DNA of 64,000 nt from Bosea sp. Tri-49 (GTDB lineage Bacteria; Pseudomonadota; Alphaproteobacteria; Rhizobiales; Beijerinckiaceae), in NCBI RefSeq assembly GCF_003952665.1, contig NZ_CP017946.1, positions 1,178,001 through 1,242,000 on the forward strand, in the 5' to 3' direction. Positions 1 to 64,000 of this stretch are shown here, piece after piece (position 1 is the first letter of the stretch; the number at the start of each line of letters is the position of its first letter). The notes beneath the pieces were generated by a model. That model ran no database searches, had not been told where the DNA came from, and was given only the letters and a program-made list of their open reading frames with translations. Both the position numbers and the translations under genes were made by a program.

Positions 1-949
1 GCGCCGAATGTCGGATGCAGCGCGCGCCGCCGCAGCCTTCAAGCCCGACCTGATGCTCACCATCGACGCACCTGATTTCAGCCTGCGCGTCGCGAAGAAA
101 GTTAGGCAGCTCGCCCCCACGATACCAACGGCGCATTGGGTCTGTCCGAGCGTCTGGGCCTGGCGCCAGGGGCGGGCAAAGCGCATGCGCCCGCATATCG
201 ACCGGATTCTTGCATTGCTCCCCTTCGAGCCGGCCGCATTGGCGCGCCTCGGCGGGCCGGAGACCATCTATGTCGGCCATCCGCTGATCGAGCGGCTGGA
301 GGCTTACCGGCCCGGTCCGAACGAAGCTGTGCAGCGTGATGATGCGGCTGCGCCGACGATCCTGGTCCTGCCCGGTAGCCGACGCTCTGAGATCCGGCAT
401 CTGATGCCGCCTTTCGGCGAGGCGATCGCGCTGGTCGCCGAGCGGTTGCCGCAGGCCTGCTTCGTTCTTCCCGCTGTGCCGCGCCTGGTCGATGAGATCA
501 CGGCTCTCAGCGCCGGCTGGCGGATCAAGCCGGAAATCGTCACCGGTGAGCCCGCGAAGCTGGCGGCATTCCGACGGGCTCGCGCGGCGCTGGCTGCCTC
601 GGGCACCGTGACGCTTGAGCTGGCGCTGGCACAGGTGCCGACGGTCGCGGCCTATCGCGGAGCCGGCTGGGAAGCTGTGCTGGCGCGGCACCTGATCAAA
701 CTGCCGACCGTGATCCTGCCAAACCTGATCATCGGCGAGAGTGCGGTGCCGGAGTTCATCCAGGACGAAGCTTCGCCTCAGGCCCTCGCCGAGGCGCTGC
801 TCGCGGCGCTGGCCGAAGGGCCCGCGCGCCAGCGCCAGCTCGACGGCTTCGCGACGGTCGAGCTGAACATGCGCAGCGCCGGGCAGAGCCCGGCGGCGAA
901 CGCCGTCGATGCGGCGCTCGCCCTCGTTCGGGAGCCGACAGGCGGCTAA
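1..949 (+). CDS. lpxB: Lipid-A-disaccharide synthase, 5' end outside window
   Basis: LpxB joins UDP-2,3-diacylglucosamine to lipid X to make the lipid A disaccharide at the inner membrane. The open frame runs in from the left edge (first full codon at base 2), and the ATG at base 8 is internal. About 316 codons are visible against a usual length near 390, so some 70 N-terminal residues are missing. Visible family features are LMLTIDAPDFSLRVAKKVR near the start, HWVCPSVWAWRQGRAKRM, the sugar-nucleotide segment LVLPGSRRSEIRHLMP and the C-terminal ASGTVTLELALAQVP. The stop at 947-949 lies 7 nt from the convergent TTT receptor gene. The remaining lpx genes are presumably upstream, outside the window. 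Confidence 0.95.
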   Translation, partial: RRMSDAARAAAAFKPDLMLTIDAPDFSLRVAKKVRQLAPTIPTAHWVCPSVWAWRQGRAKRMRPHIDRILALLPFEPAALARLGGPETIYVGHPLIERLEAYRPGPNEAVQRDDAAAPTILVLPGSRRSEIRHLMPPFGEAIALVAERLPQACFVLPAVPRLVDEITALSAGWRIKPEIVTGEPAKLAAFRRARAALAASGTVTLELALAQVPTVAAYRGAGWEAVLARHLIKLPTVILPNLIIGESAVPEFIQDEASPQALAEALLAALAEGPARQRQLDGFATVELNMRSAGQSPAANAVDAALALVREPTGG

Positions 950-956
950 CGGTCTA

Positions 957-1952
957 TTATTCGACGACCGCGCCGGAGGCCTTGGCGATCGGCCCCCATT
1001 TCGCCAGCTCGGCCTTGACGTGCTCGCCCAGCGCTTCCGGCGTCGAGCCGACGATGACCGCGCTGACATCCTCCAGACGCTGCTTCACATTGGCGTCCTT
1101 GAGCGATTCATTGGCGGCGCTGTTGATCTTGTCGATCACCGGGCGCGGCATGTTGGCCGGGCCGAACAGCGCGTTCCAGGTATAGGTCTCGTAGCCGGCA
1201 AGCCCGCCCTCAGCGATGGTCGGCAGGTCCGGGAAGGAGGAGACGCGCTCCTTGGTGGTGACGCCGATGGCGCGCAATTGCCCGCTGCGAATGAACTGCG
1301 CCGAGGAGGGCAGGTTGTCGAACATGATCGGCACCGCGCCGGCGACGACGTCGTTGAGGGCCGGGCCGGCGCCGCGATAGGGCACATGGTTCATGCTGAC
1401 GCCGCCGAGCGACTTGAACAGCTCGCCGGAGAGATGCAGCGGCGTACCGACGCCGGAGGAGGCGTAGGAGTATTTGCCGGGGTTGTCCTTCAGCAGCTTG
1501 ATCACCTCCGGCACGGTCTTGGCCGGGAAGCTCGGATGCACGACCATGACGTTGGGCACGACAGCGAGCAGCGAGATCGGCGTGAAGTCCTTGACCGCGT
1601 CGAAGGTCACGGTCTTCAGGATCGCCGGATTGAGCGCGTGGGTCGAGATGGTGCCGAGCAGCAGCGTGTAGCCGTCGGGGGTGGCCCGGGCGACCGCGGT
1701 CGAGCCGATATTGCCACCGGCGCCGGCGCGGTTGTCGATCACGATGGACTGGCCGAGCAATTCGCCCATCTTCTGGCCGACGAGGCGCGCAACGATGTCG
1801 GTCGAGCCGCCGGCGGCGAAGGGCACGATCAGAGAGATCGGCCGCGTCGGGAACTGCGCCTGGGCAAAAGCCGAGCCGGCTGCGCCGGCGAAGGGCAGGG
1901 CGGAGGCGCCGGCGAGGAATCCGCGGCGGCTGAGACCTTCGGTTGTCGACAT
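957..1952 (-). CDS. Tripartite tricarboxylate transporter (Bug/TctC) periplasmic receptor
   Basis: This is an extracytoplasmic solute receptor of the Bug family that would bind a small organic acid in the periplasm. I start it at 1952, where AGAGG precedes the ATG and the product opens with a twin-arginine signal (LSRRGFLAG) followed by an Ala-rich h-region and AFAQA cleavage site. That gives 331 aa, normal for the family. Family signatures are FPTRPISLIVPFAAGGSTD, VIDNRAGAGGNIG and HVPYRGAGPALNDV. No TctA/TctB membrane genes are adjacent, so it is an orphan receptor. The ligand cannot be told from sequence. It converges on lpxB. Confidence 0.9.
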   Translation of the reverse strand: MSTTEGLSRRGFLAGASALPFAGAAGSAFAQAQFPTRPISLIVPFAAGGSTDIVARLVGQKMGELLGQSIVIDNRAGAGGNIGSTAVARATPDGYTLLLGTISTHALNPAILKTVTFDAVKDFTPISLLAVVPNVMVVHPSFPAKTVPEVIKLLKDNPGKYSYASSGVGTPLHLSGELFKSLGGVSMNHVPYRGAGPALNDVVAGAVPIMFDNLPSSAQFIRSGQLRAIGVTTKERVSSFPDLPTIAEGGLAGYETYTWNALFGPANMPRPVIDKINSAANESLKDANVKQRLEDVSAVIVGSTPEALGEHVKAELAKWGPIAKASGAVVE

Positions 1953-2042
1953 GAGCGGTGAACCTCTTTTGTGGGTCGGCGACTGTAGCGTACCAGACGC
2001 AACCGTCATCTGCGTCAGATGCATCAATAAGTTGAAACAATA

Positions 2043-2080
2043 AAGGCCGCGACGGTGTTCCGTCGCGGCCTTGTCTTGAT
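2043..2080 (-). terminator. Rho-independent terminator of gltA
   Basis: Bases 2043-2055 (AAGGCCGCGACGG) pair perfectly with 2060-2072 around a 4-nt TGTT loop, giving a 13-bp stem. Read on the minus strand the hairpin follows the gltA stop by about 20 nt and is followed by TTTATTGTTT, so it terminates gltA. The bases after 2072 on the plus strand (GTCTTG) are also slightly T-rich, but no plus-strand gene ends here. Confidence 0.85.
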
Positions 2081-2094
2081 CGGTGTCGAGCCGT

Positions 2095-3384
2095 TCAGCG
2101 GCGGCCGATCGGCGTGTAATCGCGCTTGGGCGCGCCGGTGTAGAGTTGGCGCGGCCGGCCGATGCGCTGAGACGGATCCTCGATCATCTCCTTCCACTGC
2201 GCGATCCAGCCGACGGTGCGTGCGAGCGCGAACAGCACCGTGAACATCGAGGTCGGGAAGCCCATCGCCTTCAAGGTGATGCCCGAATAGAAGTCGATGT
2301 TCGGATAGAGCTTCTTCTCGATGAAGTACTCGTCGTGCAGCGCGATGCGCTCCAGCTCCATGGCGACGTCGAGCAGCGGATCGTCCTTGACGCCGAGTTC
2401 GGCGAGGACCTCATGCGTGGTCTTCTGCATGATCTTGGCGCGCGGATCGTAGTTCTTGTAGACCCGGTGACCGAAGCCCATCAGGCGGAACGGATCGTTC
2501 TTGTCTTTGGCCTTGGCGACGTATTTCGGGATGTTGTCGACGCTGCCGATCTCCTCGAGCATCTTCAGCGCCGCTTCGTTGGCGCCGCCATGCGCCGGGC
2601 CCCAGAGGCAGGCGACACCGGCGGCGATGCAGGCAAAGGGGTTGGCGCCAGAGGAGCCGGCGAGCCTGACAGTCGAGGTCGAGGCGTTCTGCTCATGGTC
2701 GGCGTGCAAGGTGAAGATGCGGTCCATCGCGCGCGAAAGCACCGGATTGACCTTGTACTCCTCGGCCGGCACCGCAAAGCACATGCGCAGGAAGTTCGAG
2801 GTGTAGTCGAGCGAGTTGAGCGGATACACGAAGGGCTGGCCGATCGTGTACTTGTAGGCCATCGCCGCCAGTGTCGGCATCTTCGCGATCATCCGCATCG
2901 AGGCGATCATGCGCTGCTGCGGGTCGGAGATGTCGGTCGAGTCGTGATAAAAGGCCGACATGGCGCCAACCGAGGCCACCATCACAGCCATCGGATGCGC
3001 ATCGCGGCGGAAGCCCTGGAAGAAGCGGGCCATCTGCTCGTGCACCATGGTGTGGCGCGTGACGCGATAGTCGAAATCCGCCTTCTGCGCAGCGGTCGGC
3101 AACTCGCCGTAAAGCAGCAGATAGCAGGTCTCGAGGAAGTCGCCGTGCTCGGCGAGCTGCTCGATCGGGTAGCCGCGATGGAGGAGGACGCCCTCGTCGC
3201 CATCGATATAGGTGATCTGCGACTCGCAGCTTGCGGTCGAGGTGAAGCCGGGGTCGTAGGTGAACATCCCGGTCTGGCCGTAGAGCTTGCCGATGTCGAT
3301 GACCGAAGGCCCGATCGAACCCGTTTTGACCGGCATGTCGACGGCCTTGCCTTCGACAGTCAACTGGCTGGTAGTTCCGCTCAT
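2095..3384 (-). CDS. gltA: Citrate synthase (type II, hexameric class)
   Basis: GltA condenses acetyl-CoA and oxaloacetate to citrate, the entry step of the TCA cycle, in the cytosol. The 429-aa length matches Gram-negative type II enzymes. The catalytic residues are visible in [17 protein letters not shown] (His), [16 protein letters not shown] (His and Arg) and [10 protein letters not shown] (Asp). The N-terminal beta domain with [22 protein letters not shown] is typical. AAAGGATC lies ahead of the ATG. It stands alone between gltX (269 nt upstream, same strand) and a strong terminator, so it probably has its own promoter in the gltX-gltA gap, although I could not fix one. Confidence 0.97.
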
Positions 3385-3653
3385 GGATCCGATCCTTTCA
3401 GGCTCGTTCTTCAGTCACGTCCCGGCGGACGGAAGCGCCGGTTGCTTGTTGCGTTCCGGCGTCATCCGAACGTCCCACGATGACGGCTCCATGACGGGAA
3501 TGTCGGGGCGGGCAGGCGGGAAGGGGTACATCAGACTGATTTTGAAGCATTTTTTGTGCCGGGCCGGCAGCGGGAGCCGCCGGTCCGCAGCGCGTTGCTA
3601 GACCAATTCCGCGAGGCGTTCAACCGAGCGGCCATTAGCCTTTCTGCGGGCCT

Positions 3654-5072
3654 TCAGGCTGCATCCGCGAGCCGCGCCAGCACTTCGTCGCGGCCGAGGA
3701 CCGCCATCACGTCGAAGAGGCCTGGCGAGGTGGTTTTGCCGGTCAGCGCGGCGCGCAAGGGTTGTGCCACCTGACCGAGCTTGACGCCGCTCTCCTCGGC
3801 GAAATCGCGGATCGCGCTCTCCAGCGGCGGCGGCGCCCAGTCGGCGACGGCCGACAGCTTCTGCGCCAGCTTCGGCATGCGCTGGCGCGCGGCTTCGTCG
3901 AGCAAGGCGGCCGCCTTGGGCTCGAGCGCAAGGGGGCGCTGGGCATAGAGATAGGAGGCGCTGTCGATCAGTTCGATCAGCGTCTTGGCGCGCTCCTTCA
4001 GGCCGGGCATCGCGGCCATCAGCTTGGCTTCCAGTTCCGGGGTCGGCTCAATGCCGATGCCGCGGGGCGGGCCGATTTCCGACCAGATCGCCTTCAGCGC
4101 CGTCATCAATTCGTGATCCGCGGACTCGCGCATATAGAGACCGTTGAGGTTCTCAAGCTTGGCATAGTCGAAGCGGGCCGGCGAGCGGCCGATCGAGGAG
4201 AGGTTGAACAGCTCGATCATCTCCTGCGTGGAGAAGATCTCCTGGTCGCCATGGCTCCAGCCGAGCCGCAGCAAATAGTTGCGCAGCGCGACCGGCAGAT
4301 AGCCCATCGAGCGATAGGCTTCGATGCCGAGCGCGCCGTGCCGCTTCGACAGCTTGGCGCCATCGGCTCCGTGGATCAGCGGGATGTGCGACATGCTCGG
4401 CACCGTCCAGCCGAGCGCCTGGTAGATCTGCGTCTGGCGCGCGGCATTGGTCAGGTGGTCGCTGCCGCGGATGATGTGGGTGATACCCATGTCGTGATCG
4501 TCGACGACGACGGCGAGCATATAGGTCGGGTTGCCGTCCGAGCGCAGCAGCACGAGATCGTCGAGGTTCTCGTTCTGCCAGGTGACGCGGCCCTGGACCT
4601 CGTCCTCGACCACGGTCTCGCCGGTCTGCTCGGCCCTGAGGCGGATCACCGGCTTGACGCCTTCGGGCGCGGTCGCCGGGTCGCGGTCGCGCCAGCGCCC
4701 GTCATAGCGCCACTGCTTGCCCTCGGCGCGGGCTGCTTCGCGCTCCGCGTCGAGCTCCTGCGGCGTCGCATAGCAGTAATAGGCCTTGCCGGCGGCGAGC
4801 ATTTGCTCGGCGACCTCGCGATGGCGCGCGGCGCGCTGGAACTGGTAGACGGTCTGCCCGTCCCAATCGAGGCCGAGCCAGGCGAGGCCGTCGAGGATTG
4901 CGGCGATCGCGCCCTCGGTCGAGCGTTCGCGGTCGGTATCCTCGATGCGCAGCAGCATCTTGCCGCCATGGCGGCGGGAATAGAGCCAGTTGAACAGCGC
5001 GGTGCGGGCACCGCCAATGTGCAGGAATCCGGTTGGCGACGGCGCGAAGCGCGTGACGACCGTATCGCTCAT
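3654..5072 (-). CDS. gltX: Glutamate--tRNA ligase
   Basis: This class I aminoacyl-tRNA synthetase charges tRNA(Glu). In alphaproteobacteria lacking GlnRS it may also mischarge tRNA(Gln) for GatCAB. The HIGH-type motif is HIGG at residues 18-21 within [13 protein letters not shown], and the KMSKS-type motif is KLSKR at 240-244. Total length is 472 aa, as usual. The C-terminal anticodon-binding helices follow. Many Hyphomicrobiales carry two gltX copies; only one is in this window. It is transcribed away from comEC (159-nt divergent gap) and towards gltA. Confidence 0.96.
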
Positions 5073-5231
5073 GAAAACAGGCTCCGGGGGAACGGGCAGG
5101 CAAAAAGGCGAGGGCGGGCTGCAATGCGGGCCTCGGCCGGGGCTGACATCCGGCGCCGCCGCTGTAACATGGCTTGCCAGCCGCCGTTAAGAGCCTCCTG
5201 TGGGGACGGGCTCACCATTCGCGCGGTGGCG

Positions 5232-7511
5232 ATGGGGGGACGGATGCTCTCCTACGGGCCAGAAGAGCGCCGTAGCAGGGGACGTGCCGGCGTGCTGGCT
5301 CTGCCGGCGCGACTGCGCCGCGTCGGTGGCTTCGCCTGGCCCGAAGTCCTGCCGTTGCACGAATGGGGTAGTCGGTTTCGCCAGTCCCTCGAAACCGAGG
5401 TCGAGCGGCGGCGTCTTTTCAACTGGCTGCCGGTCTGTATGGGCGCCGGTGTGCTGCTCTATTTCCTGGCCGATCGCGAGCCTGGGCTGGCCGCTCCCCT
5501 GGTCGGGCTGATCCTGTGTGCGCTCGCCGGTTGGCTGACGCGCCGCCGCCGTGCCGTCATGGCGGTCTGCATTGCAGCCGCAGCCGTCTTTGCCGGTTTC
5601 GCGGCGGCAGCCTGGCGAACCGCCGGCATCGCCGCCCCCGCGTTGGCGCGGAACCATGTCGGCAAGCTTACCGGCTTCGTCGAGGCGCTGGAGCAGCGCG
5701 AGAAGGGCGTGCGGATCGTCGTGCAGGTCACGGACCTACCGGGGATCGAGGTTGCGCAGAGGCCGCGGCGGGTGCGCGTCACCACGCCGGTGACGACGCT
5801 GAGGCCCGGAGACCATATCAGCGCGACGGCGCGTCTGTTGCCGCCGCCCGGCCCGGCGCGTCCTGGCGGCTATGACTTCGCCCGCGATGCCTTCTTCCAG
5901 GGCATCGGCGCCGTCGGCAATATCGCCGGCAAAATCACGCTTACACCGGCGCCGACCCCGATGCCGCGCCGGCTCGCTTTGGCGGTCGCGATCGACCAAG
6001 CTCGCAACGCATTGACCGAACGCATCGCGACCAGTGGTGGCGGGCAGGCTGGGGCGATGGCGGCGGCGCTGGTCACCGGCAAGCGCGGACTGATCAGCGA
6101 AGCGACCAACAACGATCTGCGCGCCGCCGGCATCTACCACATCGTTTCGATCTCGGGCCTGCACATGGTGCTAGCCGCCGGCACGATCTTCTGGCTGGCG
6201 CGGGCTCTGCTCGCGCTGTCGCAGACAGCGGCACTCTACTGGCCGGTGAAGAAGCTCGCGGCGCTCGCCGCCATGGCCGGTGCGACCGGCTATTGCGTCT
6301 TCTCCGGCGCGGAGGTCGCGACGGTGCGCTCGCTGATCATGACGCTGGTGATGCTCGGGGCGATCCTGGTCGATCGGCCGGCGCTCTCCATGCGCAATCT
6401 CGCGCTCGCTGCGATCATCGTGCTGCTGCGCGAGCCGGAAGCCGTGCTCGGGCCGAGCTTCCAGATGTCATTCGGGGCGGTCGCGGCGCTGATCGCCTTC
6501 GCTGAACGGTGGCAGGAGCGTCCGCCCGACGCCGCTGCCGCATCCTGGCCCTGGCCGCTGCGCCCGCTCTGGCTCTCGGCCGTCGGTATCGTGACCACGA
6601 CCATGGTCGCGACCGCGGCAACGGCGCCCTATGGTGTCTTCCACTTCCAGACCTTCAACCCGTTCGGCCTGCTCGGCAACGCGCTGGCACTGCCCTTCGT
6701 CTCGCTGATCGTGATGCCGGCCGCCGTCTTTGGCGTGCTCGCCTATCCGTTCGGGCTCGACTGGCCGGCCTGGGCGCTGATGGGATGGGCGTCGGGCCTC
6801 GTGCTCCAACTCGCCCATTGGGTCGCCGGCATCGACCGCTCGACCGTCGTGCTGCCGGCCTTCGGCTCGCTCGCCCTGATCCTGTTCTCGCTGTCGCTGC
6901 TATGGCTGACCTTGTGGACAACGGCGCTGCGCTTCCTCGCCGCACTGCCGCTGGTCGGCGGACTGGCGCTGGCCTCGGCACCGTCGCGGCCGGACATCCT
7001 GATCGAGCGCGACGGTTCCGGCGTGCTGGTACGTGGGCCGGAGGGGAAGATGGTGCTCGCCGGCAAGCCGAGCCGCTTCGTGCTGACGCAATGGCTGCAT
7101 GCTGACGGCGATTCGCGGTCGCCCGACGATACGGCCTTGCGTGAAGGCGCTGCCTGTGATTCCCGCGGCTGCGTCATCCGCCTGCCGGACGGCCGCAGCG
7201 TCGCTTATACGCGCGACCGCTTCGCTTTGGTCGAGGACTGCCAGCGGGCCGACCTCGTGGTGACGTCGCTCTATTGGAGCGCGCCCTGCGCCGCCCGGCT
7301 GATCGACCGCAGCGCGCTCATCCGCGATGGCGCGACCGCCTATCATGCCGCCCGCGGCAGTTGGCGCGCCTATACGGCCGATGAGGCCGCGCGCCTGCGC
7401 CCATGGACCCGTGCGCGGCCGGAACCGAGGCCGGCACCCGAATCAACATCTGCGCCGGCAACTGCAGCAGCAGTTGCGGAGCCGGCACAGGATCTGGAGG
7501 CGCTTCAGTAG
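5232..7511 (+). CDS. comEC: ComEC/Rec2-family DNA-uptake channel protein
   Basis: A multi-spanning inner-membrane protein of the ComEC family, which carries single-stranded DNA into the cytoplasm during natural transformation. An N-terminal pair of hydrophobic segments is followed by a DUF4131/OB-like region (residues about 140-230), then the Competence domain with the signature [10 protein letters not shown] at residues 303-312 and about eight further membrane segments. The C-terminal part (from about residue 590) is soluble but has no HxHxDH metal-binding motif, so the metallo-beta-lactamase domain found in many ComEC proteins is absent or degenerate. The start is uncertain: ATG 5232 and ATG 5244 (GGGGGGA just upstream) are both possible, as is 5169. 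The stop overlaps that of lexA by 7 nt. Confidence 0.88.
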
Positions 7512-8236
7512 CGCCGCATCAGATTGACGAGGCGGCCCTGGATCTTGACCCGGTCGGGTCCGAGCACGCGTGTCTCATAGGCCGGGTTGGCGGCTTCGAG
7601 CGCGATCGAGGAGCCACGCTTGCGCAAGCGCTTCAGCGTTGCCTCCTCGTCGTCGATCAGGGCGACGATGATGTCGCCGGTGTTCGCCGTGTCCTGCTTG
7701 CGGATCACGACGGTGTCGCCGTCGAGGATGCCGGCCTCGATCATCGAATCGCCGCGGACCTCGAGCGCGTAATGCTCGCCACCGCCGAGCATGTCGGCCG
7801 GCATGGAGACGCTATGGCTGCGGTCCTGGATCGCCGAGATCGGCGTGCCGGCGGCGATGCGGCCCATGACGGGGATGGAGACGGTGGAGCGCCCGCTCTC
7901 CTCGGCGCCCGTGGGGCGCGGCTTTGCTAGAGTGGCTGCCGGTGCCGGCGGGGTTTGGCCAAGCCCGCCCTGGACGATGGAGGGGCTGAAGCGGGCGCGT
8001 TGCGCCTGCTGCCCGCCGATGCCGTCCGGCATCTTGATGACTTCGAGGGCCCGCGCCCGATTGGGAAGCCGGCGAATGAAGCCGCGCTCCTCGAGCGCCA
8101 TGATCAGCCGGTGGATGCCAGATTTGGAGCGCAGGTCGAGCGCGTCCTTCATCTCGTCGAAGGAGGGCGGCACCCCGGATTCGCGCAGGCGCTCATGGAT
8201 GAAGCGAAGCAGTTCAAACTGTTTGCGTGTCAGCAT
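7505..8236 (-). CDS. lexA: LexA repressor, SOS regulator with S24 autopeptidase domain
   Basis: LexA represses SOS genes and cuts itself when RecA filaments form on damaged DNA. The winged-helix N-terminus starts [17 protein letters not shown] with [11 protein letters not shown] and [16 protein letters not shown] as recognition region. The autocleavage Ala-Gly bond lies in RIAAGTP. The catalytic dyad is Ser164 (GDSMIEAGI) and Lys202 (EEATLKRL), a spacing close to that in E. coli. At 243 aa it is longer than the enterobacterial protein because of a long linker, as in other alphaproteobacteria. An SOS box lies 57 nt upstream, so it is autoregulated. It sits downstream of moeA. Confidence 0.97.
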
Positions 8237-8292
8237 GGTCGCGCCGCTCGCCTCTCGGGCTAGAATCGAAACAAAGCACGAACACCATACTC

Positions 8293-8307
8293 GTTCGCCT
8301 TGTGTTC
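8293..8307 (-). promoter_or_regulatory. SOS box (LexA operator) upstream of lexA
   Basis: GTTC at 8293-8296 and GTTC at 8304-8307 are separated by exactly 7 nt. This is the direct-repeat operator GTTC-N7-GTTC known for alphaproteobacterial LexA. It lies 57 nt before the lexA start and 29 nt after the end of moeA, so lexA has its own damage-inducible promoter even though it follows the trp/moa genes. Confidence 0.85.
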
Positions 8308-8335
8308 CGCAAGGCGGGTTCTGCCGATGACGCGG

Positions 8336-9547
8336 TCAGCGCAGCCGGATGACGCGGCAGGAATCGCCTGCCTTGGCCGCTTTGGCGAAGACCGGGCGGA
8401 TCACCAGTGCCTCGGCGCGCGACAGGTTCGCCAGCATCGATGAATCCTGCTTGGCGAAGGGCCTGACGCGCCGCTCGCCATCGGCGGTTTCGAAGGTGGC
8501 GCGCAGATAGTCCTGGCGCTCGTCATTGGCCGGCAGATCGATTGCGAGGATGGCGGGCTCGCTGCGGTCGCGCGCCGGATCTTCGACCCCGAGCAGCGCC
8601 TCGACCAGCGGCATGGCGAAGAGGTGCCCGCAGACGATCGAGGAGACCGGATTGCCCGGCAGGCCGAGCGCGACCATGGCGCCGAGCCGGCCCATCATCA
8701 TCGGTTTGCCCGGGCGCATCGCGATCTTCCAGAAGCCGAGTTCCATGCCCTGCGCCTTCAGCGCGGCCTGGACGAGATCGTGCTCGCCGACCGAGGCGCC
8801 GCCGAGCGTGATCAGGACATCGGCACCGGCCGTGCGCGCCGCCTCGATCTTGCCGGCGAGGTCGGGATGGTTGTCGCGGGCGATGCCGAGGTCGAGCGCC
8901 GTGCCGCCGGCCTGCTCGACCAGCGCCGCGAGGGCAAAGCTGTTGGAGGCGACGATCTGGTCGGGGCCGACCGTCTCGCCTGGCAGGACGAGTTCGTCAC
9001 CGGTGGCGAGGATCGCGACCAGCGGCTTGCGGCGGACGGCGAGCGTCGGATGACCCGCGGCTGCGGCCAGGCCGAGCGCAGCGCTGTCGAGCCTGCGGCC
9101 AGCTTTCAGCAGGACCTCGCCGGTCCTGAAATCGAGTCCCGCCAAGCGCACGAACTGGCCGGGATCTGTAGGCTTGACGACCCGAATGACCGGACTGCCG
9201 ACACCTTCGGCATGCTCCTGAATGAGGATCGTGTCCGCGCCCTCGGGCAACGGTGCTCCGGTGAAGATCCGCACCGTCTCACCGAGGGAAATTCTCCCAG
9301 AGAAGCCACGGCCAGCAGCGGATTCGCCGATGACGCGAAGCTGCGCCCCCCGCGCCAAGTCCTTGCCGCGCACGGCATAGCCGTCCATCGCCGAATTGGC
9401 GAAGGGCGGTTGGGTCCGCAGCGCCGCCACATCCTCGGCCAGCACGCGGCCGGCGCATTGCGCCAGCGCCAGCGTCTCGGCCGGCGCCTGGCCGGGCACG
9501 CTGTCGAGCAGTGCCTTGAGCGCGACGGGAACGGGGGTGAGGCTCAT
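8336..9547 (-). CDS. moeA: Molybdopterin molybdotransferase MoeA
   Basis: MoeA inserts molybdate into adenylated molybdopterin, the last step of molybdenum cofactor synthesis, in the cytosol. The N-terminal domain has [14 protein letters not shown]. The central MoCF-binding domain shows ILATGDELV and [12 protein letters not shown], followed by [13 protein letters not shown] and GLPGNPVSS. The 403-aa length is normal. Its ATG overlaps the moaC stop (ATGA at 9544-9547), which points to translational coupling. It belongs to the trpG-trpD-trpC-moaC-moeA series, a grouping common in Hyphomicrobiales. Confidence 0.95.
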
Positions 9548-10032
9548 GCCGATGGCCCTGCGAGCTCATAGGTTCCGGATTTTCCGCCGGATTTATGCAC
9601 GAGCTGAATGCCTTCGATATGCATGGCGCGATCGACCGCCTTCACCATGTCATAGACGGTGAGGCAGGCGACGCTGACGGCGGTCAGCGCCTCCATCTCG
9701 ACGCCGGTCTTGCCGGTGAGCTTGACCTCGGCGCGGACGCGCACGCCCGGCAGGGCGTCGTCGATCGAAAGGTCCACTGCGATCTTGCTCAGCAACAACG
9801 GATGGCAGAGCGGGATCAGCTCATGCGCGCGCTTGGCCGCCATGATGCCGGCGAGGCGGGCGGTGCCGAGGACGTCGCCCTTCTTGGACTCGCCATCGCG
9901 GACGATCGCCAGAGTCTCTGGCTGCATCACGACATGGCCTTCCGCGACCGCGATGCGGACGGTCTCGGCCTTGTCGCCGACATCGACCATATGGGCTTCG
10001 CCCTTGTGGTCGAGATGGGTGAGGCGGCTCAC
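9544..10032 (-). CDS. moaC: Cyclic pyranopterin monophosphate synthase MoaC
   Basis: MoaC converts the MoaA product into cyclic pyranopterin monophosphate in molybdenum cofactor synthesis. I place the start at the GTG at 10032-10030, which overlaps the trpC stop as GTGA and gives 162 aa, the family length. Longer open-frame readings extend into trpC with no family sequence. Conserved segments are HMVDVGDK near the start, [30 protein letters not shown] and [15 protein letters not shown]. The partner moaA is not in the window. Confidence 0.95.
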
Positions 10033-10841
10033 GCCGCCGCCTCGGTGGTCTTGCCCGTCAGAAGCTCGCGCGTTGCAGCCGCCACGTCCGCCTGCCGCAT
10101 CAGGCTCTCGCCGACCAGGAACGTGTCGACGCCGCAAGCCTGCAGGCGGGCGATATCGGCATGGGTGAAGATGCCGCTCTCGCCGACGAGCAGACGGTCC
10201 TTCGGCACGCGCGGCGCAAGCCGCTCGGTGACGGCGAGGTTGAGCTCGAAGCTGCGCAGGTCGCGGTTGTTGATGCCGACCAGCCTGGTGTCGAGCTTTA
10301 GTGCGCGCTCCAGCTCGGCTTCATCATGGACTTCGGCGAGCGCGGCCATGCCGAGCGCCTTGGCGGTTGTCACGAGCTCGCACGCTGCGGCATCGTCGAG
10401 CGAGGCCATGATGATCAGGATGCAGTCGGCGCCCCAGCTCCGCGCCTCGAAGACCTGGTAGGGCTCGAACATGAAGTCCTTGCGCAGGCCGGGCAGGCCG
10501 GAGGCGGCGCGCGCCTCGGCGAGATATTCCGGCCGGCCCTGGAAGGACGGCGTGTCGGTCAGGACGGAGAGGCAGGCGGCGCCGCCTTCGGCATAGGCTT
10601 TCGCCAGCGCCGGCGGGTCGAAGTCCGGCCGGATCAGCCCCTTGGACGGCGAGGCCTTCTTGATCTCGGCGATCAGGGTCGGGCCGCCGGCACGATGCTT
10701 GGCTTCGAGCGCGCCGATGAAATTGCGTGGCGCCGGCATCGCCGCGGCACGCTTCTCGATCTCGGCCTGCGGAACGGCAGCACGCGCCGCCGCGATCTCC
10801 TCGCGCTTATAGGCCTCGATCCGCTTCAGGATGTCGGACAT
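10029..10841 (-). CDS. trpC: Indole-3-glycerol phosphate synthase
   Basis: TrpC closes CdRP to indole-3-glycerol phosphate in tryptophan synthesis. It is a TIM barrel of 270 aa, monofunctional (no fused TrpF domain). Key segments are [13 protein letters not shown] (catalytic Lys region), [15 protein letters not shown] (catalytic Lys), [11 protein letters not shown] and LVGESGI. It lies 9 nt after trpD and overlaps moaC by 4 nt, so trpD-trpC-moaC are almost certainly cotranscribed. Confidence 0.97.
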
Positions 10842-10850
10842 GGGGCAGCC

Positions 10851-11864
10851 TCACGCATTGGAGCTGGCGACGAGGGTCGCGAGCGCAGCCTTGGCCTTGC
10901 CATTGTCCAGCACTGCGTAGGCCTGCGCCAGTCCCTCGCCGAGCGTGGCGGCCTTGCCGGCGACGACGAGCGCGGCTGCGGCATTGAAAGCGGCGATATC
11001 GCGGAACGCGCTCTTGGCGCCGCCGAGCACGTCCTGCAACGCCCTAGCATTCTGCGCCGGCTCGCCGCCGCGCAGATCCTCAGGCCTAGCGCGGGCGATG
11101 CCGACATCCTCGGGTGCGATCGAGAAGTTCTCGATCTTGCCGTCCTTCAGCGCGATCACGCGGGTCGGGCCGGTGGTGGTGATCTCGTCGAGCCCGTCGG
11201 AGCCGTGCACGGCCCAGACCGTCGTGGAGCCGAGCGATTGCAGCACCTTGACCATCGGCTCGAGCCAGGTCTCGGAGAAGGCGCCGATCAGCTGCTTCTT
11301 GACGCCGGCCGGGTTCGACAGCGGTCCGACCAGGTTGAAGATGGTGCGGGTGCCGAGCTCGGTGCGAACGGGCCCGACATGGCGCATCGAAGCGTGGTGG
11401 GTCGGCGCGAACATGAAGCCGACGCCGGCCTCAGCGATGCAGCGCTCGGTGCCGGCCGGCTCCAGCCCGACCTTGACGCCGAGCGCGGTCAGGACGTCGG
11501 CGGCGCCGGAGCGCGAGGAGGCGGCGCGGTTGCCGTGCTTGGCAACCGGCACGCCGCAGGCGGCGACGATGATCGAGGCGAGCGTCGAGACATTGTAGGA
11601 GCCGGACGCATCGCCGCCGGTGCCGACGATGTCGATCGCGTCGGCCGGGGCCTCGACGGTGAGCATGCGGGCGCGCATGGCGGTGACCGCGCCGGCGATC
11701 TCCTCGGTGGTCTCGCCGCGCACACGCAGCGCCATCAGGAAGGCGGCGGCCTGCGCATTGGTGACCTCGCCGGAAAGCATGGCCTCGAAGGCGTCGCGGG
11801 CTTCCTCGCGCGACAGCGAGGCGCCGGTCGCGACCTTGGCGATGAAGGGTTTGAAGTCGTCCAT
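10851..11864 (-). CDS. trpD: Anthranilate phosphoribosyltransferase
   Basis: TrpD transfers phosphoribosyl from PRPP to anthranilate. The PRPP-binding motif is [17 protein letters not shown], and [17 protein letters not shown] and [11 protein letters not shown] are further family segments. I start it at the ATG at 11864 ([11 protein letters not shown]), 14 nt after trpG, giving 337 aa. An upstream in-frame ATG at 11924 would add 20 residues that overlap trpG and look unlike the family. It is part of the trpG-D-C run. Confidence 0.95.
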
Positions 11865-11878
11865 GGGAACTCGATCGA

Positions 11879-12496
11879 TCAGGCTGTCGCGGAAAGGGCG
11901 GCTTTGTTGGTCTGGCGCGACCATCGCTGGGCGAGATCGAGGAAATTGCGCAGGATCGTTGTCCCGTGCTCCGAGGCGATGCTCTCGGGATGGAACTGCA
12001 CGCCATGCACCGGCAGGTCGCGATGCGACAGCGCCATGATCATCCCGTCGCCGGATTCGGCCTCGATGGAGAGCTCAGCCGGGCAGCTCTCGCGCCGGAT
12101 GACGAGCGAGTGATAGCGCGTCGCCTCGAGCGGGCCGTTGACGCCGTGGAACAGGCCGCGCGCCCGGTGGGTGATGGTCGAGACCTTGCCGTGCATCGGC
12201 AGGGGCGCGCGCACCACTTCGCCGCCGAAGACCTGGCCGATGGTCTGCAGGCCGAGGCAGACGCCGAAGATCGGCTTCCTGTCAGCGCCTTCGCGGACGA
12301 GATCGAGGCAGATGCCGGCCTCGTTCGGCGTGCAGGGGCCGGGCGAGAGCACGATCGCGTCGTGATCGCCGGTAAGGGCCCGATCGACTGACAGCGTGTC
12401 GTTACGGCGCACGTCGACTTTGGCGCCGAGCCCACCGATCAGGTGGACCAGGTTCCAGGTGAAGCTGTCGTAATTGTCGATCAGCAGGATGCGCAT
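11879..12496 (-). CDS. trpG: Anthranilate synthase component II (glutamine amidotransferase)
   Basis: TrpG releases ammonia from glutamine for TrpE. It is a class I glutamine amidotransferase of 205 aa beginning [18 protein letters not shown]. The catalytic triad is visible as Cys in [16 protein letters not shown] and His/Glu in [23 protein letters not shown] is the oxyanion-region segment. The open frame continues upstream of the chosen ATG without family similarity. Its partner trpE is about 12 kb away at 24836, with an accessory block in between. Confidence 0.96.
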
Positions 12497-12535
12497 CGCT
12501 TCGGGGCCGTCCCCACCCAGTTTCTTGGGTTTTGC

Positions 12536-12564
12536 ACATGCCCCCGAACGCGCATGCCGGTCAA
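12536..12564 (-). promoter_or_regulatory. Possible promoter of trpGDC-moaC-moeA
   Basis: On the minus strand TTGACC (12564-12559) is followed after 17 nt by GCATGT (12541-12536), about 40 nt before the trpG start. The -35 is good and the -10 weak. It lies just downstream of the large hairpin at 12568-12600, so trpGDC would start afresh here. This is a pattern match only. Confidence 0.35.
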
Positions 12565-12567
12565 GCG

Positions 12568-12600
12568 CGAGGGCGCGGAGCAGGTTGCTCCGCGCCCTCG
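12568..12600 (-). terminator. Strong hairpin after the DUF1579 operon
   Basis: A perfect 15-bp stem (CGAGGGCGCGGAGCA, 12568-12582, pairing with 12586-12600) has a 3-nt loop. On the minus strand it begins 30 nt after the DUF1579 stop. No T-run follows on either strand, so it is not a textbook intrinsic terminator. It may act with Rho, protect 3' ends, or be a remnant palindrome. Confidence 0.5.
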
Positions 12601-12630
12601 ACAGATGGTCGTCCGTGTCGACGGATGGGG

Positions 12631-13164
12631 TTACTTCACGCGCCGGTAGTGCGCCGTCATGAACTGTTGCCACCCCCCGTCGGCATCCTTGGTCCGCGAG
12701 GACAGGACGTGATGGTCGGCGCTCTTGATCTCGACGATGTCCTGGTAGGCCGCGATCGCGCCGGGCTTCGAGAAGTCCGGACCTTCGGTGTCGAGGGTCA
12801 GCACTGTGCCAGCAGCGTCGCGGGTGCCGATGTAGACCCATTGGTTGCCCATCATCGAGCCGATGAAGGAGCCGACATAGCGCTCCTTCTGCGGGTCGTA
12901 GCCGAGCGTCATCCGGGTCGTGGCCGGACTACCGTCCGGCAGGGTGCCGGTGCCGTCGCCGACGAGCCAGAGCCCGCCAAAGGACGAGAACGACTGCGTG
13001 CCGGTCGACTTCATCGGCGGCTGGTCAGGGCCCATCAGGCATTCGGCCTCATAGGTCCATTCGCCGACGAGCTGGAGGAGCCATTCATGCTCCGCCTGGG
13101 GCTTGGTCATGCAGGCGCTCATGTCGTTGGCTTGGGGCTTCTCGCGTTCTGCTGCATTGCTCAT
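12631..13164 (-). CDS. DUF1579 family protein
   Basis: A 177-aa soluble protein with the DUF1579 pattern: EWLLQLVGEWTYEAEC near residue 30, GLWLVGDG, MTLGYDPQKERYVGSFIGSMM and a C-terminal HYRRVK. The fold is probably a lipocalin-like barrel; no biochemical function is established for the family. A perfect AGGAGG precedes the ATG at 13164. It is the last gene of a four-gene minus-strand operon (VOC, DoxX, SRPBCC, DUF1579) with gaps of 102, 33 and 53 nt. Genes of these families often travel with YCII/ECF sigma genes. Confidence 0.85.
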   Translation of the reverse strand: MSNAAEREKPQANDMSACMTKPQAEHEWLLQLVGEWTYEAECLMGPDQPPMKSTGTQSFSSFGGLWLVGDGTGTLPDGSPATTRMTLGYDPQKERYVGSFIGSMMGNQWVYIGTRDAAGTVLTLDTEGPDFSKPGAIAAYQDIVEIKSADHHVLSSRTKDADGGWQQFMTAHYRRVK

Positions 13165-13217
13165 GGTTCTTCCTCCTTGGCTTTGCTTCTCTGGGTGGAC
13201 AGTCGAATGCGCCGTGG

Positions 13218-13769
13218 TCAGGCCGCGGCAGCAACCAGTTGCGGCCGTTCCGTTGCCTGCTTGAGGGCGGCGAGGCCCTTCTCGAAATCGCCGCCAACCA
13301 TGCGGTCCATGTTGAAGATCGTGCCCATGACCTTACCCATGAACGGGCAGGCGCCCTGCATGTGCCAGGTCACCAGCGTGCCGCCTTCAGCGGGGGCGAG
13401 GGTGAAGGTGATCAGGTTGTGGCAGGCCATGGGCTTGGTCATGTCGAGGGTGACAGCGAGCTTCACCGGCGCCTGGACCTCGACGATGGCGAGTTCGCCG
13501 GTGCCGGCCTGCTTGTTGCCGTCGAAGGCGTAGACGGCGCCGACGCCGGAGGTCGCGCCCTTGAAGCTGCGCTTCATCGCCGGATCCTTCTTCTCATAGG
13601 GTGACCAGACACCCCATTCCTGGAAGTCCGCGAGCAAAGCGAAGACGCGCTCGGGCGTCGCCCGGATCGTCGCGGAACGGCTGACCTGGAAAAGATCGGG
13701 CTTGCGTGCGGCGACAATGAGGAGGCCGGCGACAAGGGCGAGCATGGCGATGGCGAGATAGGTAAGCAT
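13218..13769 (-). CDS. Membrane-anchored SRPBCC (polyketide cyclase/START-like) protein
   Basis: A 183-aa protein with one N-terminal membrane segment (about residues 2-22, MLTYLAIAMLALVAGLLIVAA) and a SRPBCC domain starting VSRSATIRATPERVFALLADFQEWGVWSPYEK. The domain forms a hydrophobic ligand pocket; here it would face either the cytoplasm or the periplasm next to the membrane. The ligand is unknown. GGAGAG lies ahead of the start. It lies between DoxX and DUF1579 in the same operon. Confidence 0.88.
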   Translation of the reverse strand: MLTYLAIAMLALVAGLLIVAARKPDLFQVSRSATIRATPERVFALLADFQEWGVWSPYEKKDPAMKRSFKGATSGVGAVYAFDGNKQAGTGELAIVEVQAPVKLAVTLDMTKPMACHNLITFTLAPAEGGTLVTWHMQGACPFMGKVMGTIFNMDRMVGGDFEKGLAALKQATERPQLVAAAA

Positions 13770-13802
13770 GGCACTCTCCTATGTGTGGGATGGGTTTGAG
13801 GC

Positions 13803-14222
13803 TCAGGCGTCTAGACGGACGGGGATCAGGCGGCGCAGCCGCGGATCGCGCAGATAAAGACCGCCCCAGGCCAGAAGGCCGAGATAGAGGCCGAAGAGGA
13901 GATGGCTGAAGAGCGGGCTGCCGACGCGCAGATGCGTTGCCATCGCGCCGCCGAGCAGGCCGGTCAGCAGGATCGCGCCGAGCACCGACGTGCGCGGCAG
14001 GGCATAGAGCAGGGCGATGCCCAGCGTCATCACACCGAGCCCACGCGCCAACTCCTGCGAGCCGGAATAGCCGAGCTGCTGCATGGTCTCGGTGACGATG
14101 GCGAGCGGCGCGAGCTTGATGCCGCCATCGAAGACCAGGAAGGCGACGACGAGGCCGCTCATGATGCGCCCGATCCAGAGCTGTCCGGCCGGCGTTTTGG
14201 TGTTCAGGGTGTCGGACAGCAT
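13803..14222 (-). CDS. DoxX family membrane protein
   Basis: An integral membrane protein of 139 aa with four predicted helices (LWIGRIMSGLVVAFLVF; LGVMTLGIALLYAL; VLGAILLTGLLGGAMATHL; LLFGLYLGLLAWGGLYL). DoxX-like proteins are linked to thiol and redox stress in some bacteria, but the family is diverse. The start at 14222 (MLSDTLNTKT) has GGAG at a good distance; an upstream ATG at 14243 is less likely. It lies in the VOC-DoxX-SRPBCC-DUF1579 operon. Confidence 0.88.
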   Translation of the reverse strand: MLSDTLNTKTPAGQLWIGRIMSGLVVAFLVFDGGIKLAPLAIVTETMQQLGYSGSQELARGLGVMTLGIALLYALPRTSVLGAILLTGLLGGAMATHLRVGSPLFSHLLFGLYLGLLAWGGLYLRDPRLRRLIPVRLDA

Positions 14223-14324
14223 GGAATGCTCCGCTGGGTGCAAGGCTCCGCCGGTCCGGCTGCGAGGGCAGCCGGATGGGGATGCATGACGATGTGAATG
14301 GCGCCGGCTGCCCGGCGTCGATGC

Positions 14325-14750
14325 TTACTTGGCGGCCGAGACCAGGGCCCAGAGCATGCCGAACGGATCGCGGTACTGGCCGTAGCGGTCGCCCCAGAAC
14401 ATCAGGTCGACCGGGGTGACGACCTCCATGCCGGCCTCGACGCCGCGCTTCCACCAGAAGTCGATGTCATCGACGCGCAGGGTCAGGGTGAAGCCCTGCG
14501 GCTTCTCCCAGCCATAGCCGTGCTCGGGATAGGGGTCGCTCAGCATCAGCGAGCCGCCATTGACATAGAGGTGGATGTGCATGGTCCGGCCCTTCTCGTC
14601 GACCGGCATGCGCGCCACTTCCTGCGCGCCGAACGCCTTCTGGTAGAATTCCGAGGCCTTCACAGCGCCTTCGACGCTGAGATAGGCGACGACGCCGCCG
14701 CGGGTTTCGGGCTCGGCGCGCGTCTGAATGGCTTCTGCAGGCTGGGACAT
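14325..14750 (-). CDS. PhnB-like VOC family (glyoxalase/bleomycin-resistance fold) protein
   Basis: A 141-aa protein of the vicinal-oxygen-chelate superfamily, PhnB/YkcA-like branch: VVAYLSVEGAVKASEFYQKAFGAQEV opens the first beta-alpha unit, and FGMLWAL closes the second. Metal ligands are not conserved in this branch as clearly as in true glyoxalases. The ATG at 14750 has GGAG 9 nt upstream. It is the first gene of a four-gene operon, divergent from marR at 14975. Two possible promoters lie upstream, one overlapped by MarR-type palindromes and one of the ECF type. Confidence 0.88.
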   Translation of the reverse strand: MSQPAEAIQTRAEPETRGGVVAYLSVEGAVKASEFYQKAFGAQEVARMPVDEKGRTMHIHLYVNGGSLMLSDPYPEHGYGWEKPQGFTLTLRVDDIDFWWKRGVEAGMEVVTPVDLMFWGDRYGQYRDPFGMLWALVSAAK

Positions 14751-14824
14751 TGTCGAACTCCGAGGTCGGGTTGGCAGGGTTTCGTCTGAGATTCGGGCCG
14801 GCGTATCCGGTGATCTGCGACGAG

Positions 14825-14851
14825 GACGTTGGCGGTCCGGGCATTCCGACA
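14825..14851 (-). promoter_or_regulatory. ECF-type promoter motif upstream of the VOC operon
   Basis: On the minus strand TGTCGG (14851-14846), 17 nt, then CGTCCTCG from 14828. The same motif with the same spacing precedes the DUF899 gene (16417-16443) and the YCII-sigma operon (18141-18167). The first gene starts 75 nt further on. I read it as a target of the ECF42-like sigma factor encoded at 16485. Confidence 0.65.
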
Positions 14852-14887
14852 AGGCGAGTGAAATTATTTTCGCGCCGCCGGTCCGGT

Positions 14888-14911
14888 ATTTATCTTGATG
14901 GCAAGATAAAT
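14888..14911. promoter_or_regulatory. MarR-type operator 1 (palindrome)
   Basis: ATTTATCTTG (14888-14897) and CAAGATAAAT (14902-14911) form a perfect 10-bp inverted repeat with a 4-nt spacer. Its core TCTTGATGGCAAGATA is nearly the same as operator 2, whose centre is 28 bp away. It lies in the gap between the VOC operon and marR and covers the -10 of a sigma70-like promoter pointing at the VOC gene. Autorepression and control of the divergent operon are inferred. Confidence 0.75.
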
Positions 14912-14932
14912 CCGATATTGTCTTGATGTCAA
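14903..14932 (-). promoter_or_regulatory. Sigma70-like promoter of the VOC operon
   Basis: On the minus strand a perfect TTGACA (14932-14927) is followed after 18 nt by TATCTT (14908-14903). The -35 lies in operator 2 and the -10 in operator 1, so a bound MarR dimer at either site would block RNA polymerase. Confidence 0.55.
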
Positions 14933-14934
14933 GA
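14921..14934. promoter_or_regulatory. MarR-type operator 2 (palindrome)
   Basis: TCTTGA and TCAAGA (14921-14926, 14929-14934) flank TG. With the flanking bases it reads TCTTGATGTCAAGATA, matching operator 1 at 15 of 16 positions. It overlaps the -35 hexamer of the VOC promoter and lies 41 nt before the marR start. Confidence 0.75.
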
Positions 14935-14974
14935 TATCTTCATGATGCCCGCGACTTGATCAGCGGAGGCCGGG

Positions 14975-15502
14975 ATGAGCGATGATGCAGGGCAGGGTGG
15001 CGACCATATCGACCGGTTGCGTGGGCAATGGCGGAGCGAGTTGCCGGAGCTGGATACCTCGCCCATGGCGGTGATCGGCCGGGCGCGCCGGATCACGCTG
15101 CGGCTGCGGCCGGGGATCGAGGCGGTTTTCGCCCGCCATGGTCTCGATGCCGGCGAGTTCGACGTGATTTCGACGCTGCGACGGTCCGGCGCCCCGTGGC
15201 GACTGACGCCGACCGAGCTCTACCGCACGCTAATGATCTCCTCGGGCGGGCTGACGGCCCGCCTCAACCGACTGGAGGCGGCTGAGCTGATCCGGCGACG
15301 CGAGGCCGAAGAAGACAAGCGCAGCCTGCTGGTCGAACTGACCGAGGCCGGCCGCGCCAAGGCCGAAGCGGCGTTTCGTGAGGATATGGCGTTGGAGAAG
15401 CGCCTGCTCGCGGGCTTGAGCGCGCGCGAGCAGGAGGAGTTGGCGGTGCTGCTACGCAAGCTCGCGCTCAGCCTGGAGGGCGAAGGCGCCGGTGCGAGCT
15501 AG
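14975..15502 (+). CDS. MarR family transcriptional regulator
   Basis: A 175-aa winged-helix regulator. The DNA-binding part is LTPTELYRTLMISSGGLTARLNRLEAAELIRRR (about residues 75-107), with the wing EEDKRSLLVELTEAG. Flanking helices would form the dimer interface. MarR proteins usually bind palindromes near their own promoter and release on binding a phenolic or oxidant signal. Two matching palindromes occur just upstream (14888-14934), between this gene and the divergent VOC operon. Its last 4 nt overlap the convergent DUF899 gene. The signal is unknown. Confidence 0.92.
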   Translation: MSDDAGQGGDHIDRLRGQWRSELPELDTSPMAVIGRARRITLRLRPGIEAVFARHGLDAGEFDVISTLRRSGAPWRLTPTELYRTLMISSGGLTARLNRLEAAELIRRREAEEDKRSLLVELTEAGRAKAEAAFREDMALEKRLLAGLSAREQEELAVLLRKLALSLEGEGAGAS

Positions 15503-16281
15503 CTCGCGGCCGGTGCGTGGCAGCAGGCCGTTGCTGCTTCCTCGCGCCAGCGCCCGGTCATGTCGGTCTTGCCGGGGGTGTCGTAGCGGTCGTGCGGGCG
15601 GACCCAGTCGGTCAGATTGCCGGCCGGGCCGGTCTCGTTGCGGCCCTTCGGTGTCATATCGAGGAACATGTAGGTGCCGAGCACCTCTTCGGCGCCACGG
15701 CCGAAGGTCGAATAGGTCTGGTAGATTGCTCCGTCGCCATCCTTCTCGAGGACGGTGAAGCCGGAAAGGTCCTCCAGCGGCGCGGCGATCGTCTCGAAAT
15801 TGTAGAAGACGTCGTTGTTGGCGAGCTGCTCCGGGGTGAAGGAGACGTCGAAATCGTAGTTGAAGTCGCTGCCCTGGGACGAGACCCAGTGGAAGCGCCA
15901 GCCCATGCGGTTCTTATAGGCCTCGATCTCGGCGAGCGGCGCGCGCGCCACTGCGACATAGGCGACGTCGTGGCGTTCGAGATGCCTCAGCACGCCGTCG
16001 ACATGGTCGGCCTCGAAGGAGCAGCCGACGCAGCCCTCGATCTGGCCGGGCGCGAGCATGAAATGCTTGACGATGAGCTGGCTGCGGCCGCGGAAGAGCT
16101 CGGAGAGCGTCTGCTTTCCCATCGGCGTATCGAAGACGTAAGCCTTCTCGATCCGGATGCGCGGCAAGGCGCGCCGCTCGGCGGCGATCGCATCGCGCCG
16201 TCGCGTCAGCTCCTTCTCCTTGACGAGCAGGGCCTTGCGGGCGGCGATCCAGTCTTCCTTGCTGACGGTGATCTGCGACAT
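15499..16281 (-). CDS. DUF899 (thioredoxin-like fold) family protein
   Basis: A 260-aa DUF899 protein. It opens with VSKEDWIAARKALLVKEKELTRRRDAI, typical of the family, and has the region LIVKHFMLAPGQIEGCVGCSFEADH with a CVGC pair in the thioredoxin-like position, plus a HWVSSQGSDFNYDF block. A redox role is likely but not shown. GAGGAG lies ahead of the ATG at 16281. It is downstream of the ECF42-like sigma gene on the same strand with a 203-nt gap that contains an ECF-type promoter motif, so it is probably transcribed on its own by that sigma factor. Confidence 0.87.
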   Translation of the reverse strand: MSQITVSKEDWIAARKALLVKEKELTRRRDAIAAERRALPRIRIEKAYVFDTPMGKQTLSELFRGRSQLIVKHFMLAPGQIEGCVGCSFEADHVDGVLRHLERHDVAYVAVARAPLAEIEAYKNRMGWRFHWVSSQGSDFNYDFDVSFTPEQLANNDVFYNFETIAAPLEDLSGFTVLEKDGDGAIYQTYSTFGRGAEEVLGTYMFLDMTPKGRNETGPAGNLTDWVRPHDRYDTPGKTDMTGRWREEAATACCHAPAAS

Positions 16282-16416
16282 GGTCGGTCTCCTCGCTGCA
16301 ATGGCCGCTTTCGATCCTGAGAATCAGGATTCTGAAGCAAGCTGTTGTCATCGACGAGCTTTCGGCTCTGGCCAGATCTGGCCGATGCCATCCGCTCGTC
16401 GCCCCTTTGGAGCAAG

Positions 16417-16443
16417 GACGAACGAGCGGGTGCGGTGCCGACA
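16417..16443 (-). promoter_or_regulatory. ECF-type promoter motif upstream of DUF899
   Basis: On the minus strand TGTCGG (16443-16438), 17 nt, then CGTCCTTG from 16420. It is 136 nt before the DUF899 start and 41 nt after the end of the sigma gene. The hexamer, spacer length and CGTCCT core are the same as at 14825-14851 and 18141-18167. Confidence 0.65.
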
Positions 16444-16484
16444 CCGCGCTCAGAAAAGTTTTCAGCGGCGATCCGTCGTCGGCT

Positions 16485-17750
16485 TCAGCCGGTTGCGACC
16501 TGTCCTCTCTCGCGCATCAGCCGGTCGATATGCTGGCGGATATGGGCCGCTTCGCTGGCCGAGCCCGCCAGCGCGATGGCGCGGTCGAAGGTCGTCCGCG
16601 CCTCGCGGTCGCGGCCGAGCTGCATCAGCAGCCAGCCCTTGAAGCCGAAGAAGTAGAAATAACCCGAGAGCGCCTGCTCCAATGGTTCGACCATCGCGAG
16701 CGCAGCTTCAGCCCCGCGCAGCTTGGCGATCGCGACGGCGCGGTTGAGCGTGATCACCGGCGAGGGCTGGATATGCTCCAGCGTGGCGTAGAGGATGTCG
16801 ATCTGGGCCCAGTCGGTCTGGTCTGCCTGCGCCGCGCGACTGTGGACGCCGGCGATCGCCGCCTGGATCTGGTAAGGGCCGGGCCGGCGGTGGCGCATCG
16901 CCTTGTCGACCAACGCCAGACCCTCGGCGATCATCTCGCGGTCCCAAAGCGAGCGGTCCTGTTCTTCGAGCAGGATGATCTGACCACTCGCGTCGAGCCG
17001 TGCCGCGGTGCGGGCGTGCTGCAGCAGCATCAGCGCCAGCAGCCCCATGATCTCCGGTTCGGTCGGGAACAGCCGCAGCAGCAGCCGCATCAGCCGGATC
17101 GCCTCCTCGCTGAAGGGGCGGCGGCGGTCGCTCTCCGCGCCGCTGGCCGAATAGCCCTCGTTGAACACGAGGTAGAGCATCGCCGCCACCGCCGCGAGGC
17201 GCTCGGCGCGCTCGACCGGGCCGGGCGTCTCGAAGGGCACGTTGGCAGCGGCGACCCGGCCCTTGGCGCGGGTGATGCGCTGCTCCATTGCGCTCTCGCC
17301 GACGAGGAAGGCGCGGGCGATCTGCTTGACGGTGAGGCCCGAGACGATGCGCAAGGCGAGCGCGACCTGCTGCGTCGCCGGCAAATCGGGATGGCAGCAG
17401 ATGAACAGCAGGCGCAGGATGTCGTCGCGGTAATGGCCGCCGTCGAGCCGCTCGGCGACCTCGCTCTCGGCATCGCCGAGATCGGAGAGCCTGTCCTCAT
17501 CGGGCAGGGCTTCCTGCTTCTTCTGCCGCCTGACCTGATCGAGCGCGACATTGCGGCCGACGAAGATCAGCCACGCGGCCGGATCGCGTGGCGGCCCGTT
17601 CTGCGGCCAGGTCCGAAGCGCCCGGAGGCAGGCCTCCTGATAGGCCTCCTCGGCGATGTCGAGATCGCGGAAATAGCGCAGCAGGGCGCTGATCGCCTGA
17701 GGGCGCGCCGAGGTCAGCGCCGCATGGATCCAGGCGATCTCGGCCATCAT
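16485..17750 (-). CDS. RNA polymerase sigma factor, ECF42-like with C-terminal TPR extension
   Basis: A 421-aa sigma factor, far longer than standard ECF proteins (about 190 aa). Region 2 lies near residues 20-85 (AEEAYQEACLRALRTWP, PAAWLIFVGRNVALDQVRR) and region 4 near 115-175 (QQVALALRIVSGLTVKQIARAFLVGESAMEQRITRAKGR). From about residue 190 a helical extension (LYLVFNEGYSAS, AIAGVHSRAAQADQTDW, TLNRAVAIAKLRGAEAAL) is the TPR-like part typical of group ECF42. This group is not paired with an anti-sigma factor but with a DGPF/YCII protein, and exactly such a gene precedes it: its stop and the ATG at 17750 share one base (TGATG). Targets are suggested by three shared promoter motifs nearby. 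Confidence 0.92.
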   Translation of the reverse strand: MMAEIAWIHAALTSARPQAISALLRYFRDLDIAEEAYQEACLRALRTWPQNGPPRDPAAWLIFVGRNVALDQVRRQKKQEALPDEDRLSDLGDAESEVAERLDGGHYRDDILRLLFICCHPDLPATQQVALALRIVSGLTVKQIARAFLVGESAMEQRITRAKGRVAAANVPFETPGPVERAERLAAVAAMLYLVFNEGYSASGAESDRRRPFSEEAIRLMRLLLRLFPTEPEIMGLLALMLLQHARTAARLDASGQIILLEEQDRSLWDREMIAEGLALVDKAMRHRRPGPYQIQAAIAGVHSRAAQADQTDWAQIDILYATLEHIQPSPVITLNRAVAIAKLRGAEAALAMVEPLEQALSGYFYFFGFKGWLLMQLGRDREARTTFDRAIALAGSASEAAHIRQHIDRLMRERGQVATG

Positions 17751-18115
17751 CAGACTCCGGCCGGATAGTAGACGGCGAGCGGACGGACCTCGAAGGCGCC
17801 GCCAGGGTTGGCTTCGCCGAGCTCGCGCGCGATGCCGAGCGCCTCGTCGAGATCGGCGACGTCGACGATGTAGAAGCCGAGGAACTGCTCCTTGGTCTCG
17901 GCGAAGGGGCCGTCGATGATCAGCGGCGGATCGCGATCCTTGCGCAGGGTCGTCGCCGCCGTGGTCGGCAGCAGCCGTGCGACCGGGCCGAGCTTGCCTT
18001 CCTTGGCGATGCGCTGGCGGATCTTTTCGAGGCGGCCCATCACCTCCTCGTTCTGCTCCTTCGACCAGGCCATGACGACCTCTTCGGAATGATAGCAAAG
18101 GATGGCGTAGTGCAT
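17750..18115 (-). CDS. YCII-related (DGPF domain) protein, partner of the ECF42-like sigma factor
   Basis: A 121-aa protein with the YCII-like ferredoxin fold: MHYAILCYHSEE at the start and LIIDGPFAETKEQFLGFYIVD in the middle, containing the DGPF motif that names the family. DGPF proteins are the standard neighbours of ECF42 sigma genes and are reported as members of their regulons; their biochemical role is unknown. GGAG lies 9 nt ahead of the start. It is translationally coupled to the downstream sigma gene, and an ECF-type promoter motif sits 26 nt upstream. Confidence 0.92.
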   Translation of the reverse strand: MHYAILCYHSEEVVMAWSKEQNEEVMGRLEKIRQRIAKEGKLGPVARLLPTTAATTLRKDRDPPLIIDGPFAETKEQFLGFYIVDVADLDEALGIARELGEANPGGAFEVRPLAVYYPAGV

Positions 18116-18140
18116 GCGCGGCGCTCCGGTTCAGGCCAAG

Positions 18141-18167
18141 GACGTTCGGCCGGGCCGGCAGCCGACA
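18141..18167 (-). promoter_or_regulatory. ECF-type promoter motif upstream of the YCII-sigma operon
   Basis: On the minus strand TGTCGG (18167-18162), 17 nt, then CGTCCTTG from 18144. Same motif as the two other sites in the block. Its place directly upstream of the sigma operon suggests autoregulation. Confidence 0.68.
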
Positions 18168-18204
18168 ATCGCGGAGCAAAAAAATCAAGCTGCCTCGATA
18201 TTCC

Positions 18205-19371
18205 CTAAACCAAGTCATCCCGGGCGACCGAAGGGAGACCCGGGATCCATGCCTGAGCCTCTCCTGCGAAGGCTCCGGAATGGACCCCGGATCTCCGCTT
18301 CGCTGCGTCCGGGATGACGATGTGGGAGAAGAAGGGGCTAAACGACCGGCGGATTGAGCCGGGCAAAGCCCTCCTGGCGATGATAGGGAAGGCCGGGTAG
18401 GGCGGAACCGTGGCGCTCGCCTTGTCGAGCCGGGCGATCTGCTCCGATGTCAGGGACCAGCCGATGGCGCCGAGATTGTCGCGCAATTGCTGCTCGTTGC
18501 GGGCGCCGATGATCACCGAGGCGACGGTCGGGCGCTGCAGCAGCCAGTTGATCGCGATCTGCGGCACGGTTCTGCCGGTCTCCTTGGCGAGTTCGTCGAG
18601 CACATCGACGATGGCATAGAGCTTTTCGTCGTCGACCGGCGGGCCGAAATCGGCGGTCTGGTGCAGGCGGCTGCCTTCGGGCAGCGGCTGGCCACGGCGG
18701 ATCTTGCCGGTGAGGCGGCCCCAGCCGAGCGGGCTCCAGACGAGCGCGCCGACGCCCTGGTCGAGGCCGAGCGGCATCAGGTCGAACTCGTAGTCGCGGC
18801 CGACCAGCGAATAATAGACCTGATGGGCGACATAGCGCGGGAAGCCGTGCTTCTCGGCCAGCGCCAGCGATTTCATCAATTGCCAGCCGGCGAAATTGGA
18901 GACGCCGACCTGGCGAATCTTGCCGGCGCGGACCAGCGCGTCGAGCGTCGAGAGCACCTCTTCGATCGGCGTGAAGGCGTCGAAAGCATGGAGCTGGAGC
19001 AGGTCGATATGGTCGCTGCCGAGTCGGCGCAGCGCCGCTTCCGTGCCATCGATCAGCCGGCTGCGCGAGGAGCCGGCGTCGTTCGGGCCGTCGCCCATTG
19101 GCAGAGTCAGCTTGGTCGAGATCAGCACCTTGTCGCGCCGGCCCTTGATCGCGGCGCCGAGGATCTCCTCGGAGGCGCCGTTCGAGTAGACATCGGCGGT
19201 GTCGAACAGGTTGAGCCCGGCCTCCAGGCAGATGTCGATGAGGCGGGTCGCTTCCTTGGCGTCGCTGGTGCCCCAGTTGCTGAAGAGTGGGCCCTGGCCG
19301 CCGAAGGTGCCGGCGCCGAAACTGAGGGCGGGAACCTTGAGGCCGGAGCGGCCGAGATATCTGTAGTCCAT
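18205..19371 (-). CDS. Aldo/keto reductase with frameshifted, repeat-derived C-terminus
   Basis: An NADPH-dependent oxidoreductase of the aldo/keto reductase superfamily (TIM barrel). It starts MDYRYLGRSGLKVPALSFGAG; the catalytic Asp and Tyr are in NLFDTADVYSNG, the Lys in LISTKLTLP and the His in DLLQLHAFD. The body is normal to about residue 328 (PPYPAF). From there the frame is off by one: the other frame would read HRQEGFARLNPPVV and stop at 18338, a typical family ending. The encoded frame runs on instead through the palindromic repeat at 18214-18318, adding about 45 residues of non-family sequence (388 aa in all). The frameshift lies near 18385-18387. It is either a real mutation or a one-base sequence error. 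It is in an operon with the upstream MFS gene (34-nt gap). Confidence 0.85.
   Translation of the reverse strand: MDYRYLGRSGLKVPALSFGAGTFGGQGPLFSNWGTSDAKEATRLIDICLEAGLNLFDTADVYSNGASEEILGAAIKGRRDKVLISTKLTLPMGDGPNDAGSSRSRLIDGTEAALRRLGSDHIDLLQLHAFDAFTPIEEVLSTLDALVRAGKIRQVGVSNFAGWQLMKSLALAEKHGFPRYVAHQVYYSLVGRDYEFDLMPLGLDQGVGALVWSPLGWGRLTGKIRRGQPLPEGSRLHQTADFGPPVDDEKLYAIVDVLDELAKETGRTVPQIAINWLLQRPTVASVIIGARNEQQLRDNLGAIGWSLTSEQIARLDKASATVPPYPAFPIIARRALPGSIRRSFSPFFSHIVIPDAAKRRSGVHSGAFAGEAQAWIPGLPSVARDDLV
18214..18318. repeat. Palindromic dispersed element (copy 1)
   Basis: The outer arms GTCATCCCGG (18214-18223) and CCGGGATGAC (18309-18318) are perfect complements. Inside, two further arms (CGAAGGGAGACCCGGGATCCA and the complement of TGGACCCCGGATCTCCGCTTCG) match with few differences, and GAGCC/GGCTC close the centre. 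It belongs to the same family as the outer element at 21628-21846 and the element at 48633-48765. It is translated as the tail of the frameshifted aldo/keto reductase. Confidence 0.8.
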
Positions 19372-19405
19372 GGTGGAGTTCCTTGTTCTAAGTCTTTGAC
19401 GTCAT

Positions 19406-20596
19406 TCACTGCGGGCAGGACGCAGGTGCTGTCTGCAGCGCCGTCTGCGGGCGTTTGTCGAGGCGCAGGCTGATCACTGCCAGAACCAGGCTCGCCAGCG
19501 GCACCAAGGCGGCGACCCAGGTCACGGCGGACAGGCCTGGCCCGTGGTCGATGGTGACGCCGCCGAGCCAGGCGCCGAAGGCATTGCCGAGGTTGAAGGC
19601 GGCGATATTGAGGCTGGAGGCAAGGTTGCGTCCGGCGGTCCCGGCCTTGTCGAGCACGCGCATCTGCAAGGGCGCGACAGTGGCGAAGGCGGCGGCACCG
19701 ATCAGGCCGACGAAGATCGTCACGGCGACGGGCGAGCGCAACGCCGCCGTCATCGCGAAGAGCACGATGGCGAGCGTCGCCGTGGTCGCGAGCAGGGCGA
19801 CCGGCAGGTTGCGGTCGGCGAACTTGCCGCCGAGCATGTTGCCGACGATCAGGCCGAGGCCGAAGAGCAGCAGGATCGGTGAGACCGCTTCCTGCGAGAA
19901 GCCGGTGATCTCGACCAGGATCGGCTGGATATAGGTGAAGACCGCGAAGACGCCGCCGAAGCCGAGCACGGTCATGGCGAGGCCGAGCAGGACCTGCGGG
20001 TCGGCCAGGGTCGCGAGCTCCTGGCGAAGCGGCGCGACCTCTACCTTGCCCTTGTCGGCCGGGACGAGACGAGCGAGCACCAGCATGGCGGCGACGCCAA
20101 TCACGGCAATGGTCCAGAAGGTGGCGCGCCAGCCGAAGTTTAGGCCGAGCCAGGCGCCGGCAGGCACGCCGAGCAGGGTCGCGATGGTGAGGCCGGTGAA
20201 CATCACGGCGATGGCCGAAGCCTTCTTGTCCTCGGGAACGAGGCTGGTCGCGACGACTGAGCCGACGCCGAAGAAGGTGCCGTGCGCCAGCGAGGTGATG
20301 ATGCGCGCCGCCATCAGCAGGCCGTAACTTGGAGCGAGCGCACAGGCGATGTTGCCGAGGGTGAAGATCGCCATCAGCAGGATCAGCACCTGCTTTCGCG
20401 GCAGTGTGCGGGTAGCGAGGGTCAGGATGGGCGCGCCGACGAAGACGCCCAGCGCGTAGCCGGAGATCAGCAGGCCGGTCATCGCGACCGAGACCTGCAG
20501 ATCGGCGGCAACCTGCAGCAACAGGCCCATGATGACGAACTCGGTGGTGCCGATGCCGAAGGCACCGGCGGTGAGGGCATAGACGGCAATGGGCAT
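19406..20596 (-). CDS. MFS transporter, DHA1-type efflux permease
   Basis: A 396-aa major facilitator protein with about twelve membrane helices. It opens MPIAVYALTAGAFGIGTTEFVIMGLL, typical of the AraJ/YdhP sugar-efflux and drug-efflux branch, with the loop 2-3 region GAPILTLATRTLPRKQVLI and the helix-5 proline/glycine segment LLGVPAGAWLGLNFGWR. The start at 20596 has GGAG at about 10 nt; earlier in-frame codons encode nothing family-like. It is followed after 34 nt by the aldo/keto reductase and divergent from a LysR regulator. That arrangement suggests an inducible detoxification unit, but the substrate is unknown. Confidence 0.92.
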   Translation of the reverse strand: MPIAVYALTAGAFGIGTTEFVIMGLLLQVAADLQVSVAMTGLLISGYALGVFVGAPILTLATRTLPRKQVLILLMAIFTLGNIACALAPSYGLLMAARIITSLAHGTFFGVGSVVATSLVPEDKKASAIAVMFTGLTIATLLGVPAGAWLGLNFGWRATFWTIAVIGVAAMLVLARLVPADKGKVEVAPLRQELATLADPQVLLGLAMTVLGFGGVFAVFTYIQPILVEITGFSQEAVSPILLLFGLGLIVGNMLGGKFADRNLPVALLATTATLAIVLFAMTAALRSPVAVTIFVGLIGAAAFATVAPLQMRVLDKAGTAGRNLASSLNIAAFNLGNAFGAWLGGVTIDHGPGLSAVTWVAALVPLASLVLAVISLRLDKRPQTALQTAPASCPQ

Positions 20597-20681
20597 GGGA
20601 GGCTCCGCGCACTGCGCAAGGAAACGGGTCCCAGCCAGATGGTGCAATGCGGTGGTTTGAACTAGGATGCCGCCCGTAACA

Positions 20682-20691
20682 TCACTTGTGA
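20682..20691. promoter_or_regulatory. Candidate LysR operator between MFS and lysR
   Basis: TCACTTGTGA is a perfect 10-bp palindrome in the 107-nt gap between the divergent MFS and LysR genes, 12 nt before the LysR start. Position and symmetry fit an operator, but the sequence does not follow T-N11-A clearly. Confidence 0.3.
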
Positions 20692-20703
20692 CTTGAGTTC
20701 ACC

Positions 20704-21618
20704 ATGGCAGCCCTGCTCAGCAACCGCTCCGGCGAGATGGAAGTGTTCGCGGCTGTGGTCGAGCGCGGCGGCTTTTCCGCCGCGGCCAAGCTCTTCGGCA
20801 TGACGCCGTCGGCGGTCAGCAAGCTCGTCACAAGGCTGGAAGGCAGGCTGGGCGCGCGGCTGATCAACCGCTCGACGCGCAAGCTGCAACTGACCGCCGA
20901 GGGCCAGGCCTTCCACCAGCGCTGCGTCACCATCCTCTCGGATATCGCCGAGGCGGAATGCGAAGCGGCTGCGGGCCGGGCGCCGCGGGGACGGGTGCGG
21001 GTCAACGCCAATGTCGCTTTCGGCAACCAAATTCTGCTGCCGCTACTGCCGGCCTTCCTCGCCGAGCATCCCGAGCTCTCGATCGATCTCGTCTTCACCG
21101 ACCAGGTCGTCGATCTGATCGAGGAGCGGGCCGACATCGCGATCCGGGTCGCGCCGGGGCCTCTGCGCGGCAACCAGCTGATGGCACGCAAGATCGGCGA
21201 GAGCGGCGTCGCCGTCGTCGCCTCGCCCGACTATCTCGCCCGCCATCGCGAACCGAAGACGCCGGCCGAGTTGGCGCAGCACAACCTGATCGGCTTCAAC
21301 TTCGCCCGCTCTGTCGAGGGCTGGCCGTTTCGGGTCGATGGTGCGCTGATCTCGGTCGCCGCGGTCGGCAATACCCAGGTCGGCGATGGCGAGATCGCGC
21401 GCCAGCTCGCCGTAGCCGGCGTTGGCCTTGCGCGGCTGGGGCGCTTTCATACCCAGGCCGAGGTCGCCGCAGGGCGGCTCGTCACGGTGCTGGAGGACTT
21501 CAACGCCGGCGACATCGAGGTCATCCACGCCGTCTATCTCGGGCAGGGCGGCTTCGTGCCGGCGCGGATGCGGGCGTTTATCGATTTTCTGGCGCGGAAT
21601 GTGAAGATTCGGGCTTGA
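20704..21618 (+). CDS. LysR family transcriptional regulator
   Basis: A 304-aa LysR protein: the N-terminal helix-turn-helix MEVFAAVVERGGFSAAAKLFGMTPSAVSKLVTRLE (residues about 12-47) and the type 2 periplasmic-binding-like effector domain from about residue 95 (VRVNANVAFGNQILLPLLPAFL). It belongs to the branch related to DsdC/YafC-type regulators with RSTRKLQLTAEG after the helix-turn-helix. It is divergent from the MFS-aldo/keto reductase operon, which it probably controls. The inducer is unknown. It is followed by a nested palindromic repeat. Confidence 0.93.
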   Translation: MAALLSNRSGEMEVFAAVVERGGFSAAAKLFGMTPSAVSKLVTRLEGRLGARLINRSTRKLQLTAEGQAFHQRCVTILSDIAEAECEAAAGRAPRGRVRVNANVAFGNQILLPLLPAFLAEHPELSIDLVFTDQVVDLIEERADIAIRVAPGPLRGNQLMARKIGESGVAVVASPDYLARHREPKTPAELAQHNLIGFNFARSVEGWPFRVDGALISVAAVGNTQVGDGEIARQLAVAGVGLARLGRFHTQAEVAAGRLVTVLEDFNAGDIEVIHAVYLGQGGFVPARMRAFIDFLARNVKIRA

Positions 21619-21627
21619 AAGCACCTC

Positions 21628-21846
21628 CCGTCATTCTGGGGCAGGCCGAAGGCCTGAGCCCGGAATCCATGAACACTGCCCTTCCGTCATGGTCGGGCTT
21701 GTCCCGACCATCCACGTCTTTGCATCACTGATCTTATGCGGTGTCCAAGACGTGGATGCTCGCCACAAGGGCGAGCATGACGAGGTGGAGCGATGTCGCG
21801 GCCATGCATTCCGGGCTCGCCGCTTCGCGCCGCCCCGGAATGACGG
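21628..21846. repeat. Palindromic dispersed element (copy 2), interrupted by a second element
   Basis: The arms 21628-21642 (CCGTCATTCTGGGGC) and 21832-21846 are complementary at 14 of 15 positions. The adjoining GAGCCCGGAAT block is mirrored at 21817-21827. It is the same family as copies at 18214 and 48633, but here about 150 bp separate the arms because a different palindromic element (21685-21782) sits inside. It fills the gap between lysR and the ABC transporter genes. Confidence 0.75.
21685..21782. repeat. Inner palindromic element nested in copy 2
   Basis: Outer ends are CGTCATG and CATGACG. The inner arms CATCCACGTCTT (21709-21720) and AAGACGTGGATG (21747-21758) are perfect complements around a 26-nt centre. 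Each arm also folds on itself: GGTCGGG-CTTGT-CCCGACC at 21691-21709 and GCTCGCC-ACAAG-GGCGAGC at 21758-21776. Where the two arms differ, both sides of each small hairpin have changed together. Confidence 0.75.
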
Positions 21847-21854
21847 TTGAGCCC

Positions 21855-22649
21855 TCAGCTCAGCAGCAGGCTGTCGTCCGAGAGCTCCTCGCCGCGCACC
21901 TGCTTGAACAGGCGTAAGAGGTCAGGCACGTCCATCGCTTTGCGGCGCTCGCCGGCGATGTCGAAGACGACTTTGCCCTCGTGCAGCATCACGGTGCGGC
22001 TGCCATGGTCGAGCGCGTCGCGCATCGAATGGGTGACCATCAGGGCGGTCAGCTTCTGCTCCTCGACGATGCGCCGGGTCAGGTCGAGCACGAAGGCTGC
22101 GGTGCGCGGATCGAGCGCGGCGGTGTGCTCGTCGAGCAGCAGGGTTTTGGTTCCCGCCAATGTTGACATGAGCAGGCTGACCGCCTGCCGTTGCCCGCCC
22201 GACAGCAGCCCCATCGAATCGCCGAGGCGGTTCTCCAGGCCGAGTCCGAGCACGGCCAGCTTGTCGCGAAACAAGGCGCGCCGCGAGCGGTCGAGCGCTG
22301 CGCCGAGGCCGCGGGCGCGGCCGCGCGCCTGGGCCAGCGCCATGTTCTCCTCGATGGTCAGGCGCTCGCAGGTGCCGGCCATCGGGTCCTGGAAGACGCG
22401 CGCGATCAGGCTGGCGCGCTTCGGCGTCGGCCAGCGCGTCACATCGATGCCGTCGACCTCGACCGTGCCACGCTCGGCCCGGGCATCGCCGCTGAGGACG
22501 TTGAGCAATGTCGACTTGCCGGCGCCGTTCGAGCCGATGACGGTGATGAACTCGCCATCCGCTACGGTCAGATCGAGCCCGCGCAGCGCCCGGTTCTCCA
22601 GCGGTGTGCCGCGCCCGAAGGTGACATGGACGTCCCGGACGCTGATCAT
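21855..22649 (-). CDS. ABC transporter ATP-binding protein (TrpZ-like)
   Basis: A 264-aa ABC ATPase. Walker A is IGSNGAGKSTLLN (residues about 38-50), the signature LSGGQRQAVSLLMS, Walker B TKTLLLDEHTAALD, and the switch His is in ALMVTHSMRDALDH. It powers the importer formed with the permease and binding protein just upstream. Its ATG overlaps the permease stop (22646-22649). The three-gene set has the same order and families as the TrpX-TrpY-TrpZ type importers. Confidence 0.93.
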   Translation of the reverse strand: MISVRDVHVTFGRGTPLENRALRGLDLTVADGEFITVIGSNGAGKSTLLNVLSGDARAERGTVEVDGIDVTRWPTPKRASLIARVFQDPMAGTCERLTIEENMALAQARGRARGLGAALDRSRRALFRDKLAVLGLGLENRLGDSMGLLSGGQRQAVSLLMSTLAGTKTLLLDEHTAALDPRTAAFVLDLTRRIVEEQKLTALMVTHSMRDALDHGSRTVMLHEGKVVFDIAGERRKAMDVPDLLRLFKQVRGEELSDDSLLLS

Positions 22650-23569
22650 GGCGCGCTCCGCTTGAACAGGCTGCGCAGCGGATTGGCGACACCAGGCAGC
22701 ATCAGGGCGATGCCGACCAGCACCGCCGTGACGAGGTTGAGGTCGGAGGCGCGCAGGCCGAGCCAGCCGGCATTCAGCGCGAGCGCGATGGCGAGCCGGT
22801 AGGCGATAGCGCCGATCAGGCAGGAGAAGACCGCGACGACGATCGACTTCGTGCGGAAAATCGTCTCGCCGAGGATGACGGCGGCAAGGCCGGCGATGAT
22901 GGTACCGGTGCCGATGCTGACATCGGCGAAGCCGGCGGTCTGCGCAAACAGCGCGCCGGCCAGGGCGACGAGGCCGTTGGAGAGGGCGACGCCGACATAG
23001 ATGTACATGTCGGTGCGGATGCCCTGCGCCCGCGCCATGCGCGGATTGGCGCCGGTGGCGCGCATGGCGAGCCCGAACTCGGTCTTCAGGAAGCGGGCGA
23101 GCAGGGCGGCGATCACAGTGACGATGATCAGCAGCGCGAGCACGCGCAGGGTCGGGCGGGCGGGCAGCCCCATCGCCGCGATGAGCGGGTTCAGCCAGGT
23201 GAAGAAATCGATCACCGTCGGCCGGTTCATCAGCGGAATGTTGGGCACGCCCATCACCCGCAGATTGATCGAGAACAGCGCCGTCATCGTCAGGATGCCG
23301 GCGAGCAGGTGCAGGATCGCAAAGCGGATGTTGAGCCAGGCGGTGACGGTGCCGGCAAGGCAGCCGGCGACGATTGCCGCCAGCGTGGCGAAGATGGGAT
23401 TGACGCCGCCCGCGATCATCGCCGCCGCGACGGCGGCGCCGAGCGGCAAGGTGCCGTCGACCGTCAGGTCGGGGAAGTCGAGGACGCGGAAGGTGATGTA
23501 GACGCCGAGCGCCACGAGAGCGAACACCAGTCCGATCTCGATGGCGCCCAGGGTGGCGATGAGACTCAT
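22646..23569 (-). CDS. ABC transporter permease (TrpY-like)
   Basis: A 307-aa inner-membrane permease of the branched-chain amino acid type (BPD_transp_2) with eight to nine helices. LALGVYITFRVLDFPDLTVDGTLPLGAAV near the N-terminus and GTIIAGLAAVILGETIF in the last third are typical of the partner of ABC_sub_bind receptors. The start at 23569 is the first ATG. It is 78 nt after the binding-protein gene and overlaps the ATPase gene by 4 nt. Confidence 0.92.
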   Translation of the reverse strand: MSLIATLGAIEIGLVFALVALGVYITFRVLDFPDLTVDGTLPLGAAVAAAMIAGGVNPIFATLAAIVAGCLAGTVTAWLNIRFAILHLLAGILTMTALFSINLRVMGVPNIPLMNRPTVIDFFTWLNPLIAAMGLPARPTLRVLALLIIVTVIAALLARFLKTEFGLAMRATGANPRMARAQGIRTDMYIYVGVALSNGLVALAGALFAQTAGFADVSIGTGTIIAGLAAVILGETIFRTKSIVVAVFSCLIGAIAYRLAIALALNAGWLGLRASDLNLVTAVLVGIALMLPGVANPLRSLFKRSAP

Positions 23570-23647
23570 CGGTCGCCCTGCTTGTTCTATTCTGAAACGA
23601 CGAGTGAGGCGGCCGCGAGCGGCGGCGGGTTGCGCCGCCGCTTCACG

Positions 23648-24622
23648 TCAGTTGATCACCTGCTTGGCGCGCGCCTGCACGGCCGGCGGAATGGTCACGC
23701 CCATGGCGGCGGCGGCCTTGGTGTTGATGACCAGGTTGCTGCCGCTGGCATTCTTGACCGGGATGGCGCCGGGCTTCTCGCCCTTGAGGACACGCACGAC
23801 CACGGCACCCGTCTCGACGCCGACCTGGAAATAGTCGAAGCCGATCGAGGCGACCGAGCCCTTCTGGACCGACTCGGTGTCGCCGGTGAAGACCGGCAGC
23901 TTGTTGTCGGCGCCGACGTTCAGAACCGTGCCGAGCGCCGAGATGATGGTGTTGTCGGTCGGCAGGTAGATCGCGTCGACCTTGCCGACCAGGCTCTGCG
24001 CGGCGGCCGAGACATCGGCGGTGCGGCCGGCCGAGGCCTCGACGATCTGCAGGCTGCGGGCGGGCGCCAGCGCCTTGACCGCGTTGAGGAGGGCAACGCT
24101 GTTGGCCTCGCCCGGATTGTAGACGACGCCGATCCGCTTGGCCGTCGGGACCAGCTCCTTGATCAGGTCGAACTGCGCCTCCAGCGGCGAGAAGTCGGAA
24201 ATGCCAGTGATGTTGCCGCCCGGCGCCTGCCGATCCTTGACGATCTGGGCTGCGACCGGGTCGGTCACGGCGGTGAACACCACCGGAATCGTCTGCGTCG
24301 CCGTGACCATCGCCTGGGCGGATGGGGTCGCAATCGCGACGATCACGGTCGGGTTCTCGCCCGCGAACTTCTGGGCGATCTGCGCCGCCGTCGCCGGCGA
24401 GCCCTGCGCCGATTCATAGCGGAAGGTCAGGTTGGCGCCGTCCTTGTAGCCGGCATCCTCCAGCGCCTTCTTGACGCCGTCGCGGGCGGCATCGAGCGCC
24501 GGGTGCTCGACGATGGCGGTGACGGCCACCGTCACCTTCTGGGCCTGCTGCGCGACTGCGACCGTTCCGGCCAGAAGCGCCAGAGCGAGACCGCTGCCGA
24601 TCATGGTTGCGCGCAAACGCAT
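23648..24622 (-). CDS. ABC transporter substrate-binding protein (ABC_sub_bind / TrpX-like)
   Basis: A 324-aa secreted binding protein. The signal peptide (residues 1-24, MRLRATMIGSGLALALLAGTVAVAQQ) is followed by two lobes of the ABC_sub_bind family: VAVTAIVEHPALDAARDGV, TATQTIPVVFTAVTDPV, RIGVVYNPGEANSV and DAIYLPTDNTII. I start it at 24622, where GAGAGGAAACC precedes the ATG. Members of this family include the tryptophan receptor TrpX, and this gene follows trpE on the same strand after 213 nt. That makes an aromatic amino acid plausible as ligand, but it is an inference. Confidence 0.9.
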   Translation of the reverse strand: MRLRATMIGSGLALALLAGTVAVAQQAQKVTVAVTAIVEHPALDAARDGVKKALEDAGYKDGANLTFRYESAQGSPATAAQIAQKFAGENPTVIVAIATPSAQAMVTATQTIPVVFTAVTDPVAAQIVKDRQAPGGNITGISDFSPLEAQFDLIKELVPTAKRIGVVYNPGEANSVALLNAVKALAPARSLQIVEASAGRTADVSAAAQSLVGKVDAIYLPTDNTIISALGTVLNVGADNKLPVFTGDTESVQKGSVASIGFDYFQVGVETGAVVVRVLKGEKPGAIPVKNASGSNLVINTKAAAAMGVTIPPAVQARAKQVIN

Positions 24623-24835
24623 GGTTTCCTCTCCATTTGTTGTCGGGCCGGTCCACCCCGCGCAATCTGCAGCGGTTGGCAGGGCCCTTGAGATTAGTGA
24701 GCGGGCCGTTCTCGCAACCTTGAGGCTAGGGAGCGGCACCCTCGATTACCGGCAATATGCGCGGGCAAAAACACGCCACGCAAGTGAGCTGACATGCGTC
24801 TGCGGGAAGCGCGCATGCGAACGAGAGGGGCCGGA

Positions 24836-26350
24836 TCACTGTCCTCGCCGGCTGCGCGCGGCAAAGCGCACGGCCTCCTCGGCGGCCTTGAACAGGGCTT
24901 TCGCCTTGTTGATGCATTCGAGCTGTTCGGAGGCCGGGTTCGAATCGTAGACGATGCCGGCGCCGGCCTGGACCTGCATGCGGCCATCCTGGACGACCGC
25001 GGTGCGCAGGACGATGCAGGTATCCATCTCGCCATTGGCGCCGAAATAGCCGATGCAGCCGCCATAGGCGCCGCGCCCGTCCTTTTCGAGCTCGTCGATG
25101 ATCTCCATGGCGCGCACCTTCGGCGCGCCGGAGACCGTGCCGGCCGGGAAGCCGGCAGCAAGCGCCGACAATGCGTCGTGCTCGCCGGAGATGCGCCCCT
25201 CGACGTTCGAGACGATGTGCATCACCTGGCTGTAGCGCTCGATGAAGAAGGAATCAGTGACGCCGACGCTGCCGATCTCGGCGACCCGGCCGACATCGTT
25301 GCGGCCAAGATCGAGCAGCATCAGATGCTCGGCCCGCTCCTTTGGATCGGCCAGCAATTCGTCGGCGAGGGCTTCGTCAGCGGCCGGCGTCGCGCCGCGC
25401 GGCCGCGTACCGGCGATCGGCCGGATCGTGACCTTGCCGTCGCGCAAGCGAACTAGGATCTCGGGGCTCGAGCAGACGATCTGGAAGCGCTCAAAATCGA
25501 GATAGCAGAGGAAGGGCGCCGGATTGACCCGCCTCAGCGCCCGGTAGAGCGCAAAGGGCGGCAACTCGAACGGCGCCTCGAAGCGCTGCGACAGCACGAC
25601 CTGGAAGATGTCACCGGCGCGGACATATTCCTGCGCCGTCGCGACCATGGCGTGGAATTCGGCCTCGCTGGTGTTCGAGACGGATTCAGGATGCGGGATC
25701 GCGGCGATATCGATGCCGGCCTCGGCGGGCAGGGGCCCTTCGAGGGCCCGCACCACCGCGTCGAGCCGCTCCTGTGCCCGCTCATGGGCGATGCGAGCCG
25801 ACACGCCGGCCTGGGGCCGGACTGGTGTGACCACCGTGATCTCGTCGCGGATCGAATCGAACACCACCATCAGCGTCGGCCGCGTCAGGATGGCGTCGGG
25901 CACGTCCGGCCCGGTCTCCTTCGGCTGCGGCAAGCGCTCCATTAGGCGCACCATGTCGTAGCCGAGATAGCCGAAGACACCCGCGGCCATCGGTGGCAGG
26001 CCGTCGCGATCGGGGATCGCGCTCTCGGCGAGCAAGGCGCGCAGGGAATCGAAGGCGGGACGCGGATCGGGGATGAAATCCGCACTTTGCGCCGGGTGGC
26101 AAAGCGAGGCCTCACCGCGATGGCAGCGCCAGATCAGGTCAGGGTCGAGCCCGATCATCGAGTAGCGGCCGCGCACGGCGCCGCCCTCGACCGATTCGAG
26201 CAGGAAGGCGGGGCCGTGATGGGCCTGGCGCAGCTTGAGGAAGGCGGCGACCGGCGTCTCGCAATCGCCGACCAGCGACAGGGTCAGCAATTGCGGCTCG
26301 CCGGCCGCATAGGCGGTGGCGAAGCGGGCGAAATCGGCGGCCGGATCCAT
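24836..26350 (-). CDS. trpE: Anthranilate synthase component I
   Basis: TrpE makes anthranilate from chorismate with ammonia from TrpG, the committed step of tryptophan synthesis. The 504-aa protein starts at 26350 (MDPAADFARF), 10 nt after ppiD; the longer open frame upstream is a shadow of ppiD. The N-terminal domain has the feedback-binding motif LLES (PAFLLESVEGG), suggesting Trp inhibition. The catalytic domain carries PIAGTRPRG, LLDLGRNDVGRV, GTVSGAPKVRAMEII and GAGIVYDSNPASE. It is separated from trpGDC by about 12 kb. Confidence 0.97.
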   Translation of the reverse strand: MDPAADFARFATAYAAGEPQLLTLSLVGDCETPVAAFLKLRQAHHGPAFLLESVEGGAVRGRYSMIGLDPDLIWRCHRGEASLCHPAQSADFIPDPRPAFDSLRALLAESAIPDRDGLPPMAAGVFGYLGYDMVRLMERLPQPKETGPDVPDAILTRPTLMVVFDSIRDEITVVTPVRPQAGVSARIAHERAQERLDAVVRALEGPLPAEAGIDIAAIPHPESVSNTSEAEFHAMVATAQEYVRAGDIFQVVLSQRFEAPFELPPFALYRALRRVNPAPFLCYLDFERFQIVCSSPEILVRLRDGKVTIRPIAGTRPRGATPAADEALADELLADPKERAEHLMLLDLGRNDVGRVAEIGSVGVTDSFFIERYSQVMHIVSNVEGRISGEHDALSALAAGFPAGTVSGAPKVRAMEIIDELEKDGRGAYGGCIGYFGANGEMDTCIVLRTAVVQDGRMQVQAGAGIVYDSNPASEQLECINKAKALFKAAEEAVRFAARSRRGQ

Positions 26351-26360
26351 GCGACCGGCT

Positions 26361-28268
26361 TCAGTTCTGGCCGCCGGTGGCGTTGCGTAGCGCCGCCTGG
26401 TTGACCTGAACGCCGAGATCATTCTGCAGCTTGCCGACATATTGCGCGAGGATGTCCTCGCTGATGCTCGACGAGAGCAGGCGCACGAAGTTCTCGGCTT
26501 CCTCGGCGGTGCGGACGTAAGGAGTGACCGTCGCCGCCTTGACCTGAAAGACGACCCGGCCGGCATTCTCGACCGCGGCCGAGCTGGCCTTGCCGGCAGG
26601 GGTGCCGAAGACCAGCGAGACGACGTTGCGCGGCAGCGCGTCGCTCTGGTCCTGGCGGCCGAGCGTCGCTTCCTCGAATGCGAACCCTTGAGCGAAGGCG
26701 ATCGCATCGAGCTTTTCGCCGGCGTCCAGCTTCTGCACGATCTCGCGCGCCCTGGCCGAGAGCCGTGTGGCGACCTCATCGGCGCGCCATTGCTTTTCGA
26801 CCTCGGCCTTGACCTCGTCGAAGCTGCGCTCGCGCGGCGGGTCGATCTTGCTGAGATCGAACCAGACATAGCCGCCATTGTTCGGCAAGCGGGTCGCCTC
26901 GTTGTCGACGCCGATATCGGAGCGGAAGATCGCCTGCTGCGTCGCGTCGCCGCCGGGGAGGGCGGTCTCCTGCGTGCCGTCGGCCTTGCCGAGGCTGGAA
27001 TTGGCCGGGCCGAAGGAGCGCAGCGCCAGGCCGAATTCCTTGGCGATCTCGGCCAGCGGCTTCGCCGAAGCGCGCTGGTCCTCGATCTTGTCGTGCAGCT
27101 CGGTCATCTGCTCGGCAGCGCGCGAGGTGGCGACGTCGCGGCGGACCTCGTCGGCGACCTCCTCGAAGCTCTTCAGACGTGCCGGCTCGATCGTCGGGAC
27201 GCGCAGCAGCACGATGCCGAAACCGCCCTGAACGGGCTCGCTGACCGCGCCCTGCGCCAGCGCGAAAGCTGCGTCGCGTACGGCCGGGTCGAACAGGCCC
27301 TCGCGCGTGAAGGTGCCGAGCGTCAGGTCGGCCGCGGCGATGTTGCGGCTGGCGCCAACCGCCTCGAAGGTCTCGCCGGCATCGATCTTCGCCTTGGCAG
27401 CCCTCGCCTCCTCGATGGACGGGAAGCCGATCTGCTGGACGATGCGGCGCTCGGCCGAGCCGAAGCGCTGCGCCTTGATCTGCTCGTAGCGGGCACGGGC
27501 ATCGGCATCGCTGACCTTGGCGGGGTCGGCGAGGTTGGCGGCCGTCAGGACGAGCACATTGGCGGTGCGGTATTCAGGGGCGCGGAAGGCGGCCTTGCGC
27601 TCGTCGAAATACTTGCGCAGCGCGTCCTCGGTCGGAGCGGGAATCTCGCCGGCCGCACTGTCCGGCAAGGTGACGTAGGCGATTTCGCGCTTCTCGTGGC
27701 GCAGGCGATGGCCGAGCTCCTGCAGCGCGCCCGGGGCCGTGACCGCGCCAACCACCATCTCGGCGAGCTCCTGGCGCATTGTGGCGGCGCGCTGCTCGCG
27801 CACGAAGCCCTGCTCGTTCAACCCCATCGCGCGCAGCAATTCGTTGAAGCGGTTGGGGTCGAACTGGCCGGCGGCGTTCTTCAGGTTCGGATCGTTGAAG
27901 AGGATATTGCGGACGGTCTCGTCGGAGACGGCGAGGCCGAGCTTGGTGGCGGTCTGGTCCAGCGTCGCGTCGGTGACGAGGCGCGAGAGCACGCGCTGGT
28001 CGAGGCCCAGCGCCCGCGCCAGCTCGGGGCTGATCTGGCGGCGCTGCTGGCGCGTCAGCTGCTGGACCTCGTTCTGATAGGCGGTGCGCAGCTGCTCGAT
28101 GCTGATCTCGGTTTTGCCGACGACGGCGACGGCGTTGCGACCATAACCGCGGAAGATGTCGCCGATGCCCCAGATCGCGAAGGAGATGATCAGGAAGCCG
28201 AACATCACGGCGATGATGAGCTTGCCGATCAGGCTCTGCCCCGCCTTGCGGATGCCCTGCATCATCAT
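26361..28268 (-). CDS. ppiD: Peptidylprolyl isomerase D, SurA-N/PPIC membrane chaperone
   Basis: PpiD is an inner-membrane-anchored periplasmic chaperone at the exit of the Sec translocon. The 635-aa protein has a short cytoplasmic N-terminus, one membrane helix (about residues 14-36, LIGKLIIAVMFGFLIISFAIWGIG), a SurA-N-like chaperone region and a PPIC-type domain near residues 260-370. The C-terminal half is a second chaperone-like segment. The parvulin domain is divergent, so isomerase activity is uncertain. Next to trpE, as in many relatives, and divergent from tpiA. Confidence 0.93.
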   Translation of the reverse strand: MMMQGIRKAGQSLIGKLIIAVMFGFLIISFAIWGIGDIFRGYGRNAVAVVGKTEISIEQLRTAYQNEVQQLTRQQRRQISPELARALGLDQRVLSRLVTDATLDQTATKLGLAVSDETVRNILFNDPNLKNAAGQFDPNRFNELLRAMGLNEQGFVREQRAATMRQELAEMVVGAVTAPGALQELGHRLRHEKREIAYVTLPDSAAGEIPAPTEDALRKYFDERKAAFRAPEYRTANVLVLTAANLADPAKVSDADARARYEQIKAQRFGSAERRIVQQIGFPSIEEARAAKAKIDAGETFEAVGASRNIAAADLTLGTFTREGLFDPAVRDAAFALAQGAVSEPVQGGFGIVLLRVPTIEPARLKSFEEVADEVRRDVATSRAAEQMTELHDKIEDQRASAKPLAEIAKEFGLALRSFGPANSSLGKADGTQETALPGGDATQQAIFRSDIGVDNEATRLPNNGGYVWFDLSKIDPPRERSFDEVKAEVEKQWRADEVATRLSARAREIVQKLDAGEKLDAIAFAQGFAFEEATLGRQDQSDALPRNVVSLVFGTPAGKASSAAVENAGRVVFQVKAATVTPYVRTAEEAENFVRLLSSSISEDILAQYVGKLQNDLGVQVNQAALRNATGGQN

Positions 28269-28417
28269 GGTCTTGTCTTCCCAATCCTCTCGCGGCCGTG
28301 CCGCTGCGCGCCGCTTATAGGAAGAGCAACGCCTCCCCGCAATCGCTCTGGATCGCCTTGATTGCGATCGGCGTACCGCATTGCTAGAGCCAACTGGACA
28401 AGAATTGGAGAGCAGCC

Positions 28418-29179
28418 GTGACGCGAACGATCAAGCCGCTGGTGGCGGGCAACTGGAAGATGAACGGGGTGAAGGCGGATCTCGCCATCGCCGCCGAGGT
28501 CGCCAAGGGCCATGACGCCGAGCTGCGGCGCGCCGTCGACCTCGCCATCTGCCCGCCTGCGACGCTGCTGTTCACACTGAGCGCTGCACTGATCGGCGCG
28601 CGCATCGCGACCGGCGGGCAGGATTGCAGCGCCCATGCGAGCGGCGCCTATACCGGCGAGGTTTCGGCAGCGATGCTGGTCGATGCCGGCGCGAGCTATG
28701 CGATCGTCGGTCATTCCGAGCGCCGTACCCTGCATGGCGAGAGCAATGCGCAGGTGAAGGCCAAGGCCGAGGCGGCGCTGGCCGCGGGGCTGACACCGAT
28801 CGTATGCGTCGGCGAGACCAAGGATGAGCGCGAGACCGGTAAGGCGCTCGCCGTGGTGAAGAAGCAGCTGCGCGGCTCCGTGCCCGAGGGGGCGGCCGCG
28901 ACCTCGCTCGTCGTCGCCTACGAGCCGGTCTGGGCGATCGGCACCGGCTTGACGCCGACGGCGGCGGACGTTGCCGAGATGCACGAAGCGATCCGCTCCG
29001 AGCTCGGACGCATCCTCGGCAAGGCGACAGCGGCCGGCGTCAGACTGCTCTATGGCGGCTCGGTCAAGCCGAGCAATGCAGTCGAACTCATGAACGTCGC
29101 CAATGTCGACGGTGCGCTCGTCGGTGGCGCCAGCCTCAAGGCCGAGGACTTCCTTTCGATCGCGCGCGCCTGCGCCTGA
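28418..29179 (+). CDS. tpiA: Triosephosphate isomerase
   Basis: TpiA interconverts dihydroxyacetone phosphate and glyceraldehyde 3-phosphate in glycolysis. The start codon is GTG at 28418 with GGAG 8 nt upstream; the product is 253 aa. The catalytic residues are Lys in VAGNWKMNG, His in AIVGHSERR and Glu in VAYEPVWAIGTG, and the phosphate-binding GGSVKPSN segment is present. It is divergent from ppiD and followed by secG. A hairpin with an 8-bp stem but no T-run follows at 29207-29227. Confidence 0.97.
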   Translation: MTRTIKPLVAGNWKMNGVKADLAIAAEVAKGHDAELRRAVDLAICPPATLLFTLSAALIGARIATGGQDCSAHASGAYTGEVSAAMLVDAGASYAIVGHSERRTLHGESNAQVKAKAEAALAAGLTPIVCVGETKDERETGKALAVVKKQLRGSVPEGAAATSLVVAYEPVWAIGTGLTPTAADVAEMHEAIRSELGRILGKATAAGVRLLYGGSVKPSNAVELMNVANVDGALVGGASLKAEDFLSIARACA

Positions 29180-29297
29180 TCTCGGGGGAGATTAAAATCG
29201 CAGGTGGCATGGGCGGGAAGCCCATGCTATGGCCAGCGCCGTTCCGCGGGATGCCGCCATCTTGGCAGGCGCCCGCGCCATACCCATTTCGAGTGCC

Positions 29298-29702
29298 ATG
29301 CAGAACGTCCTCATCGTCATCCACTTGCTGATCGTGATCGCGCTCGTCGGCGTCGTGCTGCTCCAGCGTTCCGAAGGCGGCGGCCTCGGCATGGGCTCCG
29401 GCGGTGGCGGCGGTGTCGGCGGCTTCATGACCGGCCGCGGCCAGGCCAATGCGTTGACCCGCGCCACGGCGATCCTCGCCGGCCTGTTCTTCATCACCTC
29501 GCTGGTGCTGGCTGTGATGGCGACGCAGGGCCGGACCCAGCGCTCGATCATCGATGGCGCCCCGGCGCCGGCCGGCACGACCGCGCCGGCTGCTCCGAGC
29601 GGACCTTCGGCCCCCAATGCCGGCGGGGTGCTCGACCAGCTCAGGCAGATGCAGAACCAAGGCGGATCACAACCGCCGCAACCGGGAACACCGACGCGGT
29701 GA
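29298..29702 (+). CDS. secG: Preprotein translocase subunit SecG
   Basis: SecG is the small accessory subunit of the SecYEG channel in the inner membrane. The 134-aa protein has two helices (residues about 2-22, MQNVLIVIHLLIVIALVGVVLL, and about 53-74) around the Gly-rich loop GGGLGMGSGGGGGVGGFMTGRG that marks the family, then a long Pro/Ala/Gln-rich tail typical of alphaproteobacteria. I start it at 29298; upstream in-frame codons add a non-family stretch. An intrinsic terminator follows directly. Confidence 0.93.
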   Translation: MQNVLIVIHLLIVIALVGVVLLQRSEGGGLGMGSGGGGGVGGFMTGRGQANALTRATAILAGLFFITSLVLAVMATQGRTQRSIIDGAPAPAGTTAPAAPSGPSAPNAGGVLDQLRQMQNQGGSQPPQPGTPTR

Positions 29703-29722
29703 CCGGGATGGAACTAGGGCAG

Positions 29723-29749
29723 GGGCCGGGAAACCGGCCCTTCTCTTTT
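29723..29749 (+). terminator. Rho-independent terminator after secG
   Basis: GGGCCGG (29723-29729), a GAAA tetraloop, and CCGGCCC (29734-29740) form a 7-bp GC stem followed by TTCTCTTTT. It starts 21 nt after the secG stop and separates secG from pyrG, which must have its own promoter in the next 80 nt. Confidence 0.85.
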
Positions 29750-29823
29750 GTGGACAAGCGTGTGGCGCAGGAACGACCTGCATCGAGCCGCTTAGCGAAT
29801 CGAATTCTTAGCGTTAAAGGTGA

Positions 29824-31458
<1,635 letters not shown>

Positions 31459-31468
31459 GCTTTCCAGT

Positions 31469-31849
31469 CTAGTCGACCGGTACCGCGACCCAAGGGTGGC
31501 GGTGCTGGGTATAGACCTGCTTGTCCGGCGCCGGAAAATCCGGGTCGGCGAAGGCGCCGACGGCGACTGCGATCATCTCCGGTTTGCGCAATGGCTCCCA
31601 AAAGACCGTGCTGCCGCAGCGCGGGCAGAAGTGCTGCGTGACGTCGAAGCCGCTGTCGGCCTCCCGGCGATAAGCCGTCGCATCGCCGCTGATTTCGACC
31701 TCCGAGCGCAGAAAGAAGGCGGCGATGCCATAGGTGCTGCCGGTCCGTCGCTGGCATTCGCGGCAATGGCAGAGCGAGACGAGTGCCGGCTCGCCGCGGC
31801 AGATCAGGCTCAGAGACCCGCAAGAGCAGCTGGCATGTCTTTCCTTCAT
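31469..31849 (-). CDS. GFA family (glutathione-dependent formaldehyde-activating-like) zinc protein
   Basis: A 126-aa protein of the GFA/Mss4-like zinc fold: CSCGSLSLICRGEP and CHCRECQRRTGSTYG supply one group of Cys ligands and HFCPRCGSTVFWEP the other. True Gfa has been proposed to bind S-hydroxymethylglutathione, but most family members, including this one, have no known substrate. The start at 31849 has GGAGAGG upstream. Convergent with pyrG, divergent from the DUF350 operon. Confidence 0.88.
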   Translation of the reverse strand: MKERHASCSCGSLSLICRGEPALVSLCHCRECQRRTGSTYGIAAFFLRSEVEISGDATAYRREADSGFDVTQHFCPRCGSTVFWEPLRKPEMIAVAVGAFADPDFPAPDKQVYTQHRHPWVAVPVD

Positions 31850-31882
31850 GGAGCCTCTCCGTGACTCGTTCATTTGCGTGTC

Positions 31883-31898
31883 CGCAACGCAAGTTGCG
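31883..31898. promoter_or_regulatory. Inverted repeat between the GFA gene and the DUF350 operon
   Basis: CGCAAC (31883-31888) and GTTGCG (31893-31898) flank GCAA, a perfect 6-bp inverted repeat in the 121-nt divergent gap. A TATAGT box at 31927-31932 may be the -10 of the DUF350 operon. An operator role is a guess from position. Confidence 0.3.
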
Positions 31899-31970
31899 AC
31901 AGTCTGGCGCAGCGGCGCCGCTGACGTATAGTGAGCGCCTTGACCATCATGGCATGCAAGGGGCGGCAGC

Positions 31971-32372
31971 ATGACGATCTCGATGGCCGGGTTGCCGGCG
32001 TTCCTCCTCTATTTCTGCGTCGGCTTCGCGCTGATCGCCGGTTTCGCCGCGGTCTATATGCGGCTGACCGCTCATGACGAGATCGCGCTGATCCGGGGCG
32101 GCAATCTCTCGGCCGCGATCGCCTTCGGCGGCAATCTGATCGGTTTCTCGGTGCCGCTCGAAAAGGCGATCGAGCAGGCGGCCAGCGTTCCCGACCTGGT
32201 GATCTGGGCGGTGATCGCCATGGTCATCCAGTTCGGCGCCTATGGCTTCGCCCGCATCGTCATTCCCGACCTGTCGCGCAAGATCGAGGAGGATCGGATC
32301 CCCTCGGCCGCGATGCTGGCAGTGATCGCCGTCCTCAGCGGCACGCTTGCCGCCGCCAGCATGACCGAGTGA
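31971..32372 (+). CDS. DUF350 (YjfL-like) membrane protein
   Basis: A 133-aa inner-membrane protein with four predicted helices, the first FLLYFCVGFALIAGFAAVYMRL. DUF350 proteins (YjfL in E. coli) contain paired helices with a conserved acidic/amide pattern, seen here in NLSAAIAFGGNLIGFSVPLEKAI. Their function is unknown. It is the first gene of a three-gene operon with a YgiB/YjfM-like protein and a YgiC/YjfC-like ATP-grasp enzyme, the same set as E. coli yjfL-yjfM-yjfC. The next gene starts 10 nt after its stop. Confidence 0.9.
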   Translation: MTISMAGLPAFLLYFCVGFALIAGFAAVYMRLTAHDEIALIRGGNLSAAIAFGGNLIGFSVPLEKAIEQAASVPDLVIWAVIAMVIQFGAYGFARIVIPDLSRKIEEDRIPSAAMLAVIAVLSGTLAAASMTE

Positions 32373-32382
32373 GGAGGCGTCG

Positions 32383-33015
32383 ATGAAACGCTCGACCCAG
32401 ATCGGGCTTGCCGCCGCGGGCGTGGTGCTGGTCGCGACCTACTGGTCGCTCTCCGGCGGAGAGACCGACGATTCGCTGGTCTACAACAACGTCGCCGAGT
32501 GCCGGGCGGCCAACCAGCTCAGCGCCAGCCAGTGCGAGCAGCGCTTCAACGAGGCCTCCGCCAACCATCTGCGCGATGCCAAGAAGTTCACCACCAGCGC
32601 CTCCTGCGAGCAGGAATTCGGCGCCAGCGGCTGCCAGAGCGCGACCTGGAACAATGCCCAGGTCTTCATCCCGGCGCTCGCCGGCATCATGCTGGCGCGG
32701 CAGTTCATGTCTGGCGGCGGCGCGGCCCAGCCGCTGCTGCCACCGACCAGCTCGGCCTGCCCGCCTGGTACGCGCCAGCCCGGTTCCGGCCGGCCGGAAT
32801 GCGAGCAGCCGACCCGAACCTCGTCATCCTCATCGTCGAGCGGAGGCTATTACGGCAGCAGCAGCAGCCGCTCGCGCGCTTATACGACGACATCGGGCCA
32901 GGCGATGGTCGCCCGCAATATCTCCTCGACAGGGATGGCGAGCACGCCGAGCGTCGCCTCGCGTGGCGGCTTCGGCTCGACCTCGCGCTCCTTCTCCTCA
33001 TCCTCCTCGTCCTGA
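32383..33015 (+). CDS. DUF1190 (YgiB/YjfM-like) secreted protein with Ser-rich tail
   Basis: A 210-aa protein with an N-terminal hydrophobic segment (residues about 6-24) without a lipobox Cys, so it is either secreted or anchored. The family core has paired Cys residues (ECRAANQLSASQCEQRF, SASCEQEFGASGCQ), then IPALAGIMLARQFMSGGG. From about residue 145 it becomes Ser/Gly/Tyr-rich, including a seven-Ser run, ending in SRGGFGSTSRSF and a second Ser run. The RGGFG motif also occurs near the end of E. coli YgiB. GGAGG precedes the start. Only 2 nt separate it from the ATP-grasp gene, suggesting it may be that enzyme's substrate or partner. Confidence 0.88.
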   Translation: MKRSTQIGLAAAGVVLVATYWSLSGGETDDSLVYNNVAECRAANQLSASQCEQRFNEASANHLRDAKKFTTSASCEQEFGASGCQSATWNNAQVFIPALAGIMLARQFMSGGGAAQPLLPPTSSACPPGTRQPGSGRPECEQPTRTSSSSSSSGGYYGSSSSRSRAYTTTSGQAMVARNISSTGMASTPSVASRGGFGSTSRSFSSSSSS

Positions 33016-33017
33016 TC

Positions 33018-34184
33018 ATGCAGCGGCTTCGCGTAGCGCCACGCAAGGACTGGGAGGCGGAAGTCGAGCGCCTCGGCTTTGCCTATCACACGCTCGACGG
33101 CGAGACGTATTGGGACGAGAGCGTCGCCTATGCCTTCTCTCTGAAAGAGATCGAGGAGGATATCGAGGCGCCGACCAGCGAGATCGAGGGCCTCTGCTTC
33201 GCCTTCGTCGAGCGCGCCCTCAAGGATGAGGAAATCCTGCGCCGGCTCGCGATTCCCGAGGCGCAATGGGGCCTGATCCGCGACAGCTGGCAGCGTGGCG
33301 ACCGCAATCTCTATGGCCGGCTCGACCTCGCCTATGACGGCAAGGGGCCGGCCAAGCTGCTGGAGTACAATGCCGATACGCCGACCTCGCTGTTCGAGGC
33401 GGCCGTGGTGCAATGGGACTGGCTCGAGCAGGCGATGGCGCAGGGCCTGATCTCGCGTGGTTGCGACCAGTTCAATTCGCTGCACGAGCGCCTGATCGCC
33501 GCCTTCGGCCAGCTCCGTAAGCCTAAGCCAGAGCGCATGCACTTCACCTGCGTGCAAGGCAGCTTCGAGGACAAGGGCACGGTCGACTATCTGATCGACT
33601 GCGCCAGCCAGGCCGGCATCGACGCCCGCTTCACCTTCATTGAGGAGATGGGCCTGCTCGCCGACGGGCGCTTCTGCGACGGCGCCAGTTTGCCGATCGA
33701 GATGCTGTTCAAGCTCTATCCCTGGGAATGGCTGTTCCGGGAGCAGTACGCCTCGGCGCTCGCCGGTTCGCGCTGTCAGTTCGTCGAGCCGCCCTGGAAG
33801 GCGCTCATCTCGAGCAAGGGGCTCTTGCCCTATCTCTGGGAGATGGCGCCCGGCCATCCCAATCTGCTGCCGGCCCATTTCGAGGGCGATCCGCGCTGTT
33901 CGGAGCTCGGCGCCAATCACGTCCGCAAGCCGCTCTATTCGCGCGAAGGCGCCAATGTGACGCTGGTCGAGGGTGGGACGGTCCGAGACAGCGATGACGG
34001 TCCGTACGGCGCCGAGGGCTTCATCGTGCAGGCGACCGCGACGCTACCAAATCTCGACGGCAATTATCCGGTGCTCGGCTCCTGGCTCGTCGCCTCGCAG
34101 CCTTGCGGGCTCGGCATCCGTGAGGATACGACTCCGATCACCAAGAACACCTCGCGCTTCGTGCCGCATTTCATCGAGCCGTAG
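33018..34184 (+). CDS. Glutathionylspermidine synthase-like ATP-grasp ligase (YgiC/YjfC family)
   Basis: A 388-aa enzyme of the GSP_synth family (C-terminal half of bifunctional Gss). It would form an amide bond using ATP. The ATP-grasp pattern is visible in KLLEYNADTPTSLFEA, FTCVQGSFEDKG, YLWEMAPGHPNLLPAHFE, RKPLYSREGANV and the C-terminal TTPITKNTSRFVPHF. The family lacks the amidase domain of Gss. E. coli YgiC does not make glutathionylspermidine, so the real substrates are unknown. I start it at 33018, just after the YgiB-like stop; the open frame upstream is a shadow. Confidence 0.92.
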   Translation: MQRLRVAPRKDWEAEVERLGFAYHTLDGETYWDESVAYAFSLKEIEEDIEAPTSEIEGLCFAFVERALKDEEILRRLAIPEAQWGLIRDSWQRGDRNLYGRLDLAYDGKGPAKLLEYNADTPTSLFEAAVVQWDWLEQAMAQGLISRGCDQFNSLHERLIAAFGQLRKPKPERMHFTCVQGSFEDKGTVDYLIDCASQAGIDARFTFIEEMGLLADGRFCDGASLPIEMLFKLYPWEWLFREQYASALAGSRCQFVEPPWKALISSKGLLPYLWEMAPGHPNLLPAHFEGDPRCSELGANHVRKPLYSREGANVTLVEGGTVRDSDDGPYGAEGFIVQATATLPNLDGNYPVLGSWLVASQPCGLGIREDTTPITKNTSRFVPHFIEP

Positions 34185-34207
34185 CGCGTACGGCCTACGG
34201 ATTGCCC

Positions 34208-35083
34208 ATGCCTGAAACGACCAATGCCCGCGGCCTCGATCATCTCGTCATCGGCGTCGCCGATCTCGATGCCGCGGGCTCCTTCTATGAGCAGCTTGGC
34301 TTCCGGGTCGGCGCGCGCAACCGCCATCCCTGGGGCACCGAGAACCGGGTCGTCCAGTTCCCGGGCGCCTTCCTTGAATTGATTACCATCGGCGACGGCA
34401 CGCTGATTCCACCACATGCGCCCAGGCATTTCTCCTTCGGCGCCTTCGTGCGCGACGCGCTGGCGCGTGGCGAGGGCATGTCGATGCTGGTGCTGGAGAG
34501 CCGGGACGCGGCCGGCAATGCCAATGGCTTCCGCGCCGCGGGTATCGGCGATTTTGAGCCCTTCTTCTTCGAGCGGCAGGCGCTCCGGCCGGATGGCAGC
34601 GAAGTGCGAGTCGCGTTCTCACTCGCATTTGCCGAGAATCGAGCGGCGCCAGAATGTGGCTTCTTCCTCTGCCAGCAGCACGAGCCGCAGAACTTCTGGA
34701 ACCCGGCCTTCCAGCAGCACGAGAACGGCGCAAGCGGGCTTTCCGCCGTGTTCATGGTGACCGAGGAACCGGCTGCGCAGACCGCTTTCCTTGCCGCCTT
34801 TTCGGGAGCGGAGAGTTTTGCGACAGCGGAGGCGGGCCTACGCCTGTCGCTGCCGCGCGGGCGGTTGGAGGTACTGACATCGGAGGCTGCGCGGGCTTTG
34901 CTGGACGGCGAGAGCCGCCAGCAGAAAGCCCACTTTGCTGGATTTGCAGTCACTGTGCCGGAGCTCGACCCGGTCAGGTCGAGGCTCGCCGAACGCAATA
35001 TTCCGCATCGCCATGAGGGAGCCCGCATCGTCGTCCCGGCGAGCACGGCGCTCGGCTGCGCCATCGTCTTCGAACTGGGCTGA
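34208..35083 (+). CDS. VOC-like (Glyoxalase_3 type) protein
   Basis: A 291-aa protein with two vicinal-oxygen-chelate modules: ARGLDHLVIGVADLDAAGSFYEQLGFRV at the start, and ENGASGLSAVFMVTEE opening the second about residue 175. The pattern FPGAFLELITIGD fits the Glyoxalase_3/lactoylglutathione lyase-like family. The catalytic role is unknown. The ATG at 34208 lies 23 nt after the ATP-grasp gene, so it may be the fourth gene of that operon. It converges on mdoH. Confidence 0.85.
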   Translation: MPETTNARGLDHLVIGVADLDAAGSFYEQLGFRVGARNRHPWGTENRVVQFPGAFLELITIGDGTLIPPHAPRHFSFGAFVRDALARGEGMSMLVLESRDAAGNANGFRAAGIGDFEPFFFERQALRPDGSEVRVAFSLAFAENRAAPECGFFLCQQHEPQNFWNPAFQQHENGASGLSAVFMVTEEPAAQTAFLAAFSGAESFATAEAGLRLSLPRGRLEVLTSEAARALLDGESRQQKAHFAGFAVTVPELDPVRSRLAERNIPHRHEGARIVVPASTALGCAIVFELG

Positions 35084-35100
35084 CCCCGAGGCCCGGCCGA

Positions 35101-37299
35101 TCAGCCCGTGCGAGCCTCGGCGCCGGCATGGGCCGGGCCTTCGGGCAGATTTGCCAGCAGGCCGAGCAGGGCGCGGTCATGCAGGACGACCATGCGCTCC
35201 TTCGGCTTAAGCCAGATCACTGCGTCCGCCACGGTCTCGGCGTCGATCAGCTTGGCCTGCGCAACAGCGCGGTCGGGCTCGATCTCGCCGCGACGGCGCG
35301 GCTGGACCTGCGGCAGCATCGCCTCGTGGGTCGCGCGCAGCATCGGGTCGGCATGGAGTGCGGCAAGCCCGTCGGCGTCGTCATGGCCGGCCTGCGCGAA
35401 CTCGGCCTGAAGCGCGTTGGCGCGCAGCGCGATCGCCGGCGGGTCGCCTTCCTCCGGCGTGATCAAGAGGCCGCGTCGCTTCAGCCAGAGCCCGAGCGCG
35501 AGGTTCCCGGACGCCCATGAGAGCGGGATCGCCAGGAGCAAGCCGACGATGGTGGGCGACATCCAAGCGAATAGCGAGGTCGCGATCATGAAGGCCGAGA
35601 GGCCGGCGACCAGGCCGAGCATTGTATGAGTGCGATGCCGGCGGACGATGTCCTTGTACGGGATTGAGCCGTCGTCACGCCGCTGCGGGTTCCAGCCGGT
35701 GTCGCGCCCAACCAGGATCTGGAAGACCGAGCCGGACTGGATCACCATCATGATCGGCGCGAAGAAGGCCGAGAACAGGATCTCCAGCAGCGCCGAGAGG
35801 GTGAGTCGGATGCCGCCGCCGCAAGCGCGGCGGAGCTTGCCGTCGAACAGCGTCAGCAAGAGTCCGAACAGTTTCGGCGCGAGCAGGATCGCCATGGTCA
35901 ACCCGAACAGGTTGAGCGCGCGTTCCGGGTCGAAGCGCGGCCAGATCGGGAAGAGCCTGAATTCTTCGGTGAAATACTCTGGCCTGGCGTAGTTGACCTG
36001 CAGCACGATCAGGATGCCGACCACGAGCTGCATCAGCCAGAAGGGCGAGGCGAGATACGCCATCATGCCGGTGGCGAAGTGCTGGCGGGTTGCTGTCAGC
36101 AGGCCCTTGGCGCCGATGACACGCGAGTGCTGCAGATTTCCCTGGCACCAACGCCGGTCGCGGGTGGCGATATCGATCAGCGAGGGCGGGCTCTCCTCGT
36201 AGGAACCAGTCAGGTCGGGCAGCATGTAGACCGACCAGCCGGCCCGCCGAATCAAAGCCGCTTCGACGAAGTCATGGCTGAGCACATGGCCGCCGAAGGG
36301 CGGCTTGCCCTTGAGGTCGGGCAGGCCACAATGGTCGGCGAAGGCCTTCGTCCGGATGATCGCGTTGTGGCCCCAATAGTTGCCGTCGCGGCCGGACCAG
36401 ATCGCAAGCCCGGTCGCGATCACCGGACCGTAGACCCGCGCCGCGAACTGCTGGAGGCGCGCGAAGAAGGTGTTGCGGTTGATGATCAGCGGCAGCGACT
36501 GGATGATGCCGGCGTCGGGATCGGCCTCCATCGCGGCGGCGAGACGCACGATACAGGTACCGGTCATCAGGCTGTCGGCGTCGAGCACGACCATCTGGGG
36601 GTAGTGGCCACCCCAGCGCGTGACGAAGTCGGCGATGTTGCCGGCCTTGCGATGATGGTTCTTCGGCCGGTGCCGGTAATAGATGCGGGCATCCGGCCCG
36701 AGCCGCTGACGCAGTGCCAGGAAGGCGCGCTCCTCCGCCACCCAGATGTCGGGATTGGTGGTGTCGGAGACGATGAAATAGTCGAAATGGGCGCCGAGCC
36801 CTGTCGCCTCTATCGATTCGCGGATCGCGGCCACTGCTGCGAACGTCCGTGCCGTCGATTCGTTGTAGATCGGCATGACCACGACGGTCTTCTGCGTCAG
36901 CGCCTCGGCGCGGGGGCTCTTCATAAGGCGCAGGAGCAGGGCGAAGAAGCCGAGGATGGCGCTGGTGAAGGCAAGCGCGATCCAGGAGAAGTTCACCGTG
37001 AAGAGGACGAGCAGCACGTACTGCAGGAAGGTCGTGCGGCTAACCGACACGACATTGTACATCTCCCAGGCACCGTAGGCAGTCAGCACCCAGGCGCCGC
37101 CGAAGACGAAGGCTCGCGCCAGCCAGGGCGTGCGCCAGGCGTTCGGCGCTGCCGGCTTGCGGGCTTCGGAGGCCTTCCAACTGCGGAAAGACTGCACCGG
37201 CATCTCCAGCCGGTTCTCGGGCGGCGTCGCCTCGACCGGCGCCGGGCAACTGGTCATGGGCTCGGTATCGCCCCGACGAGCAAGCGCGTCCACGGTCAC
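35101..37299 (-). CDS. mdoH: Osmoregulated periplasmic glucan glucosyltransferase MdoH/OpgH
   Basis: MdoH polymerises glucose from UDP-glucose and passes the glucan across the inner membrane. The family-2 glycosyltransferase domain has VVVMPIYNESTARTFAAV, YFIVSDTTNPDIW, VLDADSLMTGTCIVRL (DxD-like) and RDRRWCQGNLQHSRV (QxxRW-like, on the minus strand). Membrane helices lie near the N-terminus and in the C-terminal half. The GTG at 37299 overlaps the mdoG stop as GTGA and gives 732 aa; the ATG at 37257 (MTSCPAPV, 718 aa) is the alternative start. Second gene of the mdoGH operon. Confidence 0.93.
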   Translation of the reverse strand: MTVDALARRGDTEPMTSCPAPVEATPPENRLEMPVQSFRSWKASEARKPAAPNAWRTPWLARAFVFGGAWVLTAYGAWEMYNVVSVSRTTFLQYVLLVLFTVNFSWIALAFTSAILGFFALLLRLMKSPRAEALTQKTVVVMPIYNESTARTFAAVAAIRESIEATGLGAHFDYFIVSDTTNPDIWVAEERAFLALRQRLGPDARIYYRHRPKNHHRKAGNIADFVTRWGGHYPQMVVLDADSLMTGTCIVRLAAAMEADPDAGIIQSLPLIINRNTFFARLQQFAARVYGPVIATGLAIWSGRDGNYWGHNAIIRTKAFADHCGLPDLKGKPPFGGHVLSHDFVEAALIRRAGWSVYMLPDLTGSYEESPPSLIDIATRDRRWCQGNLQHSRVIGAKGLLTATRQHFATGMMAYLASPFWLMQLVVGILIVLQVNYARPEYFTEEFRLFPIWPRFDPERALNLFGLTMAILLAPKLFGLLLTLFDGKLRRACGGGIRLTLSALLEILFSAFFAPIMMVIQSGSVFQILVGRDTGWNPQRRDDGSIPYKDIVRRHRTHTMLGLVAGLSAFMIATSLFAWMSPTIVGLLLAIPLSWASGNLALGLWLKRRGLLITPEEGDPPAIALRANALQAEFAQAGHDDADGLAALHADPMLRATHEAMLPQVQPRRRGEIEPDRAVAQAKLIDAETVADAVIWLKPKERMVVLHDRALLGLLANLPEGPAHAGAEARTG

Positions 37300-38858
37300 C
37301 AGGTCCACCGGTTCAACAAGGTTTCCGAAGCCGGCTGGCCGCCGGCGTCGAGCACAAGTCGCAGCTCCGAGAGCGTCTCGCTGCCCGGATCGACTTCGAA
37401 GGCGACGCGCATCGTCCGGCGTTCCGGATAGGGCCAGAGACGCAGGTTCTGGATCGTGCCTGGAGTCGCTGTGACATTGGCGCGGATCGCTGCGACGAGT
37501 GCCGGGTCGCCGAGCCTTTCGCCGCTGAAATCGACGAGAAACCGGCGCCGGCGTGCCTGCGAGCCGCGGCCTTGCCTGATACGGGTCGCGATGGCGAGCG
37601 GCGGCCGCTCCGGAGGCTGCCAGCACCAAGCCTGGCGATAGGCGATCGTGGTCTCGCTGCCGGCGGCGATCGGCTGGCGCGGCCGCCAATAGCTGATGAT
37701 GTTGTCGTTGAGCTCGGATTCGCTGGGTATCTCGATGAGCTGCACCGAGCCCGGTCCCCACTCGCCGAGCGGCTCCATCCAGACGCTCGGCCTGAGCTCG
37801 AAGCGTTGATCATCGTCGACGAAGGCGTTCGGGTCGCGCTCGCGCTGAATCAGCCCGAAGCCGCGCGGATTGGAGTCCTGGAAAGAGGAAACTTGCAGGT
37901 TGGCGGGGTTGCTGACGGGGCGGTAGATCCATTCGCCGTTGCCGGTGAACATCTGGACGCCTGAAACCTCATGGACAGCCGGCCGCAGATCATCGAAGCC
38001 GCGCCGGCTTTGCGGGCCGGAGAGGTAGGTGCCCATCACGCAGCCGAAGCCGACATGGTCGAGATTGGCACGGGCGAACAGCGTCATCTCGACATCGACC
38101 AAGGTGATGTCGCCAGGCCGCAACGTCATCCGCACAGCGCCCGTGACGCTCTCGGAGTCGAGTAGCGCATGGATGACGAGCACGCCGGCGGCCGGGCTCG
38201 GCCGCTCGATCCAGTAGGCACGGAAGAACGGGATCTCCTCGCCGCGCTGTTCGCCCGGCCGCAGGATCAGGGCGCGGGCCATCGCGCCGAAATTCTGGCC
38301 GCGCGCCAGCGAACGGAAGAAGGTCGCGCCCTGGAAGAGCGCGAGTTCATAGGGACGTTCCAGCCCGGCGGAGACGCGGAAGCCAGAGAACTGCAGGTCT
38401 GCACCCGCAGGAGGCGGCGCCACGCGGCCATAGTTGAACTTGCCGGGATCGAATGCGACGCGTCTGACGACATCGTCCTCGACCGTGAACAGGCTGACCG
38501 GCGAAGAAAAAACGTAGCCGCGGTGCAGCGGCTCGACGGTGAAGCCGCGATTCTCTCCCGCCCAGATCATGCCGGAGGGCTGCGCCCGGATGCCGACATA
38601 CTGATCGAAGGGCAGGGTGGCGTAGCCTTCGGGCAAATCGGTCGCGAGGAGCGGCACCATCGGCCGGCGCGAGAGCACGCGGGCGGCCTCGATCACGAGC
38701 GCGGGATCGAAGCGCTGTCCCTCGGCGATCACCGATTGCACCAGCCCGGCCCAGCTCGTCTGGGCCTGCGCCGCCGCAGGGCCGACGGCAAACCGCTGCG
38801 CAATGGCGCCGGTTGCTGCAAGGCTCAAAAATCGACGGCGATTCAAGGATTTCGACAT
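37296..38858 (-). CDS. mdoG: Periplasmic glucan biosynthesis protein MdoG/OpgG, Tat-exported
   Basis: MdoG is the periplasmic protein needed to build branched osmoregulated glucans. The start at 38858 gives 520 aa with a twin-arginine signal (LNRRRFLSLAATG) and an AAAQAQ cleavage region, as in OpgD-type exports. Family segments are YATLPFDQYVGIRAQPSGMIW, VSLFTVEDDVVRRVAFDPGKFNY, QDSNPRGFGLIQRERD and RPSVWMEPLGEWGPGSVQLIEIP. It overlaps mdoH by 4 nt, so the pair is coupled. The closest named relative could be OpgD rather than OpgG. Confidence 0.92.
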   Translation of the reverse strand: MSKSLNRRRFLSLAATGAIAQRFAVGPAAAQAQTSWAGLVQSVIAEGQRFDPALVIEAARVLSRRPMVPLLATDLPEGYATLPFDQYVGIRAQPSGMIWAGENRGFTVEPLHRGYVFSSPVSLFTVEDDVVRRVAFDPGKFNYGRVAPPPAGADLQFSGFRVSAGLERPYELALFQGATFFRSLARGQNFGAMARALILRPGEQRGEEIPFFRAYWIERPSPAAGVLVIHALLDSESVTGAVRMTLRPGDITLVDVEMTLFARANLDHVGFGCVMGTYLSGPQSRRGFDDLRPAVHEVSGVQMFTGNGEWIYRPVSNPANLQVSSFQDSNPRGFGLIQRERDPNAFVDDDQRFELRPSVWMEPLGEWGPGSVQLIEIPSESELNDNIISYWRPRQPIAAGSETTIAYRQAWCWQPPERPPLAIATRIRQGRGSQARRRRFLVDFSGERLGDPALVAAIRANVTATPGTIQNLRLWPYPERRTMRVAFEVDPGSETLSELRLVLDAGGQPASETLLNRWTW

Positions 38859-39161
38859 CAGGTCCAACTTGGGCCGGCAAAGCTCTGCCGCCATGCGCTT
38901 CTAGAGCATTTCGCGCGGCGCTGAAAAGCGTGGTGCAAGGCCAAAGGCGAAAAAAGGGAAGCCATGCATGCAGGAATGCCATGCCGAAAACGAAGCCGCG
39001 CCAGATTGCTCGCTTGGAGCCGGCGCGATGGCGCATCGTCCGTTGGGCTTTGCCAAATCCGCTCGCTATCGGCTATCCACCGCCGGTGCGGTATCCGCCG
39101 CGCCCGGGACGACGGCCGGTCATGGCCGCGTTTCCTCTGACGAGCATGTGACAGGACGATC

Positions 39162-40526
39162 ATGACGGAAATGCAGCCCGCCCGGACTTGCCTCGCCATC
39201 GTGCTGGCGGCAGGCGAGGGGACCCGGATGAAGTCGGCGCGGCCCAAGGTGCTGCACGAGGTGGCAGGCCGCTCGCTGCTCGGCCATGCCCTGGCTGCGG
39301 TCGCGGCCGCCGGTGCCGATGCGCTCGCCGTGGTGATCGGGCCTGACCGACCCGATGTCGAGGCAGAGGTGAAGAAGCACGCGCCGCACGCCGCGGTCTT
39401 CGTCCAGAGCGAGCGCAGGGGCACGGCGCACGCAGTGCTCGCGGCCCGCGGGAGCCTGGTCGACACGCATGACGACGTGCTGGTCGCCTTCGCCGACACA
39501 CCGCTGGTACGCCCCGAAACCTTCGTCGACCTGCGCAAGGCCCTTCATGGCGGCGCTGCCGTCGCTGCGCTGGGCTTCGAGGCGCGCAAACCGAACGGTT
39601 ATGGCCGCTTCGTTACGCAGGGCGGCGAACTGCAGGCGATCGTAGAGGACAAGGATGCAGACAAGGCGACTCGGGCGATCACGCTTTGCAATGCCGGGCT
39701 GATGGCGCTCGACGGCAGGAAGGCGCTCGCCATCCTCGACGCGATCAGCTGCGACAATGCGCAGAACGAATACTACCTGACCGACGCCGTCGCGGTGGCG
39801 CGCGCGCAGGGCCTGAAGGCCGTCGCCCAGGTCGCGCCGGAGGCCGAGGTACAGGGCGTCAACGACCGGTCCCAACTGGCAACGGTCGAGGCCGATTTCC
39901 AGCACCACAAGCGTCTGGAGGTGATGCTGGCCGGCGCCACGCTGGTCGCGCCCGAGACGGTGTTCTTCAGCCATGATACGCAGATCGGGCGCGATGTCGT
40001 GATCGAACCCAACGTCGTCTTCGGCCCCGGCGTACGGGTCGCGGACAACGCCGTCATCCACGCCTTCTCGCATCTGGAGGGGGCCAGCGTCGGGCCGAGC
40101 GCCTCGATCGGCCCCTACGCCCGTTTGCGGCCGGGTGCGGACCTGGCCAGGGGCGTCAGGGTCGGTAACTTCGTCGAGATCAAGGCGGCGGTGATCGGCG
40201 AGGGCGCCAAGGTCAATCACCTCACCTATATCGGCGATGCCGAGATCGGTGCGAACGCCAATATCGGCGCCGGCACGATCACCTGTAATTACGACGGCTT
40301 CTTCAAGTCGAAGACGATCATCGGGGAAGGCGCCTTCATCGGCTCGAACTCGGCGCTGGTCGCGCCGGTGACGATCGGGGCGGGTGCCTATGTCGGTTCG
40401 GGCTCGGTGATCACCCGCGACGTTCAGCCCGATGCGCTCGCCGTGGCGCGGGGCCGTCAGATGGAGCGCGAAGGCTGGGCTTCGGCGTTCCGGGCCGCCG
40501 CACAGGCCCGAAAGGCCAGGCAATAG
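39162..40526 (+). CDS. glmU: Bifunctional UDP-N-acetylglucosamine diphosphorylase / glucosamine-1-phosphate N-acetyltransferase
   Basis: GlmU acetylates glucosamine-1-phosphate and then couples it to UTP, giving UDP-GlcNAc for peptidoglycan and LPS. The uridyltransferase motif [16 protein letters not shown] spans residues 15-30. The C-terminal left-handed beta-helix (from about residue 255) has many hexapeptide repeats, with the acetyltransferase segment [21 protein letters not shown] and [18 protein letters not shown]. The total of 454 aa is normal. It precedes glmS on the same strand by 108 nt, so the pair supplies the whole UDP-GlcNAc branch. Confidence 0.97.
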
Positions 40527-40634
40527 GCGATTTGCTGGGTATTTCGTTCATAGTTCGACATTCAACGTGATTTCGCATTCGCCGGCTCGCAGATTATGGA
40601 GATGCGCATCGACATCAACGGGTGAGGCACATCC

Positions 40635-42461
40635 ATGTGCGGGATCGTGGGCATTCTCGGCAAACAGGCCGTCGCAGGTCAGGTCGTCGAGGCGCTTCGG
40701 CGGCTCGAATATCGCGGCTATGATTCCGCCGGCGTCGCGACGCTCGAAGGCGGCCGGCTCAGCCGCCGCCGCGCCGAGGGCAAGCTCAAGAATCTCGAAG
40801 TGCGCCTGTCCAACGAGCCGCTCGGGGGCCTGATCGGCATTGGCCACACGCGCTGGGCGACGCATGGCAAGCCGACCGAGACCAACGCCCATCCGCACGC
40901 AACGGAGAAGCTGGCGGTCGTCCATAACGGCATCATCGAGAACTTCCGCGAGCTCAAGGCCGAGCTCGAGGCGGACGGCCATATCTTTTCGAGCGAGACC
41001 GACACCGAGGTCATCGCCCATCTCGTCACCCGCGAGCTCGACCGCGGTAAGGATCCTGTCGCAGCAGTCGGGGCTTCGCTGCCGCATCTGCGCGGCGCGT
41101 TTGCGCTCGCTTTCCTGTTCGAAGGGCAGGAAGACCTGCTGATCGGCGCCCGCAAGGGCTCGCCGCTGGCGGTCGGCCTCGGCGACGGCGAGATGTATCT
41201 CGGCTCGGACGCGCTGGCGCTGGCGCCCTTCACCAATCTGATCGCCTATCTCGACGAGGGCGACTGGGTGGTGCTGAACCGCAAGGGTGCGACCTTTTAC
41301 GACGCCGAAGGGAGCCAAGTCGATCGCCGCGCCCAGCGCGTCGCGGCCGGCGCCTTTCTGGTCGAGAAGGGCAACCATCACCACTTCATGGCCAAGGAGA
41401 TCTACGAGCAGCCGGAAGTGGTCGGCCATACGCTGACGCATTATGTCGACATGGCGAATGGTGTGACGCGGCTGCCTTTCGAGACGCCATTCGACTGGAA
41501 GAACCTGTCGCGCCTCTCCGTCTCGGCCTGTGGCACCGCCTATTATGCCGGGCTCACCGCCAAATACTGGTTCGAGAAGCTGGCGCGCCTGCCGGTCGAG
41601 ATCGATGTCGCCTCGGAGTTCCGCTATCGCGAGGCGCCGCTGCCGGCGAACGGGCTCGCGCTCTTCGTCTCGCAATCGGGTGAGACGGCCGACACACTCG
41701 CCTGCCTGCGTTATGCCCGTCAGGAAGGCCAGCACGTCATGTCGGTCGTCAACGTGCCGACCTCGACGATCGCTCGCGAGAGCGATGTCGTCGCCCCGAC
41801 GCTGGCCGGCCCCGAGATCGGCGTTGCCTCGACCAAGGCCTTTACCTGCCAGCTGACAGCACTCGCCGGCCTCGCCATCGCCGCCGCCCGTGCCCGCGGT
41901 ACGCTCTCGGCCGAGCAGGAGGCGCGTTACGTCCAGGAGCTGATCGCACTGCCAGGTCTGATGGCCCAGGCGCTGACGCTCGAACCCGAGATCGAGAAGC
42001 TTGCCCGCAAGCTCTCCAGGGCGCGCGACGTGCTCTATCTTGGCCGCGGCACCGCTTTCCCGCTAGCGCTGGAAGGCGCGCTGAAGCTCAAGGAAATCAG
42101 CTACATCCACGCCGAAGGTTATCCGGCTGGCGAGCTCAAGCATGGTCCGATCGCACTGATCGACGAGGACATGCCAGTCATCGTCATCGCCCCGCATGAT
42201 GCGCTCTTCGAGAAGACCGCCTCGAACATGCAGGAGGTCGCGGCGCGTGGCGGCCGGATCATCCTGATCACCGACGCCAAGGGCGCTGCCGAAGCCGGGA
42301 TCGTGCCGGAGGCGACGATCATCATGCCGGAGATGGATCCGCTGTTCGCGCCGATCGTCTATGCGGTGCCGATCCAGATGATCGCCTACCAGACGGCCGT
42401 CTTCATGGGCAAGGACGTCGATCAGCCGCGCAATCTGGCGAAGTCGGTCACCGTCGAGTGA
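40635..42461 (+). CDS. glmS: Glutamine--fructose-6-phosphate aminotransferase (isomerizing)
   Basis: GlmS makes glucosamine-6-phosphate from fructose-6-phosphate and glutamine. The N-terminal nucleophile domain begins MCGIVGILGK (Cys2 after Met removal), with GHTRWATHG. The two SIS domains follow, including LFVSQSGETADTLACLR and the ending PRNLAKSVTVE. It is 608 aa. The upstream 108 nt shows no glmS ribozyme. A palindromic element at 42478-42523 follows. Confidence 0.98.
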   Translation: MCGIVGILGKQAVAGQVVEALRRLEYRGYDSAGVATLEGGRLSRRRAEGKLKNLEVRLSNEPLGGLIGIGHTRWATHGKPTETNAHPHATEKLAVVHNGIIENFRELKAELEADGHIFSSETDTEVIAHLVTRELDRGKDPVAAVGASLPHLRGAFALAFLFEGQEDLLIGARKGSPLAVGLGDGEMYLGSDALALAPFTNLIAYLDEGDWVVLNRKGATFYDAEGSQVDRRAQRVAAGAFLVEKGNHHHFMAKEIYEQPEVVGHTLTHYVDMANGVTRLPFETPFDWKNLSRLSVSACGTAYYAGLTAKYWFEKLARLPVEIDVASEFRYREAPLPANGLALFVSQSGETADTLACLRYARQEGQHVMSVVNVPTSTIARESDVVAPTLAGPEIGVASTKAFTCQLTALAGLAIAAARARGTLSAEQEARYVQELIALPGLMAQALTLEPEIEKLARKLSRARDVLYLGRGTAFPLALEGALKLKEISYIHAEGYPAGELKHGPIALIDEDMPVIVIAPHDALFEKTASNMQEVAARGGRIILITDAKGAAEAGIVPEATIIMPEMDPLFAPIVYAVPIQMIAYQTAVFMGKDVDQPRNLAKSVTVE

Positions 42462-42477
42462 TCTCGTCTTCAATGTC

Positions 42478-42523
42478 GCATCAGGTTGCTCCGAAAAGTG
42501 GATTCCACTTTTCGGCCCGATGC
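42478..42523. repeat. Short palindromic element after glmS
   Basis: CCGAAAAGTGGA (42491-42502) and TCCACTTTTCGG (42504-42515) are perfect complements around one base, and GCATC/GATGC (42478-42482, 42519-42523) extend the symmetry. I recall similar CCGAAAAGTGG palindromes scattered in other Hyphomicrobiales genomes. It lies between the convergent ends of glmS and the DUF454 gene, where it may serve as a two-way terminator or 3' stabiliser; there is no clean T-run. Confidence 0.65.
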
Positions 42524-42921
42524 TAGTCCGGCTCCGGCCGGCTCGCGACATAGGTGCCGGCCGCGATCAGGCCCGCGCCGCTCAGCCAGAGCGCGATCGG
42601 CGGCGCGTCGATCAGCGCCACGATGACGAAGCTCAGCAGCATCGAGCCGCAAGCGACGTATTTCGTCCTGCGGGCGATCGCGCCCGTCTGCCGCCAGCGA
42701 ACCAGCTGCGGGCCGAGCCGGGGATGATTGATCAGCCAGCTCTCGAAGCGCGGTGAGGAGCGCGAGAAGCACCAGGCGGCGGCGATCAGGAAGACCGTGC
42801 CCGGCATCATCGGCAGGATCAGCCCGACGATGCCGAGCACCGTGCACAGCCAACCGGCCGCGAGATAAAGTGGCCGATGCCAGCGACGCTGCTGTCTGAA
42901 TGGTTCGGGCACGGGGCTCAT
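42523..42921 (-). CDS. DUF454 (YbaN-like) inner membrane protein
   Basis: A 132-aa membrane protein. RPLYLAAGWLCTVLGIVGLILPMMPGTVFLIAAAWCFSRSSPRFESWLINHPRLGP is the DUF454 core, with two N-terminal helices joined by the LPMMPGT turn, and two more helices after residue 85. The function is unknown in the family. It converges on glmS, and its TAG stop touches the last base of the palindrome there. Divergent from the DUF502 gene. Confidence 0.9.
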   Translation of the reverse strand: MSPVPEPFRQQRRWHRPLYLAAGWLCTVLGIVGLILPMMPGTVFLIAAAWCFSRSSPRFESWLINHPRLGPQLVRWRQTGAIARRTKYVACGSMLLSFVIVALIDAPPIALWLSGAGLIAAGTYVASRPEPD

Positions 42922-43022
42922 CGACGAATCGGGGGCTAGCCAGCGGCTGCCGCTCGGCTATCGTCCGATAGTGCGGCGCAACGTAATGAAGCCGCAAGAG
43001 CGGCCGGAGTCCTGGATCGTCG

Positions 43023-43715
43023 ATGAACGCTCGCATGCCCGATCCGCGCCTCGTCGTTCAGACGGATCTGCTGCGGCCGACCTTCGGTACCAGGCTCAGG
43101 CGCTATTTCCTGACCGGACTGGTGCTGGCGGCGCCGCTCGCCATCACCGCCTCGGTAACCTGGTGGTTCATCAACCTGGTCGATGGGATGGTGAAGCCGC
43201 TGGTGCCGGCCCAGTTCTGGCCCGAGAACCATTTGCCATTCCCGCTGCCGGGCTTCGGCTTGATCATCGCGCTGATCGGCCTGACGGTGATCGGCTTCTT
43301 CGCCGCAAACCTCGTCGGGCGCACGCTGATCGGCGCCGGGGAGTCGATCCTCGACCGCATGCCGGTGGTGCGAGGCCTGTACAAGGGCGTGAAACAGGTC
43401 TTCGAGACGATCTTCTCCCAGTCGGGCACCTCGTTCCGCAAGGTCGGAATGGTGCAGTTCCCTCAGCCGGGGATGTGGTCGATCGTCTTCATCGCGCAGG
43501 AGGCGGCGCCCGATATCGCCTCCAAGCTGCCCGATGGTGAGGAGCAGATCGGCGTCTTCCTGCCCTGCACGCCGAACCCGACGACCGGTTTCTTCTTCTA
43601 CCTGCCGCGGCGGGAGGTGGTGGAGCTGACGATTTCGGTCGAGGACGGCGCAAAGTTGATCATGTCCGCCGGGCTGATCCAGCCCGGCCAGCCCATGTCC
43701 GACGGGGCGAAATAG
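43023..43715 (+). CDS. DUF502 family membrane protein
   Basis: A 230-aa protein with two membrane helices (about residues 30-50, YFLTGLVLAAPLAITASVTWW, and about 80-100, FGLIIALIGLTVIGFFAANLV) followed by a conserved soluble domain: VRGLYKGVKQVFETI, FRKVGMVQFPQPGMWSIVFI and IGVFLPCTPNPTTGFFFYLPR. DUF502 has no settled function; plant relatives act in membrane trafficking. It often lies near recG in alphaproteobacteria, as here (recG is 2.4 kb away). Convergent with the AraC gene (1-nt gap). Confidence 0.9.
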   Translation: MNARMPDPRLVVQTDLLRPTFGTRLRRYFLTGLVLAAPLAITASVTWWFINLVDGMVKPLVPAQFWPENHLPFPLPGFGLIIALIGLTVIGFFAANLVGRTLIGAGESILDRMPVVRGLYKGVKQVFETIFSQSGTSFRKVGMVQFPQPGMWSIVFIAQEAAPDIASKLPDGEEQIGVFLPCTPNPTTGFFFYLPRREVVELTISVEDGAKLIMSAGLIQPGQPMSDGAK

Positions 43716-43716
43716 C

Positions 43717-44550
43717 TCAGCTCTTCAGCGGCACCCAGATCTCGACGATGCCGTTGCCGGTCGCACCGTCGAAGCGTTGGTCCATGCGCTCGAGCGTCAC
43801 GCCCATCGCCGGCTCGCGGCCCGATTTCGGCAGCCAGTCGCGCCAGATCGCCTCATAAGTCTGCTTGATGCCGGTGATGTGGCCGCTGTGCTCGAAGACG
43901 GCGCAGCGCTGCTCCGGCACGCTCAATCGTGCGAACTCGTCGGGCAGCTCACTGAAGGACGTGACCTCGGCGCCGGCGATGTAGTCGAAGGCGCCAAGAT
44001 CGTCGCAATTATAGCTCGCGCCATAAGCGACATAGCCCTTCTGGCCGGGGATATGGCCGAAATGCGGGACGATCTTCTGCCACAGCAAAGGGATGCCTTG
44101 CGTGTTGTCGACCGAGAAATGGCCGTTGAAGCCGGCGATCAGGATCGGTTTGCTGGTGACGAGGCGCGGCTCGGCGAGGGGAATTCGGGTTGCGGCGTGC
44201 ATGGACAGAGGCTCCACGAGAGCAAGGGAGGAGAGGTCGCGCCTGGCGCGCAGCTCTTCCGGCGTGAGGCCGAACTGCTCGCGGAAGGCGCGGGTGAAGG
44301 CCTCGTGAGAGCCATAGCCCCAGTCGAGCGCGACCTGGAGGATGTCGGGCGCACCATCAGCGAGCTGGCGCGCCGCTTCCGAAAGCCGGCGCTCGCGCAC
44401 ATAGCGCATCACCGAGCGGCCGGTCGCCACGCCGAAGGCGCGGCTGAGATGGAAGCGCGAGACGCCGCTGACCTCAGCGATCTCGTCGAGCGAGAGCTCG
44501 GAGGCGAAGCGGCTTTCGATGCACCAGAGGGCTTTCTTGATCGGGTCCAT
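43717..44550 (-). CDS. AraC family regulator with GyrI-like effector domain
   Basis: A 277-aa regulator with two helix-turn-helix units at the N-terminus (LDEIAEVSGVSRFHLSRAFGVATG and DILQVALDWGYGSHEAFTRAFREQFGLTPEELR) and a C-terminal GyrI-like/SOUL-type ligand domain (RLVTSKPILIAGFNGHF through GIVEIWVPLK). This is the layout of Rob/TetD-like regulators that sense small hydrophobic compounds. The targets are unknown. It lies between DUF502 (convergent) and lysR, without an obvious partner operon. Confidence 0.9.
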   Translation of the reverse strand: MDPIKKALWCIESRFASELSLDEIAEVSGVSRFHLSRAFGVATGRSVMRYVRERRLSEAARQLADGAPDILQVALDWGYGSHEAFTRAFREQFGLTPEELRARRDLSSLALVEPLSMHAATRIPLAEPRLVTSKPILIAGFNGHFSVDNTQGIPLLWQKIVPHFGHIPGQKGYVAYGASYNCDDLGAFDYIAGAEVTSFSELPDEFARLSVPEQRCAVFEHSGHITGIKQTYEAIWRDWLPKSGREPAMGVTLERMDQRFDGATGNGIVEIWVPLKS

Positions 44551-44619
44551 GGCTCACTCACGAAACGCCGGCACCATGGCGGAGGCAAGACGGGCGCGCT
44601 TGATCGGGATTGCTGTCGC

Positions 44620-45513
44620 CTACGATTGCGCAGTCTTGGCGACATCGAGGAAGGCCCGCAGCGTCGGCGGCACGGCGCGGTGGCCGGGATAGTAGATCGC
44701 GACGCGTTCGGGAGCGGGCGTCCAGGCCGCCAGAACCCGGCGAAGACGCCCCTCGGCCAGGGCGGCTTCGGCGGCCGGGCTGGCAACATAGGCGATGCCG
44801 AGGCCCTTGATCGCAGCGTCCACCATCAGCTCCTCATCGTCCAGAATGAGAGGCCCAATGGTATCGGCCGTCAGCATCTGGCCGGCCCGTTCGAACTCCC
44901 AGCGATAGAGCTTGCCGTTGGGTACACGGTGACCGATGCAGCGATGGCGCGTGAGTTCATCAGGCGTATGCGGCTCGCCGAAGCGTTCAAGATAGGCCGG
45001 CGATGCGATGCAGACGAAGCTGACCGCGCCGGCGAAGGGCACGGCGATCATGTCCTTCGGAATCGAATCGACGAGCCGCACGCCGGCATCGAACCCGGCG
45101 GCCACGATGTCGATCAGCTTTCCCTCGACGACGAGGTCGACGACCACATCGGGAAAGCGATCCGCCATGGCGGGGAGAACGTCGCGGACGAGAAGCGAAG
45201 CCCCCAGTCGTGGCGCGTTGATCCGGACCGTCCCGGCCAAGCTGCCGCGAAAGATGGCGATGCTGTCGAGCGCCTCATCCAATGTGGCGAGGGCAGGCTG
45301 AAGCCGGCCGAGTAGTTCGAAGCCCGCTTCGGTCGGCGAGACGCTGCGCGTCGTGCGGTTGAGCAGGCGCACGCCCATGCGCTCCTCGAGGGCACGCATC
45401 GCATGGCTCAATGTGGAAGGCGCGGTGCCGAGCTCGTCCGCCGCGCGCCGGAAGCTGCGGCGGGTCGCGACAGTGACGAAGGCGGTGAGATCGTTGAGCG
45501 ATGGGCGAGCCAT
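44620..45513 (-). CDS. LysR family transcriptional regulator
   Basis: A 297-aa LysR regulator: the helix-turn-helix near residues 5-40 (LNDLTAFVTVATRRSFRRAADELGTAPSTLSHAMRALEE) and the effector domain from about residue 95. FRGSLAGTVRINAPRLGASLLV and CIGHRVPNGKLYRWEFER place it in the CrgA/PtxR-like branch. It is divergent from the RidA gene with a 133-nt gap, so that gene is its probable target. Confidence 0.92.
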   Translation of the reverse strand: MARPSLNDLTAFVTVATRRSFRRAADELGTAPSTLSHAMRALEERMGVRLLNRTTRSVSPTEAGFELLGRLQPALATLDEALDSIAIFRGSLAGTVRINAPRLGASLLVRDVLPAMADRFPDVVVDLVVEGKLIDIVAAGFDAGVRLVDSIPKDMIAVPFAGAVSFVCIASPAYLERFGEPHTPDELTRHRCIGHRVPNGKLYRWEFERAGQMLTADTIGPLILDDEELMVDAAIKGLGIAYVASPAAEAALAEGRLRRVLAAWTPAPERVAIYYPGHRAVPPTLRAFLDVAKTAQS

Positions 45514-45646
45514 TGCTGGTCAATCTGCATCAGCCTGTGTCGATTTCAACGGCTAATCCAAACAATGGTTGCCCGCTATCTCCAGTCGGCAAGAGCGAAC
45601 CACGCGGAGAGGCCGCCTGCGTTCGCAGCCCATGAAAGGAATCGAC

Positions 45647-46069
45647 ATGGCCAAGCGCGACGCCATTTTCCCCGCCAACCGACATGCCCTCTACGACGTC
45701 CATCAGTACTCTGCCGCCATCCGGCATGGTGATCTGCTCTTCATTTCCGGCCAGGTCGGCAGCCGCGAGGACGGCTCGCCCGAGCCGGTGTTCGAGGATC
45801 AGGTCCGGCGCGCCTTTGCCAATCTGCGCGCGGTTCTGGCAGCGGCAGGCGCGACGTTCGACGACGTGATCGACGTCATCTCCTTCCACACCGACCCGGC
45901 GACGCAGTTCGAGAAGATGATGGCCATCCGGGCCGAGGAAATCGGCGAGCCGCCCTATTCGACCTGGACCGCTGTCGGCGTGACCTGGCTCGCCGGGTTC
46001 GACTTCGAGCTCAAGGTGGTCGCCCGCATCCCGGTGGCGGCCGGTAGCGGCGCAGGTTCGCAAGGCTGA
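45647..46069 (+). CDS. RidA/YjgF/YER057c-family protein
   Basis: A 140-aa member of the RidA superfamily, which forms trimers and in its best-known branch deaminates reactive enamines and imines. LLFISGQVGSREDG and ATFDDVIDVISFHTDP match the fold. The C-terminal strand reads ELKVVARIPV; the Arg of active RidA (about residue 105 in E. coli) may be represented by that Arg, but I cannot be sure. The start at 45647 has GAAAGGA upstream. Divergent from a LysR regulator and convergent with recG (8-nt gap). Confidence 0.9.
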   Translation: MAKRDAIFPANRHALYDVHQYSAAIRHGDLLFISGQVGSREDGSPEPVFEDQVRRAFANLRAVLAAAGATFDDVIDVISFHTDPATQFEKMMAIRAEEIGEPPYSTWTAVGVTWLAGFDFELKVVARIPVAAGSGAGSQG

Positions 46070-46077
46070 GCGCCGTC

Positions 46078-48189
46078 TCACCCCGCCCGCAGCAGGCGGA
46101 TCGCGACGTCGCGCTCGAACAGATAGAGCAGCGTCCGGATCGCCTGGCCGCGCGGCGTTTCCAGCTGCGGGTCGCGCTCGATCAGCAGGCGGGCATCGTC
46201 GCGCGCCGCCGCCAGCAGGTCGCCGTCGATCTCCGGGCGGGCGATGCGCCAGTCGGGTGAACCGGACTGGCGCGTGCCGAGCACCTCGCCTTCACCGCGC
46301 AGGCGCAGATCCTCCTCGGCGATGCGGAAGCCGTCCTCGCTCTCGCGCATGATAGTCAGGCGCGCTTCCGCCACCTGGCCTAGCGGGCCCTTGTAGAGCA
46401 GCAGGCAGGTCGAGGCTGCGCTGCCGCGCCCGATCCGCCCGCGTAATTGATGGAGTTGGGCGAGGCCGAAGCGCTCGGCATGCTCGATCACCATCACCGA
46501 GGCATTGGGCACGTCGACGCCGACCTCAATCACCGTGGTCGAGACCAGAACGCGCGTCTGCCCGCCGGAGAAGGCCGCCATCGCCGCGTCCTTGCCACGT
46601 CCCGGCATCTGGCCGTGCAGCAGGCCGACCTTGTCGCCGAAGATGGCTTGCAGCGCCTCGAAGCGCTCCTGTGCCGCGGCAACGTCGAGCGTGTCGGATT
46701 CCTGCACCAGCGGGCAGACCCAGTAGACCTGCGCGCCGCCATCCAGCGCGCGTCCGACCGCGCCGACGACCTCGTCGTAGCGCTCCAGCGAGATCGCCCG
46801 CGTCGTGATCGGCTTCCGGCCGGCCGGCTTCTCGGAGAGGATCGAGACGTCCATGTCGCCGAACCAGGTCAGTGCCAGCGTGCGGGGGATCGGCGTCGCG
46901 GTCATCACCAGGATATCGACCGCCTCGCCCTTGGCGCCGAGCAGCAGGCGCTGGTGCACGCCAAACCGATGCTGCTCGTCGACGACGGCGAGCGCCAGAT
47001 CATGGAAGGCGACGCCTTCCTGGAAGAGCGCGTGGGTGCCGACGACGATGTCGATCTCGCCATTCGCCAAGCCTTCCAGCACCTGCCGGCGGCCGGCGCC
47101 CTTCTCGCGGCCGGTGAGCAGGGCAAGCTTGAGGCCGGCCTTGTCGGCGAGCGGCGCGAGGCGCTCGGCATGCTGGCGCGCCAGGATCTCGGTCGGCGCC
47201 ATCAGCACCGATTGTCGCCTTGCTTCGGCGGCAGCGGCCATCGCCATCAGCGCGACCACGGTCTTGCCCGAGCCGACATCGCCCTGGAGCAGGCGCAGCA
47301 TCCGCTCGGGCTTTTCCATATCGTCATGAATGTCGGCGATCGCCTTGCGCTGGCCGTCGGTCAGCGTGAAGGGCAGGGCGGTCTCGATAGCGTGGCGCAG
47401 CGCCCCGTCGCCCGCCGTGGCGCGGCCGGCCGCCTTCTTTTGCTGGCGGCGCACCAGGGCAAGCGCGATCTGGCTGGCGAGCAATTCGTCATAGGCGATG
47501 CGCCGGCGCGCGACGGTTTCGCCGGTCGCAGCCTTCAAGTCGACAGGGTGGTGCAGGGCGTCGATCGCGTTGCGGAAGGGCACGAAGTCGTTGCGGGCAG
47601 CGAAAGCCTCGTCCTGCCATTCCGGCAGCTCCGGACAGCGCTCGGCCGCGCCGGCGGCGATCCGCGCCATGACGCGCCCGCCAATGCCTTCGGTCAGCCC
47701 GTAGACCGGCTCGACCGAGGGCAAGGTGGCGGCGAGCTTGGGATCGAGCATGCGATCGGGATGCACCATCTGGCGCATGCCGTCCCAGAGCTCGAGCTTT
47801 CCGGAGATGATGCGATAGGCGCCGATAGGCAGGGTCTGCAGGAGGTGGCGGACATCGGCATGGAAGAAGACCAGCGTTACGTCGCCGGTCTCGTCCTCGA
47901 CGATGATGCGGTAGGGCGCCTTGGCCTTGGTCGGCGGGGCAGGGCGATGCTCGGTCACCCTCGCCGAGAAGGTCGCGATCTCGCCAATCGGCGCCTCGGC
48001 GATGCTTTCGCTCGGCCGCCGGTCGATCGCGCCGGTCGGCAGATGGAAGAGCAGATCGATGACGCGGGCGGCATGCGTCTCGTCGCCCAGCAGCTTGTCG
48101 AGCGCCTTGGCGAGCTTGGGGCCGACGCCGGAAAGGGCCGTGGCCGGGGCGAAGAGCGGATCGAGGAGAGATGGACGCAATGGCTTCAC
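46078..48189 (-). CDS. recG: ATP-dependent DNA helicase RecG
   Basis: RecG remodels stalled forks and branch-migrates Holliday junctions. The 703-aa protein has the N-terminal wedge/OB domain, then superfamily 2 motifs: GDVGSGKT (Walker A), DEQH in VVDEQHRFGV, TATPIPRTLALT and QLRGRIGRG, and the TRG-type C-terminus (RGEGEVLGTRQSG). MKPLRPSLLDPLFAPATALSGVGPK is the normal start. Divergent from sdhE, with mfd beyond; recG-sdhE-mfd is a common alphaproteobacterial group. Confidence 0.97.
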   Translation of the reverse strand: MKPLRPSLLDPLFAPATALSGVGPKLAKALDKLLGDETHAARVIDLLFHLPTGAIDRRPSESIAEAPIGEIATFSARVTEHRPAPPTKAKAPYRIIVEDETGDVTLVFFHADVRHLLQTLPIGAYRIISGKLELWDGMRQMVHPDRMLDPKLAATLPSVEPVYGLTEGIGGRVMARIAAGAAERCPELPEWQDEAFAARNDFVPFRNAIDALHHPVDLKAATGETVARRRIAYDELLASQIALALVRRQQKKAAGRATAGDGALRHAIETALPFTLTDGQRKAIADIHDDMEKPERMLRLLQGDVGSGKTVVALMAMAAAAEARRQSVLMAPTEILARQHAERLAPLADKAGLKLALLTGREKGAGRRQVLEGLANGEIDIVVGTHALFQEGVAFHDLALAVVDEQHRFGVHQRLLLGAKGEAVDILVMTATPIPRTLALTWFGDMDVSILSEKPAGRKPITTRAISLERYDEVVGAVGRALDGGAQVYWVCPLVQESDTLDVAAAQERFEALQAIFGDKVGLLHGQMPGRGKDAAMAAFSGGQTRVLVSTTVIEVGVDVPNASVMVIEHAERFGLAQLHQLRGRIGRGSAASTCLLLYKGPLGQVAEARLTIMRESEDGFRIAEEDLRLRGEGEVLGTRQSGSPDWRIARPEIDGDLLAAARDDARLLIERDPQLETPRGQAIRTLLYLFERDVAIRLLRAG

Positions 48190-48227
48190 GGCATGTCAGG
48201 AGTGCGAGGCCGGTGGCATTCGTGCCG

Positions 48228-48256
48228 CTGACTTCGTGAGATGGCATCGCTATATA
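48228..48256 (+). promoter_or_regulatory. Possible promoter of sdhE
   Basis: CTGACT (48228-48233), 17 nt, TATATA (48251-48256), each matching four of six consensus positions, about 59 nt before the sdhE start in the recG-sdhE divergent gap. Confidence 0.4.
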
Positions 48257-48314
48257 GCCCGCGTCGGCAGGCTCCGCGATGGGGCCGGCCCCATTCCTAT
48301 TTGCGAGGCCGATG

Positions 48315-48611
48315 ATGAGTGGCTCGACCCGTAGCAGCGAAGGTCTCGACCCGCGCCGGCGCAAGATCCTGTTCCGCGCCTGGCATCGTGGCATGCGCGA
48401 GACCGATCTGATCATGGGCCGCTTCGCCGATGCGCAGATCGGCGCGCTGAGCGAGGCCGAACTCGACGAGTTCGAGCGGCTGATCGAGGTGCTCGACCGC
48501 GACCTGCTGAGCTGGGTGACGGGCGAGGCTGACGTGCCGGAGAACTACGACAGCGATGTCTTCCGGCAACTGAAGGCGTTCCACCAGCACGACAAGCCGA
48601 TCCATGTCTGA
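48315..48611 (+). CDS. sdhE: Succinate dehydrogenase assembly factor SdhE (FAD insertion)
   Basis: SdhE helps attach FAD covalently to SdhA. The 98-aa protein shows the family core: RRKILFRAWHRGMRETDLIMGRFAD, including the conserved RGxxE (RGMRE), and LIEVLDRDLLSWVTGE. ATG codons lie at 48312 and 48315; GAGG at 48305-48308 is better spaced for the second. The sdh genes themselves are not in the window. It is followed by a palindromic repeat and then mfd. Confidence 0.92.
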   Translation: MSGSTRSSEGLDPRRRKILFRAWHRGMRETDLIMGRFADAQIGALSEAELDEFERLIEVLDRDLLSWVTGEADVPENYDSDVFRQLKAFHQHDKPIHV

Positions 48612-48632
48612 GGGCTTGGCCTGCTCCCTTCA

Positions 48633-48765
48633 TTGTCATTCCGGGGCTTCGCGCAGCGAAGAACCCGGAACCCAAGACCGGGTGAGCGGCCAGGAACCAC
48701 GTACCAGATGTTCCACCCAGTCGTAGGTTCCGGGTTCGCGCCTGCGGCGCACCCCGGAATGACAA
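48633..48765. repeat. Palindromic dispersed element (copy 3)
   Basis: The arms TTGTCATTCCGGGG (48633-48646) and CCCCGGAATGACAA (48752-48765) are perfect 14-bp complements. Inner arms AACCCGGAACC (48662-48672) and GGTTCCGGGTT (48726-48736) also match perfectly. Each side carries its own small hairpin: CTTCGC-GCA-GCGAAG (48647-48661) and GCGCC-TGC-GGCGC (48738-48750). It lies in the 180-nt gap between sdhE and mfd. Same family as copies at 18214 and 21628. Confidence 0.82.
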
Positions 48766-48791
48766 GCCATAGTCAGAATTGAAGCGTCCCA

Positions 48792-51700
48792 ATGAGCATT
48801 CCGCCTCCTACCCAGATCGCCAAGCCGCAGCTCGAGCGCATCCTCGATGCGCTGAATCGCGGCGACAAGCCGGTGCTCGCCGGCGTGCCGGACGGTTTCG
48901 ATGCCGTCATCCTCGCCGATCTGACGCGCGCTCGCGCCAAGAAGTCGGAAGGGCCGGCGCTGATCGTCTTCATCGCCCGCGACGGCCAGCGCCTGCAGGT
49001 GCTGGAGAACGCGCTGCAGTTCGTCGCGCCCGATCTCGAGGTGATGAGCTTCCCGGCCTGGGACTGCCAGCCCTATGACCGCGTCTCGCCGGCGCCCTCG
49101 ATCGTCGCGCATCGCATGACGACGCTGTCACGGCTCGCCCGGACCAAATCGGGCGACAAGCCGCGTCTGCTGCTGACGACGGTCAATGCCGCGCTGCAGC
49201 GCGTGCCGGCTTTCGGTAAGGTTGCCTCCGAGAGCTTCTCGGCCGCACCGGGCAACATGGTCGACACCGAGGAGCTGGCGCGCTGGCTCGACGTCAACGG
49301 CTATCTAAGGACCTCGACGGTGCGCGAGACCGGCGAGTTCGCCGTGCGCGGCGGTATCGTCGACCTCTACCCGCCGGGCATGCCGGCGCCGATCCGGCTC
49401 GACTTCTTCGGCGATACGCTGGAATCGATCCGCACCTTCGATCCGGAGACGCAACGCACCACCGGGCAATTGCGCGGGCTCGACCTCGTGCCGATGTCCG
49501 AGGCGCAGATGACGAGCGACAGCATTCGCCGCTTCCGCCAGTCCTATATCGCAACCTTCGGCACGCCCGGCCGCGACGACACGCTCTACGAGGCAGTGAG
49601 CGAGGGTCGGCGCCCGGCGGGGCTGGAGCACTGGCTGCCGCTGCTGGCGGAAAAGCTCGACACGCTCTTCACCTATCTGCCTGATGTCCCGATCGTGCTC
49701 GACCACCAGGCCGAGGATGCGGTCGGCGAGCGCATCAGCCTGATCAAGGACTATTACGACGCCCGCAAGAGCGCGCTCGACCAGCCTTCGCCAGGCTCGA
49801 TGCCGTATAAGCCGCTGCTGCCGGAGGCGCTCTATCTCTCGCCGGCCGACTGGCGCGGCATCGTCGGTGAGGCCGGCGTCGCTTCGCTGACGCCGTTCCA
49901 GTTGCCGGAGAGCGAAGGCAAGCTTGTCGTCGATCTCACAGGCAAGCAGGGCCGCAGTTTCGCGGCCGAGCGTGCCGACAATGCCGGTAGCGTCTTCGAT
50001 GCTGCTGTCGCCCATGTGAAAGCATTGGAGGCGGACGGACGCCGCGTCATCCTCGCCGCCTGGTCGGAAGGCTCGCGCGAGCGCCTCGCCCATGTGCTGG
50101 CCGATCACGGCCTCAAGACCGTGCAGATGACCGGCTCATTGCGGGCCGCCTTCGATCTCAAGCCCGGCACCACAGCGCTCGCCGTCTGGGGCTTCGAGAC
50201 CGGCTTTGAGGCGGGGAAGCTCGCCGTCATCGGCGAACAGGACATTTTGGGCGACCGCCTGGTGCGACCGCGTCGCAAGACGCGCCGGCCACAGGACTTC
50301 ATCAACGAGCTGTCCTCGCTGACGCCGGGCGATATCGTCGTCCATGTCGACCACGGTATCGGCCGCTTCGTCGGCTTGCAGACGATCACCGCGGCCGGGG
50401 CGCCGCATGACTGTCTCGAAATCCATTATGCCGGAGACGCCAAGCTGTTCCTGCCGGCGGAGAACATCGAGCTGCTCTCGCGCTATGGCTCGGAGGACAC
50501 CGAGGTCGTGCTCGATCGGCTCGGCGGCGGTGGCTGGCAAGCGCGCAAGGCCAAGCTGAAGCAGCGCATCCGCGAGATGGCGGGCAAGCTGATCCAGATC
50601 GCCGCTGCCCGCGCCCTCAAGGAAGCGCCGCGCCTGGTGCCGCAGGACGGGCTCTACGACGAGTTCTGCGCCCGCTTCCCCTATGAGGAGACCGAGGACC
50701 AGCAGAACACCATCGACGCCGTGCTCGACGATCTCGCGGCTGGCCGCCCGATGGACCGGCTGGTTTGCGGCGATGTCGGCTTCGGCAAGACGGAAGTCGC
50801 TCTGCGTGCCGCCTTCACCACGGCGCTCGCCGGCAAGCAGGTCGCGGTCGTGGTGCCGACGACGCTCTTGGCGCGCCAGCACTACCGCAATTTTGCCGAG
50901 CGCTTCGCCGGGCTCCCCGTGAAGGTCGGCCAGGCTTCGCGCTTCGTCTCGGCGCCTGACCTCAAGGCGGTGAAGCAGGGCATTTCCGACGGCACCATGG
51001 ACATCACCGTCGGTACCCACGCCCTGCTCGGCAAGGGCATCGACTTCAAGGATCTCGGCCTCGTCATCGTCGACGAGGAGCAGCATTTCGGCGTCGCCCA
51101 CAAGGAGCGGCTGAAGGAGATGCGCGCCGAGGTCCACATGCTGACGCTCACCGCGACGCCGATCCCGCGCACGCTCCAGCTCGCCATGACTGGGGTGCGC
51201 GAGCTCTCGATCATCGCAACGCCGCCGGTCGACCGCCTGGCGGTCCGCACCTTCGTCACGCCGTTCGATCCACTGATCGTGCGCGAGGCGCTGCTGCGCG
51301 AACGCTATCGGGGAGGGCGCTCGTTCTATGTCGTGCCACGCATCGAGGACATCGCCGAGGTCAAGGATTTCCTCGACAAGCAGGTGCCGGAGGCCAAGGT
51401 CGGCATCGCCCATGGCCAGATGGCGGCAGGCACGCTGGAAGACGTGATGACCGCCTTCTACGAGGGCCAGTACGACATCCTGCTCTCGACCACGATCGTC
51501 GAGTCCGGGCTGGACATTCCGACCGCCAACACGCTGATCGTGCATCGCGCCGACATGTTCGGCCTGGCGCAGCTCTACCAGCTGCGCGGCCGCGTCGGTC
51601 GCTCGAAGGTGCGCGCGTATGCGCTCTTCACCGTGCCGGCCAACCGCAAGCTGACCGACCAGGCCGACAAGCGCCTGAAGGTGCTGCAATCGCTCGATAC

Positions 51701-52340
51701 GCTCGGCGCCGGCTTCCAGCTCGCCAGCCACGACCTCGACATCAGAGGCGCCGGCAACCTCCTCGGCGACGAGCAGTCCGGCCATATCAAGGAGGTCGGC
51801 TACGAGCTCTACCAGCAGATGCTGGAGGAGGCGGTGGCGGCGCTCAAGGCCGGCGTCGAGATCGAAAGCGACGCGCAATGGTCGCCGACGATCCAGATCG
51901 GCGCGCCGGTGATGATCCCCGAGCACTATATCGGCGATCTGACGCTCAGGCTGACGCTCTACAAGCGCCTCTCGACCATGGACGACGATGGCGAGCTGCA
52001 ATCCTTCGGTGCCGAATTGGTCGACCGCTTCGGCCCGCTGCCGGAGGAGGTCAAGCAACTGCTGGAGATCGTCGCGATCAAGGCGCTGTGCAAGCGCGCC
52101 AATGTCGAGAAGGTCGAGGCCGGGCCGAAGGGTATCATCGTCGCCTTCCGCGACAACGAATTCGCCAACCCGGAAGGTCTCGTCTCCTATGTCGCGAAGA
52201 TCGGCACCCTGGCAAAGGTCCGCCCCGATATGCGCGTCGTCTTCATCGACGATCTCGAGAGCGCCGAGCAGCGCCTGACGGGCACGCGCCGGCTCCTGAC
52301 CGATCTTGCGCGCATCGCCGAGCGGAAGAAGGCTGCGTAA
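48792..52340 (+). CDS. mfd: Transcription-repair coupling factor Mfd
   Basis: Mfd removes RNA polymerase stalled at lesions and recruits UvrA. The 1182-aa protein has the UvrB-homology module at the N-terminus (FPAWDCQPYDRVSPAPSI), the CarD-like RNA polymerase-interaction domain (LTPGDIVVHVDHGIGRFVG, residues about 510-530), the RecG-like translocase motor (GDVGFGKTEVAL, DEEQHFGVAHKE, TATPIPRTLQLAMTG, QLRGRVGRS) and the C-terminal TRCF domain. Its full length is as expected. The nearest upstream genes are sdhE and divergent recG. Confidence 0.98.
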   Translation: MSIPPPTQIAKPQLERILDALNRGDKPVLAGVPDGFDAVILADLTRARAKKSEGPALIVFIARDGQRLQVLENALQFVAPDLEVMSFPAWDCQPYDRVSPAPSIVAHRMTTLSRLARTKSGDKPRLLLTTVNAALQRVPAFGKVASESFSAAPGNMVDTEELARWLDVNGYLRTSTVRETGEFAVRGGIVDLYPPGMPAPIRLDFFGDTLESIRTFDPETQRTTGQLRGLDLVPMSEAQMTSDSIRRFRQSYIATFGTPGRDDTLYEAVSEGRRPAGLEHWLPLLAEKLDTLFTYLPDVPIVLDHQAEDAVGERISLIKDYYDARKSALDQPSPGSMPYKPLLPEALYLSPADWRGIVGEAGVASLTPFQLPESEGKLVVDLTGKQGRSFAAERADNAGSVFDAAVAHVKALEADGRRVILAAWSEGSRERLAHVLADHGLKTVQMTGSLRAAFDLKPGTTALAVWGFETGFEAGKLAVIGEQDILGDRLVRPRRKTRRPQDFINELSSLTPGDIVVHVDHGIGRFVGLQTITAAGAPHDCLEIHYAGDAKLFLPAENIELLSRYGSEDTEVVLDRLGGGGWQARKAKLKQRIREMAGKLIQIAAARALKEAPRLVPQDGLYDEFCARFPYEETEDQQNTIDAVLDDLAAGRPMDRLVCGDVGFGKTEVALRAAFTTALAGKQVAVVVPTTLLARQHYRNFAERFAGLPVKVGQASRFVSAPDLKAVKQGISDGTMDITVGTHALLGKGIDFKDLGLVIVDEEQHFGVAHKERLKEMRAEVHMLTLTATPIPRTLQLAMTGVRELSIIATPPVDRLAVRTFVTPFDPLIVREALLRERYRGGRSFYVVPRIEDIAEVKDFLDKQVPEAKVGIAHGQMAAGTLEDVMTAFYEGQYDILLSTTIVESGLDIPTANTLIVHRADMFGLAQLYQLRGRVGRSKVRAYALFTVPANRKLTDQADKRLKVLQSLDTLGAGFQLASHDLDIRGAGNLLGDEQSGHIKEVGYELYQQMLEEAVAALKAGVEIESDAQWSPTIQIGAPVMIPEHYIGDLTLRLTLYKRLSTMDDDGELQSFGAELVDRFGPLPEEVKQLLEIVAIKALCKRANVEKVEAGPKGIIVAFRDNEFANPEGLVSYVAKIGTLAKVRPDMRVVFIDDLESAEQRLTGTRRLLTDLARIAERKKAA

Positions 52341-52353
52341 GAGCGGATACCTT

Positions 52354-52443
52354 CGTCATTGCGAGTGTCAGCGAAGCAATCCAGAGAGACGTGGAGCTCT
52401 GCCGTCCCTGGGTTGCTTCGTCGCTCCGCTCCTCGCAATGACG
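52354..52443. repeat. Palindromic element with CATTGCGAG ends
   Basis: The arms CGTCATTGCGAG (52354-52365) and CTCGCAATGACG (52432-52443) are perfect 12-bp complements. Inner GCGAAGCAATCC is mirrored by GGTTGCTTCG with small changes. Elements with GTCATTGCGAG ends are widespread in bacteria. It lies between the convergent ends of mfd and the next gene and is unlike the CATTCCGGGG family elsewhere in the window. Confidence 0.75.
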
Positions 52444-52448
52444 GAGGA

Positions 52449-53483
52449 TCAGGTCGGGTTTCTGCGCCTGACTTCGACGCGTTCCGGCGCGTGCGTGATG
52501 GCGTCGACGATGGCGAGATCGGGCCGGTCGAGGCGTGGCAGCCCGTCGTCCTCACCGGCGCGGCGGGCGACGACGAGGCTGGCCAGCGCCTTGTGGCCAC
52601 CAAGCTTCGAGCGCGCCAAGGCTGGCTCCATCGCCGCGGGAATGACGAGATGGACCAGGCGTCCGCCTTCCAGACAAGCGCGCAGGTCGTCGAGCACGAA
52701 CAGGCCGAGTGGCAGAAGCTCGACGCCGGTCAGGAGCGCGATTCCAGGACCAGTCGCGAGCGCGGCGAGGTCGCCCCCGACCAGGGTGGTGATCAGCCGC
52801 GATGAGGTGAGTGGCTTCAGCACCCGCGAGATTTCGAGCGCCTTGACCAGCACCTCCTTCTCGCTGACGGTGAAGGGGCCGGCGAGGCTGTGGCCGTCGA
52901 CGACCCGGATCGGCGCCCGGATTGCGGCTGGCGGCAGCGTCGTCGGCGCGGCGCCATGGCCGAGCAGCGGTTCAAGAGCCGCGACGCCGTCCGGCACACG
53001 AGTCCCGAAGCCGCCGATGAAGCGCATGCCGAAGGAGCGCGCGGCGACATCACGCAGCAGGTGCAGAGGCTGCAGGTCGCCGATCCGCGGCACGCCGAGT
53101 GCCATCACGGCGCCGGAGCGCTCGATGATGGGAAGCAGCTCCGCCTCCTTGGCGTAAGCCGGAAGGACCATCGGAGACAGGCCGGCCCGCAGGCTCGCGA
53201 GAATCGAGATCAAGGCCTCTGGACCGAGCGGTGCGAGGATTGCGACACAGGCGCCGGGCTGGGGCCTGGCCAGCAGCAGCAGATTGGCGAGCCGGTCGAC
53301 GCGGCTGTCGAGCTCGGCGAAACCAAAGGCGTTCGGTGTAAAATCGCTCCAGTCGCGCCGGCCCGGCGGATCGCGAAAGGCCGGCTCATAGCCGCGGCGG
53401 GCGGCGAGCGCCTTGAGCAGGCTGTCGAAATCGAGCCCTTCGACCAGCGCGCCGATGGAGATTTCGTCAGAGCTCATCCGCAT
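52449..53483 (-). CDS. Degenerate AMP-binding (adenylate-forming) enzyme-like protein
   Basis: A 344-aa protein that resembles the N-terminal half of acyl-CoA synthetases: FGFAELDSRVDRLANLLLLARPQPGACVAILAPLGPEALISILASLRAGLSPMVLPAY is the usual early core. The later signature motifs of adenylate-forming enzymes (the Ser/Thr/Gly-rich ATP loop with PK, the YGxTE and GD blocks) and the C-terminal lid domain are absent. It is therefore unlikely to adenylate anything as it stands. It begins 8 nt after the YejA-like gene and is probably cotranscribed with it. The start may be 53483 or 53477. Function unknown. Confidence 0.7.
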   Translation of the reverse strand: MRMSSDEISIGALVEGLDFDSLLKALAARRGYEPAFRDPPGRRDWSDFTPNAFGFAELDSRVDRLANLLLLARPQPGACVAILAPLGPEALISILASLRAGLSPMVLPAYAKEAELLPIIERSGAVMALGVPRIGDLQPLHLLRDVAARSFGMRFIGGFGTRVPDGVAALEPLLGHGAAPTTLPPAAIRAPIRVVDGHSLAGPFTVSEKEVLVKALEISRVLKPLTSSRLITTLVGGDLAALATGPGIALLTGVELLPLGLFVLDDLRACLEGGRLVHLVIPAAMEPALARSKLGGHKALASLVVARRAGEDDGLPRLDRPDLAIVDAITHAPERVEVRRRNPT

Positions 53484-53491
53484 CGGCCGGC

Positions 53492-55342
53492 CTAGTTGGC
53501 GGGCGCCGGCGGGGCAGGCAGCCGCGCCAGCGTCTCGGTGGAGAAGAAGTAGGTCGGTCGCCGCTGGGGCAGGGCGATCTCGCGAGATCGTGCCAGCCAG
53601 GTCTCGGGCAGGTAGTAGAGCGGCACTGCGTAGAAGCCGGAGAGCAGCAGCCGGTCGAGCGTGCGCACGGCCGCGACAAAGCCCTCACGCGAACGCGCCG
53701 CCAGCAGCGCCTGCAGTGTCGCGTCGATCGCCGGCGAGCGCACGCCGGCATAGTTCAGCGCGCCCTTGCGCTCGGCATTGGCCGAACCCCAGCGGCCGAC
53801 CTGTTCGTTGCCTGGCGAGGCTGAGGCCGGCCAGGTCCACTGGATCATGTCGAAATCGAAGGTGGAGAGCCGGCGCCAGTACTGGACGTCGTCGATCAAT
53901 CGGACCGAGACGGCGATGCCGAGCCGGGCGAGCGAGGTGGCATAGTTCAGAGCCAGCCGTTCCTGCGGCCGGTTGGTCACGGTGATCTCGAAGCTGAAGA
54001 CCTCGCCCTTACCGTCCTTGCGCAGTTGTCCCTCGTTCAACCGGTAGCCGGCGGCCTCCAGCAGATCGAGCGCGCGGCGGGCCTGATCGCGATCGCGGCC
54101 GGAGCCGTCGGTTGCGGCCGGGGCCCAGGTTCCAGCAAGGACGTCGTCGCGTACGGCGCCCGGGAAAGTGGCGAGGAACGCCTTCTCGCGGTCATCCGCT
54201 GGAACGCTTAGCGCCGAGAGCTCGCTATCAGCGAAGAAGCTGCCGGCGCGGCGATAAACCCCGTGAAACAGGTTGCGGTTGGCCCATTCGAAATCGAACA
54301 GCATGGCCAGCGCCTCGCGGATGCGGACATCTGCAAATTGCGCCCGGCGTGTGTTGAAGACCAGGCCGGTCATGCCCTTCGGCGTCTGGAAGCGCAGCGT
54401 ATCGCGTATGATCCGGCCGTCGCGCACCGCGGGGACGTCGTAGCCGGTCATCCAGCGCGTCGGGTCGCTTTCAAGGCGGACATCATAAAGTCCAGCCTTG
54501 AAAGCTTCGAACAAGGCATTGGAGTCACGATAGAAATCGTACCTGATCTCCTCGGCGTTGAAGAGGCCGCGGGTGAGGGGATGACCCTCGGCCCAGAAAT
54601 CCTTGCGGCGCTTCAGGCGCAACATCTCGCCGGGCTTCACCTCCTCGACAAGATAAGGGCCGGAGCCGAGCGCCGGCTTGAAACTGGTGTCTCCGAATTT
54701 TTCAGCGTCGGTAGCGTGCCTGGCGAAGATCGGCATGGCGCCAATCACCAGCGGCAATTCACGATTGGAGCCGTCACCGAGCTCGAAGACAACCCGGTCG
54801 GGCGAGGGCGCTTCGGCCTTGGTCACCCGCGACAAGCTCGAGCGGTGGAACGGCTTGCCCTTGGTCTTCAGCATCGCGAAGGTGAAGATCACATCGTCAG
54901 CCGTGACCGGCTTGCCGTCGGAAAAGCGGGCGCGCGGATCGATCTGGAAGGCGAGCAGGGTCCGTTCCGGATTGAGCTCGACCTTGCTCGCGAGCAGGCC
55001 ATAGGCGGTGAACGGTTCATCGGCTGAGCGGAAGAGCAGGCTCTGCTGGACATAGCGCGGCACCGCATCCGGTGCGACGCCGAGTACGACCAACGGGTTG
55101 AGGCTGTCGAAGGTGCCCTGCTGGCCAAAGATGATTCGCCCGCCCTTGGGCGCCTTGGGATCGGCATAGGGGAGGTGCTCGAAGCCCTTGGGCAGGGCAG
55201 GTTCGCCATGCATGGCGATGGCGTTGTCGTTCTCGGCCGCAACTACGCGCGCTGCGCCCGCAAGGCCGAACGCCGCGAGGCTCGCAAGGACGAGCCCGAA
55301 AACCCAAGCCGGGCGCGCCGAGGCGCTGATGCGTCGATACAT
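53492..55342 (-). CDS. YejA-like family 5 extracellular solute-binding protein
   Basis: A 616-aa periplasmic oligopeptide-type binding protein with an N-terminal signal peptide (about residues 1-35). The YejA-type features are AMHGEPALPKGFEHLPYADPKAPKGGRI, TFDSLNPLVV, FRLxAS-like YGLLASKVELNPE, and GSGPYLVEEVKPG. In E. coli YejA works with YejBEF for peptides and microcin C uptake; no permease or ATPase gene is present here, so it is an orphan receptor or shares a remote transporter. I start it at 55342 (MYRRISASARPAW), with CAGG upstream. It is followed by the AMP-binding-like gene. Confidence 0.88.
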   Translation of the reverse strand: MYRRISASARPAWVFGLVLASLAAFGLAGAARVVAAENDNAIAMHGEPALPKGFEHLPYADPKAPKGGRIIFGQQGTFDSLNPLVVLGVAPDAVPRYVQQSLLFRSADEPFTAYGLLASKVELNPERTLLAFQIDPRARFSDGKPVTADDVIFTFAMLKTKGKPFHRSSLSRVTKAEAPSPDRVVFELGDGSNRELPLVIGAMPIFARHATDAEKFGDTSFKPALGSGPYLVEEVKPGEMLRLKRRKDFWAEGHPLTRGLFNAEEIRYDFYRDSNALFEAFKAGLYDVRLESDPTRWMTGYDVPAVRDGRIIRDTLRFQTPKGMTGLVFNTRRAQFADVRIREALAMLFDFEWANRNLFHGVYRRAGSFFADSELSALSVPADDREKAFLATFPGAVRDDVLAGTWAPAATDGSGRDRDQARRALDLLEAAGYRLNEGQLRKDGKGEVFSFEITVTNRPQERLALNYATSLARLGIAVSVRLIDDVQYWRRLSTFDFDMIQWTWPASASPGNEQVGRWGSANAERKGALNYAGVRSPAIDATLQALLAARSREGFVAAVRTLDRLLLSGFYAVPLYYLPETWLARSREIALPQRRPTYFFSTETLARLPAPPAPAN

Positions 55343-55583
55343 GCTCAAACCTGATTCCCTGACGCAGGATAACATGCGATCAAACTTGTCGCGCCGCGCT
55401 CTTCGGGCTGGAAACCGGCGAAAGAAGTCGCTAAACGCAGGTCCGGGCGTCATTCAAACGCCTCAATCGCGCTTGATGTGCTCACGCCACCATCGGCTCC
55501 GGCACCTTGCCGGTTGAGCGCTTGGGTGATGCACGCCGCCAGATGCGGCAGCCGAACAAGTTTCCATGGTCAAGGAACCGCAG

Positions 55584-56426
55584 ATGTCAGCTTCGACCCG
55601 CCTGTCCCAGAGCCAGGGCGCCACCGCGAAGAGCACGGTCCGCAGCCTCGCGCTCGTGCTGGGCGCCGCCGTTGCTCTCGCTCCCTTCGCCTCGCTCGCG
55701 CAGCAGGCACAGCCGCAGCGCCCGGCGAGCCGTCCGGCGCAGCAGCCCGCTCCCGCGCAGCAGCCGGCCCAGGGTCAGGCCGCGCAGACCGGCCCGACCG
55801 TCGTTCAGGTCAAGCCCGAGCCCTCGCAGACGACCTGGACCAAGGTCTGCGGCAAGGATCAGGCCGCCAACAAGGAAATCTGCTACACCACGCGCGACTT
55901 CGTCTCGGATCAGGGCCAGCCGGTGCTTGCGGTCGCGGTCTACGACGTGAAGGGCGATCCCAACAAGATCGTGCGCTTCCTGATGCCGCTCGGCCTGCTG
56001 CTGCAACCAGGCATCCGCTTTGGCGTCGACACCGCGCAGCCGACGCCGGGTCGCTATGCGGTCTGCTTCCCGAATGGCTGCTTCGCCGAGGCGCAGGTCA
56101 AGGACGACTTCATCAACGCGATGAAGAAGGGCACCAACCTCAATATCAGCGTCCAGAACCAGGCGGCGCGCGAGGTTTCCTTCTCGATCCCGCTCTCGGA
56201 CTTCGCCAAGGGCTTCGACGGCGCGCCGATCGACCCCAAGGTGCTGGAAGAGCAGCAGAAGGCTCTGCAGGACGAGCTCGCCAAGCGCCAGGAGGAGTTG
56301 CGCAAGCGCCTCGGCGGCGGCGCTGCCGACGCTACGCCCGGCGCAGCACCGGCTCCGGGTACGCCAGCGGTTCCCGGTTTGGCTCCGGCTCCAGGCGCGA
56401 CGCCCGCTCCGGCTCCGAAGCCCTGA
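55584..56426 (+). CDS. Invasion-associated locus B (IalB) family protein
   Basis: A 280-aa exported protein. After a signal peptide (cut near LAQQAQ, residue about 39) comes a Pro/Gln/Ala-rich linker, then the IalB domain (WTKVCGKDQAANKEICYTTRDFVSDQG, LMPLGLLLQPGIRFGVD, RYAVCFPNGCFAEAQV) with paired Cys residues, a short coiled-coil segment (LEEQQKALQDELAKRQEELRKRL) and a Pro/Ala-rich tail. The name comes from Bartonella; in free-living relatives the role is unknown, probably periplasmic or outer-membrane. AAGGA lies 7 nt before the ATG at 55584, which I prefer to the ATG at 55566. An intrinsic terminator follows. Confidence 0.9.
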   Translation: MSASTRLSQSQGATAKSTVRSLALVLGAAVALAPFASLAQQAQPQRPASRPAQQPAPAQQPAQGQAAQTGPTVVQVKPEPSQTTWTKVCGKDQAANKEICYTTRDFVSDQGQPVLAVAVYDVKGDPNKIVRFLMPLGLLLQPGIRFGVDTAQPTPGRYAVCFPNGCFAEAQVKDDFINAMKKGTNLNISVQNQAAREVSFSIPLSDFAKGFDGAPIDPKVLEEQQKALQDELAKRQEELRKRLGGGAADATPGAAPAPGTPAVPGLAPAPGATPAPAPKP

Positions 56427-56453
56427 TCTGCCGATCAATCGAAACGACCATCG

Positions 56454-56480
56454 ACGCCGGGCCTCGTGCCCGGCGTTTTC
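56454..56480 (+). terminator. Rho-independent terminator after the ialB-family gene
   Basis: ACGCCGGGC (56454-56462) pairs with GCCCGGCGT (56468-56476) around a 5-nt loop, followed by TTTTC. It begins 28 nt after the stop and ends 7 nt before the convergent mazG stop. No T-run exists in the other direction. Confidence 0.85.
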
Positions 56481-56486
56481 GTCTGG

Positions 56487-57323
56487 TCAGGAGGTTGCGC
56501 GCTCGGCGCGCTTGACCTCCTGCCAGAGCGCCTCCAGTTCCTCGAGCGAGGCCTGCTGCGGCTCGCGACCCTGGCGTTCCAGCGCCGCCTCGATGCCGGC
56601 GAAGCGCCGCTCGAACTTGGCGTTGGCCGCGGTGAGGCAAGCCTCCGGATCGGCGTCGACATGGCGGGCGAGGTTGGCGATGACGAAGAGCAGGTCGCCG
56701 ATTTCCTCCTTGATCGCAGCCTTGTCGCCGCCGGCGAGCGCCTCGTCGATCTCGGCGGTCTCTTCGCGGATCTTGTCCAGCACCAGCCGGGCGTCGTTCC
56801 AGTCGAAGCCGACGGTCGAGGCCTTGGCCTGCAGCTTCCAGGCGCGGGTGAGCGAGGGCAGGGTGGTCGGCACGCCGGCGAGCACACCTTTGGCGTCAGC
56901 GGGCTCAGGAAGCCCGGCCTCAGCGCGCGCGCGGGCCTTGTCCGCCTGTTCCTGTGCCTTGATTTGCCCCCAGAGCGCTTTCACCTCGGCCGGTGACAGG
57001 TCGCGGGCCTCGCCGAAGACGTGCGGGTGCCGGCGAATCAGCTTGGTGGTGATCACCTCGACCACATCGGGGAAAGCGAAGGAGCCTTGCTCCTGCGCCA
57101 TGCGGGCGTGGAACACGACCTGCAGCAGGAGGTCGCCGAGCTCGTCCTTGAGGTCGACGAGGTCGCCGCGGGCGATCGCGTCGGCAACTTCATAGGCTTC
57201 TTCGACGGTATAGGGCGCGATCGAGGTGAAATCCTGCTCGAGATCCCAGGGACAGCCCGTGCCCGGGGTCCGCAGGGCTGCCATGATCTCGATCAGGCCG
57301 GCAATGTCACGCGAAGGCTTCAT
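56487..57323 (-). CDS. mazG: Nucleoside triphosphate pyrophosphohydrolase MazG
   Basis: MazG hydrolyses NTPs to NMP and pyrophosphate, clearing damaged nucleotides and affecting ppGpp levels. The 278-aa protein has two MazG domains: the first with CPWDLEQDFTSIAPYTVEEAYEVADAI and LKDELGDLLLQVVFHARMA, the second with WNDARLVLDKIREETAEIDEAL and IKEEIGDLLFVIANLARH. The EExxE and ExxD metal ligands are visible in both. Divergent from arfB (37-nt gap), convergent with the ialB-family gene. Confidence 0.96.
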   Translation of the reverse strand: MKPSRDIAGLIEIMAALRTPGTGCPWDLEQDFTSIAPYTVEEAYEVADAIARGDLVDLKDELGDLLLQVVFHARMAQEQGSFAFPDVVEVITTKLIRRHPHVFGEARDLSPAEVKALWGQIKAQEQADKARARAEAGLPEPADAKGVLAGVPTTLPSLTRAWKLQAKASTVGFDWNDARLVLDKIREETAEIDEALAGGDKAAIKEEIGDLLFVIANLARHVDADPEACLTAANAKFERRFAGIEAALERQGREPQQASLEELEALWQEVKRAERATS

Positions 57324-57360
57324 CGCTGCAATTCTCTTCGGGTTGGGCTAGCCTCCTCCC

Positions 57361-57780
57361 ATGATTCAAGTCACGCCGTCCATTGCGATCGACGAAAGCG
57401 AGATCGAGGAGAGCTTCGTGCGCGCCTCCGGTCCGGGCGGGCAGAACGTCAACAAGGTTTCCAGCGCGGTCGAGCTCAGATTCGATGTCCGCCGCTCGGC
57501 GTCGCTCCCTAATGATGTCGCGATCCGCCTGATGAAGCTCGCCGGCAGCCGGCTGACGCAGGAGGGCGTCATCGTCATCTCGGCGCAGGAGCATCGCAGC
57601 CAGAGCCGCAACCGCGAAGAGGCGCTGGCGCGGCTGCTGGACATGATCCGGAAGGCCGAGGTACGGCCGAAGGTGCGGCGGGTGACCAAGCCGACCAAGG
57701 CCTCGAAGGAGCGGCGCCTCGCCTCGAAGGAGCGGCGCTCCTCGGTCAAGTCGGGCCGAGGCAAGCCGAGCTTCGACTAG
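57361..57780 (+). CDS. arfB: Alternative ribosome-rescue factor ArfB (peptidyl-tRNA hydrolase, YaeJ)
   Basis: ArfB frees stalled ribosomes by hydrolysing peptidyl-tRNA. The 139-aa protein has the release-factor GGQ motif in VRASGPGGQNVNKVSSAVELRF (Gln near residue 28) and a Lys/Arg-rich C-terminal tail (KASKERRLASKERRSSVKSGRGK) that in this family enters the empty mRNA channel. Length and layout are normal. It is followed after 1 nt by recX. Confidence 0.95.
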   Translation: MIQVTPSIAIDESEIEESFVRASGPGGQNVNKVSSAVELRFDVRRSASLPNDVAIRLMKLAGSRLTQEGVIVISAQEHRSQSRNREEALARLLDMIRKAEVRPKVRRVTKPTKASKERRLASKERRSSVKSGRGKPSFD

Positions 57781-57781
57781 C

Positions 57782-58333
57782 TTGCCATCAAAGGAAGAAG
57801 AGGGCCCGGTACAGACAGGGCGGCCGGCGCCGAGGCGGATCGATGCGGCTTATCTGCGCCGCGCGGCGCTCTACTATCTCGAACGTTATTCGGTGCCGGC
57901 CGTGCAGTTGCAGCGTGTCCTGCTGCGCAAGGTCGAGCGCAGCTGCCGGCATCACGGGCTCGACCCGCATGCGTTCCGGGCGATGGTGGACGAGATCGTC
58001 GCGTCCTGCGTTGCTTCCGGTTTAGTCGACGATCGCCGCTTCGCCGAGGCGAGGGCGCTGAGCCTGCGTCGCAAGGGGCGTTCGGCGCGGGCAGTTGCGG
58101 CAGGGCTTGCTGCCAAAGGCGTAGGGCGTGAGCTCGTCGCCGAGATGGTTATCCCGGACGAGGACGCCGAGCTGGCGGCAGCGCGGGTCGCCGCGCGGCG
58201 CAAGCGCCTCGGACCATGGAGCCGCGGCGACAGGGTTGCGCAACGCCAGAAAGACATCGCCACGCTGGCGCGCGCCGGCTTCAGTCTGGCGATCGCCCGC
58301 ACCGTGATCGATGACGCGGGCGAGGGGGCTTGA
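57782..58333 (+). CDS. recX: Regulatory protein RecX
   Basis: RecX modulates RecA filaments. The 183-aa protein is helical with the family pattern AAYLRRAALYYLERYSVPAVQLQRVLLRKVERS, GLVDDRRFAEARALSLRRKGRSARAVAAGLAAKGV and, near the end, RQKDIATLARAGFSLAIARTVID. No ATG lies near the N-terminus: the frame opens with TTG at 57782, 1 nt after arfB, so translation is probably coupled. recA is not in the window, and no SOS box precedes the gene. Confidence 0.88.
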   Translation: MPSKEEEGPVQTGRPAPRRIDAAYLRRAALYYLERYSVPAVQLQRVLLRKVERSCRHHGLDPHAFRAMVDEIVASCVASGLVDDRRFAEARALSLRRKGRSARAVAAGLAAKGVGRELVAEMVIPDEDAELAAARVAARRKRLGPWSRGDRVAQRQKDIATLARAGFSLAIARTVIDDAGEGA

Positions 58334-58345
58334 TGAGCCGTTTGC

Positions 58346-59326
58346 TCAATCGGGCTTGACGTTGGCCTCGGCCACGACCTTGCCCCAGCGCGCCACCTCG
58401 GTCTTGACGAAGTCGCCGAAGGCCGGCCCGTAGAGGTTCGGGATCTCCGAGCCGTTCCTTTTCCAAGCCTCGCTCACCATAGGCACGGCCAGCGCCTTTT
58501 GCAGCTCGGCCGTCATCCTGGCGACGATCTCGGGCGGCGTGTTCTTCGGCGCCCACATCGCATACCAGGTCGAGACCTCGTAGCCCGGCACGCCGGCTTC
58601 GGCGGTGGTCGGCACATCGGGGAAGGCGCTCGCGCGCTTCGGCGCGGCGACGGCGAGCGCCCGCAGCGTGCCGCTGGATATCTGCGCAGCGGAGGAGCCG
58701 AGACCGTCGAAGGCGAGATCGACCTGGCCGGCGACGAGGTCCTGCATCAGCGGACCGGCGCCACGATAGGGCACATGGGTCAGGTTCACTTTGGTGGTGA
58801 GCTTGAACAGCTCGCCTGCGAGGTGGTGCGTGGTGCCATTTCCGGCCGAGCCGTAGTTCAGCTTGTCAGGGTTCTTCTTGGCGTAGTCGATCAGCTCGGC
58901 CAGCGTCTTGGCCTGGACCTTGCCGGGGTGGACGACCACGACCTGCGGCGGCTGAGCGATCACCCCGATCGGGATGAAGTCGGTCTGGATGTTGTAGTCG
59001 AGCTTGGGATAGAGCGCCGGCGCGATGGCGTGGTGCGCGGCGCCGATGAAGAAGGTGTAGCCGTCGGGCGCCGCCTTCGAGGCGGCCGAAGCGCCGACCG
59101 TGCCGCCGGCGCCGCCGCGATTGTCGATCAGGATGCGCTGGCCGAGCTGCTGTTCGAGCTGGGCGGCCAAGGGGCGGGCGAAGGCGTCGGTGCCGCCACC
59201 GGCGGGGAACGGCACGATGAAGCTGACGGGCTTTTGCGGCCAGGATTGAGCCGTCGCCGGGGCAACCTGGACAAGCTGAACGAAGGTGGCGAGCGCAAGC
59301 GCGCCGAGCCAGCCGGACTTCGACAT
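58346..59326 (-). CDS. Tripartite tricarboxylate transporter (Bug/TctC) periplasmic receptor
   Basis: A 326-aa periplasmic receptor of the Bug family with a Sec signal peptide (residues 1-26, ending ATAQSW). Family segments are PVSFIVPFPAGGGTDAFARPLA, ILIDNRGGAGGTVGASAASKAAPDGYTFFIG and HVPYRGAGPLMQDLVAGQVDLAFD. GGGAGG precedes the ATG at 59326. No TctA/TctB genes are near. It differs from the receptor at 957-1952 in signal type (Sec versus Tat) and sequence, so the two are not a recent duplication. Confidence 0.92.
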   Translation of the reverse strand: MSKSGWLGALALATFVQLVQVAPATAQSWPQKPVSFIVPFPAGGGTDAFARPLAAQLEQQLGQRILIDNRGGAGGTVGASAASKAAPDGYTFFIGAAHHAIAPALYPKLDYNIQTDFIPIGVIAQPPQVVVVHPGKVQAKTLAELIDYAKKNPDKLNYGSAGNGTTHHLAGELFKLTTKVNLTHVPYRGAGPLMQDLVAGQVDLAFDGLGSSAAQISSGTLRALAVAAPKRASAFPDVPTTAEAGVPGYEVSTWYAMWAPKNTPPEIVARMTAELQKALAVPMVSEAWKRNGSEIPNLYGPAFGDFVKTEVARWGKVVAEANVKPD

Positions 59327-59654
59327 CGAACAAACCTCCCTTGGGATTTTCCCGGGCTCTTCAAGGCCCTTGCGATTGCGCTTCGTGCGATTGCCGAGCG
59401 TTACAACGATTAGCGCATCGCCATACCGAAATGGCAACCCGACGAAAGCAGGGTAGCGAGGCCGGGATATAGCCGTGCCGAGATCGCCACGACAATGTCG
59501 AGGAGGCCTCGTTGCAGCTGAAGAGGTTGCTCAGTCAGCCGCTTCCGAGGAGAGGCGCGATGCTCGCAATGTCGAGAGGCAAGTGCGATTCGCATAAGAC
59601 ATATTATGGAACTTAAATTGATACCCAGATACAGGCTTCGAGCCTCAATCGAAT
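59327..59654. other. 328-nt intergenic region upstream of the second Bug gene
   Basis: No gene is apparent here. The left part holds the ribosome binding site of the Bug gene. Around 59583-59630 the sequence turns AT-rich, unlike its surroundings, and holds the inverted repeat CATAA-N6-TTATG (59593-59608) followed by GGAAC. This is the likely promoter and operator zone of the Bug gene, and also precedes no other start. I see no tRNA or stable RNA structure. Confidence 0.5.
59593..59608. promoter_or_regulatory. Candidate operator upstream of the second Bug gene
   Basis: CATAA (59593-59597) and TTATG (59604-59608) flank 6 nt; with the flanks TTCG and GAAC the symmetry is loosely extended. It resembles operators of ligand-responsive regulators of catabolic genes, but no regulator gene is adjacent. 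Confidence 0.3.
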
Positions 59655-60452
59655 TCAGGCGCTGATCGTCATGCCATCGAATGCCGGTTCAATATTGTCC
59701 GGCAAGCGTTTGGATAGGCTGGCATAATCGAGATCAACATGGAGGTTAGTCAGGATCGCGCGGCGCGGTTTGAGCTGCGCGATCGCCTCCAGCGACTGCT
59801 CCAGATTGAAGTGGCTCGGATGCGGCGCCTCACGCAAAGCATCGAGGATCAGCACGTCGAGCCCGCTCATCGCCGCCACCGTTTCCGGCGGGATCGCGCT
59901 GACATCCGGCGCATAGCCTAGGTCGCCAAAACGGAAGCCGAGCGCGTCATAGTTCGGGCCGTGCTCGAGCCGGAACGGCAGCGTCTCGATCGCGCCGCCG
60001 GGACCATCGATGGCCAGCAGCTCGCCGGCCGCGAGCGGCGCGAGATCGAGGATCGGCGGATAGAGGCTGCCGGGCGGCGTCTCGAACAGATAGGCGAAGC
60101 GCTCCCGCAGCGTCGCGCCGGTCACCGCGTCGGCATGGACCGGGATACGCTTGCGCATATGCAGCACCAGCGCGCGCAGGTCGTCGATGCCGTGGGTGTG
60201 GTCGGCGTGGTCATGGCTGAACAGTGTCGCGTCGAGTCGCGTAACGTTTGCGGACAGAAGCTGCTCGCGAAGGTCCGGCGTGGTGTCGATCAGAACACTC
60301 GTCATGCCGCTTGGCCCGCGGCGCTCAACCAGCAGCGAACAGCGCCGCCGGCGGTTCTTGGGATTGTTCGGGTCGCAGGCGCCCCAGCCGGAACCTGGCC
60401 GCGGGACACCGCCGGATGAGCCGCAGCCGAGGATGGTGACGGTCAGGCTCAT
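59655..60452 (-). CDS. PhnP-like MBL-fold metallohydrolase
   Basis: A 265-aa metallo-beta-lactamase fold enzyme. Metal ligands are in LFSHDHADHTHGIDDLR (HxHxDH), with further His in NLHVDLDY and Asp in LIDTTPDLREQL. The opening TILGCGSSGGVPRPG and the Cys/Asn-rich stretch ACDPNNPKNRRRRCSLLVE match the PhnP/lipB-linked branch (cyclic phosphodiesterase-like). In alphaproteobacteria this gene regularly closes the tmk-holB-metG-tatD operon, as here, 15 nt after tatD. The physiological substrate is unclear. Confidence 0.92.
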   Translation of the reverse strand: MSLTVTILGCGSSGGVPRPGSGWGACDPNNPKNRRRRCSLLVERRGPSGMTSVLIDTTPDLREQLLSANVTRLDATLFSHDHADHTHGIDDLRALVLHMRKRIPVHADAVTGATLRERFAYLFETPPGSLYPPILDLAPLAAGELLAIDGPGGAIETLPFRLEHGPNYDALGFRFGDLGYAPDVSAIPPETVAAMSGLDVLILDALREAPHPSHFNLEQSLEAIAQLKPRRAILTNLHVDLDYASLSKRLPDNIEPAFDGMTISA

Positions 60453-60467
60453 GCGGTGCGGCCGACC

Positions 60468-61268
60468 TCAAGCAACCTGTGCCACGGGCGCAGCATGGTC
60501 CATCTTCCAGTAACAGCGCCTGGCGTTCTCCGTAGTGATCCGTGCGATCTCGTCGAAGGATATGCCCTTGATCTCGGCGAGAACCTTCGCGGTTTCAACG
60601 ACATAGGACGGTTCGTTGCGCTTGCCGCGATACGGTGTCGGGGCAAGGTAGGGCGCGTCGGTCTCGACCAGCAGATGCTCCATCGGGATATCGCGGGCGA
60701 TCGCGCGTAGCGCCTCGGAGGTCTTGAAGGTCAGGATGCCTGAGAAGGAGATGTAGCAGCCGAGCTCGACACCGGTACAGGCGAGCATTTCGCCGGCGGT
60801 GAAGCAGTGCAGGATGGCAGGGAAGGCGCCCTTCCCCATTTCTTCCCGCAGGATCGACGCCATGTCCTCATCGGCCTCGCGCGAATGGATCACCAGCGGT
60901 AGCTGCGTCTCACGCGCCGCGGCGATGTGCGTGCGCAGGCCTTGGGTCTGCGCCGCGCGCGGGCTCTTGTCATAGTGATAGTCGAGCCCGGCTTCGCCGA
61001 TGGCGACGCAGCGCGGATGGCGCGACAGCTCGACCAGTCGCTCGGCGGTGACGTCGAGTTCCTCATGGGCGCCATGCGGATGCGTGCCGACCGTGCACCA
61101 GACCGACGGAAAATGCTCGGCCAGCGCCGCATAGGTCGCAAAGCGTGCGACGCGGGTCGAGATCGTCACCATCCGGCCGACACCAGCCGCTTCGGCGCGG
61201 CCGACATAAGCCCCGATATCCTCGGCAAAATCCGGGAAATCGAGATGGCAATGCGTGTCGATCAGCAT
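60468..61268 (-). CDS. tatD: TatD family deoxyribonuclease
   Basis: A metal-dependent TIM-barrel hydrolase of 266 aa with 3'-5' DNase activity in studied members. Ligands are in [11 protein letters not shown] (HxH), AIGEAGLDYH (Glu), VIHSREA (His), ILHCFTAG (His) and LLVETDAPYL (Asp). The ATG at 61268 shares one base with the metG stop (TGATG), so the pair is coupled. The longer open frame upstream is a shadow of metG. Confidence 0.95.
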   Translation of the reverse strand: MLIDTHCHLDFPDFAEDIGAYVGRAEAAGVGRMVTISTRVARFATYAALAEHFPSVWCTVGTHPHGAHEELDVTAERLVELSRHPRCVAIGEAGLDYHYDKSPRAAQTQGLRTHIAAARETQLPLVIHSREADEDMASILREEMGKGAFPAILHCFTAGEMLACTGVELGCYISFSGILTFKTSEALRAIARDIPMEHLLVETDAPYLAPTPYRGKRNEPSYVVETAKVLAEIKGISFDEIARITTENARRCYWKMDHAAPVAQVA

Positions 61269-62827
61269 CAGGCGGCCTGCCCGTCTTCCGGCTCGACATA
61301 GCGCGGGAAGACCGCGCTCGGCGCCGGCAGGGCCGTGCCCGAGGTCAGGCGTCCAGCCTCGCCGAGCGCCGCGAAATTGCGCGCTTCGGCGGGAACCGTC
61401 AGCAGGTCGAGCAGCTTCGCCATGGCCTGCGGCATCACCGGCTGGACCAGGATCGCGATCTGCCGGATCGTCTCGATCGTGACGTAGAGCACCGTGTCGC
61501 GCCGGGCCGGATCGCTCTTGGAGAGCTTCCACGGCTCGTTGTTGGCGAAATAGCGGTTGGCCTCGGCGACCACGGCCCAGATGTCGGCGAGCACGACGTG
61601 CAGGGCAAAGTCCTGCATCGCTGCGCGCGTCTTCGCCAGCAGCCCGTCGGCCTGCGCCAGCATGGCAAGATCGCCTTCCGTCAGCACGCCGGCCGGCGGC
61701 ACCCTGCCCTCGCAATTCTTGGCGATCATCGACAGCGAGCGTTGCGCCAGATTACCGAGATCATTGGCGAGGTCGGCATTGATGCGCCCGACGATCGCGT
61801 CATGGCTGTAGTTACCATCCTGGCCGAACGAGACCTCGCGCAGGAAAAAATAGCGCAGCTGGTCGACGCCGTAGGCGTCGGCGAGCGCGAACGGATCGAC
61901 GACGTTGCCGACCGATTTCGACATCTTGGCACCCTTGTTCAGCAGGAAGCCGTGGCCGAAGACACGCTTCGGCAGCGGCAACCCTGCCGACATCAGGAAA
62001 GCAGGCCAATAGACCGTGTGGAAGCGCACGATGTCCTTGCCGATGATGTGGACATCGGCCGGCCAGTAGTGCCAGCGCGGATTGCTTTCATCTGGGAAGC
62101 CGCAGCCGGTGACGTAGTTGTTGAGCGCGTCGACCCAGACATACATCACATGCTTCGGATCGCCCGGGACCGGCAGCCCCCAGTCAAAGGTGGTGCGGCT
62201 GATCGAAAGGTCCTCGAGCCCGCCCTGGACGAAGGAGACGATCTCGTTGCGGCGCGTCTCCGGCGAGACGAAGTCCGGCACGTCGCGATAGAGCGCGAGC
62301 AGCTTGTCCTGATAGGCCTTGAGGCGGAAGAAATAGCTTTCCTCTTCGACCCATTCGACCGGCGTGCCCTGCCCGCCGAGGCGCGTGCCATCGGGCTGGA
62401 GGGTGGTCTCTTCCTCGCCATAGAAAGCCTCGTCCCGGACCGAATACCAGCCGGAGTATTTGGCGAGATAGATGTCGCCATTCGCCTCCATCCGGCGCCA
62501 GAGTTCCTGCGTCGAGGGCAGGTGGTCGGCGTCGGTGGTGCGGATGAAACGGTCGAAGGAACAACCAAGCCGCTGCTCCATCTCTTCGAAGCGCACGGCG
62601 ATTCCGTCGACGAAGTCCTTCGGCGAGAGCCCGTTCTGCGCAGCGGTGCGCTGCACCTTCTGGCCGTGCTCGTCGGTCCCGGTCATGGCGAAGACGTCGT
62701 AGCCGTCGAGGCGCTTGAATCGGGCGATCGCGTCCGCTGCCACCATCTCGTAGGCGTGGCCGATATGCGGCGGGCCGTTGGTGTAGTGGATCGCGGTCGT
62801 CAGATAGAACTTCGGGGCCGAGGCCAT
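61268..62827 (-). CDS. metG: Methionine--tRNA ligase
   Basis: MetG charges tRNA(Met). It is a 519-aa class I synthetase of the shorter type, without the C-terminal tRNA-binding domain. HIGH is in [12 protein letters not shown] (near residue 20) and KMSKS in [12 protein letters not shown] (near residue 310). The CxxC zinc knuckle pairs are absent, as in the zinc-free MetRS class. I start it at 62827 ([11 protein letters not shown]); the open frame upstream is non-family. It follows holB by 26 nt. Confidence 0.96.
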
Positions 62828-62853
62828 GGGCTGTCCGGTCGTCTCAACGGGTT

Positions 62854-63924
62854 TCAGGCCGCGCGCGAACGGGAAACCGCCTCCGACAGATCGTGAAACA
62901 GCGACATGACGAGGGGGCGGCGATCGAGATTGTAGGTTTCGACCTCGTTCGCGGCGCGTGCAAGTCTCTCCCACACCTCCGCAAGGGGCGCAAGCCGGGC
63001 CGGGCCGGCGGCGGCATGCGCGTGAAGATGGGCGCCGAGCCAGCCCTGCACGGTCTCGATCATGACGGCGAAATCGGCCTCGCCCGCCCTGCCCGCGACA
63101 TCCTCGCCAAGCGCCAGCAGCGCCGTAAGATCGATCGACGGCAATGCGTCGAGCCGCGCCCTCACCGCCTCGACCAGCGCCAGCGTCTCGGGATCGACAT
63201 AGGTCAACGCCCGCTTGACCGAGCCCTCGGACAGAGAGGCAGCGCGGCCAAGGGCCGAAGCGTCATAGGGCAGGCGCATGCGCTCCAGCGCGATCGCACC
63301 GGCCTGCGCGATATCGCCCTCGCCGAGCAGCTCGAAGGCAAGCAACCGGCAGCGCGAGCGAATCGTCGGCAGCACGCGGCCCGGCGCATGCGCGACAATC
63401 AGGAAGAGGCAGCGCGGCGGCGGCTCCTCGAGCAGCTTCAGCAGGGCATTGGCGCCAGGCCGGTCGAGGTCCTCGGCGGAATCGACGATGGCGACGCGCC
63501 AGCCGCCCTCGCCCGCGCTGGAGCCGAAGCGATCGATGATCCGGCGCACCAGGTCGACCGGGATGTTGCTGGTGAAGCTCTTGCCGTCAGGCTTGGCGAT
63601 GCGGCGCAGGAGGTGCAGGTCCGGATGCGACTGCGCTGCGATCTTACGGGTGGCGCTGTCCGTTTCCGGCATGGCGAGGTCACGGGCAGCATCCGCGCGA
63701 CGCACGGGATCGCCTTCGCCGAGCATGAAGCGGGCGGCGCGATAGGCGAAGCTCGCCTTGCCGATGCCTTCCGGGCCGCCGAGCAGCCAGGCATGGTGCA
63801 TGCGGCCAGAGCGCAGCGCCATCAGGAAGGCCTCTTCCTGGCTATGGCGGCCGATAAGTGCCAGCGTCTCCCGCGGATGCGGCGCGTTCGGCAGGCGGTC
63901 GGGGTCGTTGCTCGATTCGATCAT
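62854..63924 (-). CDS. holB: DNA polymerase III subunit delta' (clamp loader)
   Basis: HolB is the delta' subunit of the clamp-loader complex. The 356-aa protein has [25 protein letters not shown] (Walker A-like GPEGIGKAS near residues 49-57), [26 protein letters not shown] (SRC-type neighbours) and [11 protein letters not shown], which carries the SRC motif. The ATG at 63924 overlaps the stop of the upstream gene (ATGA), which is the standard tmk-holB arrangement. Confidence 0.94.
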
Positions 63925-64000
63925 GCCGGCGCAATCTGCGGCAAGGGCAACCGACTGGAAAGCGCCGCCCAGGCCTTCTCCGCCAGGATTTCCGGCGTGA
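63921..64000 (-). CDS. tmk: Probable thymidylate kinase, C-terminal end only
   Basis: On the minus strand a frame enters from the right edge and reads TPEILAEKAWAALSSRLPLP and six more residues before TGA at 63923-63921, overlapping the holB ATG. The helical ending fits the end of thymidylate kinase, and tmk directly before holB is the normal order in this operon. Only 26 codons are visible, so the identification rests mainly on context. Confidence 0.65.
   Translation of the reverse strand, partial: TPEILAEKAWAALSSRLPLPQIAPA

Follow-up and report, generated by a model that had tools for sequence, protein, structure and literature searches.

Which regulator reads a short bipartite motif that occurs three times on the minus strand of the window (the whole 64,000-nt stretch of Bosea sp. 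Tri-49 DNA analysed here), and how far does its regulon extend? In its 31-nt form, TGTCGG-N17-CGTCCTYG, the motif occupies 14851-14821, 16443-16413 and 18167-18137. A preliminary description had placed three copies here, with equal 17-nt spacing and unrelated spacers, and had assigned the genes to YCII, an ECF sigma factor with DUF6596, DUF899, VOC, DoxX_2, SRPBCC and DUF1579; the copies were confirmed in place and spacing, and Pfam gave the same families. The features are as follows.

18178..18185, minus strand: A/T tract ATTTTTTT of the YCII promoter (position-specific A/T profile)
18141..18167, minus strand: putative ECF42-type promoter of the YCII-sigma operon, exact motif
17750..18115, minus strand: YCII (DGPF) protein of 121 aa, opening the sigma operon (PF03795, E=2e-16)
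16485..17750, minus strand: ECF42 sigma factor, 421 aa (PF04542, E=9.4e-13; PF08281, E=8.8e-9; PF20239, DUF6596)
16454..16462, minus strand: A/T tract AAAACTTTT of the DUF899 promoter (position-specific A/T profile)
16417..16443, minus strand: putative ECF42-type promoter of DUF899, exact motif
15499..16281, minus strand: DUF899 protein, regulon member (PF05988, E=2.8e-89)
14975..15502, plus strand: divergent MarR-family regulator (PF12802), left unused by the preliminary description
14888..14936, either strand: two MarR-operator-like palindromes, 14888-14911 (perfect 10-bp arms) and 14918-14936
14861..14870, minus strand: A/T tract AAAATAATTT of the VOC operon promoter (position-specific A/T profile)
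14825..14851, minus strand: putative ECF42-type promoter of the VOC-DoxX-SRPBCC-DUF1579 operon, exact motif with -35 TGTCGG, N17 and -10 CGTC (CGTCCTCG)
14325..14750, minus strand: VOC/glyoxalase-superfamily protein (PF00903)
13803..14222, minus strand: DoxX-like membrane protein (DoxX_2, PF13564)
13218..13769, minus strand: SRPBCC (Polyketide_cyc2) protein (PF10604), with a hydrophobic N-terminal segment seen by eye
12631..13164, minus strand: DUF1579 protein, encoded at the end of the operon (PF07617, E=2.4e-58)
12568..12600, minus strand: 15-bp perfect hairpin between DUF1579 and trpG, with no T run and absent from the terminator-scan list

Chance matches in GC-rich DNA might produce such a motif, and the window count is ordinary once two mismatches are permitted: four matches are then found, four were reached in 10 of 100 dinucleotide-preserving shuffles, and significance is lost. 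The exact form alone is therefore informative, with three copies in the window and none in 100 such shuffles. Scanning the Bosea genome, as had been proposed, gave eight sites for TGTCGG-N17-CGTCCT (reversed control 0), seven of them preceding genes, and 23 for the looser TGTCGG-N17-CGTC (control 9). When the spacer was varied from N4 to N30, 88 matches were found in total, eight of them at N17; in-frame spacers gave 6 (N6), 8 (N12), 11 (N15), 9 (N21), 8 (N24) and 10 (N30), with 1, 4 and 2 at the remaining N9, N18 and N27, and the other 17 out-of-frame spacers summed to 21 (mean 1.2). The high counts at in-frame spacers, which place the two boxes in a common reading frame, we take to be coding signal. 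Around relatives of the sigma factor, 80 loci contained 128 TGTCGG-N17-CGTC sites, with one in 79 of the 80, against 0-21 sites for each other spacer from 8 to 27 and 23, 2, 14, 1 and 1 sites for five control patterns that kept N17 with the boxes scrambled, reversed or complemented.

The motif also follows ECF42 across genomes. A scan of 297 genomes from the order gave 274 sites in the 140 with ECF42 and 21 in the 157 without, compared with 12 and 11 for the reversed control. At least two sites occurred in 54/140 genomes with ECF42 and 1/157 without, and site counts track the presence of PF20239; the exact site is absent from 68 of the 140. The shuffle count, the spacer specificity in the 80 loci, the contrast between genomes with and without ECF42, and the conservation of the sites contradict a chance origin, which we dropped as having practically no probability. 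One local motif thus becomes a family-wide, testable regulon across many genomes of the order.

The ECF42 group of sigma factors is widespread, and the sigma factor of the window bears its marks: sigma2 and sigma4 domains (PF04542, PF08281), a long TPR-type C-terminal extension with TPR folds among the best matches, an adjacent YCII/DGPF gene, no anti-sigma gene in a scan of ten surrounding genes, and upstream of its own operon a promoter of the form TGTCGR-N17-CGWC (TGTCGG-N17-CGTC, 18167-18141). The YCII translation contains IDGPFAETKEQ with the DGPF motif, and its stop overlaps the sigma start (TGATG). We consider it very probable that the three motifs are promoters of the RNA polymerase carrying this sigma (16485-17750), serving a dispersed regulon. 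Sites of an ECF group other than ECF42, if its promoter is comparable, would look much alike, as ECF41 members such as RpoE9 also have a C-terminal regulatory extension and TGTC...CGTC boxes (PMC6180224 and PMC8999054), and TGTCAC-N17-CGTC at SMb20029 shares TGTC, CGTC and the spacing (PMC6180224, Table 1). However, ECF41 has a SnoaL-like extension, a TGTCAC -35 box and a carboxymuconolactone decarboxylase target (PMC6180224, PMC8999054), whereas the window sigma gave no SnoaL Pfam match at E<=0.001 and has DUF6596/TPR instead. Bases 5-6 of the -35 box are GG rather than AC, the counts follow PF20239, and Table 1 of PMC6180224 assigns the TGTCGG operons to RpoE10, not RpoE9, which leaves ECF41 a very slight probability.

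The ECF42 reading has a described counterpart. RpoE10 of Sinorhizobium meliloti belongs to ECF42, is encoded in the same arrangement, YCII-sigma-SRPBCC, and raises two operons with mapped TGTCGG-N17-CGTC promoters (PMC6180224). This orthologue is 69% identical to the window sigma and has MEQR, with E at the same helix position; its mapped promoters (PMC6180224), checked in sequence, carry both boxes and, in addition, an A/T tract. The two induced operons start with AHSA1 and PF06983 proteins, families that also lie behind the motif here. The systems share the orthologous YCII-sigma pair, the helix E, TGTCGG-N17-CGTC, and SRPBCC (AHSA1) and PF06983 in separate operons, whereas Bosea adds DUF899, DoxX, DUF1579, GST, MFS and a small membrane protein, and has MarR beside one promoter and a second ECF42 of another subtype. 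The RpoE10 regulon (PMC6180224) already represents the stress system that had been called undescribed, and we dropped the idea of a new one. On sequence and on this parallel, the Bosea promoters would be read by the window sigma. All three units bearing ECF42 promoter marks would then be under its control, as first suggested, but co-switching of the sigma gene itself is doubtful: in S. meliloti, overexpressed RpoE10 did not raise SMc01151, the YCII gene that precedes rpoE10 (PMC6180224), and autoregulation may therefore fail.

Conservation supports each promoter. The YCII-sigma promoter is kept in 8/8 Bosea-group loci; the one preceding the SRPBCC/DUF1579 operon is kept in 7/8 (L037 is without an exact copy), although the operon's first gene varies; and the DUF899 promoter is present in 3/3 loci where DUF899 was found, which answers favourably the earlier call for a check at orthologous loci. 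In L033 the DUF899-type promoter is kept and the DUF899 gene is absent. Transcription is predicted to start at about 18132 for YCII-sigma and about 16408 for DUF899, with a leader of about 127 nt, and at about 14816 for the VOC operon, by comparison with the promoter mapped at SMc01149 (PMC6180224).

Upstream of each -35 box, at a distance of 9-18 nt, lies the A/T tract listed above, a conserved extra promoter element that is new here within the open PMC literature. It is possibly an UP element. Taken together, the sites called in-gene showed the same A/T peak (0.60 vs. 0.68 at -15 to -11).

VOC/DoxX operons controlled by MarR are known, for example Bacillus catDE. The VOC operon bears a resemblance to such operons, since a MarR-type regulator accompanies its DoxX and VOC genes, and differs in its added ECF42 promoter. 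With a MarR gene and MarR-like palindromes adjoining one of the three sites, the motif might be the binding site of a conventional repressor or activator rather than a promoter. The palindromes are, however, a separate sequence 37-85 nt upstream of the site; MarR was not found in 6/8 Bosea-group loci, all of which have the motif before YCII; and in S. meliloti a mapped start lies 9 nt past CGTC (PMC6180224), making this reading extremely improbable. MarR is possibly a second input on the VOC operon. The palindrome stretch is kept in L032 and L035, both retaining MarR, and overlies a sigma70-like TTGACA-N18-TATCTT (14932-14903, minus strand), which is weak by itself (one match in 6 kb vs. 0.7 expected from shuffles).

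The regulon had been described as local, a view we dropped on the genome-wide count: with eight TGTCGG-N17-CGTCCT sites, seven before genes, it is not purely local. Four sites outside the window lie 22-46 nt before genes for a PF06983 VOC-type protein, a GST, an MFS transporter and a small membrane protein, while the eighth (L007) falls inside a gene and is probably a chance match. In genomes with ECF42, 120 of 127 sites are no more than 230 nt from an ORF start, many of these in recurring families; the gene caller put 30 of the 127 inside genes. VOC, YCII, DUF899, RibD_C, AHSA1, DUF1428, DoxX, MFS, GST and SDR recur downstream of the motif, and such small-molecule-handling families behind one promoter argue for a common task.

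The Bosea genome has a second ECF42 paralogue near 5.14 Mb, and ECF42 splits into TGTCGG and TGTCGA subtypes, a division new here within the open PMC literature. Among 171 ECF42 loci, the own-operon promoter was of the TGTCGG-N17-CGTC class in 101 and of the TGTCGA class in 38, and none was found 250-1200 nt upstream in 32. The structural model of the window sigma (m04e1c24b69cc) has a helix at 152-169 carrying E156-Q157. Sigma4 residues 156/157 track -35 bases 6/5, a pattern likewise new here within that literature: among 155 own-operon promoters (searched 330-2300 nt upstream), TGTCGG pairs with E156 in 96/97, the exception, L383, having Q156. In a tree built without the helix columns, 116 E156 sigmas form a single clade (support 0.999) holding all E156 sigmas but L404; the window sigma, with E at 156, belongs to it and is of the RpoE10-like subtype. 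The paralogue shares the group and the equal spacing, and its -10 CGAC is close to CGTC, so that it might read the three promoters in place of the window sigma. That is highly unlikely, given that its own two upstream sites are both TGTCGA-N17-CGAC, that TGTCGG goes with E156 as just described, and that 19 of 24 fetched single-ECF42 genomes, which lack E156 (A/G156, another subtype), have 0 TGTCGG-N17-CGTCCTYG sites. The five with E156 have seven sites, in 3/5 genomes; those called in-gene are 2/4 in G211, both in G158 and the only one in G004. The E156 genomes G213 and G287 have no exact site, and their own promoters deviate (TGTCGG-N17-CGTT and GGTCGG-N17-CGTT, read by eye). The TGTCGA -35 named in the preliminary description does exist in ECF42, including Bosea's paralogue, but belongs to subtypes other than that of the window sigma. 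The paralogue's targets beyond its two own-locus sites are not listable, because TGTCGA-N17-CGWC gave 36 sites vs. 19 reversed, too weak a difference.

Todor et al. are said to have rewired ECF specificity via residue-base covariation (2020, in PNAS), so a residue-to-base code is not in itself a new idea. Beforehand, sigmas with E or Q at 156 had been predicted to have G6 in their promoters. Of 51 sigmas counted as new (L461 is the same gene as L400), 12 had a usable promoter 250-1400 nt upstream, a range that departs slightly from the rule as set down, and 39 did not. In this sample, in which 156 was never E, the rule for 156 held in 11/12 (L455 has Q156 yet TGTCGA) and that for 157 in 12/12. 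Tracking of base 5 by residue 157 is well supported by these sequences, and the apparent tracking of base 6 by 156 is confounded by ancestry. We put at slightly below even the chance that these two neighbours, where the sigma4 recognition helix begins, read the end of the -35 box: at residue 157, Q would select G as base 5 and K or R would select C, while at residue 156, E would select G as base 6 and A, G, S or Y would select A or T. Paralogues with TGTC...CGTC and the spacing in common would thereby be insulated, including Bosea's two, each with its own detoxification-type genes and the shared A/T tract. If these residues truly read the bases, one substitution should be enough to redirect an ECF42 sigma, the code would explain how paralogues avoid cross-talk, and promoters could be assigned to sigmas from sequence. 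A single sigma2 residue explaining the third -10 base was rejected, as the 17 CGAC and 41 CGTC sigmas are not well separated by any column (highest Jensen-Shannon value 0.64, at position 47).

The window sigma belongs to the E156/TGTCGG subtype, which sets it apart from Streptomyces venezuelae ECF42 and Pseudomonas putida ECF-10. It shares with both the long TPR-type extension and a nearby YCII, and for them too no anti-sigma was found nearby (PMC8999054, PMC6180224). The -35 box of Streptomyces ECF42 is TGTCGA. In the proposed mechanism, sigma4 would read the -35 TGTCGG and sigma2 the -10 CGTC, and the A/T tract, 9-18 nt further upstream, would probably dock the C-terminal domains of the alpha subunits. 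The TPR-like extension at the C terminus would set sigma activity, probably in contact with a partner protein, for which the co-expressed YCII is the obvious candidate. The active sigma would turn on dispersed VOC, DoxX, SRPBCC, DUF1579, DUF899, GST, MFS and PF06983 VOC-type proteins, a set of small cytoplasmic and membrane proteins whose purpose may be detoxification of small toxic metabolites or xenobiotics.

In NCBIfam, the one match above its cut-off among those shown was sigma70-ECF, obtained with the sigma factor, and an Rfam scan of 12400-18400 gave no match at the gathering threshold. DUF899, presumably thioredoxin-like, shows GCVGC in its translation and had no solved relative by sequence at E 0.01; YCII has one, 1s7i PA1349. 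The hairpin at 12568..12600 possibly ends the VOC operon.

The three minus-strand copies of TGTCGG-N17-CGTCCTYG proposed in the preliminary description were all exact at 14851-14825, 16443-16417 and 18167-18141, and Pfam confirmed the gene families assigned to the VOC-DoxX-SRPBCC-DUF1579 operon, DUF899 and YCII-sigma behind them (matches around the sites: YCII, sigma2, sigma4, DUF6596, DUF899, Glyoxalase, DoxX_2, Polyketide_cyc2 and DUF1579). This pattern was absent from 100 dinucleotide shuffles of the window, while its count with two mismatches allowed was not unusual. Across the genome (6.45 Mb, two contigs), TGTCGG-N17-CGTCCT gave eight matches and its reversed control none. Spacers of 4-30 nt gave 88 matches in all, eight of them at 17; spacers placing both boxes in the same codon frame gave up to 11 each, which we infer to be coding sequence, and the 17 remaining out-of-frame spacers gave 21 together (mean 1.2). 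Seven of the eight sites were called intergenic, with L007 the single one inside a gene. Four further sites precede genes elsewhere in the genome:

L001, site 46 nt before a PF06983 VOC-type gene
L002, site 41 nt before a glutathione S-transferase (GST) gene
L003, site 29 nt before a gene for an 87-residue membrane-like protein without a Pfam match
L008, site 22 nt before an MFS transporter gene

The regulon is therefore dispersed over about seven operons; the proposed control by an ECF42-like sigma factor was right in outline, and its description as local was not. In G272, the other Bosea genome sampled, an identical motif stands before relatives of the GST and the small protein.

The motif is linked to the sigma. 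Neighbourhoods of 80 relatives of the window sigma (1.16 Mb) contained TGTCGG-N17-CGTC 128 times, at least once in 79 of the 80, whereas the other spacers from 8 to 27 gave 0-21 matches each; at N17, five control patterns made by scrambling, reversing or complementing gave 23, 2, 14, 1 and 1. When the motif search was joined with the presence of a PF20239 sigma in 297 Rhizobiales genomes, the 140 genomes with ECF42 held 274 sites, spread over 72 genomes, and the 157 without it held 21 sites in 20 genomes. At least two sites were present in 54/140 versus 1/157 genomes (the Fisher value of 5e-13 overstates independence, because the genomes are related). The reversed control was flat (12 versus 11), so neither the size nor the composition of the genomes is a likely cause of this link.

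An A/T tract upstream of the -35 box emerged from the base composition of the sequences preceding candidate promoters of ECF42 operons, picked by TGTCNN-N17-CGNC alone (181 distinct upstream windows). Counted back from the -35 box, every position from -18 to -10 had an A+T fraction of 0.66-0.91, with the peak at -14, and position -9 had 0.56; values were 0.31-0.49 farther upstream and 0.19-0.44 in the stretch separating the tract from the box. A typical tract reads AAAATTTTTT. It is present at all three window promoters and at three S. meliloti promoters. Its placement fits an UP element, which would be contacted by alpha; the term 'UP element' does not occur in the main text of PMC6180224.

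According to that text, a multi-operon TGTCGG regulon has already been described in one relative, S. meliloti, so the system, a candidate for an undescribed one in the preliminary description, is not undescribed. The ECF42 sigma RpoE10, encoded behind the YCII gene SMc01151, raised six genes on overexpression, four of them at least two-fold and in two operons (SMc01149-SMc01148 and SMb20475-SMb20474), and the SMc01149 transcript starts 9 nt past CGTC by RNA-seq and 5'-RACE (PMC6180224). SMc01151 is reported there as not raised, which opposes full co-switching. In the corresponding region of strain Ak57, TGTCGG-N17-CGTCCTTG precedes the SRPBCC gene and TGTCGG-N17-CGTC precedes YciI; an A/T tract accompanies both, and the sigma carries E at the position equivalent to Bosea E156. 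The S. meliloti SRPBCC gene is AHSA1, a family that the motif also precedes repeatedly elsewhere, in other genomes, and SMb20475 is PF06983, like the Bosea L001 target. The finding is real, a broader member of a kind already described; what it adds is the set of Bosea genes, the breadth and the A/T tract.

ECF42 falls into TGTCGG and TGTCGA subtypes. Among the own-operon promoters of 171 ECF42 loci, a sample biased towards sigmas close to the window one (80/171), 101 were TGTCGG and 38 TGTCGA. The search, from 250 to 1200 nt upstream, yielded neither in 32 loci and both in none (L334 has an additional TGTCGG-N17-CGAC at -237 in a wider range). The Bosea genome has a second ECF42 (L244, G000:C1:5138000-5147000, at 5.14 Mb), whose locus at 1736-5379 comprises RibD_C, two tandem YCII paralogues and, behind them, the sigma; one TGTCGA-N17-CGAC site precedes RibD_C and another lies upstream of the two YCII genes. 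The ECF42 sigmas of L260, L267, L282, L285 and L296 have TGTCGT-N17-CGAC promoters, which make a third class of -35 box, and carry alanine at 156. No promoter of the ECF42 shape was found for L404, L400, L456 and L459 (ECF42 of other proteobacteria). When the recognition-helix columns were removed before tree building, the E156 sigmas still grouped in one clade of 116 (support 0.999), with L404, also E156, outside it. Among 24 fetched genomes with a single ECF42, the five with E156 had seven TGTCGG sites (a soft number, five being called inside genes by a crude caller) and the 19 without E156 had none; therefore, the motif tracks the E156 subtype rather than ECF42 as such.

The sigma4 recognition helix spans 152-169 in the predicted model of the window sigma; in an alignment with the solved sigma 6in7, E156 falls opposite R and Q157 opposite S. 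All 101 TGTCGG sigmas have E at residue 156 and all 38 TGTCGA sigmas have A, G or S there; no other helix-turn-helix column separates the two fully. With bases 5 and 6 of the -35 box left free and the A/T tract required, promoters were obtained for 155 of 244 distinct sigmas. E156 occurred with G6 in 96/96 and Q156 in 1/1; A/G/S/Y156 occurred with A6 in 50, T6 in 7 and G6 in 1. Q157 occurred with G5 in 151/151, A157 with G5 in 2/2 and K/R157 with C5 in 2/2. The K/R157-C5 pairing occurs in three separate tree parts, including L403 (K157, TGTCCA), which was left out of the count as it has no A/T tract; L427 (K/R157, C5) neighbours a Q157/TGTCGA sister, and L383 (Q156, TGTCGG) lies within an A/G156 clade (support 0.979). 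Seven of the E156 sigmas that lack an exact site were inspected by eye (L062, L064 and L105 were left aside): GG was kept at bases 5-6 in six (L251, L297, L101, L311, L108 and L055), and no promoter was visible at L404. In a prospective sample with rules fixed beforehand (51 sigmas, 12 usable promoters, none E156), the 157 rule was right in 12/12 and the 156 rule in 11/12, the exception being L455 (Q156 with A6). The link between residue 157 and base 5 is well supported; that between 156 and base 6 is suggestive, because E156 has largely a single origin and its clade is marked by many other columns as well. The subtype and its specificity rule, beyond the reach of the preliminary description, are the promising part of the finding.

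For the downstream genes, 130 of the 295 sites were retrieved (L124 duplicates a Bosea site), giving 137 with the eight Bosea sites, 127 of them in ECF42-positive genomes. An ORF with coding score begins within 230 nt in 120 of the 127. A simple gene caller placed 30 of the 127 inside genes; as a group these likewise have the upstream A/T peak (0.60 versus 0.68), and some look like over-extended ORF calls. In ECF42-negative genomes, 7/10 sites were inside genes.

Families downstream of the motif (BLAST clusters, each named from the Pfam match of a single representative)
VOC: 23 sites, 16 genomes
YCII: 21 sites, 20 genomes
DUF899: 9 sites, 9 genomes
RibD_C: 8 sites, 6 genomes
AHSA1: 7 sites
DUF1428: 5 sites
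MFS: 5 sites
Ble-like VOC: 4 sites
SDR: 4 sites
SRPBCC: 3 sites
DoxX_2: 3 sites
SMP-30: 3 sites
DoxX: 3 sites
Six more pairs (GST among them) and singletons

The motif is kept at orthologous loci: before YCII in all eight closest, Bosea-group loci (L032-L039), before DUF899 in 3/3 where that gene was found, and before the SRPBCC-DUF1579 operon in 7/8, an exact copy being absent at L037. The named loci closest to the region around the sigma gene are mostly from Bosea, at 90-95% identity. The leading gene of this operon varies by strain (VOC, DoxX or SRPBCC); boxes and spacing are retained while gene content turns over. At L033 (8314), a DUF899-type ECF42 promoter is retained, the DUF899 gene was not found, and the next motif follows 192 nt on.

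Several neighbouring features of the window were also observed:

14888-14936, a pair of operator-like palindromes covering a sigma70-like promoter aimed at VOC
14975-15502, MarR gene (Pfam), divergent from the VOC operon
16281-16417, long DUF899 leader, without a match in an Rfam search
18205-18320, palindromic repeat-like stretch (ATCCCGG...CCGGGAT, by eye) separating an aldo/keto reductase gene from the YCII promoter

MarR, the palindromes and the sigma70-like promoter would give the VOC operon two independent inputs; the MarR gene/palindrome arrangement is kept in L032 and L035, and MarR was not found in the six other Bosea-group loci. The distance from CGTC to the DUF899 start is 135 nt in Bosea, similar in L034, L037 and L039, and 10-76 nt at eight DUF899 sites of other genomes. 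The aldo/keto reductase frame (388 aa) extends into the repeat-like stretch, and its alignment in L035 and L038 stops after 329 aa; therefore, its C-terminus looks made by repeat insertion.
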